Shown here piece after piece: positions 1-64,000 of a stretch of DNA of 64,000 bases (positions are counted from its first letter, which is position 1; the number at the start of each line of letters is the position of its first letter). The translations under genes and the position numbers were made by a program. The notes below the pieces were generated by a model. That model saw only the letters and a list, made by a program, of their open reading frames with translations, did not search any database and was not told the origin of the DNA. Where the stretch lies: positions 1 through 64,000 of the forward strand of contig JAJPGV010000011.1 of the NCBI GenBank assembly GCA_021325635.1, written 5' to 3'. Source of the DNA: Chloroflexota bacterium. GTDB taxonomy: Bacteria; Chloroflexota; JAJPGV01.

Positions 1-428
1 CCGGCCGATCCGTCCAGCAGCTTCTTGGTGTTGAAGTCCGTCTGCGCCGAGATCCGGTCGATCTCGGAGATCAGCTGGTTGATCTCCGCCTGGATGTTGG
101 ATCGATCCGAGCTGGTCTCGGTGTCGTTGGAGGCCTGGACTGACAGCTGCCGCATACGCTGCAGGATGTCGTGGACGGTGTTGAGCGCGCTCTCACCGGT
201 CTGCAGCATGGAGATGGCGTCCTGGGCGTTCATCGAGCCCTGCTGGAAGCCTCGAACCTGGGTCTCCAGCTTCTGGCTGATGGCCAGGCCGGCGGCGTCG
301 TCGGCGGCGCCGTTGATGCGCAGGCCGGACGATAGCTGTTGGACTGCTTTGGAGAAGTCGGCGGATACGATGCCCAGATGACGCTGGGCGTCGAACGCGT
401 CGACGTTGGTGTTCACACGAACTGACAT
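1..428 (-). CDS. fliC: Flagellin, N-terminal part (3' end outside window)
   Basis: Filament subunit exported through the flagellar type III apparatus. The gene reads leftward from an ATG at 428 and runs off the window edge, so only about 142 N-terminal residues are visible. They start MSVRVNTNVDAFDAQR and continue through the conserved D0/D1 coiled-coil region (QQLSSGLRIN, DDAAGLAIS, MNAQDAISMLQTGESALN), which is diagnostic for flagellin. The protein is nearly identical over this stretch to the next flagellin (819-2357), so the pair is a tandem duplication. The window edge falls where the variable outer domain of the second flagellin begins. A GGAGG Shine-Dalgarno lies 9 nt before the ATG inside a small hairpin. 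A sigma-28-type promoter lies about 280 nt upstream. Identity is very secure; only the C-terminal half is unseen. Confidence 0.96.
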   Translation of the reverse strand, partial: MSVRVNTNVDAFDAQRHLGIVSADFSKAVQQLSSGLRINGAADDAAGLAISQKLETQVRGFQQGSMNAQDAISMLQTGESALNTVHDILQRMRQLSVQASNDTETSSDRSNIQAEINQLISEIDRISAQTDFNTKKLLDGSA

Positions 429-431
429 GCT

Positions 432-451
432 CAAAATCCTCCGTGATTTTG
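432..451 (-). promoter_or_regulatory. Shine-Dalgarno hairpin of flagellin 1 (candidate CsrA site)
   Basis: A perfect 7-bp stem (CAAAATC / GATTTTG) presents the loop ACGGAG, so the flagellin GGAGG is partly in the loop and partly in the stem. GGA in a hairpin loop overlapping the ribosome site is the known CsrA-binding arrangement. The identical hairpin lies before flagellin 2 (2362-2381), and csrA and fliW are in the same locus. CsrA binding is inferred. Confidence 0.6.
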
Positions 452-547
452 GGTCTTGGAAAGGATTTAGCCCGATCCCCTGGTGATCAGCCGGGACGTC
501 CTAATCCCAGGCTTCAGACCACGATAGGGGTCCGGGTGAGCTCGCGT

Positions 548-565
548 GATGACCTCCATTTCATC
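548..565 (-). promoter_or_regulatory. Second GGA-loop hairpin in flagellin 1 leader
   Basis: On the minus strand GATGA pairs with TCATC around an 8-nt loop containing TGGAGG. It is the counterpart of the stronger hairpin at 2534-2552 in the other flagellin leader. It is a plausible upstream CsrA site, comparable with the two-site arrangement known for the Bacillus hag leader. No start codon follows at a useful distance, so it is unlikely to be a ribosome site. Confidence 0.4.
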
Positions 566-594
566 CGAGGCCGAGCCAAACCGCGACGCGAGGG

Positions 595-627
595 TTATTG
601 GCGGGGCGTCGCTCCCGCCGGTTCCAT
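595..627 (-). CDS. Putative 10-residue leader peptide upstream of flagellin 1
   Basis: This tiny ORF encodes MEPAGATPRQ followed by TAA. A strong Shine-Dalgarno (AAGGAGGAGG) ends 5 nt before its ATG. The flagellin 2 leader has a matching ORF (2557-2619) starting MEAAGAALR with an equally good ribosome site at the same relative place. The two share M-E-x-A-G-A-x-x-R, with silent third-base differences at GGA/GGG and GCG/GCA. The stretch just after the ATG is GC-rich and can also fold into a hairpin (600-619), so RNA structure rather than peptide sequence may be what is conserved. Translation is not proven. Confidence 0.35.
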   Translation of the reverse strand: MEPAGATPRQ

Positions 628-708
628 CAGTGCCTCCTCCTTGGGCTGTGGAATCTCAGCAGAATCCAACCGGGCGCATCCATGCCCGGCATTTGGTCCT
701 TGCCGCGA

Positions 709-736
709 TTATCGGCACCGCCTGAAAAAACCTTTA
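709..736 (-). promoter_or_regulatory. Sigma-28-type promoter of flagellin 1
   Basis: On the minus strand TAAA, a 16-nt spacer and GCCGATAA match the FliA/SigD consensus; the -10 element is perfect. The predicted start near 702 leaves a leader of about 274 nt before the flagellin ATG at 428. The FliA-type sigma factor is encoded at 33815-34660. Confidence 0.85.
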
Positions 737-767
737 GGCCTGTTCGAATTCCATTCATGAGAAAGCG

Positions 768-801
768 AAGGGCGGCCCGCCGGACTTGGCGGGCCGCCCT
801 T
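768..801 (-). terminator. Rho-independent-type terminator after flagellin 2
   Basis: A perfect 14-bp GC-rich stem (AAGGGCGGCCCGCC and its complement) with a 6-nt loop starts 18 nt past the flagellin 2 stop codon. On the minus strand the trailing T-run is weak (TTCGCTTTC). It separates the flagellin 2 transcript from the promoter of flagellin 1. Confidence 0.8.
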
Positions 802-818
802 CTTTGCCGTCTTGCTGA

Positions 819-2357
819 CTACCGCAGCAGGGAAAGGATCGACGTGGGGGACTGGTTGGCTTGCGCCAAGACCGCCGTCCCGGCCTGCATCAGGATCTGG
901 TCCCTGGTGAACTGGACCGTCTCCTGGGCCACGTTCACGTCCTTGATGCGGGATTCCGCGGCGAGCGCGTTCTCCTGCGCCGTCGCATCGTTGTTGACCG
1001 AGTTGGTCAAGCGATTGATGACGGCACCCATTTGAGAGCGCGTCGAGGCGACCTGCTGAATGGCGCGATCCAGCTGGGTAATCGCCGTTTCCGCATCCGA
1101 CTGCGTGAGCACGTCGAGTGACGTAACGCCAAGCGTCTCAGTGTTCATCTGATCGACGATCAGCGAGAGCGTCTGGCCGGCGTTGGCTCCGACGTGGAAG
1201 GTGAAGGGCGAGTTCTGAGTCACGGTGAAGATGTCACCGCTGGTCAGATTGCCGGGGTTGGCCAGGGTGATGACCAAGCCGGCCGTACTGCCTGCGCCCT
1301 GGATGGTGTCGGAGTTGATGCCCAGAGCCGTCATCACCACGCCGTTGATGGTGATGGAGGCGTTCGACGCCACACCGGAAGCGAACAGACCGTTGGTGCC
1401 GATATGGCCAGCGACCGCATGTGTGCTGTTGAAGCCCATGCACAGGCCGCTCAGCGAGAAGTCACCGGTTGCGTTGAACGTTGTGACTAGGGTTGGGCCG
1501 CCAGTCAGGATGGTGCCGGCCGGGAAGGAGCCGCCGAGGCCACCGGCGATCAGCACCGACGTAGCGCCAGGGGCCGCAGAAGTGAGCGCCAACGCTGTGT
1601 TGATGCCGAAGTTGTTGTTGACGATCTCGACACGGCCATTGCTGGCTCCATCGATCTGCATGGTCACGCCGATGCCGGAGCCGTTGACGACCTGGAAGAA
1701 CGTCTCGAGCGATTCGCCGGCCTGCGCCGTGAAGGTTTCGGTCCCCAGACCGCCCTGGATGGTGATCGAGCTCTGCTGAGTGAAGAACGACCCCTGAGCG
1801 GAAGCCGCCTCGACTGCAGACTTGGTGGCCGCGGTGGCCGCGCTGATCGAGTAGGTAGTCGCGACCGCAACACCGGCTTGCGCCACGATTCCCTTGATGT
1901 CCGGGCCGCCGCCAACCACCTGAGCGCCGCCGGCCGAGCCGTCCAGCAGCTTCTTGGTGTTGAAGTCCGTTTGGCTGGAGATGCGGTCGATCTCGGAGAT
2001 CAGCTGGTTGATCTCGGACTGGATGTCCTGGCGGTCAGTCGTCGTCTCGGTGTCATTGGACGCCTGGACGGCGAGCTGGCGCATACGCTGCAAGATGTCG
2101 TGAACGGTGTTGAGCGCGCTCTCACCGGTCTGGATCATCGAGATGGCGTCCTGCGCGTTCATGCCGGCTTGCTGGAAGCCCCTGACCTGCGTTTGCAGGA
2201 CCTGGCTGATGGCAAGGCCGGCGGCATCGTCCGCGGCGCTGTTGATGCGCAGTCCCGAGGACAGCTGCTGCACCGCGTGCGAGAAGTCTGTCGACACGAC
2301 ACCCAAATTGCGCTGGGCGTCGAAGGCGTCGACGTTGGTATTTACGCGTACCGACAT
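819..2357 (-). CDS. fliC: Flagellin (512 aa, full length)
   Basis: Filament protein. Residues 1 to about 145 are the conserved N-terminal D0/D1 region. Residues from about 410 to 512 are the C-terminal D1/D0 region (SQMGAVINRLTNSVNN, VAQETVQFTRDQILMQAG) ending in SILSLLR, as flagellins do. The roughly 260 residues between them are a Ser/Thr/Gly-rich variable outer domain, a likely glycan acceptor given the adjacent glycosyltransferase array. A single cysteine at residue 306 (GLCMGF) is unusual, because most flagellins have none. The ATG at 2357 is preceded by a GGAGG inside a hairpin identical to that of flagellin 1. A sigma-28-type promoter lies about 340 nt upstream and a strong terminator follows the gene. 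Confidence 0.97.
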   Translation of the reverse strand: MSVRVNTNVDAFDAQRNLGVVSTDFSHAVQQLSSGLRINSAADDAAGLAISQVLQTQVRGFQQAGMNAQDAISMIQTGESALNTVHDILQRMRQLAVQASNDTETTTDRQDIQSEINQLISEIDRISSQTDFNTKKLLDGSAGGAQVVGGGPDIKGIVAQAGVAVATTYSISAATAATKSAVEAASAQGSFFTQQSSITIQGGLGTETFTAQAGESLETFFQVVNGSGIGVTMQIDGASNGRVEIVNNNFGINTALALTSAAPGATSVLIAGGLGGSFPAGTILTGGPTLVTTFNATGDFSLSGLCMGFNSTHAVAGHIGTNGLFASGVASNASITINGVVMTALGINSDTIQGAGSTAGLVITLANPGNLTSGDIFTVTQNSPFTFHVGANAGQTLSLIVDQMNTETLGVTSLDVLTQSDAETAITQLDRAIQQVASTRSQMGAVINRLTNSVNNDATAQENALAAESRIKDVNVAQETVQFTRDQILMQAGTAVLAQANQSPTSILSLLR

Positions 2358-2361
2358 TGTT

Positions 2362-2381
2362 CAAAATCCTCCGTGATTTTG
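2362..2381 (-). promoter_or_regulatory. Shine-Dalgarno hairpin of flagellin 2 (candidate CsrA site)
   Basis: Same 20-nt element as at 432-451: 7-bp stem CAAAATC / GATTTTG with loop ACGGAG. It overlaps the flagellin GGAGG, and the ATG follows at 2357. The surrounding leader sequences have diverged while this element is identical, which suggests selection on the structure. Confidence 0.6.
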
Positions 2382-2533
2382 GACACTACAACCCTGCGCT
2401 CGGCATGCGCCGGCCATCTGGCAGACAAAGCCATGCTCGAACCGTCAGGGTAATGACATGCCCACCGGTGAAGGCGCTGCTGCATCCGACGTCCCTGCCG
2501 AACACAACAAGGTGGGACATGCTTCAGCTCGTC

Positions 2534-2552
2534 GGATGACCTCCTGTCATCC
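2534..2552 (-). promoter_or_regulatory. Second GGA-loop hairpin in flagellin 2 leader
   Basis: A perfect 7-bp stem (GGATGAC / GTCATCC) displays the loop AGGAG on the minus strand. It sits just after the leader ORF stop codon and about 180 nt before the flagellin start, too far to be its ribosome site. A weaker version lies at 548-565 in the other leader. It is a candidate second CsrA site. Confidence 0.5.
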
Positions 2553-2556
2553 GCAT

Positions 2557-2619
2557 TCAGGCGAGCCAGCCCGCAGCGCTCAGGTTCAATGGGCGGAGCG
2601 CTGCCCCCGCCGCTTCCAT
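2557..2619 (-). CDS. Putative 20-residue leader peptide upstream of flagellin 2
   Basis: This small ORF starts MEAAGAALR, ends SAAGWLA and stops with TGA. Its ATG is 5 nt after an excellent AAGGAGG. The first nine codons resemble the leader ORF of flagellin 1 (MEPAGATPR); the rest differ and the lengths differ. It lies wholly inside the untranslated leader of a sigma-28 transcript. It could be a regulatory leader peptide, or its ribosome site could be a CsrA or ribosome decoy. A GC-rich hairpin (2592-2611) overlaps the codons after the start. Confidence 0.4.
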   Translation of the reverse strand: MEAAGAALRPLNLSAAGWLA

Positions 2620-2637
2620 TCGCACCTCCTTTTGCGA
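2620..2637 (-). promoter_or_regulatory. Third GGA-loop hairpin, over the leader-ORF ribosome site
   Basis: On the minus strand TCGCA pairs with TGCGA around the 8-nt loop AAAGGAGG, placing the leader ORF Shine-Dalgarno in a loop. The equivalent site in leader 1 (near 631-646) keeps the GGAGG but its stem is only about 3 bp. Confidence 0.4.
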
Positions 2638-2697
2638 GTGGATTACCAGGCACGAGATTCACCGGCATCCATTCCGGAATTCCGCGCCTCATGTCCA

Positions 2698-2725
2698 CTA
2701 TCGGCGTCCGGGGGCACTGACTTGA
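2698..2725 (-). promoter_or_regulatory. Sigma-28-type promoter of flagellin 2
   Basis: On the minus strand TCAA, a 16-nt spacer and GCCGATAG match the FliA consensus with one change in each box. The spacer length equals that of the flagellin 1 promoter. The predicted start near 2691 gives a leader of about 334 nt. Confidence 0.75.
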
Positions 2726-2879
2726 GCAGCACAAGCGATCTGCGACGACCTGACCAGCCGCGGCCAGGCCATAGGCTATGAGTACCAGCCATGCGCCTGC
2801 GCCGGCGGCTCTTCCTATACTGTGGGCACCGGCCGGCTGGCCTTGCTAAGGGGTGGCACAGGAGGTGCCGACTATCTAC
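2726..2879 (+). other. Intergenic region before the glycosyltransferase operon
   Basis: This is the divergent space between the flagellin 2 promoter and the first glycosyltransferase gene. A TATACT hexamer at 2816-2821 could be a housekeeping -10 box, but no convincing -35 lies 16-18 nt before it. I found no sigma-28 match on the plus strand. An AGGAGG at 2860-2865 is the best ribosome site for the gene that follows. Confidence 0.3.
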
Positions 2880-4532
2880 ATGGAAGTACCCGAAAGCGAC
2901 ATGCAGCCACATTCGACTATCTGCGCCTGCTTAATCGTTAAGAACGAGCAGGACAACCTCGCGCGCTGCCTGTCGAGCATCCGCTCCAGCGTGGACCACA
3001 TCGTTGTCGTGGATACCGGTTCGACCGACGATACCGTGGCCATCGCCGAATCCTTTGGCGCGGAGGTCTTCCACTTTGAATGGCGCGACGATTTTGCCGC
3101 TGCCCGCAACGAGTCCCTGTCGCACGCCCGCGGCGACTGGGTCATCTGGGTGGACGCTGACGACGAGCTCATGCAGGGTGCGCCGAACGCGCTGAGGCAG
3201 CTATGTGACGTCCGGCCAGGACCGGACTGGGGCTACTGGCTCGACGTCCGCAGCCCGTATGGCGAAGACGGCGAGCTCGAAGTAGCGGTCCGACAATGGC
3301 GGCTCTTTCGAAACAATCGCGGCGTGCATTTTCGCGGCCGTATCCACGAAGAACCCTGGCCGCCTCACACCATCCAGCCGTATCAGATCTTCGCCCAGGA
3401 TGACATTCGCATCCAGCACTGGGGCTACGTGCCGCAGGGCGACCGGATGCAGCACAAGTCCGAGCGGAACCGGCGCCTGCTGGAGCTTTCCATCAAGGAA
3501 GACCCCGGGAATCCCGGCCACCATTACAACCTGGGCCGGCAGCACATCCGCGAGGGCAACATGCAGGCGGCGATGGAGTCCATGCAGCATGCGCTCGATC
3601 TCTGGTTCCAATCCGGACAGCCGCCTTGGCTGTACGCGCACTCCATCTTTTCGTTCGCTGCCCTGGCAGCCGTGCAGCTGGGACAGTACGAGAAGGCCAT
3701 TGAGATAGAGCGGCGCGCCCCGGAGCACCTCTTGTCGGCCGAGCTGCTGTGCAGCTCCGGTGAAGCCATGTGGCGGTTGGGTCGCCGTGAGGAGGCCATC
3801 GCACGCCTGGAGCGCGCCTGCAACGACCCGCTCATGATCAAGGCCCACCTGCACGACCATCTCGCCTCGACCTGGCACCCGCTGCTCATGCTCAGCGGCC
3901 TGTACGACCAAACCGGCCGGCCCGAGCTTGGTTACGAGTGCGCCAGCAAAGCCATAGACTATGCTCCCAACCACCCCGAGATCCTGCTCGCGCTGGCGTA
4001 CCTGGGCGGGAAGGTGAACCGGCCTCGTGAGGAGCGGCTCAGCTGGCTGCGGCGCCTGCTGGACGGCGACCGAGACTTCGGCTTCAAGGCGCAAGCGCGC
4101 CGCCTCGTCCTCGACATGGCGACGACGGATAACGATCCCGCTCTGGCGCTGGAAGCCTTCTCCGGAGAGATCGCCGGAGTAACCGAGGAGCAGGCCATCA
4201 TCGTGCAGGCGGCTGCCTACGAACGAGTGGGCCGTCCGCAGGAGCAGTACGAGCTACTTGAAAAAGCCTCCAAAGATCGTCCGCAATCCGTACGAGTCCG
4301 ACTGGCGCTGGCCGATTTCCTCGAACGGCATGGCTACCCCACCGAAGCGCTGACAGCCCTGGCGCAAGGCCTCGAACAGGCTGACGCACCGGCCGAGCTC
4401 TACACTCGCCTGGCTGGGCTGCTGGCCAAGTGCGGACGGATGGACGACGCCGCGAATGCCCTGGAAATCGCCAGCAAGCTCACCCCGGCCGGCGGCAGCT
4501 CAGGCGTCGCGGCGGTGGCCGCCGCCACGTGA
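2880..4532 (+). CDS. GT2 glycosyltransferase with C-terminal TPR repeats
   Basis: One GT-A fold family 2 domain (about residues 12-220) is followed by TPR-like helical repeats to the end at 550. GT2 marks are the nucleotide-binding start (CACLIVKNE), VVDTGSTD, WVDADDEL (the metal-binding D-x-D region) and a GRIHE...HWGY tail. The domain order and motifs resemble SunS-type protein glycosyltransferases, in which a GT2 domain and TPRs recognise a polypeptide acceptor. Placed beside the flagellins, it is probably a flagellin glycosyltransferase; that role is inferred. I chose the ATG at 2880, 14 nt after AGGAGG. An in-frame GTG at 2853 would add nine residues but has no spaced ribosome site. The stop overlaps the next gene by GTGA. 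Confidence 0.85.
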   Translation: MEVPESDMQPHSTICACLIVKNEQDNLARCLSSIRSSVDHIVVVDTGSTDDTVAIAESFGAEVFHFEWRDDFAAARNESLSHARGDWVIWVDADDELMQGAPNALRQLCDVRPGPDWGYWLDVRSPYGEDGELEVAVRQWRLFRNNRGVHFRGRIHEEPWPPHTIQPYQIFAQDDIRIQHWGYVPQGDRMQHKSERNRRLLELSIKEDPGNPGHHYNLGRQHIREGNMQAAMESMQHALDLWFQSGQPPWLYAHSIFSFAALAAVQLGQYEKAIEIERRAPEHLLSAELLCSSGEAMWRLGRREEAIARLERACNDPLMIKAHLHDHLASTWHPLLMLSGLYDQTGRPELGYECASKAIDYAPNHPEILLALAYLGGKVNRPREERLSWLRRLLDGDRDFGFKAQARRLVLDMATTDNDPALALEAFSGEIAGVTEEQAIIVQAAAYERVGRPQEQYELLEKASKDRPQSVRVRLALADFLERHGYPTEALTALAQGLEQADAPAELYTRLAGLLAKCGRMDDAANALEIASKLTPAGGSSGVAAVAAAT

Positions 4533-7483
4533 GCAAGCAGCGACCACGGCGTCGGGCCGTGGCCCATCGCGCGAGGCCGGGGAGCCCCACGCAAGCGGCC
4601 GCCGCGCGAGGCGCGCTCAACGCTGCCCGGGGCGGGATTCCGGCTGGAAAGCGACCCACGGTTTCCGCCTGCCTCATCGTCAAGGACGAAGAGCTGAACC
4701 TGCCGCGCTGCCTGGCCTCACTCACCGGGGCGGTCGACGAAATAGTCGTCATCGATACCGGCTCGAGCGACAGCACTCAGGACCTCGCGCGCTCCGCGGG
4801 GGCAAAGGTCTTCCACTTCGATTGGTGCGACGACTTCAGCGCTGCCCGGAACGAGTCGCTCGCCCGCGCCAGCGGCGATTGGCTGATGTGGATCGATGCG
4901 GACGAACAGCTGGTGGAATCGGCCCCTGGTGCGCTGCGCGATCTGGCCGCGGCCGGCACGCCTTGGGGATACTTCATCGAGCAGCGCAGTCCACATACGG
5001 AAGATGAGAGCCGTGCTGACGTGGTGGTGCAGCAGTGGCGGCTGTTCCCCAACCGTCGAGGTATTCATTTCGAAGGCCGGATCCATGAGCATCCGGTTGC
5101 CCTCGAGTTCATCGACCCATCGGCCATTGGCCGCCAGGCAGCGGTCCACGTGCACCACTGGGGATATCTGCCTGTGCCCGACGTCTTGCAGCGCAAGGCC
5201 GATCGCAACCGCCGCCTGATCGAGCTCTCGCTGGAACGCGAGCCAGAGCAGCCCCGGCACTACTTCAACCTGGGGATGCAGCTCCTGGCTGAGGAGAGCT
5301 ACGCCAAAGCGGGTGAAGTGCTGCGCCGCGGCATCGAGCGCTGGTTCGTCTCACACGGCGCCGACGTCGGCTATGTGCCGGGCATGTTCGCCTCAGCCGC
5401 CAAGGCCGCGGTCATCGTCGGCGACTTCGCCGGGGCGCTCGAGCTCGAGGCAACAGTGCCTGAAGAGTTCGTCTCGTCCGAACTGCTGCTGGCAACAGGA
5501 TCGGCCTGCGCTCAATTGGGCCGCACCGACGACGCCATCGCCCGCTTCAATCGAGCTTGGAGCGACGCCGGCGCCCGGGAAAACATCCTTTACGACCGAA
5601 CCAGCATCTGGCGCGCTCTGCTGCTGCTCGCCCAGGTTTACGCTTCGATCGACCGAATAGGCGAAGCCCGCGAGGCCCTGCATCACGGGCTGGAGCTCTC
5701 ACCCGGCCAGCCGGAGCTTCTCGCCCAGCTCAATGCCCTGCCGCAACCACCACTTCTCACGCCCGATCTCGACAGGTTCACCAGCCTCGGCGGCGATGCT
5801 CAGCCGGCAATCTCCGCCTGCCTGATAGTCAAGAACGAAGAAGCCAACCTGCCTCGCATCCTCGAGTCCTTGAGAAGCGAGGTCGATGAGATCATCGTCG
5901 TCGACACCGGCTCCACTGATGGCACCGTCGAGATCGCACGATCGTCCGGCGCGCAGGTGTTCCACTTCCCCTGGCGCGACGACTTCAGCGCCGCCCGCAA
6001 CGCGTCGCTCAGCCACGCCAGCGGCGATTTCATCATCTGGGTCGACGCGGACGATCAGCTCCTCCCGTCGAGTCCCGGTGCGCTGCGCCGGCTGTGCACG
6101 GAGCTGCCCTTCGACTCCTGGGGCTACTGGGTCGACGTGCATTGCCCGACGGATCCATGGGACGAGAGCGTGGCCATCCTCAGGCAGGCCCGCATGTTCC
6201 GCAATCACATCGGCGTGCGCTTCCATGGCCGAATTCACGAGCAGGCAGCACCGCCACCACCTCATCCAGCCGGCGGCCTCACCTTCCAGAGCCAGGTGTC
6301 GATCAAGCATTGGGGCTACGTCGAGAGCGGCGACGTCCCCAAGCGACGGTCGGAACGAAACCGCCGGCTGCTGGAGCTGGCCATCGCCGACCGTCCGGAT
6401 AACCATTTCGATCGCTACAACCTGGGATTGCAGTACGCCGCGGAACGCGAGTTCGAGCAAGCGCTGGATGTGCTCGACCAGGCCATCGCGCTGTGGCTGC
6501 GCGATCCCGGGCCCGAGACCGGATTTGTGCCGGCGCTGTTCTCTACCGCCGCCATGGCAGCCGTCGAGATCCCCAACTACGAAGAAGCGCTGCGGATCGA
6601 AGCCCTGGCTCCTCCGCAATTCGTTTCCGCCGAGCTGCTGCTGCACGCCGGTATCGCCTGGTGGCGTCTTGGCCATCCACGAGAAGCCGTCGAGCGCTTT
6701 CTCAGAGCGGTGAACGACACTTCGGTCGTCAATCCCAACGTGCACGATCGCAGCACCGCGACGTGGCGGCCCTTACTGATGCTGGCTTGCGTCCAGGTGG
6801 AGCTCGAAGAGTACGAGGCGGCTTACGAGCACGGCCAGCGGGCGCTGCAGTTCGCCCCAACGCGGCCGGAGACGCTGTTCATCCTGGCCCACATCGCTCG
6901 TCAGCTGGGACTCATCGACGAAAGCCTGGCCTGGGCTCGCCGGCTCCTCGCCGGCCCCCGGGACGAAGGCTACTGCGCCAAGGCTCGCCAGCTGCTGCTC
7001 GGCATCGCCAACGAACGAAATGACGGAGCCCTCGCGCTGGAAGCGCTTGCCGGAGCCATCGAAGGCTTGCCCGAGCAGGAGGCCATTGTCGTCAAAGCGC
7101 GAGCGCACGCCCGCCTGGGCGACTGGCAGACGCAGTACATCACCCTGGACGATGGCTGCAGACGGTTCCCCACTGATCCCACCATTCGAATCGAGCTGAG
7201 CGAATGCTTGGAGCGGCAGGGCGCGCACTCGCAGGCACTCGTCGTGCTGGCCGGCGGTCTGGAAGATCCCGCTGCACCGGCCGCGCTGTATGAGCGAATG
7301 GCAGCCGTCCTGGGTCGCCTGGGCAGGTTGAACGACGCGGCCAACGCGCTCGCCATTGCCAAGGCAAGACGGCGAGCGACGGCCGCTGATTCGTCCATCG
7401 CGGCGGATGAACCCCGGCTGGCCGAAGATCCAGCCTCCTTCGCCGTCCGGACCGCACACGATAGGTCCGCGCTCGTAGCGTGA
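4529..7483 (+). CDS. Dual GT2 glycosyltransferase with TPR repeats
   Basis: A 984-residue protein built from two copies of the GT2+TPR unit. The first GT2 begins near residue 45 (VSACLIVKDE, VIDTGSSD, WIDADEQL) and the second near residue 426 (ISACLIVKNE, VVDTGSTD, WVDADDQL). Each is followed by the RIHE...HWGY element and TPR-like helices. The open frame extends back to 4430 inside the previous gene, but the GTG at 4529 overlaps the previous stop as GTGA. The next two junctions (7480 and 9846) show the same arrangement, so this start is preferred. The first about 40 residues are a basic, low-complexity tail. The likely role is adding sugars to flagellin or to a growing protein-linked glycan; the substrate is unknown. 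Confidence 0.85.
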   Translation: MSKQRPRRRAVAHRARPGSPTQAAAARGALNAARGGIPAGKRPTVSACLIVKDEELNLPRCLASLTGAVDEIVVIDTGSSDSTQDLARSAGAKVFHFDWCDDFSAARNESLARASGDWLMWIDADEQLVESAPGALRDLAAAGTPWGYFIEQRSPHTEDESRADVVVQQWRLFPNRRGIHFEGRIHEHPVALEFIDPSAIGRQAAVHVHHWGYLPVPDVLQRKADRNRRLIELSLEREPEQPRHYFNLGMQLLAEESYAKAGEVLRRGIERWFVSHGADVGYVPGMFASAAKAAVIVGDFAGALELEATVPEEFVSSELLLATGSACAQLGRTDDAIARFNRAWSDAGARENILYDRTSIWRALLLLAQVYASIDRIGEAREALHHGLELSPGQPELLAQLNALPQPPLLTPDLDRFTSLGGDAQPAISACLIVKNEEANLPRILESLRSEVDEIIVVDTGSTDGTVEIARSSGAQVFHFPWRDDFSAARNASLSHASGDFIIWVDADDQLLPSSPGALRRLCTELPFDSWGYWVDVHCPTDPWDESVAILRQARMFRNHIGVRFHGRIHEQAAPPPPHPAGGLTFQSQVSIKHWGYVESGDVPKRRSERNRRLLELAIADRPDNHFDRYNLGLQYAAEREFEQALDVLDQAIALWLRDPGPETGFVPALFSTAAMAAVEIPNYEEALRIEALAPPQFVSAELLLHAGIAWWRLGHPREAVERFLRAVNDTSVVNPNVHDRSTATWRPLLMLACVQVELEEYEAAYEHGQRALQFAPTRPETLFILAHIARQLGLIDESLAWARRLLAGPRDEGYCAKARQLLLGIANERNDGALALEALAGAIEGLPEQEAIVVKARAHARLGDWQTQYITLDDGCRRFPTDPTIRIELSECLERQGAHSQALVVLAGGLEDPAAPAALYERMAAVLGRLGRLNDAANALAIAKARRRATAADSSIAADEPRLAEDPASFAVRTAHDRSALVA

Positions 7484-9849
7484 AGGCCAGAAGGTCCCGT
7501 CCCGCCAGCTCGAATGGCGCCGGAATGACGGTTTCGGCGTGCATGATCGTACGCGACGAAGCTGCAAATCTGGCCCGGGCGCTGGACTCTTTGCGCGGAT
7601 GCGTCGATGAAGTCGTCGTGGTCGACACCGGTTCCAAGGACAACACCGTCGCAATCGCGCGTTCGTTTGGCGCCCGCACCTTCGAAATCGACTGGGCCAA
7701 TGATTTCAGCGCCGCCCGCAATGCCTCGCTGCAACAGGCGAAAGGCTCGTGGATCCTCTACGTCGACGCCGACGAAGAGCTCCGTGAAACCCAGCCAGGA
7801 GCGCTGCGGCGGCTGTGCCGCTCCCTCCCGAAGAGCGCGGCCGGGGCGTTCGTGACCGTCCATTGCCCGGTCGATAGCCAGGGCATGGCCGAAGAGGTGG
7901 CGGCGCAGTGCCGGCTCTTCCGAAACTCCTTGGGCCTCCATTTCGAAGGCCGCATCCACGAGCAGCTGCGGCTGCCTTCCGGTCGAACCCCCAGCAACAT
8001 CGCGGCCCCGAGCGCGGACGTCAGCCTGTACCACTGGGGCTACATTCCCGACGGCGACCTCATGCAGCGCAAAGGCGATCGCAACCGGCAGCTGCTGGAG
8101 CTCACCATCGCCGAGGATCCACTCCAGCCGGCGCACCATTTCAACCTTGGCCGCCAGCTCGTGTGGGAGGGACGATTCGATCAAGCCATCGCTCCCCTGG
8201 AGCAGGCAATGGCTCTGTGGCGTGAGCAGGGCCAACGCATGGAGGGCTACGCAGCCGCGATGTTCTCCACCGCGGCGCTGGCCATCTCGAAAGTGTCGCC
8301 TCCGGCCGCCGTGCTCGATCTCTTGGCGCGCACGCCGGCGGATGCAGTCTCCTCGGAGCTCCTGTACGTAGCCGGGGTCGCCTGCCTTAAGGCCGGTGAG
8401 CTATCCCGTGCGGTCGATTTGCTGAATCGAGCCTGGCAGGACCCGACGCTGGCAAAGAGCACAGGAACCGACCCCTCAACCTCCGGCTGGCGACCGCTCG
8501 CCGCGCTGGCCGAAGCCTACGACGGGCTGGGGCAGCGCGGGCGGGCAAAGGAGGCCCTGGATCGAGCCCTCGCTCTCGCCCCCGGCCATCCCGAGGTGAC
8601 CCGGCTTGCCGGCAGCCTCTCCGGAGCCGGCGCACGCTGCACCGTTTCGGCCTGCATGATCGTGCGGGACGAGGAGCGGCATCTTCGCGAATCGCTGCAA
8701 CGCGTTCGCCCCGCGGTCGACGACCTGGTGATTGTCGATACCGGCTCAACGGACGCCACCGTAACCATCGCCCAGGAGTTCGGCGCACGTGTGTTCCATT
8801 TCCCCTGGTGCGACGACTTCTCGGCTGCCCGAAACGAGTCCCTCCGCCATGCCTTGGGCGAGTGGATCATCTGGGTCGATGCCGACGATGAGCTCGTGGA
8901 GCAGGAATCCGGGGCGCTGCGCCGGTTGTGCTCGGAAGCCCCGGACGGCGTCTCGGCGTACTGGGTTCCCTGCCACAGCGTCAACAATGCGGAGGGTGAG
9001 GTCGGGGTCATCGTGAGGCAATGCCGGCTCTTCCGCAACCACCACGGCATCGAGTTCCGGGGGCTGGTGCACGAGCAGCCGCTTCTGGCCACGGCTCCAC
9101 TCGACCAGGACAGGGTATTCGTGCGGCACTGGGGCTACGTGGCCGATCCCCAGGTGCTGGCGGCCAAGTGCGAGCGCAATCGCAAGCTGCTGGAACGGTC
9201 CATCGCCGAAGCGCCGAGCGACGCCTTCCTGTACTACAGCCTTGGCAAGCAATACGTATGGCAGCATGCCTACGAGCAGGCCCTCGACGTGCTCAATCGG
9301 GGCCTTCGACGCTGGGAGCAGCTTGGCTCGCCCGAAGCGCCGTACGTGGGGCCGATGTTCGCCGTGGCCGCCTGCTGCGCGCTCAACCTCAGCCGCAATC
9401 CGGAGGCGTTAGTACTGGAAGACAGGTGCCCTCCGGCGGCCGTTTCGTCCGACCTCCTCTACTACGCGGCGATCGCCTGCCAGCGGCTGGAACGCCCGGC
9501 TGAAGCCATCTCCCGCCTGGAACGAGCGATCGACGACCCCACCGTCCGTCAGAGCACGGAAACCGATCCCACTACTGCTACTTGGCGGCCACTGCTGCTG
9601 CTGTCACAGATCAAGCTTGCGCTTGGCAACCAGACGGAAGCTTATGAAGCGGCCAGGCGCGCCATCGAGCTCGTGCCCGATCGCGCGGACGTGCTCATGA
9701 GCTGGGCAACGCAGGCCTGGCGCAGCGGCCACCCAGCCGACGCCGAGCGCACCGCCCGACGCATCCTCGAGCGCGTCGCCGACGAAGCCTATCGTCAGCG
9801 AGCAGCCCAGCTCCTTCACGAGATACAGGCCGCCGCGGTGCCAACGTGA
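7480..9849 (+). CDS. Dual GT2 glycosyltransferase with TPR repeats
   Basis: A 789-residue protein with two GT2+TPR units: GT2 domains start near residue 9 (VSACMIVRDE, YVDADEEL) and near residue 386 (VSACMIVRDE, VIVDTGSTD, WVDADDEL). Both keep the acidic D-A-D metal site and the HWGY element, so both look catalytically competent. It starts with GTG overlapping the previous stop (GTGA), and its own stop overlaps the next gene in the same way, so the four genes from 2880 to 11579 are probably translationally coupled. An alternative start is the ATG at 7504. It is a paralogue of its neighbours by internal duplication. A flagellin-glycosylation role is inferred from position. Confidence 0.85.
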   Translation: MKARRSRPASSNGAGMTVSACMIVRDEAANLARALDSLRGCVDEVVVVDTGSKDNTVAIARSFGARTFEIDWANDFSAARNASLQQAKGSWILYVDADEELRETQPGALRRLCRSLPKSAAGAFVTVHCPVDSQGMAEEVAAQCRLFRNSLGLHFEGRIHEQLRLPSGRTPSNIAAPSADVSLYHWGYIPDGDLMQRKGDRNRQLLELTIAEDPLQPAHHFNLGRQLVWEGRFDQAIAPLEQAMALWREQGQRMEGYAAAMFSTAALAISKVSPPAAVLDLLARTPADAVSSELLYVAGVACLKAGELSRAVDLLNRAWQDPTLAKSTGTDPSTSGWRPLAALAEAYDGLGQRGRAKEALDRALALAPGHPEVTRLAGSLSGAGARCTVSACMIVRDEERHLRESLQRVRPAVDDLVIVDTGSTDATVTIAQEFGARVFHFPWCDDFSAARNESLRHALGEWIIWVDADDELVEQESGALRRLCSEAPDGVSAYWVPCHSVNNAEGEVGVIVRQCRLFRNHHGIEFRGLVHEQPLLATAPLDQDRVFVRHWGYVADPQVLAAKCERNRKLLERSIAEAPSDAFLYYSLGKQYVWQHAYEQALDVLNRGLRRWEQLGSPEAPYVGPMFAVAACCALNLSRNPEALVLEDRCPPAAVSSDLLYYAAIACQRLERPAEAISRLERAIDDPTVRQSTETDPTTATWRPLLLLSQIKLALGNQTEAYEAARRAIELVPDRADVLMSWATQAWRSGHPADAERTARRILERVADEAYRQRAAQLLHEIQAAAVPT

Positions 9850-11579
9850 GCAAGAGACGGTATTCGAAGCGGAGGCCCGCTGCCGTCCAGCGGCAGTCGA
9901 GCCCACGGCCCACGCCTCTGGGGGACGCGTCGAGGGGTTTGTCCGAGCCGGCCCATGCCCTCCTCGGCGGCCAGGATTCGATTCACATCTCAGCGTGCCT
10001 GATCGTGAAGGACGAGGAGCGCAACATCGCGCGCTGCTTGAGCTCGCTCCGTCCCCTGGTCGATGAGGTTATCGTCGTCGACACCGGCTCATCCGACCGA
10101 ACGGCCGAGATCGCTCGGGAATTCGGCGCCAGCGTCCACCACTTCGCCTGGTGCGATGATTTCGCGGCGGCTCGGAATGCCTCGATCGAGCGCGCCAGCG
10201 GCGAATGGGTGGTGTGGGTCGATGCCGACGAAGAGCTGATGGAGCAGACCCCCGGCTCTCTGCGCCGCCTGTGCAGCGTACGAGATTCCAGCGACGGCTA
10301 CCTCGTGAGCTGCAAGAGCCTGTCCAACGAGCTCGGCGACATTGGCACGATCATCCGCCAGTTCCGGCTGTTCCGCAACCATCGCGGGCTGCGCTTCGAC
10401 GGCCGCATTCACGAGCACCTGATCCCGCCTGGCAGCTCGCGCCAGGTGCAGCTCATCCCGCAAGAAGACGTGTGGATCCGGCACTGGGGCTACATCCCCA
10501 CGGGTGACGTCCTCAAGCGCAAGCGCGACCGCAACTTCCCACTGCTGCAGCTCTCGGCGGCCGAGCATCCTGACGACCCTTTCATCCATTACAACCTCGG
10601 CAAGCAGTACAATGCCGAGCACCGATTCGAACCTGGCCTCGAAGCGCTGCGCAAGGCCATCGACCTGTGGACCCGGCAGGGCCAAACACCCTATGCGTTC
10701 GTCGGCAACATGTTTGCGCTGGCCATCAACGCCGCCGTCGAACTCGGGGAGAACGAGTTGGCGATTGAGATCGAGGCGTTGACGCCGGCGATGTTCCGGT
10801 CGTCGGATGTGCTGTTTCAGGCCGGGGTGGCGTTGATGCGGCTGCAGCGCCTGGACGAAGCCATGGAGCGCCTGAACCGCGCGTGGCAAGACCCTGTCGC
10901 GGCAGCTGGCATTGAAGTGGACCCCTCGAGCTCGACGTGGAGGCCGTTGGGCGCCCTGACGCACATCTACGTGGAAACCGGCAGACTGGCGGAAGCCTAC
11001 GCTACGGCGAAACGAGCGTACGAGCTGGCGCCCACACGGCCCAACATCCTCTACGCCCTGGCCTTCGTCTGCGGACGCATGGGGCACACCGATGAGGCCG
11101 CGCGCTGGGCTCGCGAGCTCATCGCCGGTGAGCTCGACGAGGGATTCAAGTCCCAGGCTCGCCGCATCCTGGTCAACATTGGCCGAGGAACAGGCAACGC
11201 CGGCCTGGTCCTGGAGGCGTTTTCCGGCCCCATCCACGGCCTGACCGAGGAGGAAGCGGTCGCCATCCGGGCGGAAGCTCACGCCCAGGCGGGCAATCTT
11301 CAAGCGCAATACGACACCCTTGATGCCGGCTGCCGACAATTCCCGTCGAACAGCTCGATTCGCCTGGCGCTGGCCGCCGTGCTCGAGTCACAGGGCTATG
11401 TCCAGCCAGCCATCAACGTCCTGTCTGCCGGACTCGATCAGCCGGCGCCCAGCAGCGAGCTCTATCAACGGCTGGGCGTGCTGTTAGCCAAAGCGGGACG
11501 TCTCGAAGACGCTGCCAACGCCTTCACCCTGGCCGCGATCCCGGCGGCCGAGCACTCCACGGAAGCCGTCGAGGTCTAG
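9846..11579 (+). CDS. GT2 glycosyltransferase with TPR repeats
   Basis: A 577-residue single-unit paralogue. A basic N-terminal tail of about 45 residues leads into one GT2 domain (ISACLIVKDEERN, VVDTGSSD, WVDADEEL, GRIHEHL, RHWGY). About 350 residues of TPR-like helices follow. The GTG start overlaps the previous stop (GTGA), and the N-terminus (MSKRRYSKRR) resembles that of the gene at 4529 (MSKQRPRRR). The organisation is the same as the first gene of the array and SunS-like. The acceptor and sugar are unknown; flagellin is the likeliest acceptor by context. Confidence 0.85.
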   Translation: MSKRRYSKRRPAAVQRQSSPRPTPLGDASRGLSEPAHALLGGQDSIHISACLIVKDEERNIARCLSSLRPLVDEVIVVDTGSSDRTAEIAREFGASVHHFAWCDDFAAARNASIERASGEWVVWVDADEELMEQTPGSLRRLCSVRDSSDGYLVSCKSLSNELGDIGTIIRQFRLFRNHRGLRFDGRIHEHLIPPGSSRQVQLIPQEDVWIRHWGYIPTGDVLKRKRDRNFPLLQLSAAEHPDDPFIHYNLGKQYNAEHRFEPGLEALRKAIDLWTRQGQTPYAFVGNMFALAINAAVELGENELAIEIEALTPAMFRSSDVLFQAGVALMRLQRLDEAMERLNRAWQDPVAAAGIEVDPSSSTWRPLGALTHIYVETGRLAEAYATAKRAYELAPTRPNILYALAFVCGRMGHTDEAARWARELIAGELDEGFKSQARRILVNIGRGTGNAGLVLEAFSGPIHGLTEEEAVAIRAEAHAQAGNLQAQYDTLDAGCRQFPSNSSIRLALAAVLESQGYVQPAINVLSAGLDQPAPSSELYQRLGVLLAKAGRLEDAANAFTLAAIPAAEHSTEAVEV

Positions 11580-11583
11580 CGAC

Positions 11584-14500
11584 ATGGCCAAGATGAAGCC
11601 ACAGAAGCAGACGAGCCGGCCGCGCCTGAGCATCGTCATCCCAGCGTATCGCGCCACGACCCTGGCACGCTGCTTGGAAAGCGCCCGCGCAACGACGGTC
11701 GAGTGCGAGATCGTCGTCGTGGACGACGCTTCCCCGGACGACCTGCGATCCGTCGTAGAGCCGCAGGCGGCGGCCGATCGTCGCCTGCGATTCGTCCGCA
11801 ACCCTTCCAACCTGGGCATACCGGCCAACTTCAATCAATCGCTGCGGCAGGCCCGCGGACGGTACATCTGCATGCTCGGCGACGACGACGAGTTCCTACC
11901 CGGAAACTTCGAGAAGAAGCTGGCGCTGCTTGACGCCAATGCGGATATCGGCTTCGTGTATTCGCGCTGGAACGGTGTCGACGAGAACGGCCAGGTCATC
12001 AACGGCGGATCGGGGCTGCATGCCAAGCTGTCGTACCTAGGCGGCCGGCGAGAATTTGCCGACCTGTTTACGGGCAACTACATCAATCTGGCCACGATTG
12101 TCTTCAGACGCCGGCTGTTCGAGGAGCACGGCGGCTTCGACGAGGGCATCATCACCCTGTGCGACTGGGATCTTTTCCTGCGCTGGGCGTATCACTGCAA
12201 GACCGCGTTTCTCGCCGAGCCGCTGGCCAACGTGATGAGCCATCAGGCCAGCGACACCAACCAACGCGGGATCCGGCAGCAGCAGTTTGCCAGGGACAAG
12301 CTGCAGGTGTGGCGCAAATGGCTCATCGAGCGCGAACCGCCGCTGGCCATCGACGAGGAAACCTGGCTCCGAATGGCGCAGTTCTACAACGCCGACCTGG
12401 CACACTGGTTCGGCGAGGATGCCTCGACCATCAACCAGTATCGTCAGCAGTTCGACGAGCTGCAGCGGGACTACCAGGACCGGATGCCACGCCGCTATGC
12501 GCAGGCCGCGGCTCAGTTCAGCCAGCTCAAGCCGGAGGGACGAGCCCGGACCGGCAATCGCCCCAAGCTGAGCATCCTGGTGCCTGCTTACAACCGGCCC
12601 GACATGCTGAGCGAATGCCTCGACAGCTTGGCGAGCGCGCCGGCCGACTGCGAGATCCTCGTCGTAGATGACTGCTCACCGACAGACCTCAGCGCCACCG
12701 TGGCCCGCTTCTCAGAGCAGGATCCTCGCATCTCTTTCGTACGAAACGAGACCAACCTCGGTCCGACGAAGAATTTCAACAAGGCCATTTCGCTCGCTCG
12801 AGGAAGCTGCTTCTGCATCCTGGGCGATGACGAGACCGTCCTGCCAGGCAACTTCGAGAAGAAGCTGGCCATCCTGGATGCTCATCCCGAGGTCGGCCTG
12901 GTCTACTCCCGCCACTTCTACACCGACGGCGCGAACCAGAACATGGGGCTGGCGTTGTGGCCAGGGATGGTTCACTACTCCTACATCGGCGGTCGAGACG
13001 AGTTCCGCGACCTGCTGCCCTGGAACTACATCTCCCTTCATTCGGTGGTGTATCGCAAAGCGCTATGGGAGCGGTACGGCGGCTTCGACGAGGCCATTAC
13101 CGAATGCGGCAACGACTGGGAAATGAACATCCGTTACTCCTTCTACAGCCAGACGGCCTACATCGACGAGCCGCTGCTGAACGTCCGCGTCCACGAAGGA
13201 GCCACTACGCGGCGCATGGGCTTGCTGCAGGAGAAGCTGGCCTCCGGCCGGATTGAAGTTTGGCGGAACTGGCTGGTCAAGCGTGACGAGCCCATAATCC
13301 TGGACGACCGCGGCTGGGCGCACATGTACAACCTCTACGTCCGCGACCTCAACTTCTGGTTTCAGAACCGTCCGGATCTGGTCCAGAAGTGGCTGACCGA
13401 ATTCGATGGTTTGAAGCGGGAGGCGAGCGCCCAGGCGTCCAAGCACTTTGTGGAACGGGTCCCCTGGGCAACGACGCCGGTCGCGCAGCACCCCGCACCG
13501 CCTACGGTTCAAGCGGTGACAGCGGAAGGCCAACAGAGCGCCGCGCCGTCTCCTGCTGGCCCCACTCCAACTCCTGTTGCCTGGGAGGGCGGCTTCTTCG
13601 AGACGCACAGTCTGGCGCTGGTGAACCGCGAGCTCGCCCTGGCCATGCTGCGCACCGGGGAGGTTGACGTCAGCATTACCCTGCGTGAGCTGGAGCCCAT
13701 CAAGTTCGACCCGCGGGCCGACCCCACGCTGGCTCCGCTGGTGAACCGTGTTGGAAAGGCGTTGGCTGGCGGTCCGGCGGTCTACATCCGCCACGCCTGG
13801 CCTCCGGTTTTCGAACGTCCGGCCGCGGGCAAGTGGGTCATGGTCCAGCCCTGGGAGTACGGCGCCCTGCCCACGGATTGGGTTGCCCCCATGCGCGACC
13901 AGGTCGACGAGATCTGGGCCTACAGCAACGCCGTTCGGCAGATGTACATCGACAGTGGAGTGCCGGGCGAAAAGGTCTTTGTGGTGCCCTGTGGCATCGA
14001 TCGTCGCCACTTTCGGCCCGGCGTCAAGCCGGTGGACCTGCCTACCAAGAAGTCGGTCCGTTTCCTGTTCGTGGGCGGCACCATCTGGCGAAAGGGCATC
14101 GACCTGCTGCTCGAGGCTTACACCAAGACCTTCCGCCGAACCGACGACGTTTGCCTCGTGATCAAGGACATGGGCCAGGACTCTTTTTACCGGGGCCAAA
14201 CGGCAGCCGAAACCATTTCCCGGCTCCAGGCAGACCCCCTTGCGCCCGAGATCCTGTACGTCACGGGGACGTTGCGCGACAGCGAGATGGCTTCGCTGTA
14301 CAACGCCTGCACGGCTCTCGTGCACCCTTACCGGGGTGAGGGATTCGGGCTGCCGGTAGCCGAGGCGATGGCCTGCGGGCTGCCGGTGGTCGTCACCCGC
14401 GGAGGGGCCTGCGACGACTTCTGCAGCGACATCACCGCCTATTTCGTGGACGCCACACGCGTGCCGATCTCCCTTCAGATGGAGACGAGCGGGACGCCCT

Positions 14501-16908
14501 GGGTGCTGAGCGCCAACGTCGAGGCTCTGGCCGAGCAGATGCGCGCGGTCTTCGAGGCGCCTGGCGAGGCTCGTGTACGGGGCACCCGCGCCTGCGAATG
14601 GGTTCATCAGAACCTGTCCTGGGAGGCGGCCGCCGACAAGGCCCTGGCGCGCATTCGTGCGCTCGGCGGAAGCAGCTCGCCCAGCCCGACCACCTCCGAG
14701 CAGAAGATCGTCATCTCCGCCAGCGACGGTAAGAACGCAGCGCGTGCGGCCTTCGAGCAGGGCAAGGTCGCCATCAACAATGGAGACAATCAAGCGGGTG
14801 AAGAGCACCTCATGCGCGCCGTGGAGCTGGACCCGGACCTGGCCAGCGCCTGGTACCTGATCGGCGCCGCCCGCATGAACCTCGGCCGGACCCGCGACGC
14901 CATCCCGGCCTATGAGAAGGCGGTAGCCCTGCGGCCGGACGTCAGCGATTTTCACAACGGTCTCGGCAGCGCGCTGTCGATGACCGAGGAGGGCGTGCAG
15001 CGCTCGGCCGAGTGCTTCCAACAAGCGTGGCGGCTCGATCCCAATAACGTTCGCGCCTGGCTGAACTGGGCCGACGTCGCGCTGCTGTTTGGGGACTGGA
15101 ACGCCGCTCAAATCGCGGTGGAGCAGGTTCGCAGGCTTGCGCCGAACGACGAGCAGCTGCACTGGCTCGAGCACGACCTGGCCAACGACAAGGCCGTGGC
15201 AAACGCCGAGATCCGGCCCATTCCCCCCGCGCCTGAGCTCGACCGGTTGGCATACCGGCCGCTGATCAGCGTGCTCGTCCCGATCCACGACGTCCCAGTG
15301 ACGTATTTTGAAGAGCTGGTGGAGTCGCTGCTGCAGCAGAGCTACCCGAACTGGGAGCTCTGCGCGGTGGATGATGCGTCCACCGACGACCAGCTGAAGG
15401 CGTATCTACGCGAGGCGCAGCTCAAGGACTCGCGCATCCGGGTCACCTTCCTCAGCGAAGGCAGGCGAATCTCAGGCGCAACCAACGTGGCGCTGGACAT
15501 GGCCGAGGGAGAGTACGTGGCCTTCCTCGACCACGACGACCTGCTCGATCCGGAGGCCTTCATCTACGTTGCCGGCGCCCTGAACGACGATCCGAGTCTC
15601 GACGTGGTGTACAGCGACGAGGACAAGCTGACCCTCGACGGCCATTACGTGGAGCCGCATTTCAAACAGGGCTGGTCGCCGCAGCTGCTGCTGTCGAGCA
15701 TGTACATTCCGCACCTGCTCGTCATCCGGCGCCACGTCGTGCAACAAGCCGGCGGGCTGCGCTCCGAATACGACGGGGCGCAGGACTTCGACCTGGCGCT
15801 GCGCGTGACGGAGCTCACGCAGCGCATCCGCCACGTCCCGGTCATGCTGTATCACTGGCGGCGCATCCCCGGATCGACCGCGGTGAGCATCGATGAGAAG
15901 CCGTACGCCTTTTACGCCGGCCAGCGGGCAGTCACCGATGCGCTGAAACGGCGAGGCATCGATGGGACTGTCGACCTTGGCTACTACCCCTGCACCTACC
16001 GAGTGCGCATGACCCTTCCGCCGAATCCGAAGGTCAGCGTCATCATCCCTACGCGCGACCGCGCCGACTCGCTTCGCCGCTGCATCACCTCGGTCGATGG
16101 CTCACGGCAGGACGCGAGCGTCGAGTACATCGTCGTGGACAACGGCAGCGTCGATCCGGGGGCGCGCCAGCTGCTTCAGCAAATCGAGGCTGCGCCCAAC
16201 GGCAAGGTCATCAGCTACAACGAGCCGTTCAATTACGCGGCCATGAATAACCTCGGCGCTCGCCATGCCAGCGGCGACCTGCTCCTCTTCATGCACGACG
16301 ACATCCAGCCGGCTCGCGAAGGCTGGCTGCAGGCGCTGCTGGAGTTCGGCCTCTTTCCGGGAATCGGCGCCGTCGGCTGCTGCCTGATCTTCGGCTCGGG
16401 GGAGCATCGTATTCAGCACGCAGGCATGGTGCTGGGGCTGGCCGGCGTGGCCGGGAACCTGCACCGCGGCATGCCCTGGGCACACACCGCTATCCTGGGT
16501 CCGAGGCGTATCACGAACTATTCGGCTGTGAGCTTCGCCTGCGGCATGGTTCCTCGCGCGGCGTTCGATGCGATTGGCGGATTCGACGAGGCCTTCGCCC
16601 GCGAGTTTGGCGACGTCGACTTCTGCCTCCGCCTACGGCAGGCGGGGCTTGGGATCGTCTACACGCCATTCGCCACGATGATCCACCACACCGCTCTACC
16701 CTGGCAGATCAGCCACACCGGGCCAAACGACTCACCCGAAGCCAAACTGATGGTTGAGCGTTGGGGCGATCTCATCGAAGACGACCCCTTCTTCAATCCG
16801 AACATTCCCAGGGTGAGCGAAGACTTCACCCGCTGGCACTCTATCCACTACCCCAACATCGCCCCCCGCGTGCTCGAGCTGCGGCGGCGGGTCGCAATTC
16901 CGAGCTGA
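11584..16908 (+). CDS. Giant multi-domain glycosyltransferase (GT2-GT2-GT4-TPR-GT2-GT2)
   Basis: A 1774-residue protein with five glycosyltransferase modules. GT2-1 begins near residue 13 (LSIVIPAYRA, VVVDDASPDD, GDDDEF). GT2-2 begins near 328 (LSILVPAYNRP, VVDDCSPTDL, GDDETV). A Pro-rich linker leads to a GT4 module (about 665-1030; FLFVGGTIWRKG, HPYRGEGFGLPVAEAMACG). TPRs cover about 1050-1200. GT2-3 begins near 1224 (ISVLVPIHD, AVDDASTDD, LDHDDLLD) and GT2-4 near 1481 (VSVIIPTRDRADS, VVDNGSVD, MHDDIQP). Such fusions usually assemble a whole oligosaccharide repeat. The ATG is 5 nt after the previous stop, so it belongs to the same operon. It probably extends or builds the glycan whose first sugars are placed by the upstream enzymes; that division of labour is inference. 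Confidence 0.88.
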   Translation: MAKMKPQKQTSRPRLSIVIPAYRATTLARCLESARATTVECEIVVVDDASPDDLRSVVEPQAAADRRLRFVRNPSNLGIPANFNQSLRQARGRYICMLGDDDEFLPGNFEKKLALLDANADIGFVYSRWNGVDENGQVINGGSGLHAKLSYLGGRREFADLFTGNYINLATIVFRRRLFEEHGGFDEGIITLCDWDLFLRWAYHCKTAFLAEPLANVMSHQASDTNQRGIRQQQFARDKLQVWRKWLIEREPPLAIDEETWLRMAQFYNADLAHWFGEDASTINQYRQQFDELQRDYQDRMPRRYAQAAAQFSQLKPEGRARTGNRPKLSILVPAYNRPDMLSECLDSLASAPADCEILVVDDCSPTDLSATVARFSEQDPRISFVRNETNLGPTKNFNKAISLARGSCFCILGDDETVLPGNFEKKLAILDAHPEVGLVYSRHFYTDGANQNMGLALWPGMVHYSYIGGRDEFRDLLPWNYISLHSVVYRKALWERYGGFDEAITECGNDWEMNIRYSFYSQTAYIDEPLLNVRVHEGATTRRMGLLQEKLASGRIEVWRNWLVKRDEPIILDDRGWAHMYNLYVRDLNFWFQNRPDLVQKWLTEFDGLKREASAQASKHFVERVPWATTPVAQHPAPPTVQAVTAEGQQSAAPSPAGPTPTPVAWEGGFFETHSLALVNRELALAMLRTGEVDVSITLRELEPIKFDPRADPTLAPLVNRVGKALAGGPAVYIRHAWPPVFERPAAGKWVMVQPWEYGALPTDWVAPMRDQVDEIWAYSNAVRQMYIDSGVPGEKVFVVPCGIDRRHFRPGVKPVDLPTKKSVRFLFVGGTIWRKGIDLLLEAYTKTFRRTDDVCLVIKDMGQDSFYRGQTAAETISRLQADPLAPEILYVTGTLRDSEMASLYNACTALVHPYRGEGFGLPVAEAMACGLPVVVTRGGACDDFCSDITAYFVDATRVPISLQMETSGTPWVLSANVEALAEQMRAVFEAPGEARVRGTRACEWVHQNLSWEAAADKALARIRALGGSSSPSPTTSEQKIVISASDGKNAARAAFEQGKVAINNGDNQAGEEHLMRAVELDPDLASAWYLIGAARMNLGRTRDAIPAYEKAVALRPDVSDFHNGLGSALSMTEEGVQRSAECFQQAWRLDPNNVRAWLNWADVALLFGDWNAAQIAVEQVRRLAPNDEQLHWLEHDLANDKAVANAEIRPIPPAPELDRLAYRPLISVLVPIHDVPVTYFEELVESLLQQSYPNWELCAVDDASTDDQLKAYLREAQLKDSRIRVTFLSEGRRISGATNVALDMAEGEYVAFLDHDDLLDPEAFIYVAGALNDDPSLDVVYSDEDKLTLDGHYVEPHFKQGWSPQLLLSSMYIPHLLVIRRHVVQQAGGLRSEYDGAQDFDLALRVTELTQRIRHVPVMLYHWRRIPGSTAVSIDEKPYAFYAGQRAVTDALKRRGIDGTVDLGYYPCTYRVRMTLPPNPKVSVIIPTRDRADSLRRCITSVDGSRQDASVEYIVVDNGSVDPGARQLLQQIEAAPNGKVISYNEPFNYAAMNNLGARHASGDLLLFMHDDIQPAREGWLQALLEFGLFPGIGAVGCCLIFGSGEHRIQHAGMVLGLAGVAGNLHRGMPWAHTAILGPRRITNYSAVSFACGMVPRAAFDAIGGFDEAFAREFGDVDFCLRLRQAGLGIVYTPFATMIHHTALPWQISHTGPNDSPEAKLMVERWGDLIEDDPFFNPNIPRVSEDFTRWHSIHYPNIAPRVLELRRRVAIPS

Positions 16909-16918
16909 GAGGACTCGA

Positions 16919-18142
16919 TTGTCGGTCATCTGCATCGTAGGCATGCATCGATCGGGGACGTCCATGATCACGCGCCTGCTCAACCTGTGCGGCGTCTACC
17001 TTGGCCCCGAGTCGGACTTGCTCGAGGCGCACCCCGACGGCAACGCCGAAGGGTTCTGGGAAAACACGCGGTTCATGAGAATCAACGAGGCGCTGCTCAC
17101 ACAGCTCGCCGGATCGTGGGACGTGCCTCCGCTCCTGCCGCACGACTGGCAGCGCCGCCCCGACCTCGAACCGCTGCGCACACAGGCACGACAGCTCATC
17201 GCGACGTTCGATGGCCAGGCCATCTGGGGCTGGAAGGACCCGCGTACGTCCCTGCTGCTCCCGTTCTGGGCCGATCTCATACCCGACCTGAAGATCGTCC
17301 TGTGCGTGCGCAACCCGATTGAGGTAGCGGAATCGCTGCGCAAACGTAACAGCTTCTCGACGCTGCTTGGACTGAACCTATGGCGCGCATACGACGTTTG
17401 GCCACTGGCCTACGCCGACGTAGCGCCGATCGTCACGCACTACGAGACCTACTTCTTCGATCCGCAATCGGAATTGCGGCGCGTGCTGGATGTTTTGGGC
17501 ATCGATGCTTCGGATGAAACCGTGACGGAGGCATGCTCCTTCGCCAAGATATCGCTGCGCCACAACCGAGCCGATGCCGGCGCGCTCTTGTCGCCCGACG
17601 TCCCCGCCGCGGTTCGCGAGCTCTATGCTCAGCTGTGTGACCAGGGCGGCTCAGTTTACGAGCGAATGATCCAGGAGCTTCCGGTCGAAGCCAGCGAGGC
17701 CCGGCATGCGAGTGCAGCGAACGAAGCCTATAACGACGCTGTCCGCGCAATTCGTTTCGAAACGATTAGCGACCGTGTTTTGGGCAGCTTCGCCGGCGCG
17801 CTTCCGCTGCATCAAAATACCAGCATGGCGGAGGCGCTGGCGCGACGCTTCGTCGATACGTTGGGCTGGACGGACCAATCCAAAGCCCATACCTCACAGC
17901 TCTACCAGCAGCTGCAGACCCTCAACCAGCAGCTCAACCAGGTGATCCAGCAGCTGAATAACCTCACGGCTGCACAGCAGCAGCAGGTGCAGCAATTCAA
18001 TCAGCCCATAGCGCAGGCGGTGCAGCAGCTCAGCGGCCTCACCGACCAACACACACAGCAGCTCCAATCCCTAGCTCAGATGAACCAGACCAGCTCCGCG
18101 CGAGCCAACGATGCCGCGGGTGTTCAAGGAAAACATGAATAG
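16919..18142 (+). CDS. PAPS-dependent sulfotransferase family protein
   Basis: A 407-residue protein whose N-terminus (CIVGMHRSGTSMITRLLN) is the phosphosulfate-binding P-loop of sulfotransferases. CVRNPIEVAESLRKRN near residue 130 fits the 3'-phosphate-binding segment with its conserved Arg and Ser. The family transfers sulfate from PAPS to hydroxyls of glycans or small molecules. The last about 85 residues are a Gln/Leu-rich coiled coil, probably for oligomerisation. It starts at TTG with AGAGGA 5 nt upstream, 10 nt after the giant glycosyltransferase, in the same operon. The PAPS-making cysC, cysD and cysN are 6-8 kb away in the flagellar block. Family membership is fairly sure; the acceptor (flagellin glycan) is inferred. 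Confidence 0.82.
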   Translation: MSVICIVGMHRSGTSMITRLLNLCGVYLGPESDLLEAHPDGNAEGFWENTRFMRINEALLTQLAGSWDVPPLLPHDWQRRPDLEPLRTQARQLIATFDGQAIWGWKDPRTSLLLPFWADLIPDLKIVLCVRNPIEVAESLRKRNSFSTLLGLNLWRAYDVWPLAYADVAPIVTHYETYFFDPQSELRRVLDVLGIDASDETVTEACSFAKISLRHNRADAGALLSPDVPAAVRELYAQLCDQGGSVYERMIQELPVEASEARHASAANEAYNDAVRAIRFETISDRVLGSFAGALPLHQNTSMAEALARRFVDTLGWTDQSKAHTSQLYQQLQTLNQQLNQVIQQLNNLTAAQQQQVQQFNQPIAQAVQQLSGLTDQHTQQLQSLAQMNQTSSARANDAAGVQGKHE

Positions 18143-18926
18143 AGAGTCCTACCTGTTCATCACGCTCGACTCGTGCCGCTTCGATTCCTTCGTGCAGGCG
18201 AACGCACCTAACCTCAAGGGCCTCGGTACGCTGCACAAGGCTATGGCACCTGGCTACTTCACGTATTCATCCCATGCGGCGATGTTCATGGGTTTTACCC
18301 CGGGCATCGCGTCCATTGAAGCACCTTTTCTCAACCCCAAGCTGGGGAAGATCTTCAAACTCACTGGGGCGGGCTTTCCAGGCAAGGGCACCGAGCACAT
18401 CGCTCTTTCCGGCCGCAACATCATCCATGGCCTCAGGGCACATGATTACTTGACCCTCGGGACTTCCGGGAATGAATGGTTCAATCCTGGAGTACCCTCC
18501 GGAATTCATCTCGGGCAGGAGTTTGAGCAATTTCACTTCTGCTCCCAGCCACAGGCGCTCCAGGAGCAGATCGATTGGCTGCTGCCAAAGATCGACGGCG
18601 CCAACCAGCCGGTCTTTGCCTTCGCCAATCTCAATGAGACCCATGTGCCGTATTGGCACGCCGGAGCACCATGGTCCAAGGATTTGAATCCCTGCGTTCC
18701 ATTCTCCCGGTCCAACGACCCAGTGGAGTCCCGGCGACGGCAGGTCGCCTGTCTCGAATTCGTCGACCGGACCCTCGCGCCCCTGCTGCGCGCATTCTCC
18801 AGCGCCAACATCGTTGTGTGCGCGGACCATGGAGACTGCTGGGGTGAGGACGGGTTGTGGGAGCACGGAATTTGGCACGAGAAAGTCTTCGAAGTGCCTC
18901 TCATCATGCGTTTGAACCCCTGCTAA
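18135..18926 (+). CDS. Sulfatase/alkaline-phosphatase superfamily protein without the formylglycine motif
   Basis: A 263-residue protein. LFITLDSCRFDSF at the N-terminus gives the first metal-binding Asp, and CADHGD near the C-terminus gives the second Asp-His metal pair, as in the alkaline phosphatase/sulfatase fold. The Cys-x-Pro/Ala-x-Arg sulfatase signature is absent. A Ser/Thr-rich stretch (YFTYSSHAAMFMG) lies where the nucleophile would be, so it may be a phosphatase, a phosphotransferase or an inactive homologue. The start at 18135 has AAGGA 4 nt upstream and overlaps the sulfotransferase stop by 8 nt, implying coupling. It is shorter than typical sulfatases. The substrate is unknown. 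Confidence 0.65.
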   Translation: MNRESYLFITLDSCRFDSFVQANAPNLKGLGTLHKAMAPGYFTYSSHAAMFMGFTPGIASIEAPFLNPKLGKIFKLTGAGFPGKGTEHIALSGRNIIHGLRAHDYLTLGTSGNEWFNPGVPSGIHLGQEFEQFHFCSQPQALQEQIDWLLPKIDGANQPVFAFANLNETHVPYWHAGAPWSKDLNPCVPFSRSNDPVESRRRQVACLEFVDRTLAPLLRAFSSANIVVCADHGDCWGEDGLWEHGIWHEKVFEVPLIMRLNPC

Positions 18927-18963
18927 CGAACTCGACCATGGGACCCATCCTCGACACGCCGGT

Positions 18964-20394
18964 GTGGGCCAGTTGACCGAGCCAGCCACGCAGCCGAACC
19001 CGAGGCCGAACATCCTCTTTCTGATGGCCGACCAACTGCGCGCCGACGCTCTTTCAATCGCAGGCAGCGCTGGAGCCACCCCCAACATGGACCGGCTGGC
19101 CAGGGAGGGATGCCTGTTCCGCAACTGCTTCACCAACTCCCCTGTATGTGTGCCAGCGCGTATCAGCCTGGCGACAGGGTGCTATCCCCACCAAACGGGC
19201 GTTTGGACCAACCAGGAGGTGGCCCTCGACCCTCGGGTTCCGATGTGGACCCAAGCGATTCAGGCTGCCGGCTACCGGACAGCGGTCTTCGGCAAGACCC
19301 ATCTTCATCCACATCGTGGGGATATTCGCGACCGAGCCCAGCTGGTGCACGGCTATGGCTTTGACGTCGTGACCGAAACGACAGGGCCTTGGGCAGCCAT
19401 CGACACTCGCAGTGACATGACCGACGAGTGGGAAGCCCGCCAGTTATGGGCTGGCTACCAGGCCGACCTTCGGCAGCGTAATCAGACGAAGCGACACATC
19501 GTGCGGCCATCGACCTTGGGGGTTGATGCCTATTACGACGTGTTTGTGGGGCAGCGAGCTAACACATGGCTCACTCGCTACGATCGTCCTGAGCCATGGT
19601 TCTGCTGGGTCAGCTTCGGCGGTCCGCATGAGCCTTGGGACGCGCCCGAACCATATGCTTCGCTCCTGCGTCCAGGCGATATGGCCCCACCGATTCCACG
19701 GCCGGAGGATCTCGGAGCTGGTGCGCCAGGCGTGCTTCACCACCTCATGTTCAATCCCGGGCCCGCTAACCCCGTGTTCGAAGACGGCGAGATAGCCAGG
19801 CTTCGAGCGGATTACGCCGGCATGGTGGCTTTAATTGATGACCAGATAGGCGAGATCCTGGCGACCTTGGAACAGCGGGCTGAACTGGACAACACGGTCG
19901 TGGTGCTGACTTCGGACCATGGCGAAATGAACGGCGATTACGGCTTGCTTTACAAAAGCAATTTCCTCAACCCGGCATTGCGCGTACCACTCATCGTGCG
20001 CCCACCAAGCCGCCTTGGAAGCGAACGTCACATCGTCTCAGACGCGCTGGTCGAGCTCATGGACGTCGGGGCAACGCTTGTGGACTATGCGAACGGCTCC
20101 AGCCCCCGGATCTCTGCCGCCATATCCGTCCGGCCGATCATCGAAGGAGAACGCGAGCATCATAGAGCTATGGTCATCAGCCAGTTTGCGGGCTCGACTA
20201 TGCTCCTGACCGATGCCTGGAAGATCGCGCTGAACGACGACGGCGCGACTTCGCTTCTCTACGATCTCACCGACGACAGCTTCGAGCAGCGCAGTCTTGC
20301 CAGGCTTGCAGAGGTCGCGGAGATTGAGCACTCGTTGGTGCAGGTGATCGCTGAGTTCAGAGCCTCCACCCCGCCGCCAACGCTTAGCTTCTGA
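18964..20394 (+). CDS. Type I sulfatase (arylsulfatase family)
   Basis: A 476-residue protein. NILFLMADQLRADAL carries the first Asp metal ligands. The signature CVPAR supplies the cysteine that formylglycine-generating enzyme converts to the catalytic residue. GYRTAVFGKTHL and TSDHGEMNGDYG are the other standard sulfatase segments. It hydrolyses sulfate esters. No signal peptide is evident, so it may act in the cytoplasm, though the GTG start at 18964 has no clear ribosome site and could be wrong. It follows the sulfotransferase and the sulfatase-like gene on the same strand, suggesting an operon that both adds and removes sulfate. The gene converges with the minus-strand methyltransferase. 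Confidence 0.9.
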   Translation: MGQLTEPATQPNPRPNILFLMADQLRADALSIAGSAGATPNMDRLAREGCLFRNCFTNSPVCVPARISLATGCYPHQTGVWTNQEVALDPRVPMWTQAIQAAGYRTAVFGKTHLHPHRGDIRDRAQLVHGYGFDVVTETTGPWAAIDTRSDMTDEWEARQLWAGYQADLRQRNQTKRHIVRPSTLGVDAYYDVFVGQRANTWLTRYDRPEPWFCWVSFGGPHEPWDAPEPYASLLRPGDMAPPIPRPEDLGAGAPGVLHHLMFNPGPANPVFEDGEIARLRADYAGMVALIDDQIGEILATLEQRAELDNTVVVLTSDHGEMNGDYGLLYKSNFLNPALRVPLIVRPPSRLGSERHIVSDALVELMDVGATLVDYANGSSPRISAAISVRPIIEGEREHHRAMVISQFAGSTMLLTDAWKIALNDDGATSLLYDLTDDSFEQRSLARLAEVAEIEHSLVQVIAEFRASTPPPTLSF

Positions 20395-20420
20395 AAGGCC
20401 GTCAAGGAGCCGCCGGCTGT

Positions 20421-21488
20421 CTAAGCCAGGGCCGCCTCAATGACCTGGCGCCGTAACTCGGTAACCGTCCCGGCGAACTCCGGCTTCAGCAGCATCAGCG
20501 CCCGCTCGTAACTCAAAGCGGCCGCAGAGGTGTTGCCGAGCTGGGCTTCCACTGCCCCCAGGTAGCAGTGCGCATCGATCAAATTCGGACTCAACTCCAG
20601 GGCACGACGATACTCCGCCGAGGCTACCTCGAAACGACGCAGCACCTGATTCGCTTTCCCGAAGTTGAAATGGTAGGCAGCTGAGTCAGGCTGCGCGGCG
20701 ACCGCGCGACCGAGGAGTTCCAGTCCTGCCGCATATTCACCTTTGCCGCAGGCGATCACGCCGAGCATGTGCAGCGCGTCGCCATGGAACGGATCCAAGC
20801 GGACGATCTGCCGGTAGGTCAGCTCTGCCGCGCCAATATTCCCGGCCTGATAGTGCTGTAAGGCATCTGCCAGCGCGTACCTGAAGTTGAGAACGCCGCG
20901 CGACGCAAGCCAGTCGGCCTCCTTCTGCATAACGACCGTGAAGCCGTTCCCGACCTTGTCATCCTTGTCCAGGAAATCCACGACGCGGAATTCGAGATAC
21001 TGACAGAGCTCCAGCAAGTCCTCAGTGATCCACACCGAATAGTGGCGGTGCAGATCCACCTCGGGTGGGGAGATCGCGCCACTATGCCTGTCGATAAGCT
21101 CCTGCAACGGCGTCCGCGGGCGCTCGAGGTCGAACGTTCGCTCCTTGTGCGGCACAATGCCAAAAATGAAGCCCCCGGGCCTCACCACTCTGCGCCATTC
21201 CTTTAACGCCTTGATGGGATCGAAGAAGTGCTCCATGACATGCGAGCTCAGCACGAAATCGAGCGAGCCATCGGCAAAGGGAAGAACGTCGCCCGGCGCC
21301 ACGACGTCGACGTGCAGCGACTCGCCGGCCAGCTTGACTTCATTCTGCTTGAAGATCGTGTCTGTACCGGCCGAGAAATCGACGTTCCACGTCTTCAAGC
21401 CGAACGGGTTGTGGGCGCTCCCGCCTATCTCGATGCCCGAAAGGCCGTCGAGATAGCTGTGGGCCATACCAGATTGAGGCAAGAGCAT
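20421..21488 (-). CDS. SAM-dependent methyltransferase with C-terminal TPR repeats
   Basis: A 355-residue protein. The N-terminal half (about 1-200) is a class I methyltransferase: GIEIGGS is the SAM-binding glycine motif, FVLSSHVMEHFFDP and WRRVVRPGGFIFGIVP are the usual later segments. The C-terminal half (about 205-345) is TPR repeats, including GDALHMLGVIACGKGEYAAG. A TPR arm on a modifying enzyme suggests a protein-linked substrate. It is the last gene of the flgL-fliW-csrA unit, 51 nt after csrA, so it is probably expressed with late flagellar genes. It may methylate flagellin or its glycan. AAGGAG lies 11 nt before the ATG. The substrate is inferred from position only. Confidence 0.82.
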   Translation of the reverse strand: MLLPQSGMAHSYLDGLSGIEIGGSAHNPFGLKTWNVDFSAGTDTIFKQNEVKLAGESLHVDVVAPGDVLPFADGSLDFVLSSHVMEHFFDPIKALKEWRRVVRPGGFIFGIVPHKERTFDLERPRTPLQELIDRHSGAISPPEVDLHRHYSVWITEDLLELCQYLEFRVVDFLDKDDKVGNGFTVVMQKEADWLASRGVLNFRYALADALQHYQAGNIGAAELTYRQIVRLDPFHGDALHMLGVIACGKGEYAAGLELLGRAVAAQPDSAAYHFNFGKANQVLRRFEVASAEYRRALELSPNLIDAHCYLGAVEAQLGNTSAAALSYERALMLLKPEFAGTVTELRRQVIEAALA

Positions 21489-21539
21489 AGGCTAGCCGAC
21501 TCCTTAATAGTGTCGGGTCGAGTGGACCTGCTGCGAGCG

Positions 21540-21791
21540 CTACGCGGTTGGGGCTTGGTGCAGCTGCTTGCGCAGCGCCGGGATCAGCTGCTCCAAGCGG
21601 TCGAGAGGCCCAGCCACCGCACGCATGTTCTCCTGGGTCACCGACGCTAGCAGCTCGTTGCGCTGTATCACCACGCTGCCCGGCGCATTGATGCCCAGCT
21701 TGACCTTATCCTTGCTGGCTTTGAGCACCACGATCTCGACCTGATCGCCGATCGTGATGCGTTCGTTGACTTTACGAGTGAGGATCAGCAC
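21540..21791 (-). CDS. csrA: Carbon storage / flagellin translation regulator CsrA
   Basis: An 83-residue RNA-binding protein. MLILTRKVNERITIGDQVEI, VKLGINAP and the following helix are the canonical CsrA sequence. It binds GGA-containing hairpin loops and blocks ribosome access. In flagellated monoderms its main target is flagellin mRNA, and FliW releases it. It starts at GTG (21791), 9 nt after the fliW stop, so it is in the same transcript. The C-terminal tail is longer than in the usual 61-75-residue proteins. GGA-loop hairpins occur over the Shine-Dalgarno of both flagellins in this window, making them the obvious targets. Confidence 0.97.
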   Translation of the reverse strand: MLILTRKVNERITIGDQVEIVVLKASKDKVKLGINAPGSVVIQRNELLASVTQENMRAVAGPLDRLEQLIPALRKQLHQAPTA

Positions 21792-21800
21792 GCCATTGCG

Positions 21801-22274
21801 CTAGCTGGCCAATTCCAGGCTCGGCTGCTTCCTCCCTTCAATAGGAGCATCCTTCAGGATCCGGTAGTTGATCGGATAGTCGGTATCCGTCAACAGGATC
21901 TGCTTACCCCGCTTGCTCTTCATGTTGATGACCAGCGGGGACAGCAAGTTCGCCGTGACGAAACGCAGATCCTCGGGCACGGTGACGATGGCCAGGACCA
22001 GCACGTCCGCGGCGGACTTGATACCCAGCTCCGCCGCGTCCTCGTCCGAGATCTCGATGTCATAGCTCGGATGGATGGCAAATGGATTGATGACGACGAA
22101 AACGAACTCGGGCACCGAAACGCACTGCAGCAGGCGGATGGGCAAACTCAGCTCGTCCTCGATGAGCGCAAAGACCTTGAGCTGCGGGAGACCGATCAGG
22201 CCCGACTCGAAGGTAATGATCTGGCGGCTGTCGACCGCGACCCGCTGGGTCGCCTCCTTACTAAAGGAAATCAT
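21801..22274 (-). CDS. fliW: Flagellar assembly factor FliW (CsrA antagonist)
   Basis: A 157-residue protein matching FliW throughout: FESGLIGLPQLKVFALIED near the N-terminus, FVVINPFAIHPSYDIEIS in the middle, and LSPLVINMKSKRGKQ, LTDTDYPINYRI near the end. FliW binds CsrA and relieves flagellin repression, and is itself titrated by unexported flagellin. An AAAGGAG lies 4 nt before the ATG. It is 9 nt after flgL and 9 nt before csrA, the classic flgL-fliW-csrA order. Confidence 0.96.
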   Translation of the reverse strand: MISFSKEATQRVAVDSRQIITFESGLIGLPQLKVFALIEDELSLPIRLLQCVSVPEFVFVVINPFAIHPSYDIEISDEDAAELGIKSAADVLVLAIVTVPEDLRFVTANLLSPLVINMKSKRGKQILLTDTDYPINYRILKDAPIEGRKQPSLELAS

Positions 22275-22283
22275 GTAACTCCT

Positions 22284-23618
22284 TTACCTCAGAAAGTCCA
22301 GAAGGGTCGGGGGCAACACCTTGCCCGCTGCTCCTAGAGCTGCCTGGAACGTTGTTTGTTTGGTTGCCAAGTCGCTCACCGCCTTGGCCATGTCCACGTC
22401 CTCGAACTTGGAGTTGAGCGAGGTCAGGGTGATCCCCAGCGCGCTGAGCCGGTTCTGCCCTTCGGTCACCCGATTGGTCTTGGCGCCAATCTGGGACCGA
22501 AGGGTGTCCACCACCTGCAGGTCCCGATCCAGAGCGAACACGTCGACCGAGCCAATCGCGTTTTCCGGCGACGAGCTCAGGCCCAGGTCGTGCTGTGTGT
22601 CGCCGCCGGTCGCTACCGGGACGCCTGTATTAGAGGTCAGATCGTTGCCGTTTGCGTCCTGGGTGACCGCATCGACATTGGAGATGACAATCTTGCTCTG
22701 CGTCGAGCCAGGGACCAACTGCAGCACCAGCACGCCACTGTCATCTACGCTGGCCTGCACCCCGGTCTGGCTCGACTGAGCGTTGATCTGATCGACGACC
22801 TGCGAGATCGGCGTGCTCGGGGCAAAGCCGATGATCGTATGCTGCTGGCCGTTCAGGGTCACATTCACCGGCACGCCGATGCGGATGCCGTTGATGCTGA
22901 ACGTATCGGCCGTCCCGGTGAAGCCACTGGTCGTGCCGTTCTTGAGGTCGATGCCCTTGATACTCCCCGCCACCCTGGAGCCGTCGTTGTTCAGGTCGTA
23001 CTCGAGCTGGGCCAGGTCGGCGAAGACGCTGTTGAAGTTGCTGCCGTCCACGTTGACGCCCAGCTGCGCCGCCTGATCGATCTGCCGAGTGACCGTCGAC
23101 GAGTCGCCGAAGTACTTCACCGGCGACGGGCTCCCCGTGCTGATGTTGGGCGACTTCGTGCTGCCGTCGTGAATGAACGGCTGCTGCGTCGTCTTGGTGC
23201 CGGCGAATACGAACTGGCTGCCAAACTTGGAGTTGCCGATGTCCACCGCGTTCAGCAGGATCTGGTGGATCTCGAGCGCGATGTCCTGCCGGTCGGCGGA
23301 CGTCTGAGTATCGTTCGCGCCTTGAATGGCTAGCTGGCGCGCGCGCTGAATCAGATTATCGATGCCGTTGAGCGCATTGTCGGTTGTATCCAGCCAGCCC
23401 TTCGCGGAGTCCAGGTTGGTCTGCAGCTGGGTGTTGAGGCCCATCCGCTGATGGAAGGTCACGATCTGGGAAGCCGCGAACGGGTCGTCGGACGGCTGGC
23501 TGATGGTCAGCCCCGTCGAGACCTGCTGCTGCGAATGCTCCAACCCCTGCTCATTGAGCTGAAGGTTGGTGATCACCTGGTCCAGAATCATCTGGTTGGT
23601 GACCCGGAACCCGATCAT
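22284..23618 (-). CDS. flgL: Flagellar hook-associated protein 3 (FlgL)
   Basis: A 444-residue junction protein between hook and filament. The N-terminus (RVTNQMILDQVITNLQLNEQ, QVSTGLTISQPSDDPFAA) and the C-terminus (NRLSALGITLTSLNSKFEDV, AKAVSDLATKQTTFQAALGA) are the flagellin-like helices characteristic of FlgL. A central segment (SQVVDQINAQSSQTGVQAS) resembles the hook-IN motif seen in flagellin and, repeated, in the FlgK of this window. GGGAG lies 7 nt before the ATG. A sigma-28-type promoter at 23692-23718 drives it with fliW and csrA. It is separated from flgK by the cysC/cysDN genes. Confidence 0.95.
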   Translation of the reverse strand: MIGFRVTNQMILDQVITNLQLNEQGLEHSQQQVSTGLTISQPSDDPFAASQIVTFHQRMGLNTQLQTNLDSAKGWLDTTDNALNGIDNLIQRARQLAIQGANDTQTSADRQDIALEIHQILLNAVDIGNSKFGSQFVFAGTKTTQQPFIHDGSTKSPNISTGSPSPVKYFGDSSTVTRQIDQAAQLGVNVDGSNFNSVFADLAQLEYDLNNDGSRVAGSIKGIDLKNGTTSGFTGTADTFSINGIRIGVPVNVTLNGQQHTIIGFAPSTPISQVVDQINAQSSQTGVQASVDDSGVLVLQLVPGSTQSKIVISNVDAVTQDANGNDLTSNTGVPVATGGDTQHDLGLSSSPENAIGSVDVFALDRDLQVVDTLRSQIGAKTNRVTEGQNRLSALGITLTSLNSKFEDVDMAKAVSDLATKQTTFQAALGAAGKVLPPTLLDFLR

Positions 23619-23691
23619 GAACTACTCCCTGTTCAACTTCGAGCAAATGCTGCGAATGAGCGCCAGCATCCTGCTTGCGCGGTTAATCCAA

Positions 23692-23718
23692 TAATCGACA
23701 GGGGGTAGGAAAGCTTTA
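23692..23718 (-). promoter_or_regulatory. Sigma-28-type promoter of flgL-fliW-csrA
   Basis: On the minus strand TAAA, a 15-nt spacer and GTCGATTA match FliA boxes (6 of 8 in the -10). The TAAA box overlaps the TAA stop codon of cysC. It predicts a transcript starting near 23685, about 65 nt before the flgL ATG. Confidence 0.7.
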
Positions 23719-24357
23719 GGCTCCCGAAACCGCCTCCAGCGGGTAGCCAAAATGGCTCAGGACATATTGGTAAACGAGCTGCAGCGACTCCTCCACACTC
23801 AGCCCGCCGGTGTCGACGGTGAGCTCGGGATCGCCGGGCGCTTCATAGGGCGCGCTGATCCCGGTGAAGTCGGCCAGCTCGCCCGCTCGGGCTTTGCGAT
23901 ACAGCCCCTTGGGGTCGCGCGCTTCGCACAGCTCCAGGCTGGCGGCCACGTGGATCTCGTGAAAGGCGCCGCGCCGATACCGCTCCATCGCGGCGCGGGC
24001 GCCGGCGCGGTCGGCACGATAAGGCGAGATGAACGAGGTGATCACCAGCAGGCCGGCGCCGGCCATGAGCGCTGCGACCTCGCCCACGCGCCGGATGTTT
24101 TCTTCGCGATCGCCGGCCGAGAATCCCAGGTCCCGGTTCAATCCGTGGCGAACGTTGTCCCCGTCCAGCGCATACACCTGGTACCCGGCGGCAAATAATC
24201 GCCGCTCCAGCTCGAGGGCGATGGTCGACTTGCCTGAACCCGAGAGCCCGGTGAGCCAAACAACCCCACCCCAATGCCCGTTGCGTGCCGCACGCTCGGT
24301 GGAATCGATACGATGCTCCACCGCGAACAGATGGCGTTCGCTACCGTCAGCGGCCAT
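23716..24357 (-). CDS. cysC: Adenylylsulfate (APS) kinase
   Basis: Phosphorylates APS to PAPS, the universal sulfate donor. The 213-residue protein has the P-loop [28 protein letters not shown], the lid segment FISPYRADR and [11 protein letters not shown], all hallmarks of active APS kinase. I take the ATG at 24357; a TTG at 24366 adds three residues. It diverges from cysD-cysN, and only about 70 nt separate the start codons. The downstream flgL promoter overlaps its stop codon. PAPS can feed cysteine synthesis or sulfotransferases; the nearest clear consumer is the sulfotransferase at 16919. No PAPS reductase or sulfite reductase gene is in the window. Confidence 0.95.
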
Positions 24358-24425
24358 TGGGACCAATGGCGGCCGGAACGGCCCAAGAGGCCATACTCAG
24401 AGCCAGCACTTTCATTCGGGACGAC

Positions 24426-25331
24426 ATGGTTTACAGTCTCAGTCACCTGGAGGCCCTCGAGGCCGAATCCATCTTCATTATGAGGGAAGCCGCGGCCGAG
24501 CTCGAACGGCCGGTGCTGCTGTTCTCCGGAGGCAAGGACTCGGCTGTCCTGCTGCGGCTGGCGGAAAAGGCCTTCCGACCAGCTCGCTTCCCCTTTCCCG
24601 TCATGCATATCGACACGGGGCACAACTTCCCCGAAGTGCTGGCCTTTCGTGACCGGCGCATGGCCGAGCTTGGGGAACGGCTGATCGTGAGGCGCGTCCA
24701 GGACAGTATCGACCAGGGCAGAGTCGTCGAGGAGCGCGGCCCGAACGCCTCGCGCAACAAGCTGCAAACGGTGACCCTGCTCGACGCGATTCAGGAATTC
24801 GAGTTCGACGCGGCCTTTGGCGGCGCGCGGCGAGACGAGGAGAAGGCACGCGCCAAGGAGCGGATCTTCTCCTTTCGAGACGAGTTCGGCCAATGGGACC
24901 CCAAGAACCAACGGCCGGAGCTGTGGAACCTGTACAACGGCCGCATCCGCAAGGGCGAGCACGTACGCGTCTTCCCCATTTCGAATTGGACCGAGATCGA
25001 CGTGTGGCACTACATCGAGCGCGAGCGCCTAGAGCTCCCGCCGATCTACTTCGCGCACGAACGTGACGTATTCGAGCGGCAGGGAATGCTGCTGAGCGTC
25101 AGCCCATACGTTCAGTTGAACAGGGGCGAGGAGCCCTTCCGCGCGCAGGTTCGATTCCGCACCGTTGGCGACGCTACCTGTACCGGGGCCGTGCGGTCCG
25201 CGGCAGCGACGATCGAGGACGTCATTGTGGAAACGCTGGGCTTTCGCATCGGCGAACGCGGCATGACTCGCGCAGACGACAAGTTCTCCGAGGCCGCCAT
25301 GGAAGACCGCAAGCGAGAGGGCTACTTCTAA
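24426..25331 (+). CDS. cysD: Sulfate adenylyltransferase subunit 2
   Basis: The catalytic subunit that, with the CysN GTPase, makes APS from sulfate and ATP. The 301-residue protein begins MVYSLSHLEALEAESIFIMR, like standard CysD, and carries the PP-loop LLFSGGKDSAVLLRLAEKAF and the family tail DKFSEAAMEDRKREGYF. The open frame continues upstream to 24285, but only from the ATG at 24426 does the length match the family (about 302). An ATG at 24366 is the alternative. cysN follows 1 nt after the stop. The unit points against the flanking minus-strand flagellar genes, so it has its own promoter, probably in the short space shared with cysC. Confidence 0.95.
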   Translation: MVYSLSHLEALEAESIFIMREAAAELERPVLLFSGGKDSAVLLRLAEKAFRPARFPFPVMHIDTGHNFPEVLAFRDRRMAELGERLIVRRVQDSIDQGRVVEERGPNASRNKLQTVTLLDAIQEFEFDAAFGGARRDEEKARAKERIFSFRDEFGQWDPKNQRPELWNLYNGRIRKGEHVRVFPISNWTEIDVWHYIERERLELPPIYFAHERDVFERQGMLLSVSPYVQLNRGEEPFRAQVRFRTVGDATCTGAVRSAAATIEDVIVETLGFRIGERGMTRADDKFSEAAMEDRKREGYF

Positions 25332-25332
25332 G

Positions 25333-26613
25333 GTGATCGCCGGCCCAGACCACCGAGCCCAGGGAGAGCTCTTACGGCTCTCAACCGCCGGATCCGTCGA
25401 CGACGGCAAGAGCACGCTCATTGGCCGGCTGCTGTATGAGACCAAGCAGATCTTCGACGATCAATTGGAAGCGGTCGAGCGAGCCAGTAAACAGCAGGGC
25501 GCCGACTACCTGAACCTGGCCCTGCTCACCGATGGGCTGCGCGCCGAGCGAGAGCAGGGCATCACCATCGACGTCGCCTACCGCTACTTCGCCACGCCAC
25601 GCCGCAAGTTCATCATCGCCGACACTCCCGGCCACATCCAGTACACCAGGAACATGGTCACGGGCGCCTCGATGGCCGACCTGGCCATTGTGCTGGTCGA
25701 TGCCCGCCGTGGCGTGCTGGAGCAGACGCGGCGTCACGCCCTGCTGGCCTCGCTGCTGCGCGTTCCCCACCTCGCGGTCTGCGTCAACAAGATGGACCTG
25801 GTCGACTACTCGCAGCAGGTCTACGAGGCCATTGAAGCCGAGCTGAGCGAGTTCACCGCTCGACTAGACGTCATCGACGTCACGTTCATCCCCATCTCTG
25901 CCCTCAACGGCGACAACGTCGTCCATCGCTCGCAGAACATGCCCTGGTACGAAGGTGTGCCGCTGCTATATCACCTCGAACACGTTCATATCTCGTCCGA
26001 TCGCAATCTGATCGACGTTCGCTTCCCGGTGCAGTACGTGCTGCGGCCCATGAACGACGCTTACCACGACTACCGCGCGTACGCCGGCCAGGTCGCCGGC
26101 GGGATCATGAAACCGGGCGACGAGGTGCTGGCCCTGCCTTCGGGTTTCGAGACGCGCATCAGCAGCATCGATTCGACCGACGGACCCGTGGCCGAGGCCT
26201 TTCCACCAATGAGCGTGGCCATTCGTCTGGAGGACGACCTGGACATCTCGCGCGGCGACATGATCTGCCGGCCGCACAATCAGCCAGCGGTGAGCCAGGA
26301 TCTCGAGGTCATGCTGTGCTGGTTCAGCGACACACCGATGCGCCAGGGTGGACGGTACGGGCTCAAGCACACCACGCGCAATGCGCGAGCATTGATCAAG
26401 GAGCTGCGCTATCGCCTGGACATCAACACCCTGCACCGAGACGAGTCTGCGACCGCGCTCGCGCTGAACGAGATTGGCCGGGCAACGCTGCGCACCACCG
26501 CCCCTCTGTTCTTCGACCCCTACCGGCGAAACCGCCAGACCGGCAGCTTCATTCTCATCGACGAGGCAAGCAACAACACCGTGGCCGGGGGAATGATCCT
26601 CCAAGGATCCTGA
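25333..26613 (+). CDS. cysN: Sulfate adenylyltransferase subunit 1 (GTPase)
   Basis: An EF-Tu-like GTPase that powers APS formation by CysD. The 426-residue protein has the G1 motif GSVDDGKST, G3 ADTPGHIQYTRN and G4 NKMDLVDYS, then two beta-barrel domains. It is a stand-alone CysN with no CysC fusion; cysC is separate and divergent. It starts at GTG one base after the cysD stop. It ends 36 nt before the oppositely oriented flgK stop. A short hairpin at 26631-26646 may terminate it. Confidence 0.95.
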   Translation: MIAGPDHRAQGELLRLSTAGSVDDGKSTLIGRLLYETKQIFDDQLEAVERASKQQGADYLNLALLTDGLRAEREQGITIDVAYRYFATPRRKFIIADTPGHIQYTRNMVTGASMADLAIVLVDARRGVLEQTRRHALLASLLRVPHLAVCVNKMDLVDYSQQVYEAIEAELSEFTARLDVIDVTFIPISALNGDNVVHRSQNMPWYEGVPLLYHLEHVHISSDRNLIDVRFPVQYVLRPMNDAYHDYRAYAGQVAGGIMKPGDEVLALPSGFETRISSIDSTDGPVAEAFPPMSVAIRLEDDLDISRGDMICRPHNQPAVSQDLEVMLCWFSDTPMRQGGRYGLKHTTRNARALIKELRYRLDINTLHRDESATALALNEIGRATLRTTAPLFFDPYRRNRQTGSFILIDEASNNTVAGGMILQGS

Positions 26614-26630
26614 AACCGGCAACGCGAGAC

Positions 26631-26650
26631 CGGTCCCAGGGGACCGAGTT
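26631..26650 (+). terminator. Weak terminator between converging cysN and flgK
   Basis: CGGTCC pairs with GGACCG around a 4-nt loop and is followed by AGTTT. The stem is only 6 bp and the T-run is short, so it is a tentative call supported mainly by its place between converging genes. Confidence 0.4.
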
Positions 26651-29600
26651 TAGCCTCTGCCTACCAGGCCCATGCCGTTGATGATGGTGTTCAGCATCTC
26701 GTCCTGAGAAGTGATGGCGCGGGCGGCGGCGGCGTAGGCATGCTGCAGCGCAACCAGGTTGGCTGCCTCCTCGTCAATCGAGACGCCGACGACCGACTGC
26801 TTCTGGTTCTGCAGGTGGCTGACCAGCTGGTCCTCGGTCGTGCGATTGATGTTCGTCTCGCGCGCCGCCTCGCCCAAGGTGGTGATGGTGCTGCCGTAGA
26901 AGTCGCCGAACGTCGCCGAGACCAGCCCGTTGGAGATCGTTCCCTGCTGCTGGACGTTGAGCATGGCCAGCGCATTCGTCTGATCGCCCGGCGCGTTGGG
27001 CGTCGCACTGGCGGCGATGAGGTTGACGTCCTTGAGGATGTTGGCGTCGACGCCAATGGCCCCGGCAGTATCGACCTGCGTCGAGCCCAGGTTGGCCAGG
27101 ATGCCGACCAGGCCCCCGCTGGCGCTGGAACCAATGCCGGCGCTGAAGCTGATAGACGTGATCTTGCTGTAGATCCGAGAGCTGGTGAAGACCCCGTCAC
27201 CCGTGACGTCGATGACTTCCGGGGAGGAATAGGCCTGCCCGTTCCCGTCAGTCCCGTCGATAGTGATTTGATCCCCAACGGTGGCCCCGGAATCGATGAG
27301 CGAGAAGGAGATTTTGGCCGGGAACGGCTGGTTCGCCAGAACGGCCGTGGGAACGGACGCCGTCGCTGTGGGCGCCAGCAGCTGGTTAGGAAGGGATTGC
27401 AGGCCTCCCTGGAAGAAGAACTGATTGAGGTTTCCGTTGTTCACCGTCGGCGCCGTGAAAATCTGGCCGAACGAGGTCGTTCCACCAAAGAAGTCCCGGA
27501 TCACGGTATCGGGCGTCAGTGAGCTCGTGGTGGGGCCGGCCGCCTGCGCGACCGTGATCTGGGCACTGGGGGCGTAGCCATTGTTCAGCCCGCTCACCGA
27601 GCCCGAAGCGGGCAGCGTCAAGGGGATGAGCGGAGGCTGAGCGCTCGCTGGGTCCAGGTCCCCACCCAAGTTGCTGATGCTGATCGTCTGAGAGCTGCCC
27701 GTGAGCTGGCTGGTCAGCTGGAACTGGCCGGCGTTGTTGACGCTGGCGGTGACACCGATGTTGGCCGCGTTGATGGAGTCGATCAGAGAGCCCAGGCTGG
27801 ATCCGGCGACTGCCGTGAATGGGCCTCCACCCGGTGGAAAGGTGCCGGCCGGTCCCGTGATCGTCAACGTGCTGTCCTGCGTGAAGAGGGTGCTTCTCGT
27901 CAGGTTGACGGTGTTGTCGCTGGTAATCTGCGCCGCGGTCCCCACCAGCTGCCCATTGGGGCCGTAGACGGTGGGGGCGGCAAAGATCGTCAGGTGCCCG
28001 GCCTGATCCAGCGCGGCCTGGAAGCCGTGCGAAACGCCTTTGGCGTTGATGGCGTTGATGAGATCGCGCACGGTGGGGGCCGTGGTTGGGACCGTAGCCG
28101 TGATTTGCGATCCGGCGCCAAAGCCGTTTGCGGTCTGAATCGAGGTAACCGTCTTGAACACCTGATTCGTGGACACCGTGCTGGCCAGCAGGTTGCCGCT
28201 GGCATCCGTCGAGAACGTCGCCGTGCCCGTCTGCGCCACGCCATCCGGGTCTGTGCCCTGCACAGTCACCGTGAAGGTGGAATTCGCCGCCAGGCCGCTA
28301 ACCCCGGTAAGCGTCACGCTCACGGGGCCTGGCACGGCAGGCGAGCCGTTCGTTGGGGCGACGCTTATTCCGCCGGCAGGACTGGCGTCGGTTGGGTTGA
28401 GAACGAGCTGGGCGTTGGGGTCGGAGGGCGCGGGCACGGTAACGGTCACCGTTGTCCCGTCAGGTCCCGTGATGTCCAGGCTATCCCCGCTCGTAACCGC
28501 GGTGTTGAGGGTGAGCCCAGAGATCCCGCCGACGAACTGCGCGGGGGTGTTCAAACCGTAACCGCTCGTCTGGATGAAGTTCACGCCGTCGGCTACCTGG
28601 GGCGAAAAGCCGAAGTCCGCGGTTGTGGCGGCATTCGCCTGATCCACTTTAACCAGCGCGCCGGTGATGGTTGTGTCGATTTGCAGCTGGCCGGCGGCGT
28701 TCAGCGACGCGTGCAGGTACGGAGCCACCGTGTGCAGGTTGCCGGTCGCATCCGTGTAGCTGCCGCTGTTGATCGCGTCCACCACGTCTTGCACGGTGCT
28801 CAGCGTAGTGCCGCCCGCATTCGCGGGAGGCTGGAGCTGGCTGAGATCAAAGGTCTCGAGCTGGCCTGGGCCCGGTGGTGAGGAGGTGTTTTGGGGCGTG
28901 AGCACAGTGATGACGAAGCTGTCGAACGATCCCTGCTTCGGCCCGGAAAGCGTATCCGTGCTCTTGAGCCCAGTAAGCGGGCTGAGCACTTGGGTGTTGG
29001 TCAAGCTGTCGGCCAGCTCGTTCAGCTGCGGCAGCAGCGTGTCCTGGATGACGTCGTCCCGAATCTGGAGATAGCCGGACAGCGATCCGAAGGTGATGTC
29101 CGCTTGGGAGACTGAGAGCGGGGGGTTATCCACACCAGCCACCAATGGGGCGGTGGTGCTGAAGTTCTTGCCCGAGATGGGATCGTAGTTCGGGTGCAGC
29201 TGGCGGAACTTGTCTACGTCCTCCTGCCAGAACACCTGCACCGGCTTAATCAGCGCCGGGCTGTTGGCATCCACGAGGGTGGTCAGCGTGTAGGCCTGAT
29301 CCTTGTGCACCAGGAACCGGCCGTTCATTTGAATGGTGTCCGTGCCGTCCGGGTTCTGCACTACGGTCGTATCCACGAGGGTAGACAGGTGATCCGCCAG
29401 CAGGTCGCGTTTGTCCATCAGGTCATTGGGGTTATCGCCTGTGCCCTTGACCTGGGCGATTTGGTTGTTCAGCTTCGCGATTTCGCGGATGGTGCTGTTG
29501 ATGTCGCTCACCACGGTCTGGACCTTCGAATTGAGGTCCGATTGCAGACTGGTCAGCTGCTGGTAGCGATTGGAGATGGCCTGAGACAGCGTGACGCCCT

Positions 29601-30042
29601 GTTGCTGCAGAGCGCCGCGGGTCGAAGGATCTTCGGGCGAATTCGCCAGATCGTGGACGGCGTTGAAGAAATTGGTGGACGCCGTGTTGATGGCCTGATT
29701 CGACGGATCGCTGAAGATCGCCTGCAGCTGGGTGTACAGGTCATCCATCACGCCCAGCTGGCCGCTCGACTCGTTGCCGGCGCGGATCTGCGAATTGAGC
29801 ATCTCGTCGACGAAACGCTTGACCGTGGTGACGATAGAGCCGGTGCCAAGCTGGCCCGCGACCATGGACGGACGATCGAACGCCGGCGCGGTGTACGGGT
29901 CGAAGGCCGTGGTGATGGCCTGCTGTCGCGAATAGCCAGGCGTGCTGGCATTGGAGATGTTCTGGTCGACCACGTTGATGGCTTCCTGCTGAGCCATCAG
30001 CGCGCGGGTTACGGAGTCGAGGCCAAAGAACGTGGGCAGCAT
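26650..30042 (-). CDS. flgK: Flagellar hook-associated protein 1 (FlgK), greatly enlarged
   Basis: The first junction protein on the hook. The N-terminus (ALMAQQEAINVVDQNISNAS, TPGYSRQQ) and the C-terminus (VVGVSIDEEAANLVALQHAY, then AAARAITSQDEMLNTIINGM) are unmistakable FlgK. At 1130 residues it is about twice the usual 450-650. The extra sequence, roughly residues 380-1000, is a Thr/Gly/Pro-rich beta-type insertion with at least three related hook-IN-like segments (VQDVVDAINSG, VRDLINAINAKG, LGSLIDSINAANIG). These probably form extra surface domains, perhaps glycosylated. It is cotranscribed with flgM and flgN and ends next to cysN in convergent orientation. The frame is intact throughout. 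Confidence 0.95.
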   Translation of the reverse strand: MLPTFFGLDSVTRALMAQQEAINVVDQNISNASTPGYSRQQAITTAFDPYTAPAFDRPSMVAGQLGTGSIVTTVKRFVDEMLNSQIRAGNESSGQLGVMDDLYTQLQAIFSDPSNQAINTASTNFFNAVHDLANSPEDPSTRGALQQQGVTLSQAISNRYQQLTSLQSDLNSKVQTVVSDINSTIREIAKLNNQIAQVKGTGDNPNDLMDKRDLLADHLSTLVDTTVVQNPDGTDTIQMNGRFLVHKDQAYTLTTLVDANSPALIKPVQVFWQEDVDKFRQLHPNYDPISGKNFSTTAPLVAGVDNPPLSVSQADITFGSLSGYLQIRDDVIQDTLLPQLNELADSLTNTQVLSPLTGLKSTDTLSGPKQGSFDSFVITVLTPQNTSSPPGPGQLETFDLSQLQPPANAGGTTLSTVQDVVDAINSGSYTDATGNLHTVAPYLHASLNAAGQLQIDTTITGALVKVDQANAATTADFGFSPQVADGVNFIQTSGYGLNTPAQFVGGISGLTLNTAVTSGDSLDITGPDGTTVTVTVPAPSDPNAQLVLNPTDASPAGGISVAPTNGSPAVPGPVSVTLTGVSGLAANSTFTVTVQGTDPDGVAQTGTATFSTDASGNLLASTVSTNQVFKTVTSIQTANGFGAGSQITATVPTTAPTVRDLINAINAKGVSHGFQAALDQAGHLTIFAAPTVYGPNGQLVGTAAQITSDNTVNLTRSTLFTQDSTLTITGPAGTFPPGGGPFTAVAGSSLGSLIDSINAANIGVTASVNNAGQFQLTSQLTGSSQTISISNLGGDLDPASAQPPLIPLTLPASGSVSGLNNGYAPSAQITVAQAAGPTTSSLTPDTVIRDFFGGTTSFGQIFTAPTVNNGNLNQFFFQGGLQSLPNQLLAPTATASVPTAVLANQPFPAKISFSLIDSGATVGDQITIDGTDGNGQAYSSPEVIDVTGDGVFTSSRIYSKITSISFSAGIGSSASGGLVGILANLGSTQVDTAGAIGVDANILKDVNLIAASATPNAPGDQTNALAMLNVQQQGTISNGLVSATFGDFYGSTITTLGEAARETNINRTTEDQLVSHLQNQKQSVVGVSIDEEAANLVALQHAYAAAARAITSQDEMLNTIINGMGLVGRG

Positions 30043-30083
30043 CTAGAAATCCCTGTGCAATGAGTCCGGAGTGGTGCTGGCGC

Positions 30084-30599
30084 TCACACCCGGCAGTCCA
30101 GCAACTGGCGGCTGGGCACAGCCGCGCCCTGCAGGCGTCCCTGAGCAACGTACGTCTTGGTCGAGCCGTCGTCGAGCAGCAGATAACGCAAGGAGGTGTC
30201 GATCGACTTCAGAACGCCCTCCAGCAGTCTGCTGGTCGCCTGGTTGAGTTCCACGACCTTGTCGATACGAGCGCGCAAGCCGCGGTGAAGCCTGCCGAGC
30301 AGCTGCCGGTCGCCGGCGGGGCAGCCGTCGATGATGGAGGTGAGGGTAACTGCTTGCATGTCGAGCTCGTGCTGCCGGGCATAGCGGCCAAGCCACTTCA
30401 GGCGCCGCTCTTCCAGCGTCGCCAGACGCGCCAAAGCCAGCTGCTTGCGCTGCAGCACCTCCTTGAGATCTGGGAGTTTGGCCTCGACGATGGCCGAGCG
30501 CTCCTCACCAGCTATCTCCAGCAGCTGCTGGTAGATCCTCTGCTCCTGCGTGAGGATTCTGGCGAGAGTCGCGATTTCGGCGCTACTGGCCGGTGCCAC
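30084..30599 (-). CDS. flgN: Flagellar export chaperone FlgN
   Basis: A 171-residue, almost wholly helical protein (IATLARILTQEQRIYQQLLE; VLQRKQLALARLATLEERR) typical of FlgN, which escorts FlgK and FlgL to the export gate. It sits between flgM and flgK, the standard order. The GTG start at 30599 overlaps the end of flgM by 17 nt, implying coupled translation. Sequence conservation in FlgN is low, so context carries much of the call. Confidence 0.85.
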   Translation of the reverse strand: MAPASSAEIATLARILTQEQRIYQQLLEIAGEERSAIVEAKLPDLKEVLQRKQLALARLATLEERRLKWLGRYARQHELDMQAVTLTSIIDGCPAGDRQLLGRLHRGLRARIDKVVELNQATSRLLEGVLKSIDTSLRYLLLDDGSTKTYVAQGRLQGAAVPSRQLLDCRV

Positions 30600-30879
30600 T
30601 GAAGCCCAACATCTTGTTGGCGATCATCTGCGGGTCGAGGAGGTAGCTTCCGGTTCTCAGCTTCGTCCGGATGGCCTCGACCTGCTCACCTCGCACGTCC
30701 TCAACCCGCTGGGCGGCTCGGATGAGCCGCTGCAGCTCCAACCCCTCGGCCGACAGCGTGACCTCGTCGCCCTGCGGGGCCGGCGCGGCGCTTCCGGTTT
30801 GCTGTGCTCCGGATTTGCCACTTGGCCGCGGGCCATAGCTTTGAAGAATCTGCTGTATAGCAGCTTCGCTGATCTTCAT
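30583..30879 (-). CDS. flgM: Anti-sigma-28 factor FlgM
   Basis: A 98-residue protein with the FlgM layout: a disordered N-terminal half rich in Gly, Ser and Pro, then DEVTLSAEGLELQRLIRAA and VRGEQVEAIRTKLRTGSYLL in the sigma-binding C-terminal part. It holds FliA inactive until it is exported through the finished hook. A sigma-28-like promoter lies about 50 nt upstream, which would give negative feedback on late genes. It heads flgM-flgN-flgK. Confidence 0.92.
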   Translation of the reverse strand: MKISEAAIQQILQSYGPRPSGKSGAQQTGSAAPAPQGDEVTLSAEGLELQRLIRAAQRVEDVRGEQVEAIRTKLRTGSYLLDPQMIANKMLGFSGTGQ

Positions 30880-30928
30880 TGCTGCGACCCTGAGAACGCG
30901 GTTTCCATGATGTTGTCTTCTGTAGGGA

Positions 30929-30955
30929 TCATCGGAATGTCAGTGCTTTTCTTTA
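30929..30955 (-). promoter_or_regulatory. Sigma-28-type promoter of flgM-flgN-flgK
   Basis: On the minus strand TAAA, a 15-nt spacer and TCCGATGA match FliA boxes (6 of 8 in the -10). The spacing equals the flgL promoter. It lies in the AT-richer gap between flgG and flgM, with a predicted start near 30922. Confidence 0.65.
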
Positions 30956-30969
30956 ACATTGGCTAACCC

Positions 30970-31851
30970 CTATCCACGATGCATGCTGTTGGCCAGCTGC
31001 CACATCTCATCGGCCGCTTGCAGCGCCTTAAGGTCCATCTGATAGCCACGCTGGGCAACGATGACATTGGACATCTCATCGCTCAGGTCAACGTTCGAGG
31101 CTTCGAGGTGGTTTTGCCACACCTGACCGAACATGAACAGCGGCGCGCCAGGGGCCGCCTGCGTGCCCGTACCAGGCAGGCCAGTGATGGCCGGGCCGGA
31201 ATTCGGTGACACAGCAAACAGGTTGCCGCCTATCGTCGTCAATCCCTGCGGATTAACAAAGCGAGCGAGTTGAACCGTCCCCAAGTCAGTGGGCGGATCC
31301 TGCGGATTCGCACCGGGGAAAACGCCGCTGATGACTCCATTGGTATCAATGCGCAGCTGTTGGACCTGCACCGGAAAACCATTGACGTTCTGTGACACGT
31401 TGAGAGGCACGACGGCGCCGCCGCCCGGCGGTTGAACCAGCAGATGATTGCCGTGATGATCCACGACGTCGCCATTAGCGTCGATCAGGAACGATCCATC
31501 ACGTGTATAGGCGGTCTGACCGTTAGCCTCCCGCACCTGGAGGAACCCGGTGCCATCGATTGCCAGATCGGTGGGCACCCCGGTGTTCTGCATGCCGCCC
31601 TGGTCGAACAGCAGCTTCGACGCTTCGAGACCTTCGCCGGCGCCGACGTCATTCGCGTGCTGGGTGTTGTCACCGCGCAGCAGGCCGCCGCCTGAGGGAT
31701 CCAGCCGCTCCACCAGCAGGTCCTGGAAATCGCTTCGCGAGCGGCGAAAGCCAACCGTGTTGAGGTTGGCAACGTTGTTGCTCGACACGTCGACGTTGGT
31801 CTGCTGCGCCCGCATTCCGCTGGCCGCCGACCATAATCCGAATAAGCTCAT
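30970..31851 (-). CDS. flgG: Flagellar distal rod protein FlgG (FlhP-like)
   Basis: A 293-residue rod/hook-family protein. LWSAASGMRAQQTNVDVSSN and NTVGFRRSRSDFQDLL at the N-terminus, GTGFLQVREANGQTAYTRDG in the middle and NVDLSDEMSNVIVAQRGYQM at the end match FlgG. A strong AAGGAAGGGAAG precedes the ATG. It follows flgF closely. Unlike diderm operons it is not followed by flgA, flgH or flgI; the next genes are flgM-flgN-flgK. Confidence 0.93.
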   Translation of the reverse strand: MSLFGLWSAASGMRAQQTNVDVSSNNVANLNTVGFRRSRSDFQDLLVERLDPSGGGLLRGDNTQHANDVGAGEGLEASKLLFDQGGMQNTGVPTDLAIDGTGFLQVREANGQTAYTRDGSFLIDANGDVVDHHGNHLLVQPPGGGAVVPLNVSQNVNGFPVQVQQLRIDTNGVISGVFPGANPQDPPTDLGTVQLARFVNPQGLTTIGGNLFAVSPNSGPAITGLPGTGTQAAPGAPLFMFGQVWQNHLEASNVDLSDEMSNVIVAQRGYQMDLKALQAADEMWQLANSMHRG

Positions 31852-31862
31852 CTTCCCTTCCT

Positions 31863-32666
31863 TTACAGCTTGGCGATGTCGCTTACGGCCCGACCCAGGA
31901 TGTCGTCCTGGGCTTGAACCATCCGCTGATTCATTTCGTAGGCGCGCATGGTGTCCAGCATCTCCGCCATGGTGCGGGCGGGATCGACGTTCGACAGCTC
32001 GATTGCGTTCTGCTGGATCTGAAAGTCCACCGGATTAGCCGCCACAGGCGGGCCGGACCGGACGTTCTGAGCAAACAGCGTATTGCCTGGCTTGTCCAGG
32101 GCAATTGGGTTGGCGAAGGTAACGATTTGCAGCTGTCCCACAGGCGCGTTCTCGACCGTGATCGCGCCATTTGGCTGGACTTTGAGGTCACCCTCCGGCA
32201 CAACGATCGGCGCATTGTTCGCGTCCAGGACTCGATAGCCCTGGTTGGTCACCAGCTCGCCATTGGCGTTGCGGTTGAATGCGCCATCGCGCGTGAACTC
32301 GGTGCCGTTCGGCGTCTGCACCACGAAGAACGCCGGCGGTGAGTTCGGCCCGGCGGTGTCGCGGATAGCCATGTCCAGCGGGTTGTGCGTCTCCCGAATG
32401 CTGCCCTCATTGAAGCTGGTCGTGACCTGATCGACCATCAGGCCGGTTCCGACACCGCCCACGTCGCGGCTGGGGAGCAGGGTGCCGTTGGAATCCCTGT
32501 TGCCGTCGAACACTCGCTGCAGGAACTCCAGCGGGAACGACTTCAGCTCCGTATCGTCGGCCCTGAAGCCCACCGTGTTGGCGTTAGCCAGGTTGTTGGT
32601 TATGACTTCCTGCCGGCGCATGTGCGCCAGCATGGCGCTGGCTGCCGTGTACAGGCCTCTGATCAT
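31863..32666 (-). CDS. flgF: Flagellar proximal rod protein FlgF (FlhO-like)
   Basis: A 267-residue rod-family protein. LYTAASAMLAHMRRQEVITN, NLANANTVGFRADD, FFVVQTPNGTEFTRDGAFN and ELSNVDPARTMAEMLDTMRA are family marks. It is slightly shorter than its neighbour FlgG and precedes it by 12 nt, as flhO precedes flhP in Bacillus. It follows the SwrB-like gene in the main flagellar operon. Confidence 0.9.
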   Translation of the reverse strand: MIRGLYTAASAMLAHMRRQEVITNNLANANTVGFRADDTELKSFPLEFLQRVFDGNRDSNGTLLPSRDVGGVGTGLMVDQVTTSFNEGSIRETHNPLDMAIRDTAGPNSPPAFFVVQTPNGTEFTRDGAFNRNANGELVTNQGYRVLDANNAPIVVPEGDLKVQPNGAITVENAPVGQLQIVTFANPIALDKPGNTLFAQNVRSGPPVAANPVDFQIQQNAIELSNVDPARTMAEMLDTMRAYEMNQRMVQAQDDILGRAVSDIAKL

Positions 32667-32709
32667 TGCTTCACCATGCCCTTTGCCATTTCCTCATGCC
32701 TCTCGGTTG

Positions 32710-33486
32710 TCAGATCTTTCCCTGGCGCCGCAGATCGAGCAGCATCTCCACCTCGCTGCGCGTTAGGTTGGTGTGCTTGGCGATGCTGGCTGTGTCCATA
32801 CCCTCACTGGCCAGCAGGAATATGAGGCGGTACTTGTCGTTTGGCTGCGCTACGCTCGGCGCAACGGCCTCCGCCGGCACGCCGACCGGCGACGGAATGG
32901 GCGACGGCGCCGCGCTCGGGCCAGCGGAGGCGCGCGATTCCGCTGCCTGAGGCGCCCGCTCGATGGAGGCTGCCGCGGCCGGCTGCGCTGCCGGCGGCAT
33001 GCCGCCGGGACGCGGCGGAGGCGCCGCGGGCTGCTCCAACCGGACATTCCGGGAAACCTGCGAAGGCCCCGGCTTGCTGGCCAGCAGCTCGGATGCGCTC
33101 ATGCGTCGAGCAGCCACTGCCGGCGGAACGGTCGTTACGCCCGTAGGCGGCGCCAGCTGTGCCGTCGCGGCCGATGCTGAGGCGGCCGCCGGCTGCCCCA
33201 AATCGAGCTGGCCCGACAGCTTCAGCCGGCTGAGCTGAGCCAGCTTGGCGTCGCACTCACCAATCAACGCCTGCAGCTCGGTGGTCTTGTGCAGCAGGTC
33301 CTTGCTGATTTTGGTGGAGGTGCGCTCGAACTGCTCGGTGAGCTGCCCGACACTGCCTTCGAGCTCGTGGAGATAGTCGTCGACCTGCCGAACCCCTGAG
33401 GTATCCACGGAGCGGCGGACGCTGTAGAACAGGTAGGCCACCGCCCCGAGGATCACGAGGTTGACGAAGGTTAGGAAGTAGATCAT
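32710..33486 (-). CDS. SwrB-like membrane protein with C-terminal helix-turn-helix
   Basis: A 258-residue protein with one N-terminal membrane helix (about residues 2-22), a coiled coil (about 30-90), a long Ala/Pro-rich linker and a C-terminal HTH-like segment (GMDTASIAKHTNLTRSEVEM). This architecture and the position just downstream of the flagellar sigma factor match SwrB of Bacillus, which promotes export-apparatus maturation. Direct sequence similarity cannot be tested here. The ATG overlaps the preceding stop as ATGA. Confidence 0.65.
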   Translation of the reverse strand: MIYFLTFVNLVILGAVAYLFYSVRRSVDTSGVRQVDDYLHELEGSVGQLTEQFERTSTKISKDLLHKTTELQALIGECDAKLAQLSRLKLSGQLDLGQPAAASASAATAQLAPPTGVTTVPPAVAARRMSASELLASKPGPSQVSRNVRLEQPAAPPPRPGGMPPAAQPAAAASIERAPQAAESRASAGPSAAPSPIPSPVGVPAEAVAPSVAQPNDKYRLIFLLASEGMDTASIAKHTNLTRSEVEMLLDLRRQGKI

Positions 33487-33815
33487 GCGCGGATGTCGAT
33501 GTGCCGCCCCAAAGCTGGACGCCGAGCGCCCTGTGGCACCGGCTGATCGCCGGCCGTCTCCGCATCCTCTGCGTCTTCCTCCGAGCGAGCTTCCGCCTGT
33601 CGACCTCCGGAGCGCGCTTCCCGCTCTCGGATCAGCGTTCCTTCAGCCTGCTCGAACTGCTGCACACGCTCGCGCCGCTCGTCCTGGGCCTTGGCGACTT
33701 CCCCCGCGAGGGCCTGCTGGGCGATGGTCCCCTGCCGTTCCTGAGACGCTTCGTTGCGAGTCACCTCAGGAGCCTTCACCACGACCTGCTGGAGGTCTAC
33801 CGGTCGAACGGCCAT
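33483..33815 (-). CDS. Small conserved-context flagellar operon protein ending in IDIR
   Basis: A 110-residue hydrophilic, charged protein starting MAVRPVDLQQVVVKAPEVTR and ending GRHIDIRA, with no membrane segment. The middle is Glu/Arg/Gln-rich and probably a helix or disordered. From memory, Clostridia and relatives have a small protein of the same plan between the flagellar sigma gene and swrB; its function is unknown. The frame extends upstream into the sigma gene, but the ATG at 33815 overlaps the sigma stop (TAATG), and the downstream gene overlaps by ATGA. Tight coupling on both sides argues that it is real. Confidence 0.78.
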   Translation of the reverse strand: MAVRPVDLQQVVVKAPEVTRNEASQERQGTIAQQALAGEVAKAQDERRERVQQFEQAEGTLIREREARSGGRQAEARSEEDAEDAETAGDQPVPQGARRPALGRHIDIRA

Positions 33816-34660
33816 TACGTCACCTCGGCCGGAAGCCGCGGGCTCAGATCGGCGATGGGCCCGGCGGCCGGGTCTGCTCCGTCCGCGGCAGCGGCCAGGG
33901 CTTCCTGCATGAATCCGCGAAGCCGTAGGATGGCTTTCGTGTGCAGCTGGCACACGCGAGACTCGGACACCTCGAGGACCGCCCCGATCTCGCGCAGGTT
34001 GAGCTCGTCCACGTAGTACAGCGAGAGGACCTGCTGCTCGCGCTTGGTCAGGCGGCTGATGGCGCGCGCCAGGGCTCGGGAAACCTCCATACGCTCGCTG
34101 TAGTCCAGCGGATCGAGCGCCTTGTCGTCGGCGAGATCGGGCAAGAACTGCGCCGACCGCTCGCCCGCGTCGGGCTCGACCATGCGGGTCAGCGAGATGG
34201 TGACGCTGCTCGAATCGAACAGCGCCTGCTGCAGCTTGTCGACGGTGATGCCCATGGCCCCGGCCAGCTCGCGCTCCGTGGCCGGTCGCCCCAGCTCCTG
34301 ATCGAGCCTGCTCATGGCCTGCTCGATCTCTCGAGCCTGCTTACGGACTTGGCGAGGCACCCAATCGAGCGACCGCAGCTCGTCGATGATGGCCCCGCGA
34401 ATACGGGCTATGGCGTAGGTCGAGAACTTGACGTTGCGCCCAGCTTCATAGCGCTCGACGGCGTCGATGAGCCCTACCACGCCGTAGCTGATGATGTCCT
34501 CGGACGTGAGGAAATGAGGCAGGCTGATAGCCAGGCGGCCCACGACGTACTTGACCAGGGGAATGTACTGGACGATCAACCGATCCCTGGCGTCCGCCTC
34601 CCGACCGTTCCAGAACGCCTTCCACAGCTCGGGGTTTTCGAGTACTTCTTCGTCAGCCAT
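33815..34660 (-). CDS. fliA: Flagellar sigma-28 factor (FliA/SigD/WhiG family)
   Basis: A 281-residue sigma-70 family factor lacking region 1. Region 2 (LIVQYIPLVKYVVGRLAISL, SYGVVGLIDAVERYE, IRGAIIDELRSLDWVPR), region 3 (GRPATERELAGAMGITVDKL) and region 4 (KREQQVLSLYYVDELNLREI) are all intact, and RSLDWVPR is a FliA/WhiG hallmark. It directs late flagellar transcription; four matching promoters are visible at 709, 2698, 23692 and 30929. FlgM is its inhibitor. It starts 14 nt after the 2-TM protein gene and overlaps the next ATG. Confidence 0.96.
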   Translation of the reverse strand: MADEEVLENPELWKAFWNGREADARDRLIVQYIPLVKYVVGRLAISLPHFLTSEDIISYGVVGLIDAVERYEAGRNVKFSTYAIARIRGAIIDELRSLDWVPRQVRKQAREIEQAMSRLDQELGRPATERELAGAMGITVDKLQQALFDSSSVTISLTRMVEPDAGERSAQFLPDLADDKALDPLDYSERMEVSRALARAISRLTKREQQVLSLYYVDELNLREIGAVLEVSESRVCQLHTKAILRLRGFMQEALAAAADGADPAAGPIADLSPRLPAEVT

Positions 34661-34673
34661 TGCTCATGCTCGC

Positions 34674-35393
34674 TTACCGGGCCTCCGCCCTCACCGGAGC
34701 TTGCGCAGCAGCCGGCGGCGGCGAGAAGTCCTCGTCATCCTCATCGTCCAGGTCGGTCTCTTCCTCATCCTCTTCATCGTTGAAAAGCGAGTCCGTATCG
34801 AAGCCATCGTCGGCGACGCGAAGGTCGATGCTGCTCCCCTTGCTCGGCTCAGGCTCGCTGGCCTCGGGCTGCGGCGCCTCAGGAGCCGCTTGCCTGCGGG
34901 GCGCACGCGGCTGGCGATCGGCTGTGAGCTGTTCCTCCGCCTCGATCTGGTCCAGCAGCCTGCGGCGATCCACGGGCGCAGGCATAAACCAGCTGGCGGC
35001 GAAGCTCAGCGTCGTCAGCACCGCGAGGGCGCCCAGTCCTCGCCAGAACGAAGGCATGACCGGATCGGAGCCGGACGTACCGCCCGCCAGGCTGATGAAA
35101 AACACCACGAACGAAGCGACGATCGAGAACAGCAGACCAACGGTCAGCGGGATGTTGTTGTTCCGGATCTCCTGCCGTTCCGGCGGCGTGAAGCTGAACT
35201 CCAGCTCCTGAGGCGGCTCGAAGCGCGACACCGGCTCGCCTTCCACGCTGGGCGCATCTCCCGGAGCAGCTTCAAACTCTATGCGTGGTGGAGGGGCGGC
35301 GGCTCCGGAGGCGTTGCCCCCAATGGCCGCGCGGGCGCGATCGGCCTGCTGCTGCCGGAGGACCTCATCCACGGGCACCGGCGGGTTGTTCAA
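34674..35393 (-). CDS. Two-TM protein with acidic C-terminus in flagellar operon
   Basis: I do not recognise this 239-residue protein. It has a Pro-rich cytoplasmic N-terminus, two membrane helices (about residues 80-103 and 118-138), a Gln/Arg/Pro linker and a strongly acidic tail of Glu and Asp runs. It lies between flhG and the sigma-28 gene, so it may take part in flagellar assembly or sigma control at the membrane. The start is uncertain: the frame runs back to the flhG stop without an ATG, and I take the TTG at 35393. GTG codons just inside are alternatives. Confidence 0.65.
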   Translation of the reverse strand: MNNPPVPVDEVLRQQQADRARAAIGGNASGAAAPPPRIEFEAAPGDAPSVEGEPVSRFEPPQELEFSFTPPERQEIRNNNIPLTVGLLFSIVASFVVFFISLAGGTSGSDPVMPSFWRGLGALAVLTTLSFAASWFMPAPVDRRRLLDQIEAEEQLTADRQPRAPRRQAAPEAPQPEASEPEPSKGSSIDLRVADDGFDTDSLFNDEEDEEETDLDDEDDEDFSPPPAAAQAPVRAEAR

Positions 35394-35471
35394 GGGCGGC
35401 GGCCCTGCCGGAAGCGGTCGCCCGGCGCTTCGCCGGTCGCCGTCCCACGTCCGCCGCCGGCCGCCCGTGGA

Positions 35472-36383
35472 CTAGCCATTGCGGCGCCCATCCCAATCAC
35501 CCGGCCTCACCACCCGCCGGAAGAAGTTCAAGATTCCCGGCCGGCTCTCCAGGGCAGGCGGCTCCTCGTTCCAGATGCGGGCCGCCAGCGCGTGGAAGGC
35601 GTAGGTCGCCGGGCTGTTGGGGTAGGCCACCATCACGGGCATCTGGCGGCGAACCGCCTTGATCAGGAAGCTGTCGTAAGGAAGCGAGCCGTAGCTGCCG
35701 ACTTCCAGGTGGAGGAAGCGGCGCGCCACGCCGGTGATGTTGTTGGTGATGTCCTCAGCTTCCTGCGCGGTCCGGACCTGGTTGACCAGGAGCCTCAGCG
35801 TCACGTCATTCGACAGCCGGCTGACCACTTTGATCAGCGAGTAGGCATCGGTGATGGCCGTCGGCTCGGGGGTGGTGACGATGATCAGCTCCTGGGCCGC
35901 GAGGATGAACTGCAGCACGTTGGGGCCAATGCCGGCGCCGGTGTCCACCAGCAGCACGTCGACCATGCTCTCGAGCTCGGCCAGGCTGCCGATCAGCGCA
36001 TCCCGCTGGGCATCGGAGAGGTTGGCGAGATCCGCCAGCCCAGACCCGCCCGAGATGACCTGCACGCCATTGCCAGCCTCGACCACCACCTCGCGGATGT
36101 TCTTCTGTCCCGAGATGACGTGCTGCAAATTGAAGCGCGGAGCCAGCCCCATGACCACGTCGATATTGGCCAGCCCTAGGTCGGCGTCGAGGATGAGCAC
36201 GCGCCGGTTCTGGCGGGCCATGGCCAGAGCCACGTTGACGACGACGTTGGTCTTGCCCACGCCGCCCTTGCCGCTGCTTATGGCGATGATCCTGCTCGCG
36301 CGCGTCCCGGCCGACATGGCCCGGGCCCGTTCTGCCCAGGCGACGTTGGCCAGATTGCGAAGCTGCTCGGCCTGGTCTTTCAC
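35472..36383 (-). CDS. flhG: Flagellar number regulator FlhG (FleN/YlxH), MinD-type ATPase
   Basis: A 303-residue ParA/MinD ATPase with the deviant Walker A SSGKGGVGKTN, VLILDADLGLANIDVVMGLA and DVLLVDTGAGIGPNVLQF. The N-terminal LRNLA resembles the FlhF-activating segment. It limits flagellar number and positioning together with FlhF. Its GTG start overlaps the flhF stop (GTGA). Confidence 0.95.
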   Translation of the reverse strand: MKDQAEQLRNLANVAWAERARAMSAGTRASRIIAISSGKGGVGKTNVVVNVALAMARQNRRVLILDADLGLANIDVVMGLAPRFNLQHVISGQKNIREVVVEAGNGVQVISGGSGLADLANLSDAQRDALIGSLAELESMVDVLLVDTGAGIGPNVLQFILAAQELIIVTTPEPTAITDAYSLIKVVSRLSNDVTLRLLVNQVRTAQEAEDITNNITGVARRFLHLEVGSYGSLPYDSFLIKAVRRQMPVMVAYPNSPATYAFHALAARIWNEEPPALESRPGILNFFRRVVRPGDWDGRRNG

Positions 36384-37759
36384 AGTTCCGCCTTCTCCGA
36401 CAGCAGCAGATCGGCCATCTTGACCGAATCGGCGAGCTCAATGTCCTGGGGTACGTTCTGGCCCGTCGTCAAGTAGGTAAGTCGCGCTCGAGTTTCGTTC
36501 AACAGGTTGACCAGCGGGCCATAGCGATCGGTCTCGTCGATCTTGGTGAACAGCAGCCCGTCGATACGGGCGATTGCGAAACGGTTGTAGACGTCGATCA
36601 TGTCGCGGTACTTGGTCGGGCTGGCCACCGTCAGATAGACCTCCTTGGTCTCGACGGCGTCCAGATACTCCTTGAGCACCTCGAGCTGTTTGGAGTTGCG
36701 AGGGCTTCCGCCCGGGGTGTCGATCAGGATGAGGTCACGATCGGAGAAGCGCTTCAGCACCTCATCCAGCTCGCTCGACGTGTAGACCACTTCCAGGGGC
36801 ACGCCAATGATGTCGGCGTAGGTCCTCAGCTGCGGGATGGCCGCGATGCGGAACGTGTCCACCGTCAGCAGCGCCACCTTCTTGTGCTCGACCAGACAGT
36901 AGTTCGCCGCCAGCTTCGCCAAGGTGGTCGTCTTACCCACGCCTGTTGGGCCGATCAGGAAGATCGACTTGGTCTTGCCGGTCATCAGTCGGGGCGGGCC
37001 GCTGACAGTGATGAGCTCCTGGATGTGCTTACGCACGTACTCGCGCACGAGGTCGTAGTTGTTCACGCCCGTGCTGCCCAGCTCGTTGTTCACCTTGAGC
37101 ACCACGTCCTGCGCCAGATCCTCGGCCAGCTCCTGGTCCACCAGCCGCTGGTAGAGGTTCACCAGCACCGACGAGAAGTTGGCGATGTTGCCGAATTGCG
37201 CCTGCTTGGAGAGGCGGCTCATGGCGGTCTTGAGCTCGACCATGTTGTTCTTCATTTCGCGCAGCAGGGCCACGTCCGAGCTTTCGAGTTTCACCGGAGG
37301 CTCGGACGGCTCGGCTATCGGCGGGCGTGGTGCTGCCGCCGGCGCGGCCGGGCCGCTGTTGGAAGAGGCCGGAGCTGGGACCGCCGGCAGGGATGGAGCT
37401 TCGGGAGCGGCATAGGCCACTTGAGCGCGGGCGGGCATGGGCGCCGGCGCCGTCACGGCAACCGCCGGGCTCCGCGCCGGCATGGCCTGCGTTCTGGCTT
37501 CGGCCGGCGCCTTGGCCGCCGCTGCCGAGGCAGCCCGGCCAGGCGTCTTCGGCAAGGTCGGAACGCTGGCCGCGAACTTGGTCGGCTGCGCTTCCTCGTC
37601 TACCGCGGCAACCACTTCGTAGACCGGCTTCTTGAACCAGCCGAACAGACCGACGTGGACCTTGCGCGTCTGGATCACCACCGCGTCCGGACCCAGATCC
37701 GCCTTGATCAGGCGGAAGGCCTCCTGCATGTCGACGGCGTGATATTTCTCGATGCGCAT
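36380..37759 (-). CDS. flhF: Flagellar biosynthesis GTPase FlhF
   Basis: An SRP-type GTPase that places flagella. The 459-residue protein has an N-terminal basic domain (EAFRLIKADLGPDAVVIQTR), an Ala/Pro-rich linker (about 80-160) and an NG domain with G1 GPTGVGKTTTLAKLAANY near residue 271, LLTVDTFRIAAIPQL and LILIDTPGGS. It overlaps flhA by TGATG and is coupled to flhG, so the flhA-flhF-flhG order is standard. Confidence 0.96.
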   Translation of the reverse strand: MRIEKYHAVDMQEAFRLIKADLGPDAVVIQTRKVHVGLFGWFKKPVYEVVAAVDEEAQPTKFAASVPTLPKTPGRAASAAAAKAPAEARTQAMPARSPAVAVTAPAPMPARAQVAYAAPEAPSLPAVPAPASSNSGPAAPAAAPRPPIAEPSEPPVKLESSDVALLREMKNNMVELKTAMSRLSKQAQFGNIANFSSVLVNLYQRLVDQELAEDLAQDVVLKVNNELGSTGVNNYDLVREYVRKHIQELITVSGPPRLMTGKTKSIFLIGPTGVGKTTTLAKLAANYCLVEHKKVALLTVDTFRIAAIPQLRTYADIIGVPLEVVYTSSELDEVLKRFSDRDLILIDTPGGSPRNSKQLEVLKEYLDAVETKEVYLTVASPTKYRDMIDVYNRFAIARIDGLLFTKIDETDRYGPLVNLLNETRARLTYLTTGQNVPQDIELADSVKMADLLLSEKAEL

Positions 37760-39867
37760 CAGGCGGCCACCGCCTCGTCCTCGAAGCCCACGACCGCCTG
37801 CGATCGAACCTCGATGTCAGGCATGATCTCGCTGTACGACAGCACCACCAGCGTCGGGAACAGCCGCTCGGTCAATTTGCGCAAGGGCAGCCGAATCTTT
37901 GCGGAGCACAGCAGGATGGGCTGGAAGCCCTCAGCCGCGATCTTCTCCATCTCACGCTGCAAGCGGCCCATCAGCTTCTGGACCATGGTGGGATCGAGGC
38001 TGATCATGAGGCCCTGGTCGGTTTGATACAGAGCGTTGGTGATGGTCTGCTCGGAGCTGGGATTCAGCGTGATGACATGGATCGAGCCATCGGCTTCGCG
38101 GTACTGGTTGGAAATCGTGCGCGCCAGCGCCTTCCGTACCTGCTCGGTCAGGAAATCGGTGTCCTTGCTGGTCTTAGCGTTGTTGGCCAGCGTTTCGAGG
38201 ACGGTCACCATGTCGCGGATGGACAGACGCTCCCTGAGCAGGTTGCGCAGCACGACCTGGATCTCGCCGATGGTCATCAGGTTGGGCGAGAGCTCGTCGA
38301 CGACTGTCGGGTAATCGTTCTTGACGTGGTTCAGCAGGGTCTGGACGTCTTGGCGGCTGAGGATGTCAGGCGAGTAGGCCTTGATGACCTCGGTCAGATG
38401 TGTCGTGAGCACCGAGGCCGCGTCAACCACCGTGTAACCAAGCATCTCGGCGCGCTCCTTCTGAGCACCCGTGATCCAGATGGCCGGAAGTCCGAAGGCC
38501 GGGTCTTTCGTGGGAATGCCCTCGATGCGTTCGGTGGCGACCCCGGCGCTCATCGCCAGGTAGTAGTTCATGATGAGCTCGCCGCGCGCGATCTCCGCGC
38601 CGCGTAAGCGGATGACGTAGGTGTTCGGCGGCAGCTGCAGGTTGTCGCGGATGCGGATCGTCGGCACCACGATGCCGAGCTCGAGCGCCGTCTGCCGCCG
38701 GATGAGCGTGATGCGATTGAGGAGGTTGCCGCCCTCCTGCACGTCGACCAGGGGGATGAGGCCGTAGCCGATCTCCAGCTCCATCGGATCGACCTGGAGC
38801 AGATTCATGACGCTTTCCGGGCCCTTGGGCGAATCGGCAGGCTTCTGGGCGGCCAGGGCAAGAGCCTGCGCCGCCTCTGAGCGTTGGTTGCGCTGAACGA
38901 TGTAGGCCATCGCGAGGAAGGAGGCGCCGATAGCGAAGAATGGGATCTTGGGCAGCCCCGGCACCAGCCCAAACGCAACCACCAGCCCTCCCACGGTGAA
39001 CATGGTTCGCGGCTTACCCAAGATCTGCTTGGCCAGCTCCTCGCCCATGTTGGACTCGGCCGCGGCGCGGGTAACGATGATGCCGGTGGCCGTCGAGACC
39101 AGCAGGGCCGGGATCTCGGACACCAGACCATCGCCAACAGTAAGCAGCGTGAAGGTCTGAAGCGCCTCGGTGAGCTGCATGCCCTGCTGAAGCACGCCCA
39201 CGGCAAAGCCACCAATGATGTTGACCAGGATGATCACCACCTGGGCAATGGCATCGCCGCGGACGAACTTGCTGGCGCCATCCATCGCTCCGTAGAAGTC
39301 CGCCTGGCGCTGGATGTCGGCGCGGCGCTTGCGCGCCTCCGGCTCGGCAATGAGACCGGCGTTGAGGTCCGCGTCGATCGCCATCTGCTTACCAGGCATT
39401 GCGTCCAAGGTGAACCGGGCCGCGACCTCGGCCACTCGGCCAGCGCCATTGGTGATGACCACGAACTGAATGACCACCAGGATCAAGAAAACGACCACGC
39501 CTACGACGTAGTTGCCGCCAACCACGAAGTTGCCGAAGGCCGCGATGACCTCTCCGGCATTGGCGTGCAGCAGGATCAGGCGGCTGGCCGACACGTTCAG
39601 GGCCAGCCGGAACAGGGTCACGATCAGCAGCAGCGACGGGAAGACCGACAGCTGCAGCGGCTCGACCGTGTACAGGGTCAGGAGCAAGATCAGGATCGCG
39701 CTCGAGATGTCGACCGTGATCAGGACGTCCAGCAGCAGCGTGGGCAGCGGCAGGATGAGCATCGCCACCACCGCGACCACAGCCACTGACAGGAGAATGT
39801 CCGTCTGCCGGAGGAGCCGGTTCATGCCGACCGACGCGCCCGAGGGGCTGGCTGGGACAACGGCCAT
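37759..39867 (-). CDS. flhA: Flagellar export gate protein FlhA
   Basis: The 702-residue major export gate component. The N-terminal half holds about eight membrane helices with the FHIPEP-family loop DAMPGKQMAIDADLNAG, and the C-terminal half is the cytoplasmic ring domain that docks chaperone-substrate complexes. The length fits the family (about 680-700). It overlaps both neighbours by one base (TGATG). Confidence 0.97.
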   Translation of the reverse strand: MAVVPASPSGASVGMNRLLRQTDILLSVAVVAVVAMLILPLPTLLLDVLITVDISSAILILLLTLYTVEPLQLSVFPSLLLIVTLFRLALNVSASRLILLHANAGEVIAAFGNFVVGGNYVVGVVVFLILVVIQFVVITNGAGRVAEVAARFTLDAMPGKQMAIDADLNAGLIAEPEARKRRADIQRQADFYGAMDGASKFVRGDAIAQVVIILVNIIGGFAVGVLQQGMQLTEALQTFTLLTVGDGLVSEIPALLVSTATGIIVTRAAAESNMGEELAKQILGKPRTMFTVGGLVVAFGLVPGLPKIPFFAIGASFLAMAYIVQRNQRSEAAQALALAAQKPADSPKGPESVMNLLQVDPMELEIGYGLIPLVDVQEGGNLLNRITLIRRQTALELGIVVPTIRIRDNLQLPPNTYVIRLRGAEIARGELIMNYYLAMSAGVATERIEGIPTKDPAFGLPAIWITGAQKERAEMLGYTVVDAASVLTTHLTEVIKAYSPDILSRQDVQTLLNHVKNDYPTVVDELSPNLMTIGEIQVVLRNLLRERLSIRDMVTVLETLANNAKTSKDTDFLTEQVRKALARTISNQYREADGSIHVITLNPSSEQTITNALYQTDQGLMISLDPTMVQKLMGRLQREMEKIAAEGFQPILLCSAKIRLPLRKLTERLFPTLVVLSYSEIMPDIEVRSQAVVGFEDEAVAA

Positions 39868-40925
39868 CAGCTAGCCCTCTGCTTCAAGCGGTAGATGAAG
39901 GCCAGCACCTCGGCCACGGCTTTGTAGAGCTGGCGCGGGATCTCCTGGTCGACGTCCACGCTCTTGTAGAGCGCCTGCGCCAGAGGCTTGTTTTCCACCA
40001 AAGGAATGCCGTGCTGGCGCGCCAACGCCTTGATCTGCTCGGCGATCAGCCGTTGCCCCTTGGCCACGACCCGGGGAGCCGCCATCTTGCTGGCGTCGTA
40101 CTGCAGGGCCACAGCGAAATGGGTCGGATTGGTGATGACCACGTCCGCCTCCGGGACTCGCTGCATCATGCGCTTGCGCGCCAGCTGGCGCTGAAGTGAG
40201 CGGATGCGCGACCTGATCTGCGGAGCCAGCTCGGCGCTGCGAGCTTCTTCCTTGACCTCCTGCTTGGTCATCTTGAGGCTCTTCTCGAATTGCCAGCGCT
40301 GGAACATGTAGTCGGCGGCGGCCAGGACGACGTAGACCAGCGCCACCTTGAGCAGCAGCTCCATGACGATGGAGCCAATCGTTGCCAGACCGGCGCGGAT
40401 GTCGCCGCCGGTGAGCAGCATCAGATCCGTTGTGTGATTGCTGATTGCCTGGAAGGCCATGAAGCCCACGACTCCGAGCTTGACCAGCGACTTGATCAGC
40501 TCTTGCAGCGACCGCAGCGTAAAGAGACGCTGGGCGCCGGCGATCGGGCTGAGCTTGGAGAACCGCGGTCGAATGGCAGCCGGGGTGAAATGGAAGCCCA
40601 CCTGCAGCACGTTGGCAACGAACCCGGCCAGGGCCAGGATCGCCGCTATCGGAGCCATCAGGCGCACAAACGTCACGATGGTGTCGATGCCGAAGGTGCG
40701 GACGGTCTGATCGGTGAGCTGCCCGGTTGGGAGGCTCTCAAAACTGGTCGTCAGGAACGCGCGCAGGGAGTCAATCAAGCCACCACCGAAGGCGCGCATC
40801 ACTAGCCAGGCCGCCAGCAGCGAGACGGCCGTGTTCACTTCGATGCTGCGCGCCACCTGCCCGTTGTCGCGGGCCTGCTGGCGCCGCTTCGGCGTGGGGG
40901 CTTCGGTCTTGCTGTCGGCCGGCAT
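39867..40925 (-). CDS. flhB: Flagellar export switch protein FlhB
   Basis: A 352-residue protein: four N-terminal membrane helices, then a cytoplasmic domain with the autocleavage motif NPTH near residue 264 (VVITNPTHFAVALQYD). Cleavage there switches export from rod/hook to filament substrates. The N-terminus (KTEAPTPKRRQQARDNGQVA) is typical. It overlaps fliR and flhA by TGATG. Confidence 0.97.
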   Translation of the reverse strand: MPADSKTEAPTPKRRQQARDNGQVARSIEVNTAVSLLAAWLVMRAFGGGLIDSLRAFLTTSFESLPTGQLTDQTVRTFGIDTIVTFVRLMAPIAAILALAGFVANVLQVGFHFTPAAIRPRFSKLSPIAGAQRLFTLRSLQELIKSLVKLGVVGFMAFQAISNHTTDLMLLTGGDIRAGLATIGSIVMELLLKVALVYVVLAAADYMFQRWQFEKSLKMTKQEVKEEARSAELAPQIRSRIRSLQRQLARKRMMQRVPEADVVITNPTHFAVALQYDASKMAAPRVVAKGQRLIAEQIKALARQHGIPLVENKPLAQALYKSVDVDQEIPRQLYKAVAEVLAFIYRLKQRAS

Positions 40926-41710
40926 CAGGCAGCCACCAGCTTGAGCAGATTGGATAGGTCCATCATGTTGGACCGGAACAGTCCCCCGGTCAGCGCGCCA
41001 AGCGCCGGCATGGTGAGGACGACGATCACGAAGCCGACGAAGATCTTGACGGGCAGGCCAACGACGAAGACGTTCATTTGCGGCACGGTCCTGGCCATCA
41101 GGCCAAGGGCGATGTCCGACAGCAGCAGGGCCGCCGTCACCGGCAGCGTGATGCGCAGCCCGATGAGAAAGATGCCGCCGACCAGCTCTACCAGCTGGTT
41201 GACCACCGGACCCGTCATCTCAAAGGCGCCCAGCGGGATCATGTCCAGCGTCTGCTGGATGGCCAGGATGAGCATCTGGTGCCCGTCGATGGCCAGGAAC
41301 ACCAGGCCGGCCAGGATGGTGTACAGCTGGTCCATGAGCGAGATGCTCTGGGAGAACAGCGGATCGATGACGTTCGCCAGGCTGAAGCCCATTTCGATTC
41401 CAAGGAATTGGCCCGCCAGCTGCATCCCAGCAAATACCAGGTTAGCCACGAAGCCCACCATCACGCCAACGCCGATCTCTTTCAGGACCAGCAGCGACAG
41501 CGGCACCCAGGCCAGCGGAACCTCGGCGAAATGTCCCTGGTTCACCGGGATCAGCAGGAATGCCAGCAGCCCGGCCAGGCCAATCTTCAACGTGGCCGGC
41601 ACGGTTCGGCCACTCAGGAGCGGCGCCGAGAACAGCATGGCGCCAACGCGCACGAACACCAGGAACAGGTTGGCCAGATAGCCGGATGGAATGGCGGCGA
41701 CGTCCGGCAC
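40925..41710 (-). CDS. fliR: Flagellar export protein FliR
   Basis: A 261-residue polytopic membrane protein of the FliPQR export channel. LFLVFVRVGAMLFSAPLLSG, VGFVANLVFAGMQLAGQF and GLRITLPVTAALLLSDIALG match the family. It starts one base after fliQ ends and overlaps flhB. Confidence 0.96.
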   Translation of the reverse strand: MPDVAAIPSGYLANLFLVFVRVGAMLFSAPLLSGRTVPATLKIGLAGLLAFLLIPVNQGHFAEVPLAWVPLSLLVLKEIGVGVMVGFVANLVFAGMQLAGQFLGIEMGFSLANVIDPLFSQSISLMDQLYTILAGLVFLAIDGHQMLILAIQQTLDMIPLGAFEMTGPVVNQLVELVGGIFLIGLRITLPVTAALLLSDIALGLMARTVPQMNVFVVGLPVKIFVGFVIVVLTMPALGALTGGLFRSNMMDLSNLLKLVAA

Positions 41711-41711
41711 G

Positions 41712-41981
41712 CTATTTCACCAGTCCGGGCAGCTGAATGAAGATGTTCGAAGTGAAGCTGAGCACCATCTGCAGCATCCACGGCCCAAACAGGCCCAGCG
41801 CTATGAACACCGCCAGAATCTTGGGAATGTAGGCCAGCGTCATCTCGTTGATCTGGGTGACCGCCTGGAAGATGCTGACCGCGAGCCCCACGATAAGCCC
41901 GAAGCCGAGCACCGGCGCCGAGATCATGAGGGCCAGGGTCATACCGTGACGAATCACGTCGATCAGGGCGTTCTGGGTCAT
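41712..41981 (-). CDS. fliQ: Flagellar export protein FliQ
   Basis: An 89-residue protein with two membrane helices ([20 protein letters not shown] and [18 protein letters not shown]) separated by the conserved loop [17 protein letters not shown]. Four copies stack with FliP and FliR in the export channel. Its start overlaps the fliP stop by 4 nt. Confidence 0.96.
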
Positions 41982-42766
41982 GTGTTGAAGCTCGTCACAA
42001 GGGATCTAACGATGAGGTACCAGCCGTCGACCATGACGAACAGCAGCAGCTTGAAGGGCAGCGAGATCAGCGCCGGAGGCAGCATGATCATGCCCATCGA
42101 AATGAGCGTGCTGGCCACAACCATGTCGATGATCAGGAAGGGGATGAAGATGAAGAAGCCCATCTGGAAGGCCGTCTTCAGCTCGCTGATGATGAACGCG
42201 GGGATGAGCGTGTAGGTCGGAACGTCGTCCGGCGTTTGCGGCTGGTCGATCTTGGCCAGGTGCACGAACAGCGCCAGATCCTTCTCGCGAACCTGTTTGA
42301 ACATGAACTCACGCACTGGCTTCATCCCGGTATCGAAGGCCTGTTCCTGCGTAATCTGCCCATTCGCGAAGGGCTGCAACGCGCTGTCGTTGACCTGCTT
42401 GAAGACCGGCGCCATGACGAAGAACGTCAGGAACAGTGCCAGCCCGAGCAACACTTGATTGGGAGGCATCTGCTGCAAGCCAATCGCGTTGCGCAGCAGC
42501 GACAGCACGACGATCGTCCGTGTGAAGGAGGTGAGCATGATGAGGATGGACGGCGCCAAGGTCAGAACCGTGAGCCCAAGAATGAGCTGCAGGCTCAGCG
42601 TCACATCTTGGGGCGACTGCGCCGCCCCAAGGCCGGGCACGGTCGGAACCGGAACATTGGGGTTGCCGGCGCAGCTGGCCAAGCCCAATGGCAGCAGGCA
42701 AGCCACGCTCAGGGCCAACCGCTTGAGCCGGCGAGCTCGCCGGCTCGGCTGCCTGGAGGCGTTCAC
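41978..42766 (-). CDS. fliP: Flagellar export protein FliP (with lipobox-like signal)
   Basis: A 262-residue export channel protein. [38 protein letters not shown] and [20 protein letters not shown] are diagnostic. The N-terminal signal peptide is family-typical, but here it reads PLGLASCAG, a textbook lipobox with cysteine near residue 32, which is unusual for FliP. It overlaps fliO and fliQ by 4 nt on each side. Confidence 0.96.
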
Positions 42767-43569
42767 TGCTCGACCTCGGAGAGGGCCATGGCGCTCGCCT
42801 GGATGCGCTGCTTGTGATGCTCGATGCGCTCCAGGAAATCGGACAGCGGCAAGGGCGCCGCCGGTGACTGCTGGCCATCCCGCTCGCTGGCCTCGGCCAG
42901 CAGCACCTCAACCGGCTCGGGCCCCTGGCCCCGCGGACCGACCTGGGTCAGCCGCTTGAGATAGGCCAGGAAGGGCTCGGCCGAAGGCAGGCTGGGCTGG
43001 GGCTTATTGCGCAGCTCTTCGATAGCGGCAGCGTCGGTGATTTCAGTGAGCAGCGCGATGCTGGAGCCCGTTGCGCCGAGCAGCAAGACCTTATCCGCGA
43101 CGTCGATCAGGTACAGCTCACGGTTCTGAGCCAGAGGCGTCTTTTCGATGACGTTAATCGCGCTTCCGCCCAGGAAGGCCGCGCGGCCGCGCTGGGTGAA
43201 GTGCCGCAGTCCGAGAATGCTGAGATAGATGAGTCCGACGACGAAGGCAAGCTTGATAAGCAGGCCCAGCACGGTCAGGAAGCCATTCGGCTCCGGCTGA
43301 GCCTGTGGATCCTGGTAGTCAGCCAGGAATGGCTTGGCGGCAGGACTGCCGGCGAGGTTCTGGCCGTTCTGAGCGCCGGCGGGAGATTCCGATGCAGCGG
43401 CGGTTGCGGAGGCAGCTGCTGGCGAAGGCGACGCCGGAGCGGCATGAGATCCGCCCGACAGCGCCTGGCTGCTCATCACGCCAAACGCGATCACCGCGAG
43501 CAGCAGGAGGCCCAATACCGTCCATAGCTGCCGGTTACCGCGATTAGCTAGCTGCATGTGGCTGAGCAC
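42763..43569 (-). CDS. fliO: Flagellar protein FliO
   Basis: A 268-residue membrane protein that stabilises FliP assembly. It has an N-terminal hydrophobic segment (about residues 15-35), an Ala/Ser/Pro-rich stretch, a second membrane helix ([17 protein letters not shown], about 105-120) and the FliO cytoplasmic domain ([37 protein letters not shown]). It is longer than usual because of a C-terminal extension. The start may be the GTG at 43569 (AAAGGG 12 nt upstream) or the ATG at 43557. It sits between fliN/Y and fliP. Confidence 0.9.
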
Positions 43570-43591
43570 CTGGAATTCAGACCCTTTTCGG

Positions 43592-44650
43592 TTAGCGGCT
43601 GGAGAGGCGCTTTGCCGGGTTGACGATGTCGGTGATGCGAACGCCGAAATTGTCGTCAGCGACGACGACTTCGCCCGTGGCGATGAGCCGGTCGTTGACC
43701 AGCACGTCTACCGGCTCGCCCGCTACCTTGTCCAGCTCGACCACGGAGCCGGGGCCCAGCGCCAGGATGTCGCGCACGGACAGCAGCTTGCGGCCCAGCT
43801 CGACAGTTACCCGCAGCTGTACGTCCAGGATGAGGTCGATGTTCGTCATGGACGGCGCTTCGCCCTGACTGGCGAATGAGGTGAACTGAGCCGGACGAAC
43901 AACCGCTTCCTTTGGCTCCTGGTGCCCCGTCGGCAGGGGCGTGAGTGCCGGCTGCTGGCCCGCGGCAGGCGCGGGAGCGGTCCGTGCGGCACTCGGCGCC
44001 GCGGCAGCCGCGGGCCCGCCAACAGACTCCGAGCTGTCGACGGCCGCCAACACCCGACCCAGCGCATCGACCGGCATGAGGTAGGTGGCACTCACAATTG
44101 GCCCGCCGTCGACAGTGACCGGGAGCTGGATGTTGAGCACGTCGCTGCCCATCGCGGCCGGCAATTGCAGCGGCGTCATGGCCGTGTTCCGCAGCTGCAC
44201 GGCCGTCACGCCGAACTGCAGCTGGGCACCCGAGTTCACCGATACCGACAGCGTGAGGAAGTCGCTCAGGTCGGTGATGGCTGTCTGCACCGCCTCCTCG
44301 AGCTGACCTTTGTAGTCGCTCTCGCTGGCTCCCTCAGGAGCCACGTTGAACAGGGCCGACGCTTCGTCTTCGCCGATCACCAGCATGGCCGGCACTCGAG
44401 TGCCGTCTTCCAGCACGACCTCGGCGTCGATGATCACGAACATGCCTGCCAGCTGGGAGGGCACGGCAGCGGCTGCCACGACCTGGCCCGCGGCGTCGGC
44501 GCCTTCCAGCTTCTTATCCAGGGTCGTGCTGAGCGCCTCCAGGGCAGATTGCTGCAGACCCTGGCCAAATTCCGCCAGCTTCGCCGTCTGCGCGGCGCTC
44601 AGCTGTCCTATCGTTCCAACGTCTTCAGTCGCCACCGATTTCTCCGCCAT
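43592..44650 (-). CDS. fliN: Flagellar motor switch protein FliN/FliY
   Basis: A 352-residue switch protein. The C-terminal about 85 residues are a FliN/SpoA domain (LDVQLRVTVELGRKLLSVRD; GEPVDVLVNDRLIATGEVVV). The N-terminal about 200 residues resemble the CheC-like part of FliY, but I do not see the paired acidic/Asn motifs of an active CheY-P phosphatase. An Ala/Pro/Gln linker joins the two. It starts immediately after the fliM stop. FliY versus long FliN cannot be settled here. Confidence 0.9.
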   Translation of the reverse strand: MAEKSVATEDVGTIGQLSAAQTAKLAEFGQGLQQSALEALSTTLDKKLEGADAAGQVVAAAAVPSQLAGMFVIIDAEVVLEDGTRVPAMLVIGEDEASALFNVAPEGASESDYKGQLEEAVQTAITDLSDFLTLSVSVNSGAQLQFGVTAVQLRNTAMTPLQLPAAMGSDVLNIQLPVTVDGGPIVSATYLMPVDALGRVLAAVDSSESVGGPAAAAAPSAARTAPAPAAGQQPALTPLPTGHQEPKEAVVRPAQFTSFASQGEAPSMTNIDLILDVQLRVTVELGRKLLSVRDILALGPGSVVELDKVAGEPVDVLVNDRLIATGEVVVADDNFGVRITDIVNPAKRLSSR

Positions 44651-45649
44651 TTACTGAACCTCGCTTTCAGGGTGAAGCCCTGTGATCTGGATCGAGACGC
44701 GCTGGCCCACCAGTCCGGGCCGTCCCTGGAACTTGCGCTGGCCTCCCACGAGGACATCGAGCTCTTGATTCGCCAACGAATCCAGCCGGATGATGTCGCC
44801 GGGCTGGATCTTGAGCAGCTCTTCCATATCTATAGACGCGGCCCCAAGCTGCACCGTCAGGGGAACCTGGACCGCGTCCATGTTCTTCTTGATCAGCTCC
44901 GCGCTGTCCTTCATCGCCTGGCGCCGCGCCCCGGAGATCCACAGCTGTGGATTCAGCCTCGGCAGCACCGGTTCGAGCACCGGGAAGGGCATGCACAAGC
45001 TGAGGGTGCCGGTCACGTCGTTTACGCGAATCTCGAACACGATGGTCAACACGCTCTCCGTCGGCAGCGCCACGCGGGCGAACTGCGGACTGAGGGTGAT
45101 GTCCTCAAGCTTGGGCTCGAGATCCATCACGTTCACCCAGGCATCTTTCAGATTGCTGACGATGGTCGATCCGAGGCCTTTCATAAGCACGATCTCGAGG
45201 TCTGTCAGGTCACGGTTGCGGTTCCAGGCCCTGCCTGCGCCACCCAGGAGCCGCTCGATGAAGGCATACGCCAGGTTCATCTCGATCTCTAACACCGCGC
45301 TGCCTGGCAGCGGCTCCAGGCTGATGATGTTCAGCACCGTCGGGGTTTTGAGTCCTTGCAGGAACTCGTCGTAGATGCCCTGCTCGATCGACGCCAGGTT
45401 GACGTTGACCAGCATTCTCAAGGTGCCCGAAAGCGAAGATGCCAGCAGGCGGCCGAAGGTCTCGTACAGCGTCTGCAGCGTGCGCATCTGCGCCCGCGAA
45501 AACTTGTCCGGGCGCCGAAAGTCATACGGCTTGACCGGTCGCTCGGGAGCATGGCTGGCCAGCGCCGCCGGCGTGACCTCCTGTCCCTTCTCGACAGCCG
45601 ACAGCAGCGCATCGATCTCGGACTGCGTGAGGATCTGCGTTTCAGCCAT
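44651..45649 (-). CDS. fliM: Flagellar motor switch protein FliM
   Basis: A 332-residue C-ring protein. The N-terminal LTQSEIDALL is the CheY-P docking peptide, the middle (about 45-230) is the CheC-like domain (GGAGRAWNRNRDLTDLEIVL) and the C-terminal about 80 residues are the FliN-like SpoA domain (VPLTVQLGAASIDMEELLKI). An intact docking peptide implies chemotactic control, although no che genes are in the window. Confidence 0.96.
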   Translation of the reverse strand: MAETQILTQSEIDALLSAVEKGQEVTPAALASHAPERPVKPYDFRRPDKFSRAQMRTLQTLYETFGRLLASSLSGTLRMLVNVNLASIEQGIYDEFLQGLKTPTVLNIISLEPLPGSAVLEIEMNLAYAFIERLLGGAGRAWNRNRDLTDLEIVLMKGLGSTIVSNLKDAWVNVMDLEPKLEDITLSPQFARVALPTESVLTIVFEIRVNDVTGTLSLCMPFPVLEPVLPRLNPQLWISGARRQAMKDSAELIKKNMDAVQVPLTVQLGAASIDMEELLKIQPGDIIRLDSLANQELDVLVGGQRKFQGRPGLVGQRVSIQITGLHPESEVQ

Positions 45650-45728
45650 GTCTCAGCCCCCGACCTTCGGCCTCAACCCCTTCGTCCGCATGACCGCGAT
45701 GGCGTTCCTTCACCACATTCGGGAGCGG

Positions 45729-46364
45729 TCATTGCATCACGAAGTCGTTGAAGATGATGTAGCTCACTCGCTCCTGGCTGCCCGCCAGGGCGGCATTGAA
45801 TTTGGTGATCAGCTCCTGGCGGAGCGCCTCTTTCCCTGCCGGCGTGGCCAAGTCGCCAGCCGTCTTACTGCTAACGCTTGTCGTCAAGATGTCGTTGAAC
45901 GCGGCGAGCGTGCCCGGGTGATCGGCCACGAATCCGGCTTCGAGCTTGCTCAACGCGTCCCCCTTGGCCTTGGCGAACGCGCCTTTCTCGTCGACAAACT
46001 GGATCTCGACCGAGAGCTTGAGGTACTTGAAGCTGCCCGCGCCGCCGGCCAGATTGAACACTCGACCCGTCACGTCCAGGTGGGGGCTTGGGACCGCTTT
46101 CGGCGCCACGCCCGCGGCAAGCTGGGCGGTGCTGGCCGCGGTGGCCGGCTGCGCTTCGGCCGCAGCCGCGGCGCTCGGCGGCGTGCTTGCCGCCGGAGTC
46201 GACTTGCGCGTCAGCTGGGGCACCACGAAGAGAAGCAGCACTGCCAGCCAGGCAATGATGCCCACGAGGATGACGATGTTGCGAACGTTGAGCAGGCCAG
46301 GCGACGCCGGCTCGTCCACCACCGGCGGGGGGTTGCTCAACCCTCGGTCGTTAGCGCGAATCAT
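45729..46364 (-). CDS. fliL: Flagellar stator-associated protein FliL
   Basis: A 211-residue protein with one membrane helix (IVILVGIIAWLAVLLLFVV, about residues 30-48), an Ala/Thr/Pro linker and a C-terminal periplasmic domain ending SYIIFNDFVMQ, as FliL proteins do. It lies between motB and fliM, the usual place. The linker is longer than common. A 79-nt gap follows before fliM with no promoter that I can see. Confidence 0.9.
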   Translation of the reverse strand: MIRANDRGLSNPPPVVDEPASPGLLNVRNIVILVGIIAWLAVLLLFVVPQLTRKSTPAASTPPSAAAAAEAQPATAASTAQLAAGVAPKAVPSPHLDVTGRVFNLAGGAGSFKYLKLSVEIQFVDEKGAFAKAKGDALSKLEAGFVADHPGTLAAFNDILTTSVSSKTAGDLATPAGKEALRQELITKFNAALAGSQERVSYIIFNDFVMQ

Positions 46365-46395
46365 GGTCTCGACTCCTCATAGGTAGTGGGCCTGG

Positions 46396-47184
46396 TTATG
46401 CCGGAGCGCCGCCGCCGGCCGACTGTGGCGAAAGCTGGAACGGCGCTTGCAAACTCTGGTCGTTGGGGCTCGGGAAGACGATCAGCACGTCCACCCGGCG
46501 GTTCTTTGCTCGATTCTCGGCGGAATCGTTGGCATAGAGCGGGCTGTATGACCCGTTGTTGCCAATCGAAAGGCGCTCCTCGGGGAACTTGTTCGCGGTA
46601 GTCAGAACGTTGAGGACTGTGAATGCGCGAGCGCTGCCGAGCTCCCAATTGTCCTTGAACTTGGAGTTCGTGGGAGCCGGTGGCACGTCGTCGGTGTTGG
46701 CGATGATCTCGATGGGATTCGGCAGATCCCGAAGCGGCACCGCAATCTGGCCAATGAGGTCCGCCGCTCCGGGCTTCAGATCGGCCGTGCCGGATTGGAA
46801 GAGGAGGTTCGCCGCCAGGCTCACGTTGATGCCCTGCGTCACCTGAGTCACCGTCACCGCCTCACCCAGCCCGCTGGCTTCCGCCAGCTGCTGCAGCTCC
46901 GTGGCCAGTGAGGCTTGGGCGCTGCGGTTGGACGCGGAGATCTGCTCCTGAACTGAAGACCCGCTGATGGTCGTTTCCAGGCCAGTGGTGCTGACGCCCG
47001 AAAGCACACCCTGATGAAAGGCCTTGTCCAGCGAGCCTTTCAGGTTCAGAAACTTCCGAACGTCGATGATCGAGAAGGAGTACAGGATGACGAAGAACAC
47101 CATCAACAGGGTGATCAAGTCGGCGTAGGTCAGCAGCCAACGCTCGCTCCTGTCCTTCTGCGGTCTGGACTTGGCTTTGATCAT
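46396..47184 (-). CDS. motB: Flagellar stator protein MotB
   Basis: A 262-residue stator subunit. The membrane helix (YADLITLLMVFFVILYSFS) carries the essential ion-binding Asp, and the C-terminal OmpA-like domain (IEIIANTDDVPPAP, SAENRAKNRRVDVLIVF) anchors to peptidoglycan. The helix looks more like MotS/PomB than E. coli MotB, so the coupling ion is uncertain. It overlaps motA by ATGA. Confidence 0.95.
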   Translation of the reverse strand: MIKAKSRPQKDRSERWLLTYADLITLLMVFFVILYSFSIIDVRKFLNLKGSLDKAFHQGVLSGVSTTGLETTISGSSVQEQISASNRSAQASLATELQQLAEASGLGEAVTVTQVTQGINVSLAANLLFQSGTADLKPGAADLIGQIAVPLRDLPNPIEIIANTDDVPPAPTNSKFKDNWELGSARAFTVLNVLTTANKFPEERLSIGNNGSYSPLYANDSAENRAKNRRVDVLIVFPSPNDQSLQAPFQLSPQSAGGGAPA

Positions 47185-47990
47185 GCAGCCTGGGCAGCTC
47201 CGGCGGCCACGACGGCCTCAGCGGCCGCGCGCTCTTTGGGCGACAGGAAGCCTTCCAGCTTCTCCTGGATGATGCGCGGATTGTCGCCCGCTTGGATGGA
47301 CAGGATGCCGTCGAGCATCACCTGCCGGAAGAGCACCTCTTCCTCGGTCTTCTTGCGCAGCTTGTTGGCAATGGGCAGCCAGAAGACGTTAGCGGACGAA
47401 ATGCCGTAGAACGTGGCGAGGAAGGCGGTGGCAATGGCGGGGCCGAGAGAGCTCGGATCGGACAGATTCGAAAGCACCTTCACCAGGCCGAGAACCGTAC
47501 CCATGATGCCGAACGTCGGGGCGAATCCGCCCATGGCTTCCCACGCGCCGTAGTTGCTTTCGTGGCGCTTCTCCATGAGGTTGAGGTCGATCTCCAAGAC
47601 CTGACGCACCAGCTCGGGATCCGTACCGTCGATGACCAGCTGCATGCCCTTCTGCAAGAAGGGATCGTTGATCTGATTGATCTCTTCTTCGAGCGACAGC
47701 AGGCCCTCGCGGCGGGCCTTCTCTGCGAGCTGGACGATACGGCCGATAAGCTCGCCGTTGGCCTCGGTGCCCTTACGCAGGGAGACACGGAACGTGGTGA
47801 TGAGGTTCTTCATGTTCTCCATCGGTTGGCTGATGAAGCCGGCGCCGATGGTCCCGAAGCCGATGATGATGATCGGCTCGGCTGAGATGTACTGGCCTAG
47901 CCGCAGCGCCGTGAGCGCCTCGCCGAACGCCATCGGGATGAGCAGCGCCAGTAAACCGAGGACCAGGCCGATGAGTGTGCTGGAATCCAT
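47181..47990 (-). CDS. motA: Flagellar stator protein MotA
   Basis: A 269-residue protein with four membrane helices. The conserved GGFAPTFGIMGTVLGLVKVL and AFLATFYGISSANVFWLPIA form the ion channel face, and the cytoplasmic loop (LRKGTEANGELIGRIVQLAE, residues about 70-150) contacts FliG. It is paired with motB and follows flbD, the order known from many monoderms. Confidence 0.96.
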   Translation of the reverse strand: MDSSTLIGLVLGLLALLIPMAFGEALTALRLGQYISAEPIIIIGFGTIGAGFISQPMENMKNLITTFRVSLRKGTEANGELIGRIVQLAEKARREGLLSLEEEINQINDPFLQKGMQLVIDGTDPELVRQVLEIDLNLMEKRHESNYGAWEAMGGFAPTFGIMGTVLGLVKVLSNLSDPSSLGPAIATAFLATFYGISSANVFWLPIANKLRKKTEEEVLFRQVMLDGILSIQAGDNPRIIQEKLEGFLSPKERAAAEAVVAAGAAQAA

Positions 47991-48008
47991 GACTTGCTCC
48001 TATGGGTC

Positions 48009-48320
48009 CTAAGATTCGTTCTGGTCGCCCGGCTGCACCAAGTGGATGCGCTTGGTGGCGGCGCCAGTTCCTTTATGCGTGTGACTCATTGACTCCCGCG
48101 TCGGGCGCAGATCGGGCGAGCTGACGAGGGCCGACGGATCGGCATACAGACGCCGCCGGAAGCGCACGATGCTGTCGATAATCTCATCCGGGCCTTCCTG
48201 AACCACCACCTTCTTGTCATGGGCAAAGGTGATGACGGTATCCGGCGTCGCCTCGATGGTCTCGATGAGGTCGGCATTGATGACGAACACGCTGCCGTCG
48301 AGACGCGTCACGGAAATCAT
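48009..48320 (-). CDS. flbD: FlbD-family flagellar protein
   Basis: A 103-residue protein. The first about 60 residues (ISVTRLDGSVFVINADLIET; PDTVITFAHDKKVVVQEG) are the small FlbD/EndoFlaFlbD domain found just before motA in many flagellar operons; its role is poorly known. The C-terminal tail of about 40 residues is extra. The open frame runs further upstream, but the ATG at 48320 overlaps the response regulator stop as ATGA and begins the conserved domain exactly. Confidence 0.9.
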   Translation of the reverse strand: MISVTRLDGSVFVINADLIETIEATPDTVITFAHDKKVVVQEGPDEIIDSIVRFRRRLYADPSALVSSPDLRPTRESMSHTHKGTGAATKRIHLVQPGDQNES

Positions 48321-48952
48321 GCGCACGCCAGGCCCGAATTGATGGAGTACTTCACCAGCAGAGAGCGGCCACGGACCCCAAGCTTGTCGGCGATCCTGCC
48401 GCGATGCACCTCGACCGTCTTGACGCTGAGGCACAGCTGATCGGCTATCTCTCGATTGGTGCGCCCCTCACCGATGAGCTGCAGCACTTCACGCTCGCGC
48501 GCCGTGAGCGTTTCGAGTCGAGTGGCCGACGACGAGTGGGTCGACGAAGGCTCGCGCGCCACCAGCCCCTGGCTGACGTAGCGCTTGCCCTGCAGGATGG
48601 TGCGCACCGCGATGAGCAGCTCCGCGGTGTCGCCCGTCTTCAATACAAAGCCCGCCGCCCCGGCATCAAGGATCTGCTGGAGCATGCTCTCGTTCCGGCT
48701 GGCGGTGATGACCAGCACCTTGGCGCCCGGTACCCTGGTCGCAATCTGGCGTGTGGCGTCCAGGCCGTTCATCTGCGGCATGCTGATGTCCATCAACACG
48801 ACGTCCGGCTGACAGTCCATGGCCAGGGCCACTGCCTCACGCCCATCTTCGGCCTCGGCCACCACCTCCAGATCGGGCGCTGCCTCGAGAAAACAGGCCA
48901 TGACCTCACGCATGAGGCCGTGGTCGTCAGCGATGAGCAGGCGCTTCTTCAT
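48317..48952 (-). CDS. NarL/FixJ-type response regulator
   Basis: A 211-residue two-component regulator. The receiver domain has the acidic pair (LLIADDHG), phosphoacceptor Asp in VVLMDISMP and the conserved Lys in FVLKTGD. The C-terminal LuxR-type HTH (LTAREREVLQLIGEGRTNRE; LCLSVKTVEVHRGRIADKL) binds DNA. I take the ATG at 48952; a GTG at 48958 is possible. Its stop overlaps flbD, so it is the first gene of the flagellar structural operon and a good candidate for controlling it. No partner kinase is in the window. Confidence 0.92.
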   Translation of the reverse strand: MKKRLLIADDHGLMREVMACFLEAAPDLEVVAEAEDGREAVALAMDCQPDVVLMDISMPQMNGLDATRQIATRVPGAKVLVITASRNESMLQQILDAGAAGFVLKTGDTAELLIAVRTILQGKRYVSQGLVAREPSSTHSSSATRLETLTAREREVLQLIGEGRTNREIADQLCLSVKTVEVHRGRIADKLGVRGRSLLVKYSINSGLACA

Positions 48953-48973
48953 GGACACGGCGGTGGTGAATCC

Positions 48974-49165
48974 TCAGGCGTTGGAGTGCTTGGAGATGCG
49001 TCGGCCCTCGAGCCACTCGTCCAGATCTCGAGAGCGGACGCGCCACTCTTTCCCTATTCGAATGGCAGGCAGCTTGCCGTCGCGCACCCAGGAATAGGCC
49101 GAGATGGTCGAGATGCGGAGGAAATCGGCTACTTCCTTGATTGTCATGAGCTCGTTCTGCGCCAA
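48974..49165 (-). CDS. Small MerR/excisionase-like DNA-binding protein (BldC-type)
   Basis: A 63-residue protein that is almost only a winged-helix domain: MTIKEVADFLRISTISAYSW, VRDGKLPAIRIGKEWRV, RSRDLDEWL. This is the excisionase/BldC plan. The frame is open back to a GTG at 49207 without a ribosome site, whereas AAGGAGG lies 5 nt before the TTG at 49165, so I choose that start. It sits 21 nt before the response regulator gene, at the head of the flagellar operon. No integrase is nearby, so a transcriptional regulator is more likely than a phage excisionase. Confidence 0.85.
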   Translation of the reverse strand: MAQNELMTIKEVADFLRISTISAYSWVRDGKLPAIRIGKEWRVRSRDLDEWLEGRRISKHSNA

Positions 49166-49306
49166 CGAGTCCTCCTTCGCGTCTAAGCTGTCAGGCAGAG
49201 ATTTCACGAACTTGTGCCAACTTTCACTAAAGCGGTAGTCGGTAGTCTAGGTCCGCTAGGGCTGCCCTTCATTGGGGGATCTCCCTATATAGGTAGGTCG
49301 AATCCC

Positions 49307-49984
49307 TTATTCACCCTGAGCAGCAATGCCCTGCTTCACTGCATACATCAGCAGGTCATTTCTGTTCACCAGGGAGAGCTTTTTCATCATGTTGGTCTTA
49401 TGCGCCTCGACGGTCTTGATGCTGATGAAGCACGCTTCGGCGATCTCTTGATTGCCATACCCTTCGGCGATGAGCTGGAGCACCTCGCGCTCGCGATCCG
49501 TCAACAGCCGATCGGCCTGGGCCTCCTCCATCATCCGCACGTAGCCGGACAAGATGCTGCCCGAGATGGTGGAGCTGAAGTACGTATCTCCACGGGCCAC
49601 GGCTTTGATTGCCAGGATCAGCTCCAGCAGCTCGGCCTTCTTCAGCACGAGACCCGCGGCGCCGCATTTCAACGCCTGAGGCGCGAAGTCGACACTGGCC
49701 GAGCCCGAGAGCAGCAGCACTTTGACCCCCGGCAGGTCGCGCCGCAGCAGGCGAGTCACTTCCAGGCCGTTGAGGAGGGGCAGTGCCGTTTCCAGCACCG
49801 CCACCGACGGCTCGAGCTGCTGCGCCAGGCGCAACGCCTGGCGGCCATCCCCAGCGGTCGCCACCACCTCGACCTGTCCGCTGCCTTCGAGCAGCTGCCG
49901 CAGCCCGTCACGAAACATCACCTGGTCGTCCGCCAGGAGGATCTTGATCTTCGCGCCCGGGCGGCGCTGTCTGCGGTCGATCAC
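49307..49984 (-). CDS. NarL-type response regulator with Glu in place of the phosphoacceptor Asp
   Basis: A 225-residue regulator. The receiver keeps the acidic pair (ILLADDQV) and the Lys (LVLKKAEL), but the end of strand 3 reads VAVLETALPLLNG, so Glu replaces the Asp that is phosphorylated in its neighbour (VVLMDISMP). The LuxR-type HTH is intact (LTDREREVLQLIAEGYGNQE; FISIKTVEAHKTNMMKK). It may be constitutively active or controlled without phosphorylation. The start is GTG at 49984. It lies upstream of the BldC-like gene on the same strand, after a 140-nt gap containing the palindrome CCTATATAGG. Confidence 0.9.
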   Translation of the reverse strand: MIDRRQRRPGAKIKILLADDQVMFRDGLRQLLEGSGQVEVVATAGDGRQALRLAQQLEPSVAVLETALPLLNGLEVTRLLRRDLPGVKVLLLSGSASVDFAPQALKCGAAGLVLKKAELLELILAIKAVARGDTYFSSTISGSILSGYVRMMEEAQADRLLTDREREVLQLIAEGYGNQEIAEACFISIKTVEAHKTNMMKKLSLVNRNDLLMYAVKQGIAAQGE

Positions 49985-50102
49985 GTGCAGTCACTATAGG
50001 TCCAGCCCGCGGGTGCGGGTAATGCGTCCTAGTACTAAAGCACCACGAGACCGCAAGCACTTATGCGTATTTATACACAAGCTGAGTATCTTATGTAATC
50101 TT

Positions 50103-50930
50103 TTACGCCAGACTCTCTTGCCACAGCTCCTTCAGCTCGGCCAGATCCTCCAGCACCAGGTCGGGCCGCCGGCCGGCCGGTAGCCGATCGATCGTCGCCC
50201 TCGTCGTCTGCCCTGAAAGAAGCAGCGTTGAATGCGTGCCGCCACGCCGCGCCAGGGCCATGTCGCTCACCAGCGAATCGCCCACGATCAGCAGCTGGTC
50301 GGCCTCGAGCCGCAGCCGGCGTTGGGCTTCACGCAGCATGCGCAAGCTCGGCTTGCCGATGCACAGGCCGCGCACACCACTGGCCGCCTGGAAGGCCGCG
50401 ACGATGGACCCACAACCCGCCTCGAGGGTTCCCTCGATGGGATTGACGGGATCGCGATTGGCCGCCAAGAGTCGGGCGCCGGCCAACAGCATTTCCACGC
50501 CAGCTTTCAGCTTGGCATAAGTGAACTGATGATCCAGCCCTACCACCAGGTACTCAGCCCGGGAGTCCCTCACCTGCCAGCCCTGGCTTCCCAACTCGTT
50601 TGCCAACCAGTCGGACCCGACCACCGCGGCGCTGGTCTTGCGCTTGACCCGGCTCATGTAGCGCACCAGCAGCTCCGCCGCGGTAACGACGTCATCCGCG
50701 CCGGTTGGCACGCCGAGGCGGGTGAGCTTGTCAGCCACTGCATCAGCACCGGCGCGCGAGTTATTACTTAGGAAGAATGGCCTAATATGCCGCTCACGAA
50801 GAAATGTCACGAACTGTGCGGCGCCGTGGCAGAGCACGTTGCCTCGATACATGACCCCATCCAGATCGAGGAGGACCGCCCTGATCTGCTCAAACGGCAT
50901 GGTCATCTTTGTAGAGCTGACTCGCGACAT
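50103..50930 (-). CDS. HAD-IIA family phosphatase (NagD / 4-nitrophenylphosphatase-like)
   Basis: A 275-residue haloacid-dehalogenase hydrolase. Motif I is LLDLDGVMYRG, motif II PFFLSNNSR and motif IV LIVGDSLVSDM, with the type IIA cap between them (AAVVGSDWLANELGSQGW, NRDPVNPIEGTLEAGCGS). Substrates of the subfamily include phosphoglycolate, nucleotides and sugar phosphates; I cannot tell which here. The start is uncertain (ATG at 50930, 50906 or 50900). It points away from the PilZ gene and shares a 70-nt intergenic region with it. Confidence 0.9.
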   Translation of the reverse strand: MSRVSSTKMTMPFEQIRAVLLDLDGVMYRGNVLCHGAAQFVTFLRERHIRPFFLSNNSRAGADAVADKLTRLGVPTGADDVVTAAELLVRYMSRVKRKTSAAVVGSDWLANELGSQGWQVRDSRAEYLVVGLDHQFTYAKLKAGVEMLLAGARLLAANRDPVNPIEGTLEAGCGSIVAAFQAASGVRGLCIGKPSLRMLREAQRRLRLEADQLLIVGDSLVSDMALARRGGTHSTLLLSGQTTRATIDRLPAGRRPDLVLEDLAELKELWQESLA

Positions 50931-51001
50931 CCTGTGGTAGGATACTCAGCTAACAGTCCCCTGAGCAGTCGCGCGCCAACGATCGCGGAGGTTGTGTTGA
51001 A

Positions 51002-51511
51002 GTGATGACGACGGAGCGACGGACTTCGGTTAGAGCGCCCGTATCCCTCCTCGCCGGGGTTGAAACGGGGGGCGGGGAAGAAGCCGTCGTGGTTCTCGAT
51101 CTGAGCACCTCTGGCGCTCGGATTCAGATGGCCGCCGAACCGGATCCCACGCGCGAGTACGAGATCAGCTTCACGGTCCACGAAACCCGTTACGAAGCCC
51201 GTTTTCGCATTGTGCGCTGCGAGGTGGAGGGCCAAACATTCACCTGCGGCTGCTCGTTTGTCGACATGACCCCGCAGCACTCGGAGCTGCTCGGACGCGT
51301 CGTCAACGCTGCCGCGGGGCTATCGACGCTGGTCATTCGGCCCTGGTCCGAGATCGTCCAGGACGCCTACGTGCGACGGGCAGACCAGATCGTCGTGGGG
51401 TCCACGCCCGCCGGCCAGGAGATCCGGCTTCTGGGCAGCGACTGCCTCGAGATCGGAGAGGAGGGCGTCGAGCTCTTCGTGCGGACCGTCGCCAGCCTGG
51501 AGCACGCGTAA
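51002..51511 (+). CDS. PilZ-domain protein (probable c-di-GMP receptor)
   Basis: A 169-residue protein. The N-terminal about 100 residues are a PilZ domain: the RxxxR element ERRTSVRAPV and the strand motif DLSTSGARI are the c-di-GMP-binding signatures. The C-terminal about 70 residues are not recognised. Next to a flagellar cluster it may adjust motility or exopolysaccharide in response to c-di-GMP. The start is GTG at 51002 (10 nt after GGAGG) or the adjacent ATG at 51005. Confidence 0.85.
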   Translation: MMTTERRTSVRAPVSLLAGVETGGGEEAVVVLDLSTSGARIQMAAEPDPTREYEISFTVHETRYEARFRIVRCEVEGQTFTCGCSFVDMTPQHSELLGRVVNAAAGLSTLVIRPWSEIVQDAYVRRADQIVVGSTPAGQEIRLLGSDCLEIGEEGVELFVRTVASLEHA

Positions 51512-51544
51512 CTCACCCGGTGCGGCAGTGCTCCCGCGGGTGCT

Positions 51545-51569
51545 ATTGTTGACCCCGTAAGTAAACAAT
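51545..51569 (+). promoter_or_regulatory. Inverted repeat upstream of the Rrf2 regulator
   Basis: ATTGTT and AACAAT face each other across 13 nt, about 40 nt before the Rrf2 start codon. TTGACC overlaps the left arm and could act as a -35 box. It is a possible autoregulatory operator; this is weak evidence from symmetry alone. Confidence 0.35.
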
Positions 51570-51608
51570 GGGTTGTCTCCCTCAGCGTTCAGCCCTCCGC
51601 ATGCGGCT

Positions 51609-52046
51609 ATGAGAATCCCCATGAAGGTGGACTACGCCGTCCGCGCGCTGCTGGAGCTGGCGGACGCTCGAGGCTCGGCAACCAAGCAGAGCGCCGAGAT
51701 CGCTGAGCGCTGGAACATCCCGGCCCCTTACCTGGACCAACTGCTGACGGCACTTAGAAAGGCCGGTTTGGTCAGCAGCGTGCGCGGACCGCAGGGCGGT
51801 CACATGTTAGCTCGACCGGCGTCGAGCATCACCGTCAACCAGGTGTTCGAAGCGCTGGAAGGACCGCTGTCGCCCATCGATTGCCTCGATGACAGCGTCC
51901 GCTGCTCTTTTTCGCGCGCTTGCGCCATTCAAGATCTGTGGTCCGAAGTCCAGACCGCGGTGAGCGGCGTCCTGAGCTCGGTGAGCATCGCCGACCTGGC
52001 CAGCAGGCAAGCCGCCATGAGCCGGCCAGCGATGTACTACATCTGA
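51609..52046 (+). CDS. Rrf2-family transcriptional regulator with three Cys (IscR-type)
   Basis: A 145-residue winged-helix regulator. [19 protein letters not shown] aligns position for position with the IscR N-terminus, so I take the ATG at 51609 (51621 is an alternative). The wing region reads [35 protein letters not shown] supplies three cysteines spaced C-x6-C-x5-C, like the Fe-S ligands of IscR/NsrR. It probably senses Fe-S status, nitric oxide or redox state. It is 2 nt before cysK, so it may control cysteine supply for cluster assembly. Confidence 0.92.
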
Positions 52047-52048
52047 GC

Positions 52049-52990
52049 TTGCTGCGCGCCGGCCCCCCGGCAATTGCCAGCGAGATCGGCGAGGTCGTCG
52101 GGCATACGCCGATGGTCCGGCTGCGCCGCGTGACTCCGAGCGGCATCAACATCGTGGTGAAGCTCGAGAACCGCAACCCCGCCGGCAGCGTGAAGGATCG
52201 CATCGCTTGGAGCATGATCCGCGACGCTGAAGAGCGCGGGCTGCTGAAGCCCGGAACCAAGATCATTGAATCCACCAGCGGAAACACCGGCATCGGCCTA
52301 GCCTTGATGGCGGCCGCGCGGGGCTACGAGCTGGTGCTGTGCATGCCCGAAAACATGAGCATGGAGCGCCGCAAGCTGCTGAGCGGCTTCGGCGCGCAGC
52401 TGGTGTTGACGCCACTGGCCGAAGGCATGGAAGGCGCCATCGCCGCCGCGGAGCGATTGGCGGCCACCGCGCCTAGCGCCTGGATGCCGCGGCAGTTCGA
52501 GAACCCGGCCAACCCACGCATCCACCGCGAGACGACCGCCGAGGAGATCTGGCAGGACACGGATGGCCAGGTGGACGTGTTCGTGGCGGGAGTGGGCACC
52601 GGCGGCACCATCACCGGCGTGGGCGAGGCGCTGAAGCCGCGCAAGCCGGCCTTCCGGACGGTGGCCGTGGAGCCTGCCGAAGCAGCGGTCCTCAGCGGGG
52701 GGCGATTCCACCCACATAAGATCGAAGGGATCGGCGCCGGATTCAAGCCCAAGGTGCTCAACCTCGACGTCGTCGACGAAATCGTGCTCGTTCGCGGCGA
52801 TGACGCAATCGCCATGGCCCGCCGCCTGCTGCGAGAAGAGGGCTTGCTGGTGGGCATCTCCACCGGAGCCAACGTCCTCGCCGCGCTGCGGGTAGCGGAG
52901 CGACCAGAGCATCGGGGCAAGCTGTTCGTCACAGTGGCGCCATCGACGGGTGAGCGCTATCTGTCAACCGAGCTGTTCGAAGGGGCATGA
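52049..52990 (+). CDS. cysK: Cysteine synthase (O-acetylserine sulfhydrylase family)
   Basis: A 313-residue PLP enzyme that makes cysteine from O-acetylserine and sulfide. The PLP lysine lies in [11 protein letters not shown], the substrate loop is [14 protein letters not shown], and the phosphate-binding loop is [16 protein letters not shown]. The open frame extends upstream across the Rrf2 gene, but family length and N-terminus ([13 protein letters not shown]) favour the TTG at 52049 just after the rrf2 stop. CysK and CysM types cannot be separated with certainty. It is cotranscribed with the Rrf2 regulator. Confidence 0.92.
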
Positions 52991-53004
52991 TCGAGGTGGT
53001 GGCA

Positions 53005-53028
53005 TACCCCGGTGGGGTACGCTATAGT
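53005..53028 (+). promoter_or_regulatory. CsoR/CstR-like operator overlapping the trxA promoter
   Basis: TACCCC-GGT-GGGGTA is a perfect inverted repeat of the type bound by CsoR/RcnR-family repressors (copper- or persulfide-sensing). A TATAGT -10 hexamer at 53023-53028 begins 3 nt after it, so a bound protein would block the promoter. No CsoR-family gene is in the window. Confidence 0.5.
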
Positions 53029-53132
53029 ATGCTCTACGAAATGGTACGAAAAATGAAGGAATGGGACGATATGCGAATATTGTGTCCCGGTCCTCGAGTG
53101 CGATTTCCCAATTCCATCTTCAGGGGCTAACC

Positions 53133-53459
53133 ATGAGCAGTGCAACAGCAGTAACCGACGGAAGTTTCCAGCAAGAAGTCATCAAAGCAACTGAGCCCGT
53201 CCTGGTCGATTTTTGGGCTTCGTGGTGCCAGCCCTGCCGCATGGTGGCGCCCGTGGTCGAAGAGATTGCCAGTGAGAACAGCGGCAAGCTCAAGGTGCTG
53301 AAGCTCGACGTGGACGAGAATCAGAACACGGCCATGCAATACAACGTGAGCAGCATTCCCACCCTGATCCTGTTCAAGGAGGGGCAGCCGGTAGAGCGGG
53401 TGGTGGGCTTCAGCCCGAAGGACCGGCTCATGTCCAAGATCGCGCCGCATCTGAGCTGA
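53133..53459 (+). CDS. trxA: Thioredoxin
   Basis: A 108-residue thioredoxin. The active site reads WASWCQPCRM, with Gln in place of the usual Gly of WCGPC. SIPTLILF contains the cis-proline. The start at 53133 has AGGGG 5-6 nt upstream; the frame is open further back to 53061, but the extra residues are not thioredoxin-like. A strong terminator follows. The Gln substitution would be expected to shift redox potential slightly. It is downstream of cysK with its own promoter. Confidence 0.95.
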   Translation: MSSATAVTDGSFQQEVIKATEPVLVDFWASWCQPCRMVAPVVEEIASENSGKLKVLKLDVDENQNTAMQYNVSSIPTLILFKEGQPVERVVGFSPKDRLMSKIAPHLS

Positions 53460-53476
53460 GCTCGAAGCAACACTAG

Positions 53477-53510
53477 CAGGGGTGGCGGGTAATACCCGCC
53501 ACCCCTGTTT
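53477..53510 (+). terminator. Rho-independent terminator after trxA
   Basis: A perfect 14-bp stem (CAGGGGTGGCGGGT with its complement) has a 3-nt loop and is followed by TTTG. It lies 18 nt after the trxA stop codon. Confidence 0.85.
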
Positions 53511-53605
53511 GCGTATCAAGACCAGCCGTTCGTCGTTTCTACGTAGGACACGATGACGTTCCTGCTCCTCGCGCCTTTAGCTCACCTGTTCTACAATCTG
53601 TTGGG

Positions 53606-56038
53606 ATGAGGGCCACCCTGTGCGCGATGAGCGCGCGGCTGATCGTCGGCCATCTCGACCGCCCCGAAACCGAAGGCCTGATCAGTGTGGTCGAGCCGCG
53701 GGGCAAGCCCGCTACGTTTGCTTTGGCCGAGCCCGAAAGTCTGGGTGCGCTGGTAACGGCGCTCGCCACAGGCTTGGACGGCGCCCGCCAGGAGCCGGTC
53801 CGTTGGGGCAAGCTGGTGCTGGAGACGGTTGCCAATGAGGTCATCGGCAGCCCGCGGACGGAGCCGTGCGACGCCATCGTGGACGGGCTTCGCGTGGCCC
53901 ATCGGCGTCTCGGTTCCGAGGGACTGGAGCTGGTGCCCGGCAGCAGCTCCGGGGTGGGCTTCTGCGCCGCCTCCATTGTGCCCGGCGCGGCGCAGCTGGT
54001 GGTCGTGCCTCCCGCTCAGATCTTCGTCGTGCACCAGGGCGTTGCGCTGAGCATTCCCGATGACAGTGAGGTTGGGCGCGGCATCTGGGTCCGCGACGAC
54101 CTGCGCGCCGAGATGTTTGCGGGCATCGGCGGCAGCCGTGATCCGGACATCAGGGTGTACGAGGCCGCGGTAGCCCCCGGCGATACCATCCTCCTTATCT
54201 CTTCCGGCATGGCACGCATGCTGACCGAAGATGACGTACGCCTCGCGCTCACCTACGAAGATGCAGCCACTGGGGCGGAGCGGCTCAAGCAGCTCGCACT
54301 GCAGCGCGGCGTAGATGCGGGCGTGGCACAGATCATCGAGATCGCCGCTTCACTCGAAGAGGGCGGTCCGGCCGCGCCGACGGCCGGTCTCGTGCCGGTG
54401 CTCGGCTCACGTTTGCCGCGGCCCGCGCTGCGGCTCGACATACCCCCTGTTGGCTCGATCTTCAGCACGGCCCGCGACCGGCTGCTGGAAGCCCTCGATC
54501 GGTCATACGGTACGGGCCATCACAGCTCGGCGCCCCTTCTCGAGGATGCAGGCCTGCCGAGCTGGCCAGTGCGGCCACGGCTGGGCGAGTGGCGTCAGCG
54601 CTGGACAGAAAGCTTGAGCCAGGGGATGCCGTACGCGGCGCCCTCGCAGCCGGCGATGGCCAAGACCCTGGAGCCTCAACCGCCGGCCCAGCAGCAGCAC
54701 GGCCCAACGATGAGCTTGCCCCTGCGGTTCCCCAAACTCCGCGGCTCGTTTGCCATGCAGGCCGCGCCGGCGTCCTTCAACTCCGCCGCTCGAGCGGCGG
54801 AACGCCAGGCACGACAAGCACTGGCCAGCTTGGCCGGCGCCGGCGGCGTCGTCCGCTCGAGCGGGCTCGCGGCGCTTGGCTCGCTCCTCGGGCGACTGGC
54901 CGGGATCGACCTGAGCAAACGGCGCAAGCTGCTGCTCCCTGCGCTCGGCGCGCTATTCGCCGTGCTCGTGCTCTTCGCTTCCGTGCGCACCATCCAGTCA
55001 CAGCAAAGCCGGCAGCTGCAGCAGCGCTTCGACTCCTTGGTGACGGCCGCCAGCCAGCTGGAGACGCAGGCGAGAGCCGGCGCGGACCGAAACGAGACCC
55101 AGAGCTTGGTACGCCGATCGCAGGCCCTACTCGACCAGGCCACCAGCCTGAAGGGGGACCAGCCGCAAATCGCCGCCGTACGCAGGCAGCTGCAGGCCGA
55201 CCTGGACCGCATCGACAATATCGTCGCCCTCCCCGAGCCGACGGTCGTATCCGGCTTCAGCGGCCTCAACAAGGTGGCTGCCGCCTCGTTGGTTGCGGAT
55301 CCTACCGCCCTGTACGTGCTCGACAGCGCCGGCCAGCGCGTCCTGCAGATTGGGCGCCAGCAGCCGTCCGCCACCGCGGTAGCAACAAAGGGCGACCGGC
55401 AGGGCTCCAACCAGCTGGGTGACCTCAAGCTGATTACACCGAGCGACCGCGGCTTGCTGGCACTGGACGGCAACCGCAACCTGTGGAGCTACTCGGTCAG
55501 CAAGAAATCCATCCAACAGGTCGGCCTCAAGTCGAGTGGCGAGTGGAAGGACGCCACCGCGATCGCAGCCTACGGACCGAACGTTTACGTCCTCGACGCC
55601 GGCGGCGGGAACATTTTCCGCTACGCCTCACGCGACGGGCTGTTCACCGACGCGCCCACTCGCTTCTTCCAGTCGGACGATCCGGGGATGCTGGGCCAGG
55701 CCATCAGCATGTCCATCGACGGTTCCATCTGGCTGCTGACCGCCGACGGACAGATTCTCAAACTGGAGGACGGCGGTCGCCAGCCGTTGGCGATAACCGA
55801 TTTGCGTCAGCCTCTGGGCAAGACAGGGCAGATCTGGGCGGATCCGGACTCCACTTCGCTCGACGTGCTCGACAGCACCAACAACCGGGTCGTGCAGCTC
55901 ACCAAGAGCGGCCAGTACACACGCCAGATGACCCTCAATCTCCCCGGCCCAGCGACTTCATTCTGGCCCGACCCAGCTGGCCATCAGCTCTACGTCCTCA
56001 CCGCGAACGGCCTCTACCAGTACCCTCTGCCCGCTTAA
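53606..56038 (+). CDS. Membrane protein with degenerate PP2C-like domain and beta-propeller
   Basis: An 810-residue protein in three parts. Residues 1 to about 240 look like a PP2C-fold domain; GDTILLISSGMARMLTEDDV matches the PP2C segment that normally contains S-D-G, here S-S-G, and the other metal-binding Asp motifs are not evident, so it is probably a pseudo-phosphatase. A Pro/Ala linker is followed by a membrane helix (LLLPALGALFAVLVLFASV, about 450-468) and a coiled coil. The last about 260 residues hold repeated blade-like segments (YVLDAGGGNIFRYASRDG; LDVLDSTNNRVVQLTKSG) of an NHL/YVTN-type propeller, probably outside the cell. The function is unknown. The start is ATG 53606 or 53627. 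Confidence 0.72.
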   Translation: MRATLCAMSARLIVGHLDRPETEGLISVVEPRGKPATFALAEPESLGALVTALATGLDGARQEPVRWGKLVLETVANEVIGSPRTEPCDAIVDGLRVAHRRLGSEGLELVPGSSSGVGFCAASIVPGAAQLVVVPPAQIFVVHQGVALSIPDDSEVGRGIWVRDDLRAEMFAGIGGSRDPDIRVYEAAVAPGDTILLISSGMARMLTEDDVRLALTYEDAATGAERLKQLALQRGVDAGVAQIIEIAASLEEGGPAAPTAGLVPVLGSRLPRPALRLDIPPVGSIFSTARDRLLEALDRSYGTGHHSSAPLLEDAGLPSWPVRPRLGEWRQRWTESLSQGMPYAAPSQPAMAKTLEPQPPAQQQHGPTMSLPLRFPKLRGSFAMQAAPASFNSAARAAERQARQALASLAGAGGVVRSSGLAALGSLLGRLAGIDLSKRRKLLLPALGALFAVLVLFASVRTIQSQQSRQLQQRFDSLVTAASQLETQARAGADRNETQSLVRRSQALLDQATSLKGDQPQIAAVRRQLQADLDRIDNIVALPEPTVVSGFSGLNKVAAASLVADPTALYVLDSAGQRVLQIGRQQPSATAVATKGDRQGSNQLGDLKLITPSDRGLLALDGNRNLWSYSVSKKSIQQVGLKSSGEWKDATAIAAYGPNVYVLDAGGGNIFRYASRDGLFTDAPTRFFQSDDPGMLGQAISMSIDGSIWLLTADGQILKLEDGGRQPLAITDLRQPLGKTGQIWADPDSTSLDVLDSTNNRVVQLTKSGQYTRQMTLNLPGPATSFWPDPAGHQLYVLTANGLYQYPLPA

Positions 56039-56054
56039 TCGAGCCCCTTCTCAG

Positions 56055-57095
56055 CTACTTCAGCGCAGCCTGCATATCCGCCTGCGCCTTGGCCAGCAGA
56101 TCGCGGACCTTCTTCTCGGCCGCGCTCAGATCGGCATCAGTTGCCTCGCGGCCTTCCCAGTCCTGGGCAGTGTCGGCCCAGTCCGACAGACTTTGCTGAA
56201 CGTCGGACATGTCGCTGAGCCAATCGGTCAGCGCGTCATTGGGGGTGACCCGGACACCGTCGTAGACGTCCATCGCCTGATTGAAAGCATCCTGATACGT
56301 TTGCTCGTCGTCGATGTTCGTCTGGTCGCGCCAGGCCTGGAACTTGGCCGCCGGCGTGCTCGGCTGGTCCTGCGCCGTTGACACCGCGGCCGCATTCGCG
56401 TAGCGCGTCGTCCCCAACGCCCGCTTCCCAAGATCCAGGTACTCACGGTGATTGTCGATGCTGCCCTGCAGGATCTTGGCGATCGTCTGCTTCGTGTTGG
56501 CAGAAAGCGTCCCGCCCGCGGGCGCAGCCGCCGCGCCGGCTGCCGCTGCGGGCGAGGCTGCCTGATCTTCTGCGGCAGGCTGTGTCGGCAATGCAGCCGC
56601 CGCATCCGCAGCAGCCGCGGGCTGGGCAGCTGCAGCCGGAATGGGCGGCGCCGGGGCAATGCTCGCCGGCGCCGGGACGACCGGCGCCACAGTAGGCGCC
56701 GGAGCCGGCCGGTTTTGATTGGCGATAGCCGCCGGCGTGCCAGCGCTGATGTTCGCAACCGCCGTCAGCGCCGCGGCAGCCTGCTGCCGGTTGGCGCCAG
56801 CCTGCGCCGCAGCGCTCGCAGCCGATACCGTCAGCTGCGCATTGGGCGCCGGGCTCACGACCTGGACCGCCGCTGGCGCCAAGACCGGCGGCGCCGCCAC
56901 GGCTCGAGCGCCCGGCTGCCCGCCCCCGTTCTGCAGAGCCAGCACCAGCACCGCAAAGCCACACAGCGCGATCAGCGATACCGCCACCTTGACCACCGCG
57001 TCCCAGGCGCGGTACAGCCAGGTCAGGACCACACCCAGCGGGGGACACAAGAACAGCGCGGCGATAGTTACCGGCTCGGATCGATACCAGGACAT
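56055..57095 (-). CDS. Ala/Pro-rich membrane protein of unknown function
   Basis: I do not recognise this protein (346 residues from the ATG at 57095). MSWYRSEPVTIAALFLCPPL opens a short N-terminal region with one or two membrane segments (about residues 10-55). A long Ala/Pro/Gln linker (about 60-210) follows, then a helical C-terminal domain of about 130 residues (DWLSDMSDVQQSLSDWADTA; AAEKKVRDLLAKAQADM). The frame extends to 57167, overlapping the wzt end by 14 nt. It converges with the propeller protein gene and may be cotranscribed with wzm-wzt. Confidence 0.65.
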   Translation of the reverse strand: MSWYRSEPVTIAALFLCPPLGVVLTWLYRAWDAVVKVAVSLIALCGFAVLVLALQNGGGQPGARAVAAPPVLAPAAVQVVSPAPNAQLTVSAASAAAQAGANRQQAAAALTAVANISAGTPAAIANQNRPAPAPTVAPVVPAPASIAPAPPIPAAAAQPAAAADAAAALPTQPAAEDQAASPAAAAGAAAAPAGGTLSANTKQTIAKILQGSIDNHREYLDLGKRALGTTRYANAAAVSTAQDQPSTPAAKFQAWRDQTNIDDEQTYQDAFNQAMDVYDGVRVTPNDALTDWLSDMSDVQQSLSDWADTAQDWEGREATDADLSAAEKKVRDLLAKAQADMQAALK

Positions 57096-57153
57096 GGGCT
57101 GGCGCCGCAAAACGAATTCGGGTTCGATACTCACCACTATAGTGTCGGTTCGA

Positions 57154-58440
57154 TCACCCACCCTCATTAACCGACAGGTAGCGCATCTCCACGCCAGGCG
57201 TAAACGTCAAATCGGACTGAGGAGGAGAGTAGTGCAGCCGAGGCTCGGGCTTCGCACCTGTAATGAAGAACCGCGCATGCGTGTCTCGCCACGTGTACAG
57301 CGGCATCAGCGCCTTGGCGTTGGAGATGCCGACGTACACGCCGTAGCTGCGAGGCCGCAGAAGGATGTTAGGGAACCGGCATTCGATCCGCGTCTGCCCG
57401 ACAAAAGCGTCCGGATGCTCGAGCATCTGGTTATTCGCCGCTGTGACGATGGCCTGGCTCTCCACATCCACCAGACCAATGACGATGCGCAGGTCGCGCG
57501 TCGGCTTTGACGCCGTCAGCGAACAGCGAACGACCAGCGTGTCACACATCTGGAATTCCGACTGCACAGCGCCCCGGGCATCGCATGTTTCGACGTCGTG
57601 CACGCCGATTGACTCGTCGAATACTTCGCGCAAGACAGTCTGCTCCGGCCCGACAGGCGCCTCATTGCTTTCCTGAGCCGGAGCCGCAATCACTCGCTGC
57701 TGGGCCGCGACGTACTGCGAAATCACGTCCGGTGAAGGGCCATAGCCCTTGACCTGGCCCTGATCGAGCCACAGCACTCGCTTGCACAGGCGCTCGACCG
57801 CGCCCAGATCGTGCGAAATGAACACGACGGTGCCGCGCTGCATGAACTCGCGGATGGCCGCCAGGCACTTCACCTGGAAGCCGTAGTCACCCACGGCCAG
57901 CACCTCATCGATGAGGATGATTTCGGGGTCGAGGTGCACCGCCACCGAGAAACCGAGCCGCGCGAGCATTCCTGAGGAATAGCGCTTGACTGCCACGTCG
58001 ATGTGCTCGCCCAGCTCGGCGAACTGGACGATCTGCTCCACACGGCTGGCCGTTTGCTTTCGGCTCAGCCCCATGATCGAGCAGTTCAAGTACACGTTCT
58101 CCAGGCCGGACAGCTCTGGATGAAATCCCGCGCCGAGGGCGATCAGCGAAGACACCCGGCCTTCGACCCGAATACGTCCTTTGGTCGGCAGCGAAATGCT
58201 GGCCAGCAGCCGGCACAACGTCGTTTTGCCGGCCCCGTTGTTGCCGATGATGCCAAGCGAGTCGCATTGCTCCATCTCGAAGCTCACGTCGTTGAGCACG
58301 TACGTGTAGCGGCTGGCGCCGCTCAGTCTCTGCCGGCCACTGAACCGCTGGCCCGTCCACTGCAAGAGATGCTTCATCTCCAGCTTGGGATTGGCGTTAT
58401 AGCTCTTGAAGACGTGCTCCGCCTGAACGATCTGGGTCAC
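57154..58440 (-). CDS. wzt: ABC transporter ATP-binding protein of polysaccharide export (Wzt-type)
   Basis: A 428-residue protein. The ATPase domain (about 1-250) has Walker A GIIGNNGAGKTTL, signature VKRYSSGMLARLGF, Walker B IILIDEVLAVGD and the His switch VVFISHDLG. The C-terminal about 140 residues form a beta-rich domain like the Wzt carbohydrate-recognition domain, which selects the capped glycan. It starts at GTG 58440, overlapping the wzm stop (GTGA). The longer open frame reaching 59121 is antisense-frame extension through wzm and is not part of the gene. Confidence 0.93.
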   Translation of the reverse strand: MTQIVQAEHVFKSYNANPKLEMKHLLQWTGQRFSGRQRLSGASRYTYVLNDVSFEMEQCDSLGIIGNNGAGKTTLCRLLASISLPTKGRIRVEGRVSSLIALGAGFHPELSGLENVYLNCSIMGLSRKQTASRVEQIVQFAELGEHIDVAVKRYSSGMLARLGFSVAVHLDPEIILIDEVLAVGDYGFQVKCLAAIREFMQRGTVVFISHDLGAVERLCKRVLWLDQGQVKGYGPSPDVISQYVAAQQRVIAAPAQESNEAPVGPEQTVLREVFDESIGVHDVETCDARGAVQSEFQMCDTLVVRCSLTASKPTRDLRIVIGLVDVESQAIVTAANNQMLEHPDAFVGQTRIECRFPNILLRPRSYGVYVGISNAKALMPLYTWRDTHARFFITGAKPEPRLHYSPPQSDLTFTPGVEMRYLSVNEGG

Positions 58441-59273
58441 AACAGATCCGCGAACTGCCATTCGAGCCGCTTGAACACCTGGTAACCGGAAATGAGAAGG
58501 ACGACGGCAAATGCTCCCGTGCCCAGCAGCTCCTTCCAGTGTCCGAACTGCCCGTACAGCAGCGTCTCTTGATAGGACGCGAAGATCGCCGTGAGCGGAT
58601 TGAGGAAGTAGAACCGGTTCACAAAGACCGGAACTGACGTGATGGGATAGATCACCGGCGACAAAAAGAACAGCAGCTGCAGCACCAACGGAATGACGAT
58701 CAGCAGGTCGCGAACGATGGCGGTAAGAGCCGCCAGGTAGAAAGCGATGCCCAACGCCAGCACCGTCTCCACAAGCAACGCAAACACCGCCAGCGGCGCG
58801 ATTGCAGGCGGAAGAAAGTGATAGTAGGCGAATACGCTGCCGGTAATGACGAGGCCAATAGCCAGATCGGTCGCCGATTCGGCGCAGATGCCCAGCGGCA
58901 GGAATTCCCGCGGGAACTGCACCTTGGACAGCAGATCCACATTCGACGTAATGGAGGTGGTACTCCGCGCGACGATGCGGTTGAAGTAATTCCACAGCAC
59001 CACATTCAAGATGATGAACAGCGGGTAAGGAACCGGCCCGGTGTTGACCCGAACGATGAACGAGAACACCACAATGTAGATCAGGCTGCTCCACAGCGGC
59101 TCGAACACTGCCCAAGCCCACCCAAAGCTCGTCTGCCGGTACCGCACCGCCAGGCTCCGCCGAATCCAGTAGGCAAAGAACGCTCGGTAGCGGATCGCCT
59201 GCGCCAAATAGCCGGACCCGCGCTGCACCAGCCGGTTGTCGACAGCCTCGAATACCGGAGAAACGGTTGACAT
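58437..59273 (-). CDS. wzm: ABC-2 type polysaccharide export permease (Wzm/TagG-type)
   Basis: A 278-residue permease with about six membrane helices. AYWIRRSLAVRYRQTSFGWA and WAVFEPLWSSLIYIVVFSFI at the N-terminus and FFLSPVIYPITSVP, NRFYFLNPLTAIFASYQE later are typical of Wzm/TagG permeases. With Wzt it exports a completed lipid-linked polysaccharide across the membrane. It is divergent from the GT4 gene, with 25 nt between start codons. Confidence 0.93.
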   Translation of the reverse strand: MSTVSPVFEAVDNRLVQRGSGYLAQAIRYRAFFAYWIRRSLAVRYRQTSFGWAWAVFEPLWSSLIYIVVFSFIVRVNTGPVPYPLFIILNVVLWNYFNRIVARSTTSITSNVDLLSKVQFPREFLPLGICAESATDLAIGLVITGSVFAYYHFLPPAIAPLAVFALLVETVLALGIAFYLAALTAIVRDLLIVIPLVLQLLFFLSPVIYPITSVPVFVNRFYFLNPLTAIFASYQETLLYGQFGHWKELLGTGAFAVVLLISGYQVFKRLEWQFADLL

Positions 59274-59298
59274 CGGTTACATTCTCTCAGCATCGAGT

Positions 59299-60660
59299 AT
59301 GGGTTCCCGGCAAGTCCTAGTCATCACATCCGACACTGTTGGGTCATCAATGGCCGGCCCCGCGGTGCGTGCCTGCGAGATGGCCCGCCAGCTGGCGAGC
59401 CATCACAAGACTACCCTCGCCGCGCTGGGCACTCAGGGTACTCTCCCCGCCGATTTCGACGTGATCGACTACGCCGAGAGCCCCACCAGGCTGAAGCAAT
59501 CAGCCAGTCAGGCGGACGTGGTCATTTTTCAAGGAATGGCTTCGAAACTCTTCCCGTGGGTGGAGGATCTGAAAATTCCCATCGTCGTTGACCTTTACGA
59601 CCCCTTCCAGTTCGAGAATTTGCAGCTCTATGCGGATTTACCGCTTTCGCTGCAGCGCGTCCGCAACGACCGCGCTTTGGACGCAATCAAGCATCAACTC
59701 CTGATCGGCGATTTCTTCATCTGCGCCTCGGAGAGGCAGCGACATTTCTGGCTGGGGATGCTGTGCGCTCTGGGGCGGATAGGACCGGAGGGGAACAGCC
59801 AGGACCCCAGCTTTCGCGCGTTGATCGATGTCGTGCCGTTCGGATTGCCCGACCAGCCTCCTGAACACACCAGGCAGGTACTAAAGGGTGTGTACCCAGG
59901 CGTCGATCGGGACGACCAAGTAGTCATTTGGGGTGGTGGTCTCTGGGATTGGCTCGACCCGCTCAGTCTCATCCGAGCTATCGCGCAGCTGGGAACGAAG
60001 TGGCCCAACCTAAAGTTGTTCTTCATGGGCACTCAACGACCGGGCGCCGTACCGCCGGGAACGATGTTGCCGGCAGCCAAGGAGCTAGTCCAACAGCTCG
60101 GCCTTTCTGATGCCGTCATCTTCAATGACTGGGTACCTTATGACGATCGCGCCAATTTCCTGCTTGAAGCCGATGTCGGGGTCGTGCTGAGCGCGAGTCA
60201 CCTCGAATCAGCGTTTGCTTTCCGAACTCGCGTTCTCGACTACATCTGGGCCGGACTGCCAATACTCTGCACGAGCGGCGAAGTAACCGCGGAAATCGTC
60301 AGCGCCTATGGATTGGGCGAGGCCGCGACTGCCGGTGACCTCAACGCCACAACCCAAGGGCTCGACACGCTGCTTTCAACGCAGAATGGGCGTGCGGCTC
60401 GGGAGGATCAGTTTGAAGCTGCCCGCCAATGTTTCAGGTGGGAACGTGCCGTAGAGCCCTTACTTCGCTTCGTTGAAAACCCACACCGAGCGCCTGACGC
60501 AACCGGTTCTCGGCGCGCCGTTGGAGCGTCGAAACGAGGTTCGTTCTGGCGCTCGATGTTGCGCGCGGGACAACTAGGCACCGCTTCCTATCGGGCTGGG
60601 GGTATGAGAGGGGCATGGACGGCGTTGCAGCGGCAACTGGGCTACCTGCGATTTCGCTGA
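59299..60660 (+). CDS. Family 4 glycosyltransferase
   Basis: A 453-residue GT-B enzyme. The N-terminal domain begins QVLVITSDTVGSSMAGPAVR, a common start of GT4 enzymes. The C-terminal donor domain has VVIWGGGLWDWLDPLSLIRA, VIFNDWVPYDDRANFLLEAD and the ESAFAFRTRVLDYIWAGLPI segment in place of the usual E-x7-E. I take the ATG at 59299; the frame is open back to 59236, but that would overlap wzm. It probably contributes to the polysaccharide exported by Wzm/Wzt. Confidence 0.85.
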   Translation: MGSRQVLVITSDTVGSSMAGPAVRACEMARQLASHHKTTLAALGTQGTLPADFDVIDYAESPTRLKQSASQADVVIFQGMASKLFPWVEDLKIPIVVDLYDPFQFENLQLYADLPLSLQRVRNDRALDAIKHQLLIGDFFICASERQRHFWLGMLCALGRIGPEGNSQDPSFRALIDVVPFGLPDQPPEHTRQVLKGVYPGVDRDDQVVIWGGGLWDWLDPLSLIRAIAQLGTKWPNLKLFFMGTQRPGAVPPGTMLPAAKELVQQLGLSDAVIFNDWVPYDDRANFLLEADVGVVLSASHLESAFAFRTRVLDYIWAGLPILCTSGEVTAEIVSAYGLGEAATAGDLNATTQGLDTLLSTQNGRAAREDQFEAARQCFRWERAVEPLLRFVENPHRAPDATGSRRAVGASKRGSFWRSMLRAGQLGTASYRAGGMRGAWTALQRQLGYLRFR

Positions 60661-63305
60661 CAGATCGGCAGCGAACGCCAAACCGCAGGCTTGCTGCCAG
60701 GCTGCAAATCTTAGCCCTTGTGCTGCTGCCGATGTTGGTCCGACTTCCGGAAATCTTGGGTGTCCTGAACGCGGACCCGCTGGTGCAATCCGCCGGCCTA
60801 ACAAGCGCCCGAACCCACGGATTCGTGCCAGGGCTGCCTACCATCGATCCAAACGTCGCTTTCACAACCCAGTCGTTGGGCCGGAGCGCCGCTGAGGATT
60901 GGCTCTCCGGCCAGATCCCCTGGTGGAACCCATTCGAAGGTATCGGCGTACCACTAGCCGGCGAAATGCAATCCGCAGCTTTTTTTCCGCCGATCCTTCT
61001 GCTTCAACTTCCGAACGGCGTCCTTTTCTTCCATCTCTTTCTGCAGATCATGGCAGGGGTCTGCACTTACCTCTTACTTCGGCGATTAGGCGTCTCCGAC
61101 CTGGCCGCGGTGGCAGGCGGAATGGTGTTTGAGCTCAACGGCACCTTTGCCTGGTTGGCTAATGCAGTAGTTAACCCCATTCCGTTTCTGCCGCTACTCC
61201 TATTGGGCATCGAGCTAGCAAGAGAGCCATCACCAAAATCGCGGCGGATTGGTTCGCTTTGCATCGCTCTGTCAATCCCATTGTCGCTGTATGCGGGTTT
61301 TCCTGAAACTGCCTTCATCGATGGCTTACTTGCCGCAGCTTGGAGCCTGTTTCGGTTGGCCCAGATCCGAGGCCGAGCGATCTTGGACTTCCTGAGCAAC
61401 GTCAGCTTCGGCGTCGTTGCCGGCGTCTTGCTCGCCGCGCCGATCGTTATAGCCTTCATCGACTACCTGCTTCAGGCCGATATCGGCGGGCACGCGGGTC
61501 TGTTCAGCCATGTATCCCTACCGCCAAGCGCCATCCCGCAAATCGTTACGCCTTACGTGTACGGCAGCCTGTTCGAATACCCTGGGCCGTCTCTGGGACC
61601 CATTTGGTCCAACGTGGGCGGCTATCTTGGATCGGCAGTCTCCTTTTTTGTAATCATCGGCCTACTTGGCCGGCGAGAGCGTGGTCTGCGCCTGCTCCTC
61701 TGCGCGTGGATGGCCATCGCGCTCACAAGAACATTCGGGTTTACACCAGCGGTCAACCTCGTAAACGTGATCCCTGGAATTAGTAGTGTGGCTTTCTACC
61801 GCTATGCCCCGCCATCATGGGAACTCGGCGCGGCGATCCTCGCGGCATTCGCCATTGACGATTTCTCGTTGCGTTCGAGGTCCAGCGTCCCAGTTGTCGG
61901 GAGCGCCCTCTTTGCCGCTTGCTTGGCTGTCGGCTTGCCGCGCTTGCTAGGAGGCGAATCGCTCGGTGAAATGGTTGGGCCATTTGCCGTGCTTTGGACT
62001 TCGGCCTCAGCGCTTTGGGCAGTGGCGGTGATCGGCGCGGCTCTGGTCGTCTATATCCGTCAGCCTGAACGCCATCAAACCCTGGCCCTTTGTACTGTGG
62101 CCGTTTTGGATTCCGCGGTCCTTTTTGTCATTCCGACTCTCGCGAATCCTCGGGACGCTCAGCTCGGCTTGGGCGGTATCGAATTCCTCCAACAACACCT
62201 CGGTTTGAGCCGCTTTTACACACTCGGTCCTATAGCCCCAAACTACGGGAGCTACTTCCATTTGGCGTCGATTAATCACAACGATTTGCCCATCGCGGCC
62301 AACTGGGTGCGCTATGTCCGAGAGCAGTTGGATACATATTTGGATCCTGTGAATTTCACTGGCACCGCGCCAAGGAGCGATCCGTCTGCTCTGAGCCAGA
62401 TGGAAGAGCTGCAGCTCCATCTTCCGGGATACGAATGGGCAGGTGTCAAGTATGTCCTCACACCGCCGGACGAAGACCCTGCCGCACACATTGTGGCTGG
62501 CCGAGCTCAAATCGGGAACGTGGCTGCGCCTCTCACGCCAGGGGATACGGCTAGCGGGACGCTTCCCGCTGGGTCAATTCAACCCGGTACCGTCACCGCA
62601 ATTGGAATCATGATTGGCAATTATCGGGGCACATCAGATGGAGTGCTGACGCTTCGCCTCTGCATCGCGAACAACTGCGCCGAGGGCAGCGCGAATACGC
62701 GTGGCTCCCAGGATAACGCCATGTTTTACGTATCCCTCCGATCTCCAATAGATATTGTCGATGGCGAGCTGTCCGCCCAATATCAGCTGAGTTATCAGGG
62801 CGGTAACAACCCGGTTGCTCTCTGGCTTTGGGCCGGTCAATCTGAGCAGAACCGATCGGTTGAAGTCGCAGGTCATCCATACCTGCAAAAAGAACCGCGA
62901 ATTGGTCTGCACTATAAGTCAGCCAGCAATAATTTCCAGCGCGTCTACAGCGATTCAGTGATGTCGATTTACGAGCTGCCACAACCGAGCCCGTACTTCG
63001 AAGCGATCGACGGGAATTGTCAGCTCTCAGCTAGCTCGCGCACTGACTTGATCGCCACTTGTGATGGCCCCGCTCGACTGGTTCGGCGTGAGTTGTACTT
63101 TCCCGGCTGGGCTGCGACGGTGAACGGAGCGTCAACCCCCATCAGTGAGTACGGATCGCTTTTCCAGTCAATCCTCCTCCCGGTCGGCACGTCCAGGACG
63201 CAGTTCAGCTACCTGCCACCTGGGGCTCTCGCTGGCTTCGCCTGCTTCATTGTGGCTCTCCTGGCCATCGCGGCACAGGTTCTACGAGTCCGGTCATCCA
63301 AGTGA
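60615..63305 (+). CDS. YfhO-like polytopic membrane protein (GT-C type)
   Basis: An 896-residue protein with roughly a dozen membrane helices and a large extracytoplasmic C-terminal domain before one last helix (ALAGFACFIVALLAIAAQVL). GQIPWWNPFEGIGVPLAGEM near residue 100 and RRELYFPGWAATVNG near 830 are the conserved segments of the YfhO family, whose members modify cell-surface polymers with sugars. It overlaps the GT4 gene end by 46 nt, implying coupling. The substrate is unknown. Confidence 0.85.
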   Translation: MDGVAAATGLPAISLTDRQRTPNRRLAARLQILALVLLPMLVRLPEILGVLNADPLVQSAGLTSARTHGFVPGLPTIDPNVAFTTQSLGRSAAEDWLSGQIPWWNPFEGIGVPLAGEMQSAAFFPPILLLQLPNGVLFFHLFLQIMAGVCTYLLLRRLGVSDLAAVAGGMVFELNGTFAWLANAVVNPIPFLPLLLLGIELAREPSPKSRRIGSLCIALSIPLSLYAGFPETAFIDGLLAAAWSLFRLAQIRGRAILDFLSNVSFGVVAGVLLAAPIVIAFIDYLLQADIGGHAGLFSHVSLPPSAIPQIVTPYVYGSLFEYPGPSLGPIWSNVGGYLGSAVSFFVIIGLLGRRERGLRLLLCAWMAIALTRTFGFTPAVNLVNVIPGISSVAFYRYAPPSWELGAAILAAFAIDDFSLRSRSSVPVVGSALFAACLAVGLPRLLGGESLGEMVGPFAVLWTSASALWAVAVIGAALVVYIRQPERHQTLALCTVAVLDSAVLFVIPTLANPRDAQLGLGGIEFLQQHLGLSRFYTLGPIAPNYGSYFHLASINHNDLPIAANWVRYVREQLDTYLDPVNFTGTAPRSDPSALSQMEELQLHLPGYEWAGVKYVLTPPDEDPAAHIVAGRAQIGNVAAPLTPGDTASGTLPAGSIQPGTVTAIGIMIGNYRGTSDGVLTLRLCIANNCAEGSANTRGSQDNAMFYVSLRSPIDIVDGELSAQYQLSYQGGNNPVALWLWAGQSEQNRSVEVAGHPYLQKEPRIGLHYKSASNNFQRVYSDSVMSIYELPQPSPYFEAIDGNCQLSASSRTDLIATCDGPARLVRRELYFPGWAATVNGASTPISEYGSLFQSILLPVGTSRTQFSYLPPGALAGFACFIVALLAIAAQVLRVRSSK

Positions 63306-63342
63306 GATCCGAGCTCGCACCCGCTCGCCGAAGCGAGGCCAG

Positions 63343-64000
63343 ATGAGCGACCAAGCGATATTTCTCACGCCTGAAGAGCGCCTGAAGCTGCGGCACGTTT
63401 ACCAAAGTCAATTTTCCAAATCCCCCGTACTCAACACCGCCGAGGCGTCGCTCTGGCTGTTCGACACCATAGCCCAAGAGATCGCTCAGCGAATCCGACC
63501 GGAATCCAGTCTGGACATTGGGGGCGAGAGGCTGCTTGTCGAAGCCTTGATGAAGCGTGGCATCAACGCCCACCATATTGACTTCAGCCCACCTGACTTG
63601 CCGACCGAGACTGGCGTCGACGTTCCCGAGTCCATCGCCGCCCTAGTAGAGCCGCTTGGGCGCAGATATGACCTGATCGTGTGGCTGGAATCGCTGCGCG
63701 GCGTTCGTCGGCAGGATGCAGAAGCCATCGTGGCGAACCTCTGCGCCCATTCGGATAAATGCCTCCTGTCTCTGAGGCCACCACGTGTGGGGGACGTAGA
63801 TCCCCGCTTGATGATGTCCCTCGAGGGCTGGGCACAAATTCTGGCTGGGCAAGGCTTCCGGCGGGACTTCGATCTTGATGCCTCGTTTATTAGCCCCTGG
63901 GCGGCGATGTTCACACGCTCCAATGAGCCGATTACTCGCACTATTGCTGGGTACGAAGGCAAGCTGGCCGCTCTCCAGCGAGATGCCGCCGAGCTCGAGC
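63343..64000 (+). CDS. SAM-methyltransferase-like protein (3' end outside window)
   Basis: The visible 219 residues start MSDQAIFLTPEERLKLRHVY after GAGG at 4 nt. SLDIGGERLLVEALMKRGIN resembles methyltransferase motif I with a degenerate glycine loop. YDLIVWLESLRGV and LLSLRPPRVGD fit the later strands. From about residue 200 the sequence turns into a predicted coiled coil (GKLAALQRDAAELE) that runs off the window. A methyltransferase with a coiled coil next to Wzm/Wzt recalls chain-terminating enzymes such as WbdD, but no kinase domain is visible. The frame is open to the window end. Confidence 0.7.
   Translation, partial: MSDQAIFLTPEERLKLRHVYQSQFSKSPVLNTAEASLWLFDTIAQEIAQRIRPESSLDIGGERLLVEALMKRGINAHHIDFSPPDLPTETGVDVPESIAALVEPLGRRYDLIVWLESLRGVRRQDAEAIVANLCAHSDKCLLSLRPPRVGDVDPRLMMSLEGWAQILAGQGFRRDFDLDASFISPWAAMFTRSNEPITRTIAGYEGKLAALQRDAAELE

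Follow-up and report, generated by a model that had tools for sequence, protein, structure and literature searches.

The flagellin leaders of a Chloroflexota bacterium carry several GGA-loop hairpins and a predicted H-type pseudoknot, and across the phylum GGA hexaloops in such leaders go together with the presence of CsrA. We consider it quite likely that CsrA represses flagellin translation here, that FliW relieves this block, and that the pseudoknot organises the leader.

Flagellin leaders and the fliW-csrA pair

The window, the whole 64,000-nt stretch of DNA that was analysed (GCA_021325635.1, contig JAJPGV010000011.1, positions 1-64,000), contains two flagellin genes, both, like all features of the window described below, on the reverse strand: flagellin 1 (1-428), truncated by the contig start, and flagellin 2 (819-2357). 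As the preliminary description had stated, each has a sigma-28-type promoter, TAAA-N16-GCCGATAA at 736-709 and TCAA-N16-GCCGATAG at 2725-2698, followed by a long leader of about 275 nt (leader 1) or 335 nt (leader 2). The promoter elements of flagellin 3, a probably tandem gene located on another contig (C22:475), match those of flagellins 1 and 2.

The csrA (21540-21791) and fliW (21801-22274) genes are adjacent to one another, and Pfam scores far above the cut-offs confirm their earlier assignment to 21540-22274. Upstream of fliW lies a flagellin-family gene, probably flgL (22284-23618). For both CsrA and FliW of this genome, the best PDB matches are chains of the Geobacillus FliW-CsrA complex (5DMB/5JAK). 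CsrA is 83 aa long with a C-terminal extension, and L4, R44 and N55, present by inspection, are conserved in alignments to 5DMB and 1T3O. We take L4 and R44 to be RNA-binding residues of CsrA. Judged by these alignments, the protein retains both its RNA-binding residues and a C-terminal extension for FliW binding. An N55D variant of CsrA has been employed previously (PMC6529632).

GGA-loop hairpins in the leaders

Leader 1 begins with the hairpin GCCGGGC[AUGGAUGC]GCCCGGU (669-690), whose loop (AUGGAUG) holds a GGA that is unpaired at about 1.0 in the ensemble. Next come site 1, AAGGAGGAGG (628-642), which lies 5' of a possible leader ORF and has no clear hairpin, and hairpin P4, GATGA[AATGGAGG]TCATC (548-565), with GGA in the loop, enclosed by stem P3 (540-576; GCTCG 576-572 / CGAGC 544-540). 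When the whole leader is folded without pseudoknots, P4 and its GGA pair in part with other segments. Closer to the gene are CTGGGAT[TAGGAC]GTCCCGG (491-510), with GGA in a hexaloop and unpaired at 1.0, and CAAAATC[ACGGAG]GATTTTG (432-451), which lies over the Shine-Dalgarno (SD) sequence. Leader 2 carries a 5'-end hairpin with a weak 4-bp stem, CCGG[AATGGATG]CCGG (2662-2677; GGA in the loop, unpaired at 0.99), a site-1 hairpin over the leader-ORF SD, TCGCA[AAAGGAGG]TGCGA (2620-2637), P4, CGGATGAC[AGGAG]GTCATCCG (2533-2553), inside P3 (2566-2562/2531-2527), a long hairpin of 14 pairs, many of them G-U, with the hexaloop AGGGAC (2477-2510), and the same SD hairpin, CAAAATC[ACGGAG]GATTTTG (2362-2381).

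The preliminary description had reported the identical 20-nt hairpin over both SD sequences, a matched GGA-loop hairpin upstream of it, and a third GGAGG with a clear hairpin in leader 2 alone. All of these sites are present at the coordinates given, but the count was too low: UAGGAC (510-491), AGGGAC (2510-2477) and, at the 5' end, AUGGAUG (690-669; in leader 2 on the weak 4-bp stem at 2677-2662) had been missed. At up to 3 mismatches, the SD-hairpin 20-mer is unique to its two positions in the whole 4.64-Mb assembly. Counting by a single definition, hairpins with 5 or more pairs and a GGA inside a loop of 5-8, we find four in leader 1 (shuffle mean 0.64, p 0.003), four in leader 2 (0.67, p 0.006) and one in leader 3, no excess over shuffles (p 0.32).

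Because no same-class relative was found among the 60 nearest genomes, stem conservation, proposed earlier as a check, was confined to the three paralogous leaders. P4 is common to all three, always with GGA in the loop (GGGAU in leader 3) and with a variable top of the stem. The SD hairpin, described as a shared pattern, holds for leaders 1 and 2 but is missing from leader 3, where the SD GGA is paired. Folding was another proposed check: in nested folds, which leave the pseudoknot out of account, the SD hairpin forms in leader 2 (about 0.9) but is outcompeted in leader 1 by an AAAUCC/GGAUUU pairing, with the GGA unpaired at about 0.1-0.16. The upstream and SD GGA sites lie 59 nt apart in leader 1, 41 nt in leader 3 and 122 nt in leader 2; one CsrA dimer can bridge sites 10-63 nt apart (PMC7652899).

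GGA hexaloops accompany CsrA across the phylum

Within the phylum, we compared 58 flagellin leaders of CsrA-bearing genomes and 11 leaders of genomes in which CsrA was not detected. The former contain 46 NNGGAN hexaloops versus 4.0 expected, about 11-fold over shuffles, mostly 30-50 nt ahead of the flagellin start codon; the latter contain 2 versus 0.62 expected, in a sample drawn from 4 families and including incomplete genomes (down to 81%). A hexaloop at -50 to -30 is found in 35 of 58 leaders with CsrA versus 1 of 11 without (Fisher p 0.002 if every leader counts as independent, which those of one family are not), and in 10 of the 15 families with CsrA. The enrichment is not seen for seven control trinucleotides: 13.6% of GGA occurrences are inside hexaloops versus 0-2.1% for the controls. 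Among 42 flagellin-bearing genomes, CsrA was found in 35 and FliW in 31. In the leaders of the bacterium studied here (the own leaders), the hexaloop at -40 that is usual in the phylum is missing. The distant relatives thus lend comparative support to CsrA control of flagellin leaders as first proposed, a proposal that had an incomplete site count and had not seen the pseudoknot.

A pseudoknot next to a possible leader ORF

All three own leaders share a predicted H-type pseudoknot with a 6-bp S1 and a 7-bp S2, located between site 1 and P4, directly past the leader-ORF start codon. In leader 1 (583-619), S1 pairs 619-614 with 605-600 and S2 pairs 612-606 with 589-583, with a connecting loop at 599-590; in leader 2 (2573-2611), S1 pairs 2611-2606 with 2597-2592 and S2 pairs 2604-2598 with 2579-2573. 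The three leaders differ by two compensatory pairs in S2 and one G-C/G-U change in S1, a covariation that rests on few events because they are paralogues of one genome; control (a), on the three-row leader alignment, was weak (45 of 500 shuffles). In a pseudoknot scan, leaders 1 and 2 placed second and third among 374 window tiles, and the score of each own leader was unequalled in 30 shuffles. High scan scores were also obtained for L116, a genome without detected CsrA, and for L010, so a high score alone is not proof.

The possible ORF has 10 codons in leader 1 (MEPAGATPRQ; 595-627), 20 in leader 2 (2557-2619) and 12 in leader 3. In every case GGAGG lies about 6 nt 5' of the ATG and the pseudoknot begins within about 10 nt. 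The ORF stop does not overlap the flagellin start, the ORFs ending at 595 and 2557 and the flagellins starting at 428 and 2357.

Beyond this genome, an independent look-alike occurs in L099, from one other family, and a smaller motif of the same topology in family f46 (Sphaerobacter-like clade) and in one f95 leader. For the majority of f46 leaders the pseudoknot score by itself is not above shuffles, and the case depends on pair counts; the S1 change in f46 is confined to one genus and therefore probably arose once. The f46 leaders follow the order of the own leaders, with GGAGG near the 5' end, a central S1/S2 motif, a GGA hexaloop hairpin and a GGA-rich SD, but their S1 has just 3 bp, the connecting loop is short, the hexaloop is at about -40 and there is no leader ORF. 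Homology of the two motifs is not claimed, since model R2 left the own leaders unmatched. Two weak R2 matches outside flagellin leaders (L163, L165) were rejected, both being in coding DNA. Model R1, derived from the own leaders, found these three and one stray partial match in the own genome; its eight weak matches in other phylum genomes were rejected, none being close to a recognisable flagellin. An Rfam search of the window region returned nothing credible (the top score, 24.4 bits where the cut-off is 80, fell outside the leader), and the flagellin leaders of 15 relative loci had no Rfam match.

Comparison with known systems

FliW-CsrA control of flagellin is already known from Bacillus and Campylobacter, and judging by their predicted sites the phylum leaders share the arrangement of Bacillus hag and Campylobacter flaA. 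As in B. subtilis, whose hag leader has two CsrA sites, one over the SD (PMC7652899, PMC6529632), fliW and csrA are in tandem here and the flagellin 5' leader has GGA at the SD and upstream of it. The own leaders are longer, with more GGA hairpins, a leader ORF and a pseudoknot, and their CsrA sites are predicted. The C. jejuni flaA leader, on which FliW antagonises CsrA, likewise presents GGA in hexaloops, in two stem-loops 21 nt apart (PMC4894983), whereas own leaders 1 and 2 spread four or more sites over 280-340 nt and add the pseudoknot. E. coli iraD resembles the own leaders in having several CsrA sites (here predicted) and a GGA site overlapping the SD of a short ORF (PMC5574718); the iraD ORF stop, however, overlaps the gene start, while the ORF in the window leaders ends about 170-200 nt upstream. 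Among the open-licence papers searched, judged by title and abstract, none described FliW-CsrA flagellin control in Chloroflexi or a flagellin-leader pseudoknot.

A model for flagellin control and its alternatives

We propose that the leaders are translational control regions of flagellin. CsrA dimers would occupy several GGA loops, including the SD loop of flagellins 1 and 2, and shut ribosomes out; flagellin export would free FliW, which would then bind CsrA and lift the block. The pseudoknot most likely serves to organise the leader: it would prevent mispairing of the GGA hairpins, might also stabilise the abundant flagellin mRNA, and might be unfolded by ribosomes that load at the leader ORF.

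Several other readings bear on the same features. With four GGA-loop hairpins in each of leaders 1 and 2, the abundant flagellin mRNA might be a sink for CsrA as well as its target, as in C. jejuni, where the flaA leader titrates CsrA (PMC4894983). Site number alone does not demonstrate titration, and we regard this as a tentative possibility, compatible with CsrA repression and FliW relief. It is rather unlikely that CsrA acts by blocking the short leader ORF, whose ribosomes would open the pseudoknot and so alter access to the flagellin start. The spacing of GGAGG, ATG and pseudoknot in all three leaders fits such coupling, as does the repression of iraD by CsrA via a leader ORF (PMC5574718), but in leaders 1 and 2 the ORF stops well short of the flagellin gene whereas the iraD ORF overlaps the start of its gene, ORF lengths are unequal, and no start codon follows GGAGG in the f46 leaders.

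Independently of CsrA, the AAAUCC/GGAUUU pairing might also hide the SD until temperature or another factor undoes it. This pairing is predicted in leaders 1 and 3 but is missing from leader 2, and it leaves the GGA loops and their link to CsrA unexplained; we find this reading highly improbable. Only slightly less improbable is a riboswitch-like or protein-binding pseudoknot that controls flagellin as a sensor, with CsrA secondary. The pseudoknot of all own leaders, the L099 look-alike, the smaller f46 and f95 motif and Rfam searches that brought the window near no family cut-off and the relatives' leaders no match speak for it; against it, for an aptamer the sequence is only modestly conserved beyond the stems, neither an expression platform nor a terminator was identified, and homology to the f46 motif is unsupported. 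It is doubtful that the pseudoknot represents a new class of regulatory RNA in the phylum's flagellin leaders, one that acts alongside CsrA and senses a ligand, translation of the leader ORF, or a protein such as FliW, CsrA or flagellin.

Across a deep phylum, the comparative test connects the presence of CsrA with GGA hexaloops in the flagellin leaders, and the own leaders hold, beside their GGA sites, a structured element with no Rfam counterpart. Each of the two gives direct predictions for the bench.

GGA-loop hairpins in the flagellin leaders

The preliminary description had proposed GGA-loop hairpins in the leaders of flagellins 1 and 2 as a candidate multi-site CsrA-FliW switch, and our sequence and gene checks bore out its positions for the hairpins, the promoters and the csrA and fliW genes. 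In the 4.64-Mb draft genome, a third flagellin begins at position 475 of contig C22. Because the first stretch of C22 is the tail of a flagellin gene, and C52, the contig of the window, starts inside flagellin 1, the three flagellins probably form one tandem array. Leader 3 has sigma-28 elements (TAAA-N16-GCCGATA) and also keeps site 1 (a GGAGG upstream of a possible short leader ORF), this ORF and the upstream GGA-loop hairpin P4, while its Shine-Dalgarno GGA sits in a stem. A G+C-rich long inverted repeat between leader 1 and flagellin 2 (window ~765-805) is consistent with a terminator separating transcription units.

Using stems of at least 5, loops of 5-8 and dinucleotide shuffles as the null, we found four GGA-loop hairpins in leader 1 (0.64 in shuffles, p 0.003), four in leader 2 (0.67, p 0.006) and one in leader 3 (p 0.32). 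Strict NNGGAN hexaloops number two in leader 1 (UAGGAC and ACGGAG) and two in leader 2 (AGGGAC and ACGGAG), with none found in leader 3; the 20-nt hairpin over the Shine-Dalgarno occurs only twice in the genome. Nested folding of leader 1, and likewise of leader 3, hides the Shine-Dalgarno in AAAUCC/GGAUUU, a pairing that in leader 1 is an alternative to its presentation in a loop. By position, the Shine-Dalgarno site lies 59, 122 and 41 nt from the next hairpin in leaders 1, 2 and 3, respectively; CsrA bridges sites 10-63 nt apart (PMC7652899).

A predicted pseudoknot after the leader-ORF start codon

Just after the leader-ORF start codon, all three leaders can form stem S1 (GGCGGG/CCCGCC, with the variant UCCGCC in leader 2), followed after one nucleotide by stem S2 (GCGACGC/GCGUCGC in leader 1, GCAGCGC/GCGCUGC in leaders 2 and 3), with a connecting loop of 10-12 nt. 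In nested folds the stems compete, S1 winning in leaders 1 and 3 and S2 in leader 2; together they form an H-type pseudoknot, which lies beyond scoring by nested folding. Two S2 pairs are altered on both sides and one S1 pair changes from G-C to G-U. Leaders 1 and 2 rank second and third in stacking score among 374 window tiles, and none of 30 shuffles matched the pseudoknot score of any of these three leaders. The same layout recurs in leader L099 from a genome of a different family, with S2 as GCGCGGCG/CGCCGCGC.

Flagellin leaders of the Sphaerobacter-like family f46 have GGUCAACCGGGnGCGACGCCGnACGGUCGC in common, and after it comes a hairpin with GGA in a hexaloop. The phylum includes Sphaerobacter-like members, and the element of one genome (G467) is letter-identical to that of Sphaerobacter sp. 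Bu17. A model of S2 and the hairpin only, built from nine f46 sequences, matched inside flagellin leaders in 13 class genomes, one of them from family f95 (L164); the two remaining class matches (L163 and L165) fall in coding DNA and were rejected. A 13-row alignment made without using S1 has 98.4% of its cells paired, with both sides altered in five pairs, and no shuffle reached the covariation score. Within S1, one pair is C-G instead of G-C in a single genus, so the change probably arose once. The f46 motif, possibly a homologue of the pseudoknot of our leaders, has the 12-mer GGGAGCGACGCC and the element order in common with it, but the model search of these leaders gave no match.

Genes around the flagellins

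Right beside the flagellins lies a row of large family-2 glycosyltransferases (window 2853-16908). Pfam assigned family-2 glycosyltransferase domains and TPR repeats to the four proteins searched; the run also takes in a fifth large protein (11584-16908). These enzymes possibly serve flagellin glycosylation. Around the flagellar genes (16919-20394 and 23716-24366) are a sulfotransferase-like protein, an APS kinase and two sulfatase-family matches, one slightly under the cut-off, for which sulfation of surface or flagellar glycans is a possible role.

Hexaloops and CsrA across the phylum

The first 60 relatives drawn were all related only at the level of phylum. Conservation was therefore tested among the paralogues within the genome itself and against distant members of the phylum. 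The leaders came from the flagellin-bearing genomes among 400 phylum genomes, with CsrA detected in 35 of 42 of these flagellin-bearing genomes and FliW in 31 of 42, plus one Sphaerobacter record; one leader was left out, as its genome was not typed for CsrA. With the Sphaerobacter record scored as CsrA-bearing by family membership rather than by its own typing, CsrA-bearing genomes hold 46 strict hexaloops in 58 leaders (4.0 expected), and genomes without detected CsrA, a small group in part incomplete, hold two in 11 (0.62 expected). A hexaloop lies at -50 to -30 in 35/58 versus 1/11 leaders (Fisher p 0.002, taking leaders as independent), or in 10/15 versus 1/4 families. Such hexaloops hold 13.6% of GGA occurrences and 0-2.1% of AGG, GAG, GGC, GGU, CGA, GCA and UCC. 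A comparison set, mostly Firmicutes of untyped CsrA status, has 20 hexaloops in 43 leaders (2.7 expected).

The leader of one flagellin (L015, on G046:C63) has a tandem pair of GGA hexaloops, CCGGAG then ACGGAG, the latter over the Shine-Dalgarno region. This arrangement much resembles that of flaA. The flaA leader has two hexaloops separated by 21 nt and titrates CsrA as well (PMC4894983). Hexaloops of the GGGGAAGGAUCCCC type precede flagellin-family genes in G103 and G376 (L128 and L129), CsrA-bearing genomes in which FliW was not found.

In the source genome, fliW-csrA follows a flgL-like gene, and the best matches of both proteins are chains of the Geobacillus complex (5DMB). The hairpins of the preliminary description are confirmed and extended. 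At hag, CsrA represses by binding a pair of sites in the leader, of which one lies over the Shine-Dalgarno; this repression is lifted by FliW (PMC7652899). For the flagellin leaders of this bacterium, control by CsrA and FliW is a prediction from sequence that is well supported by comparison.
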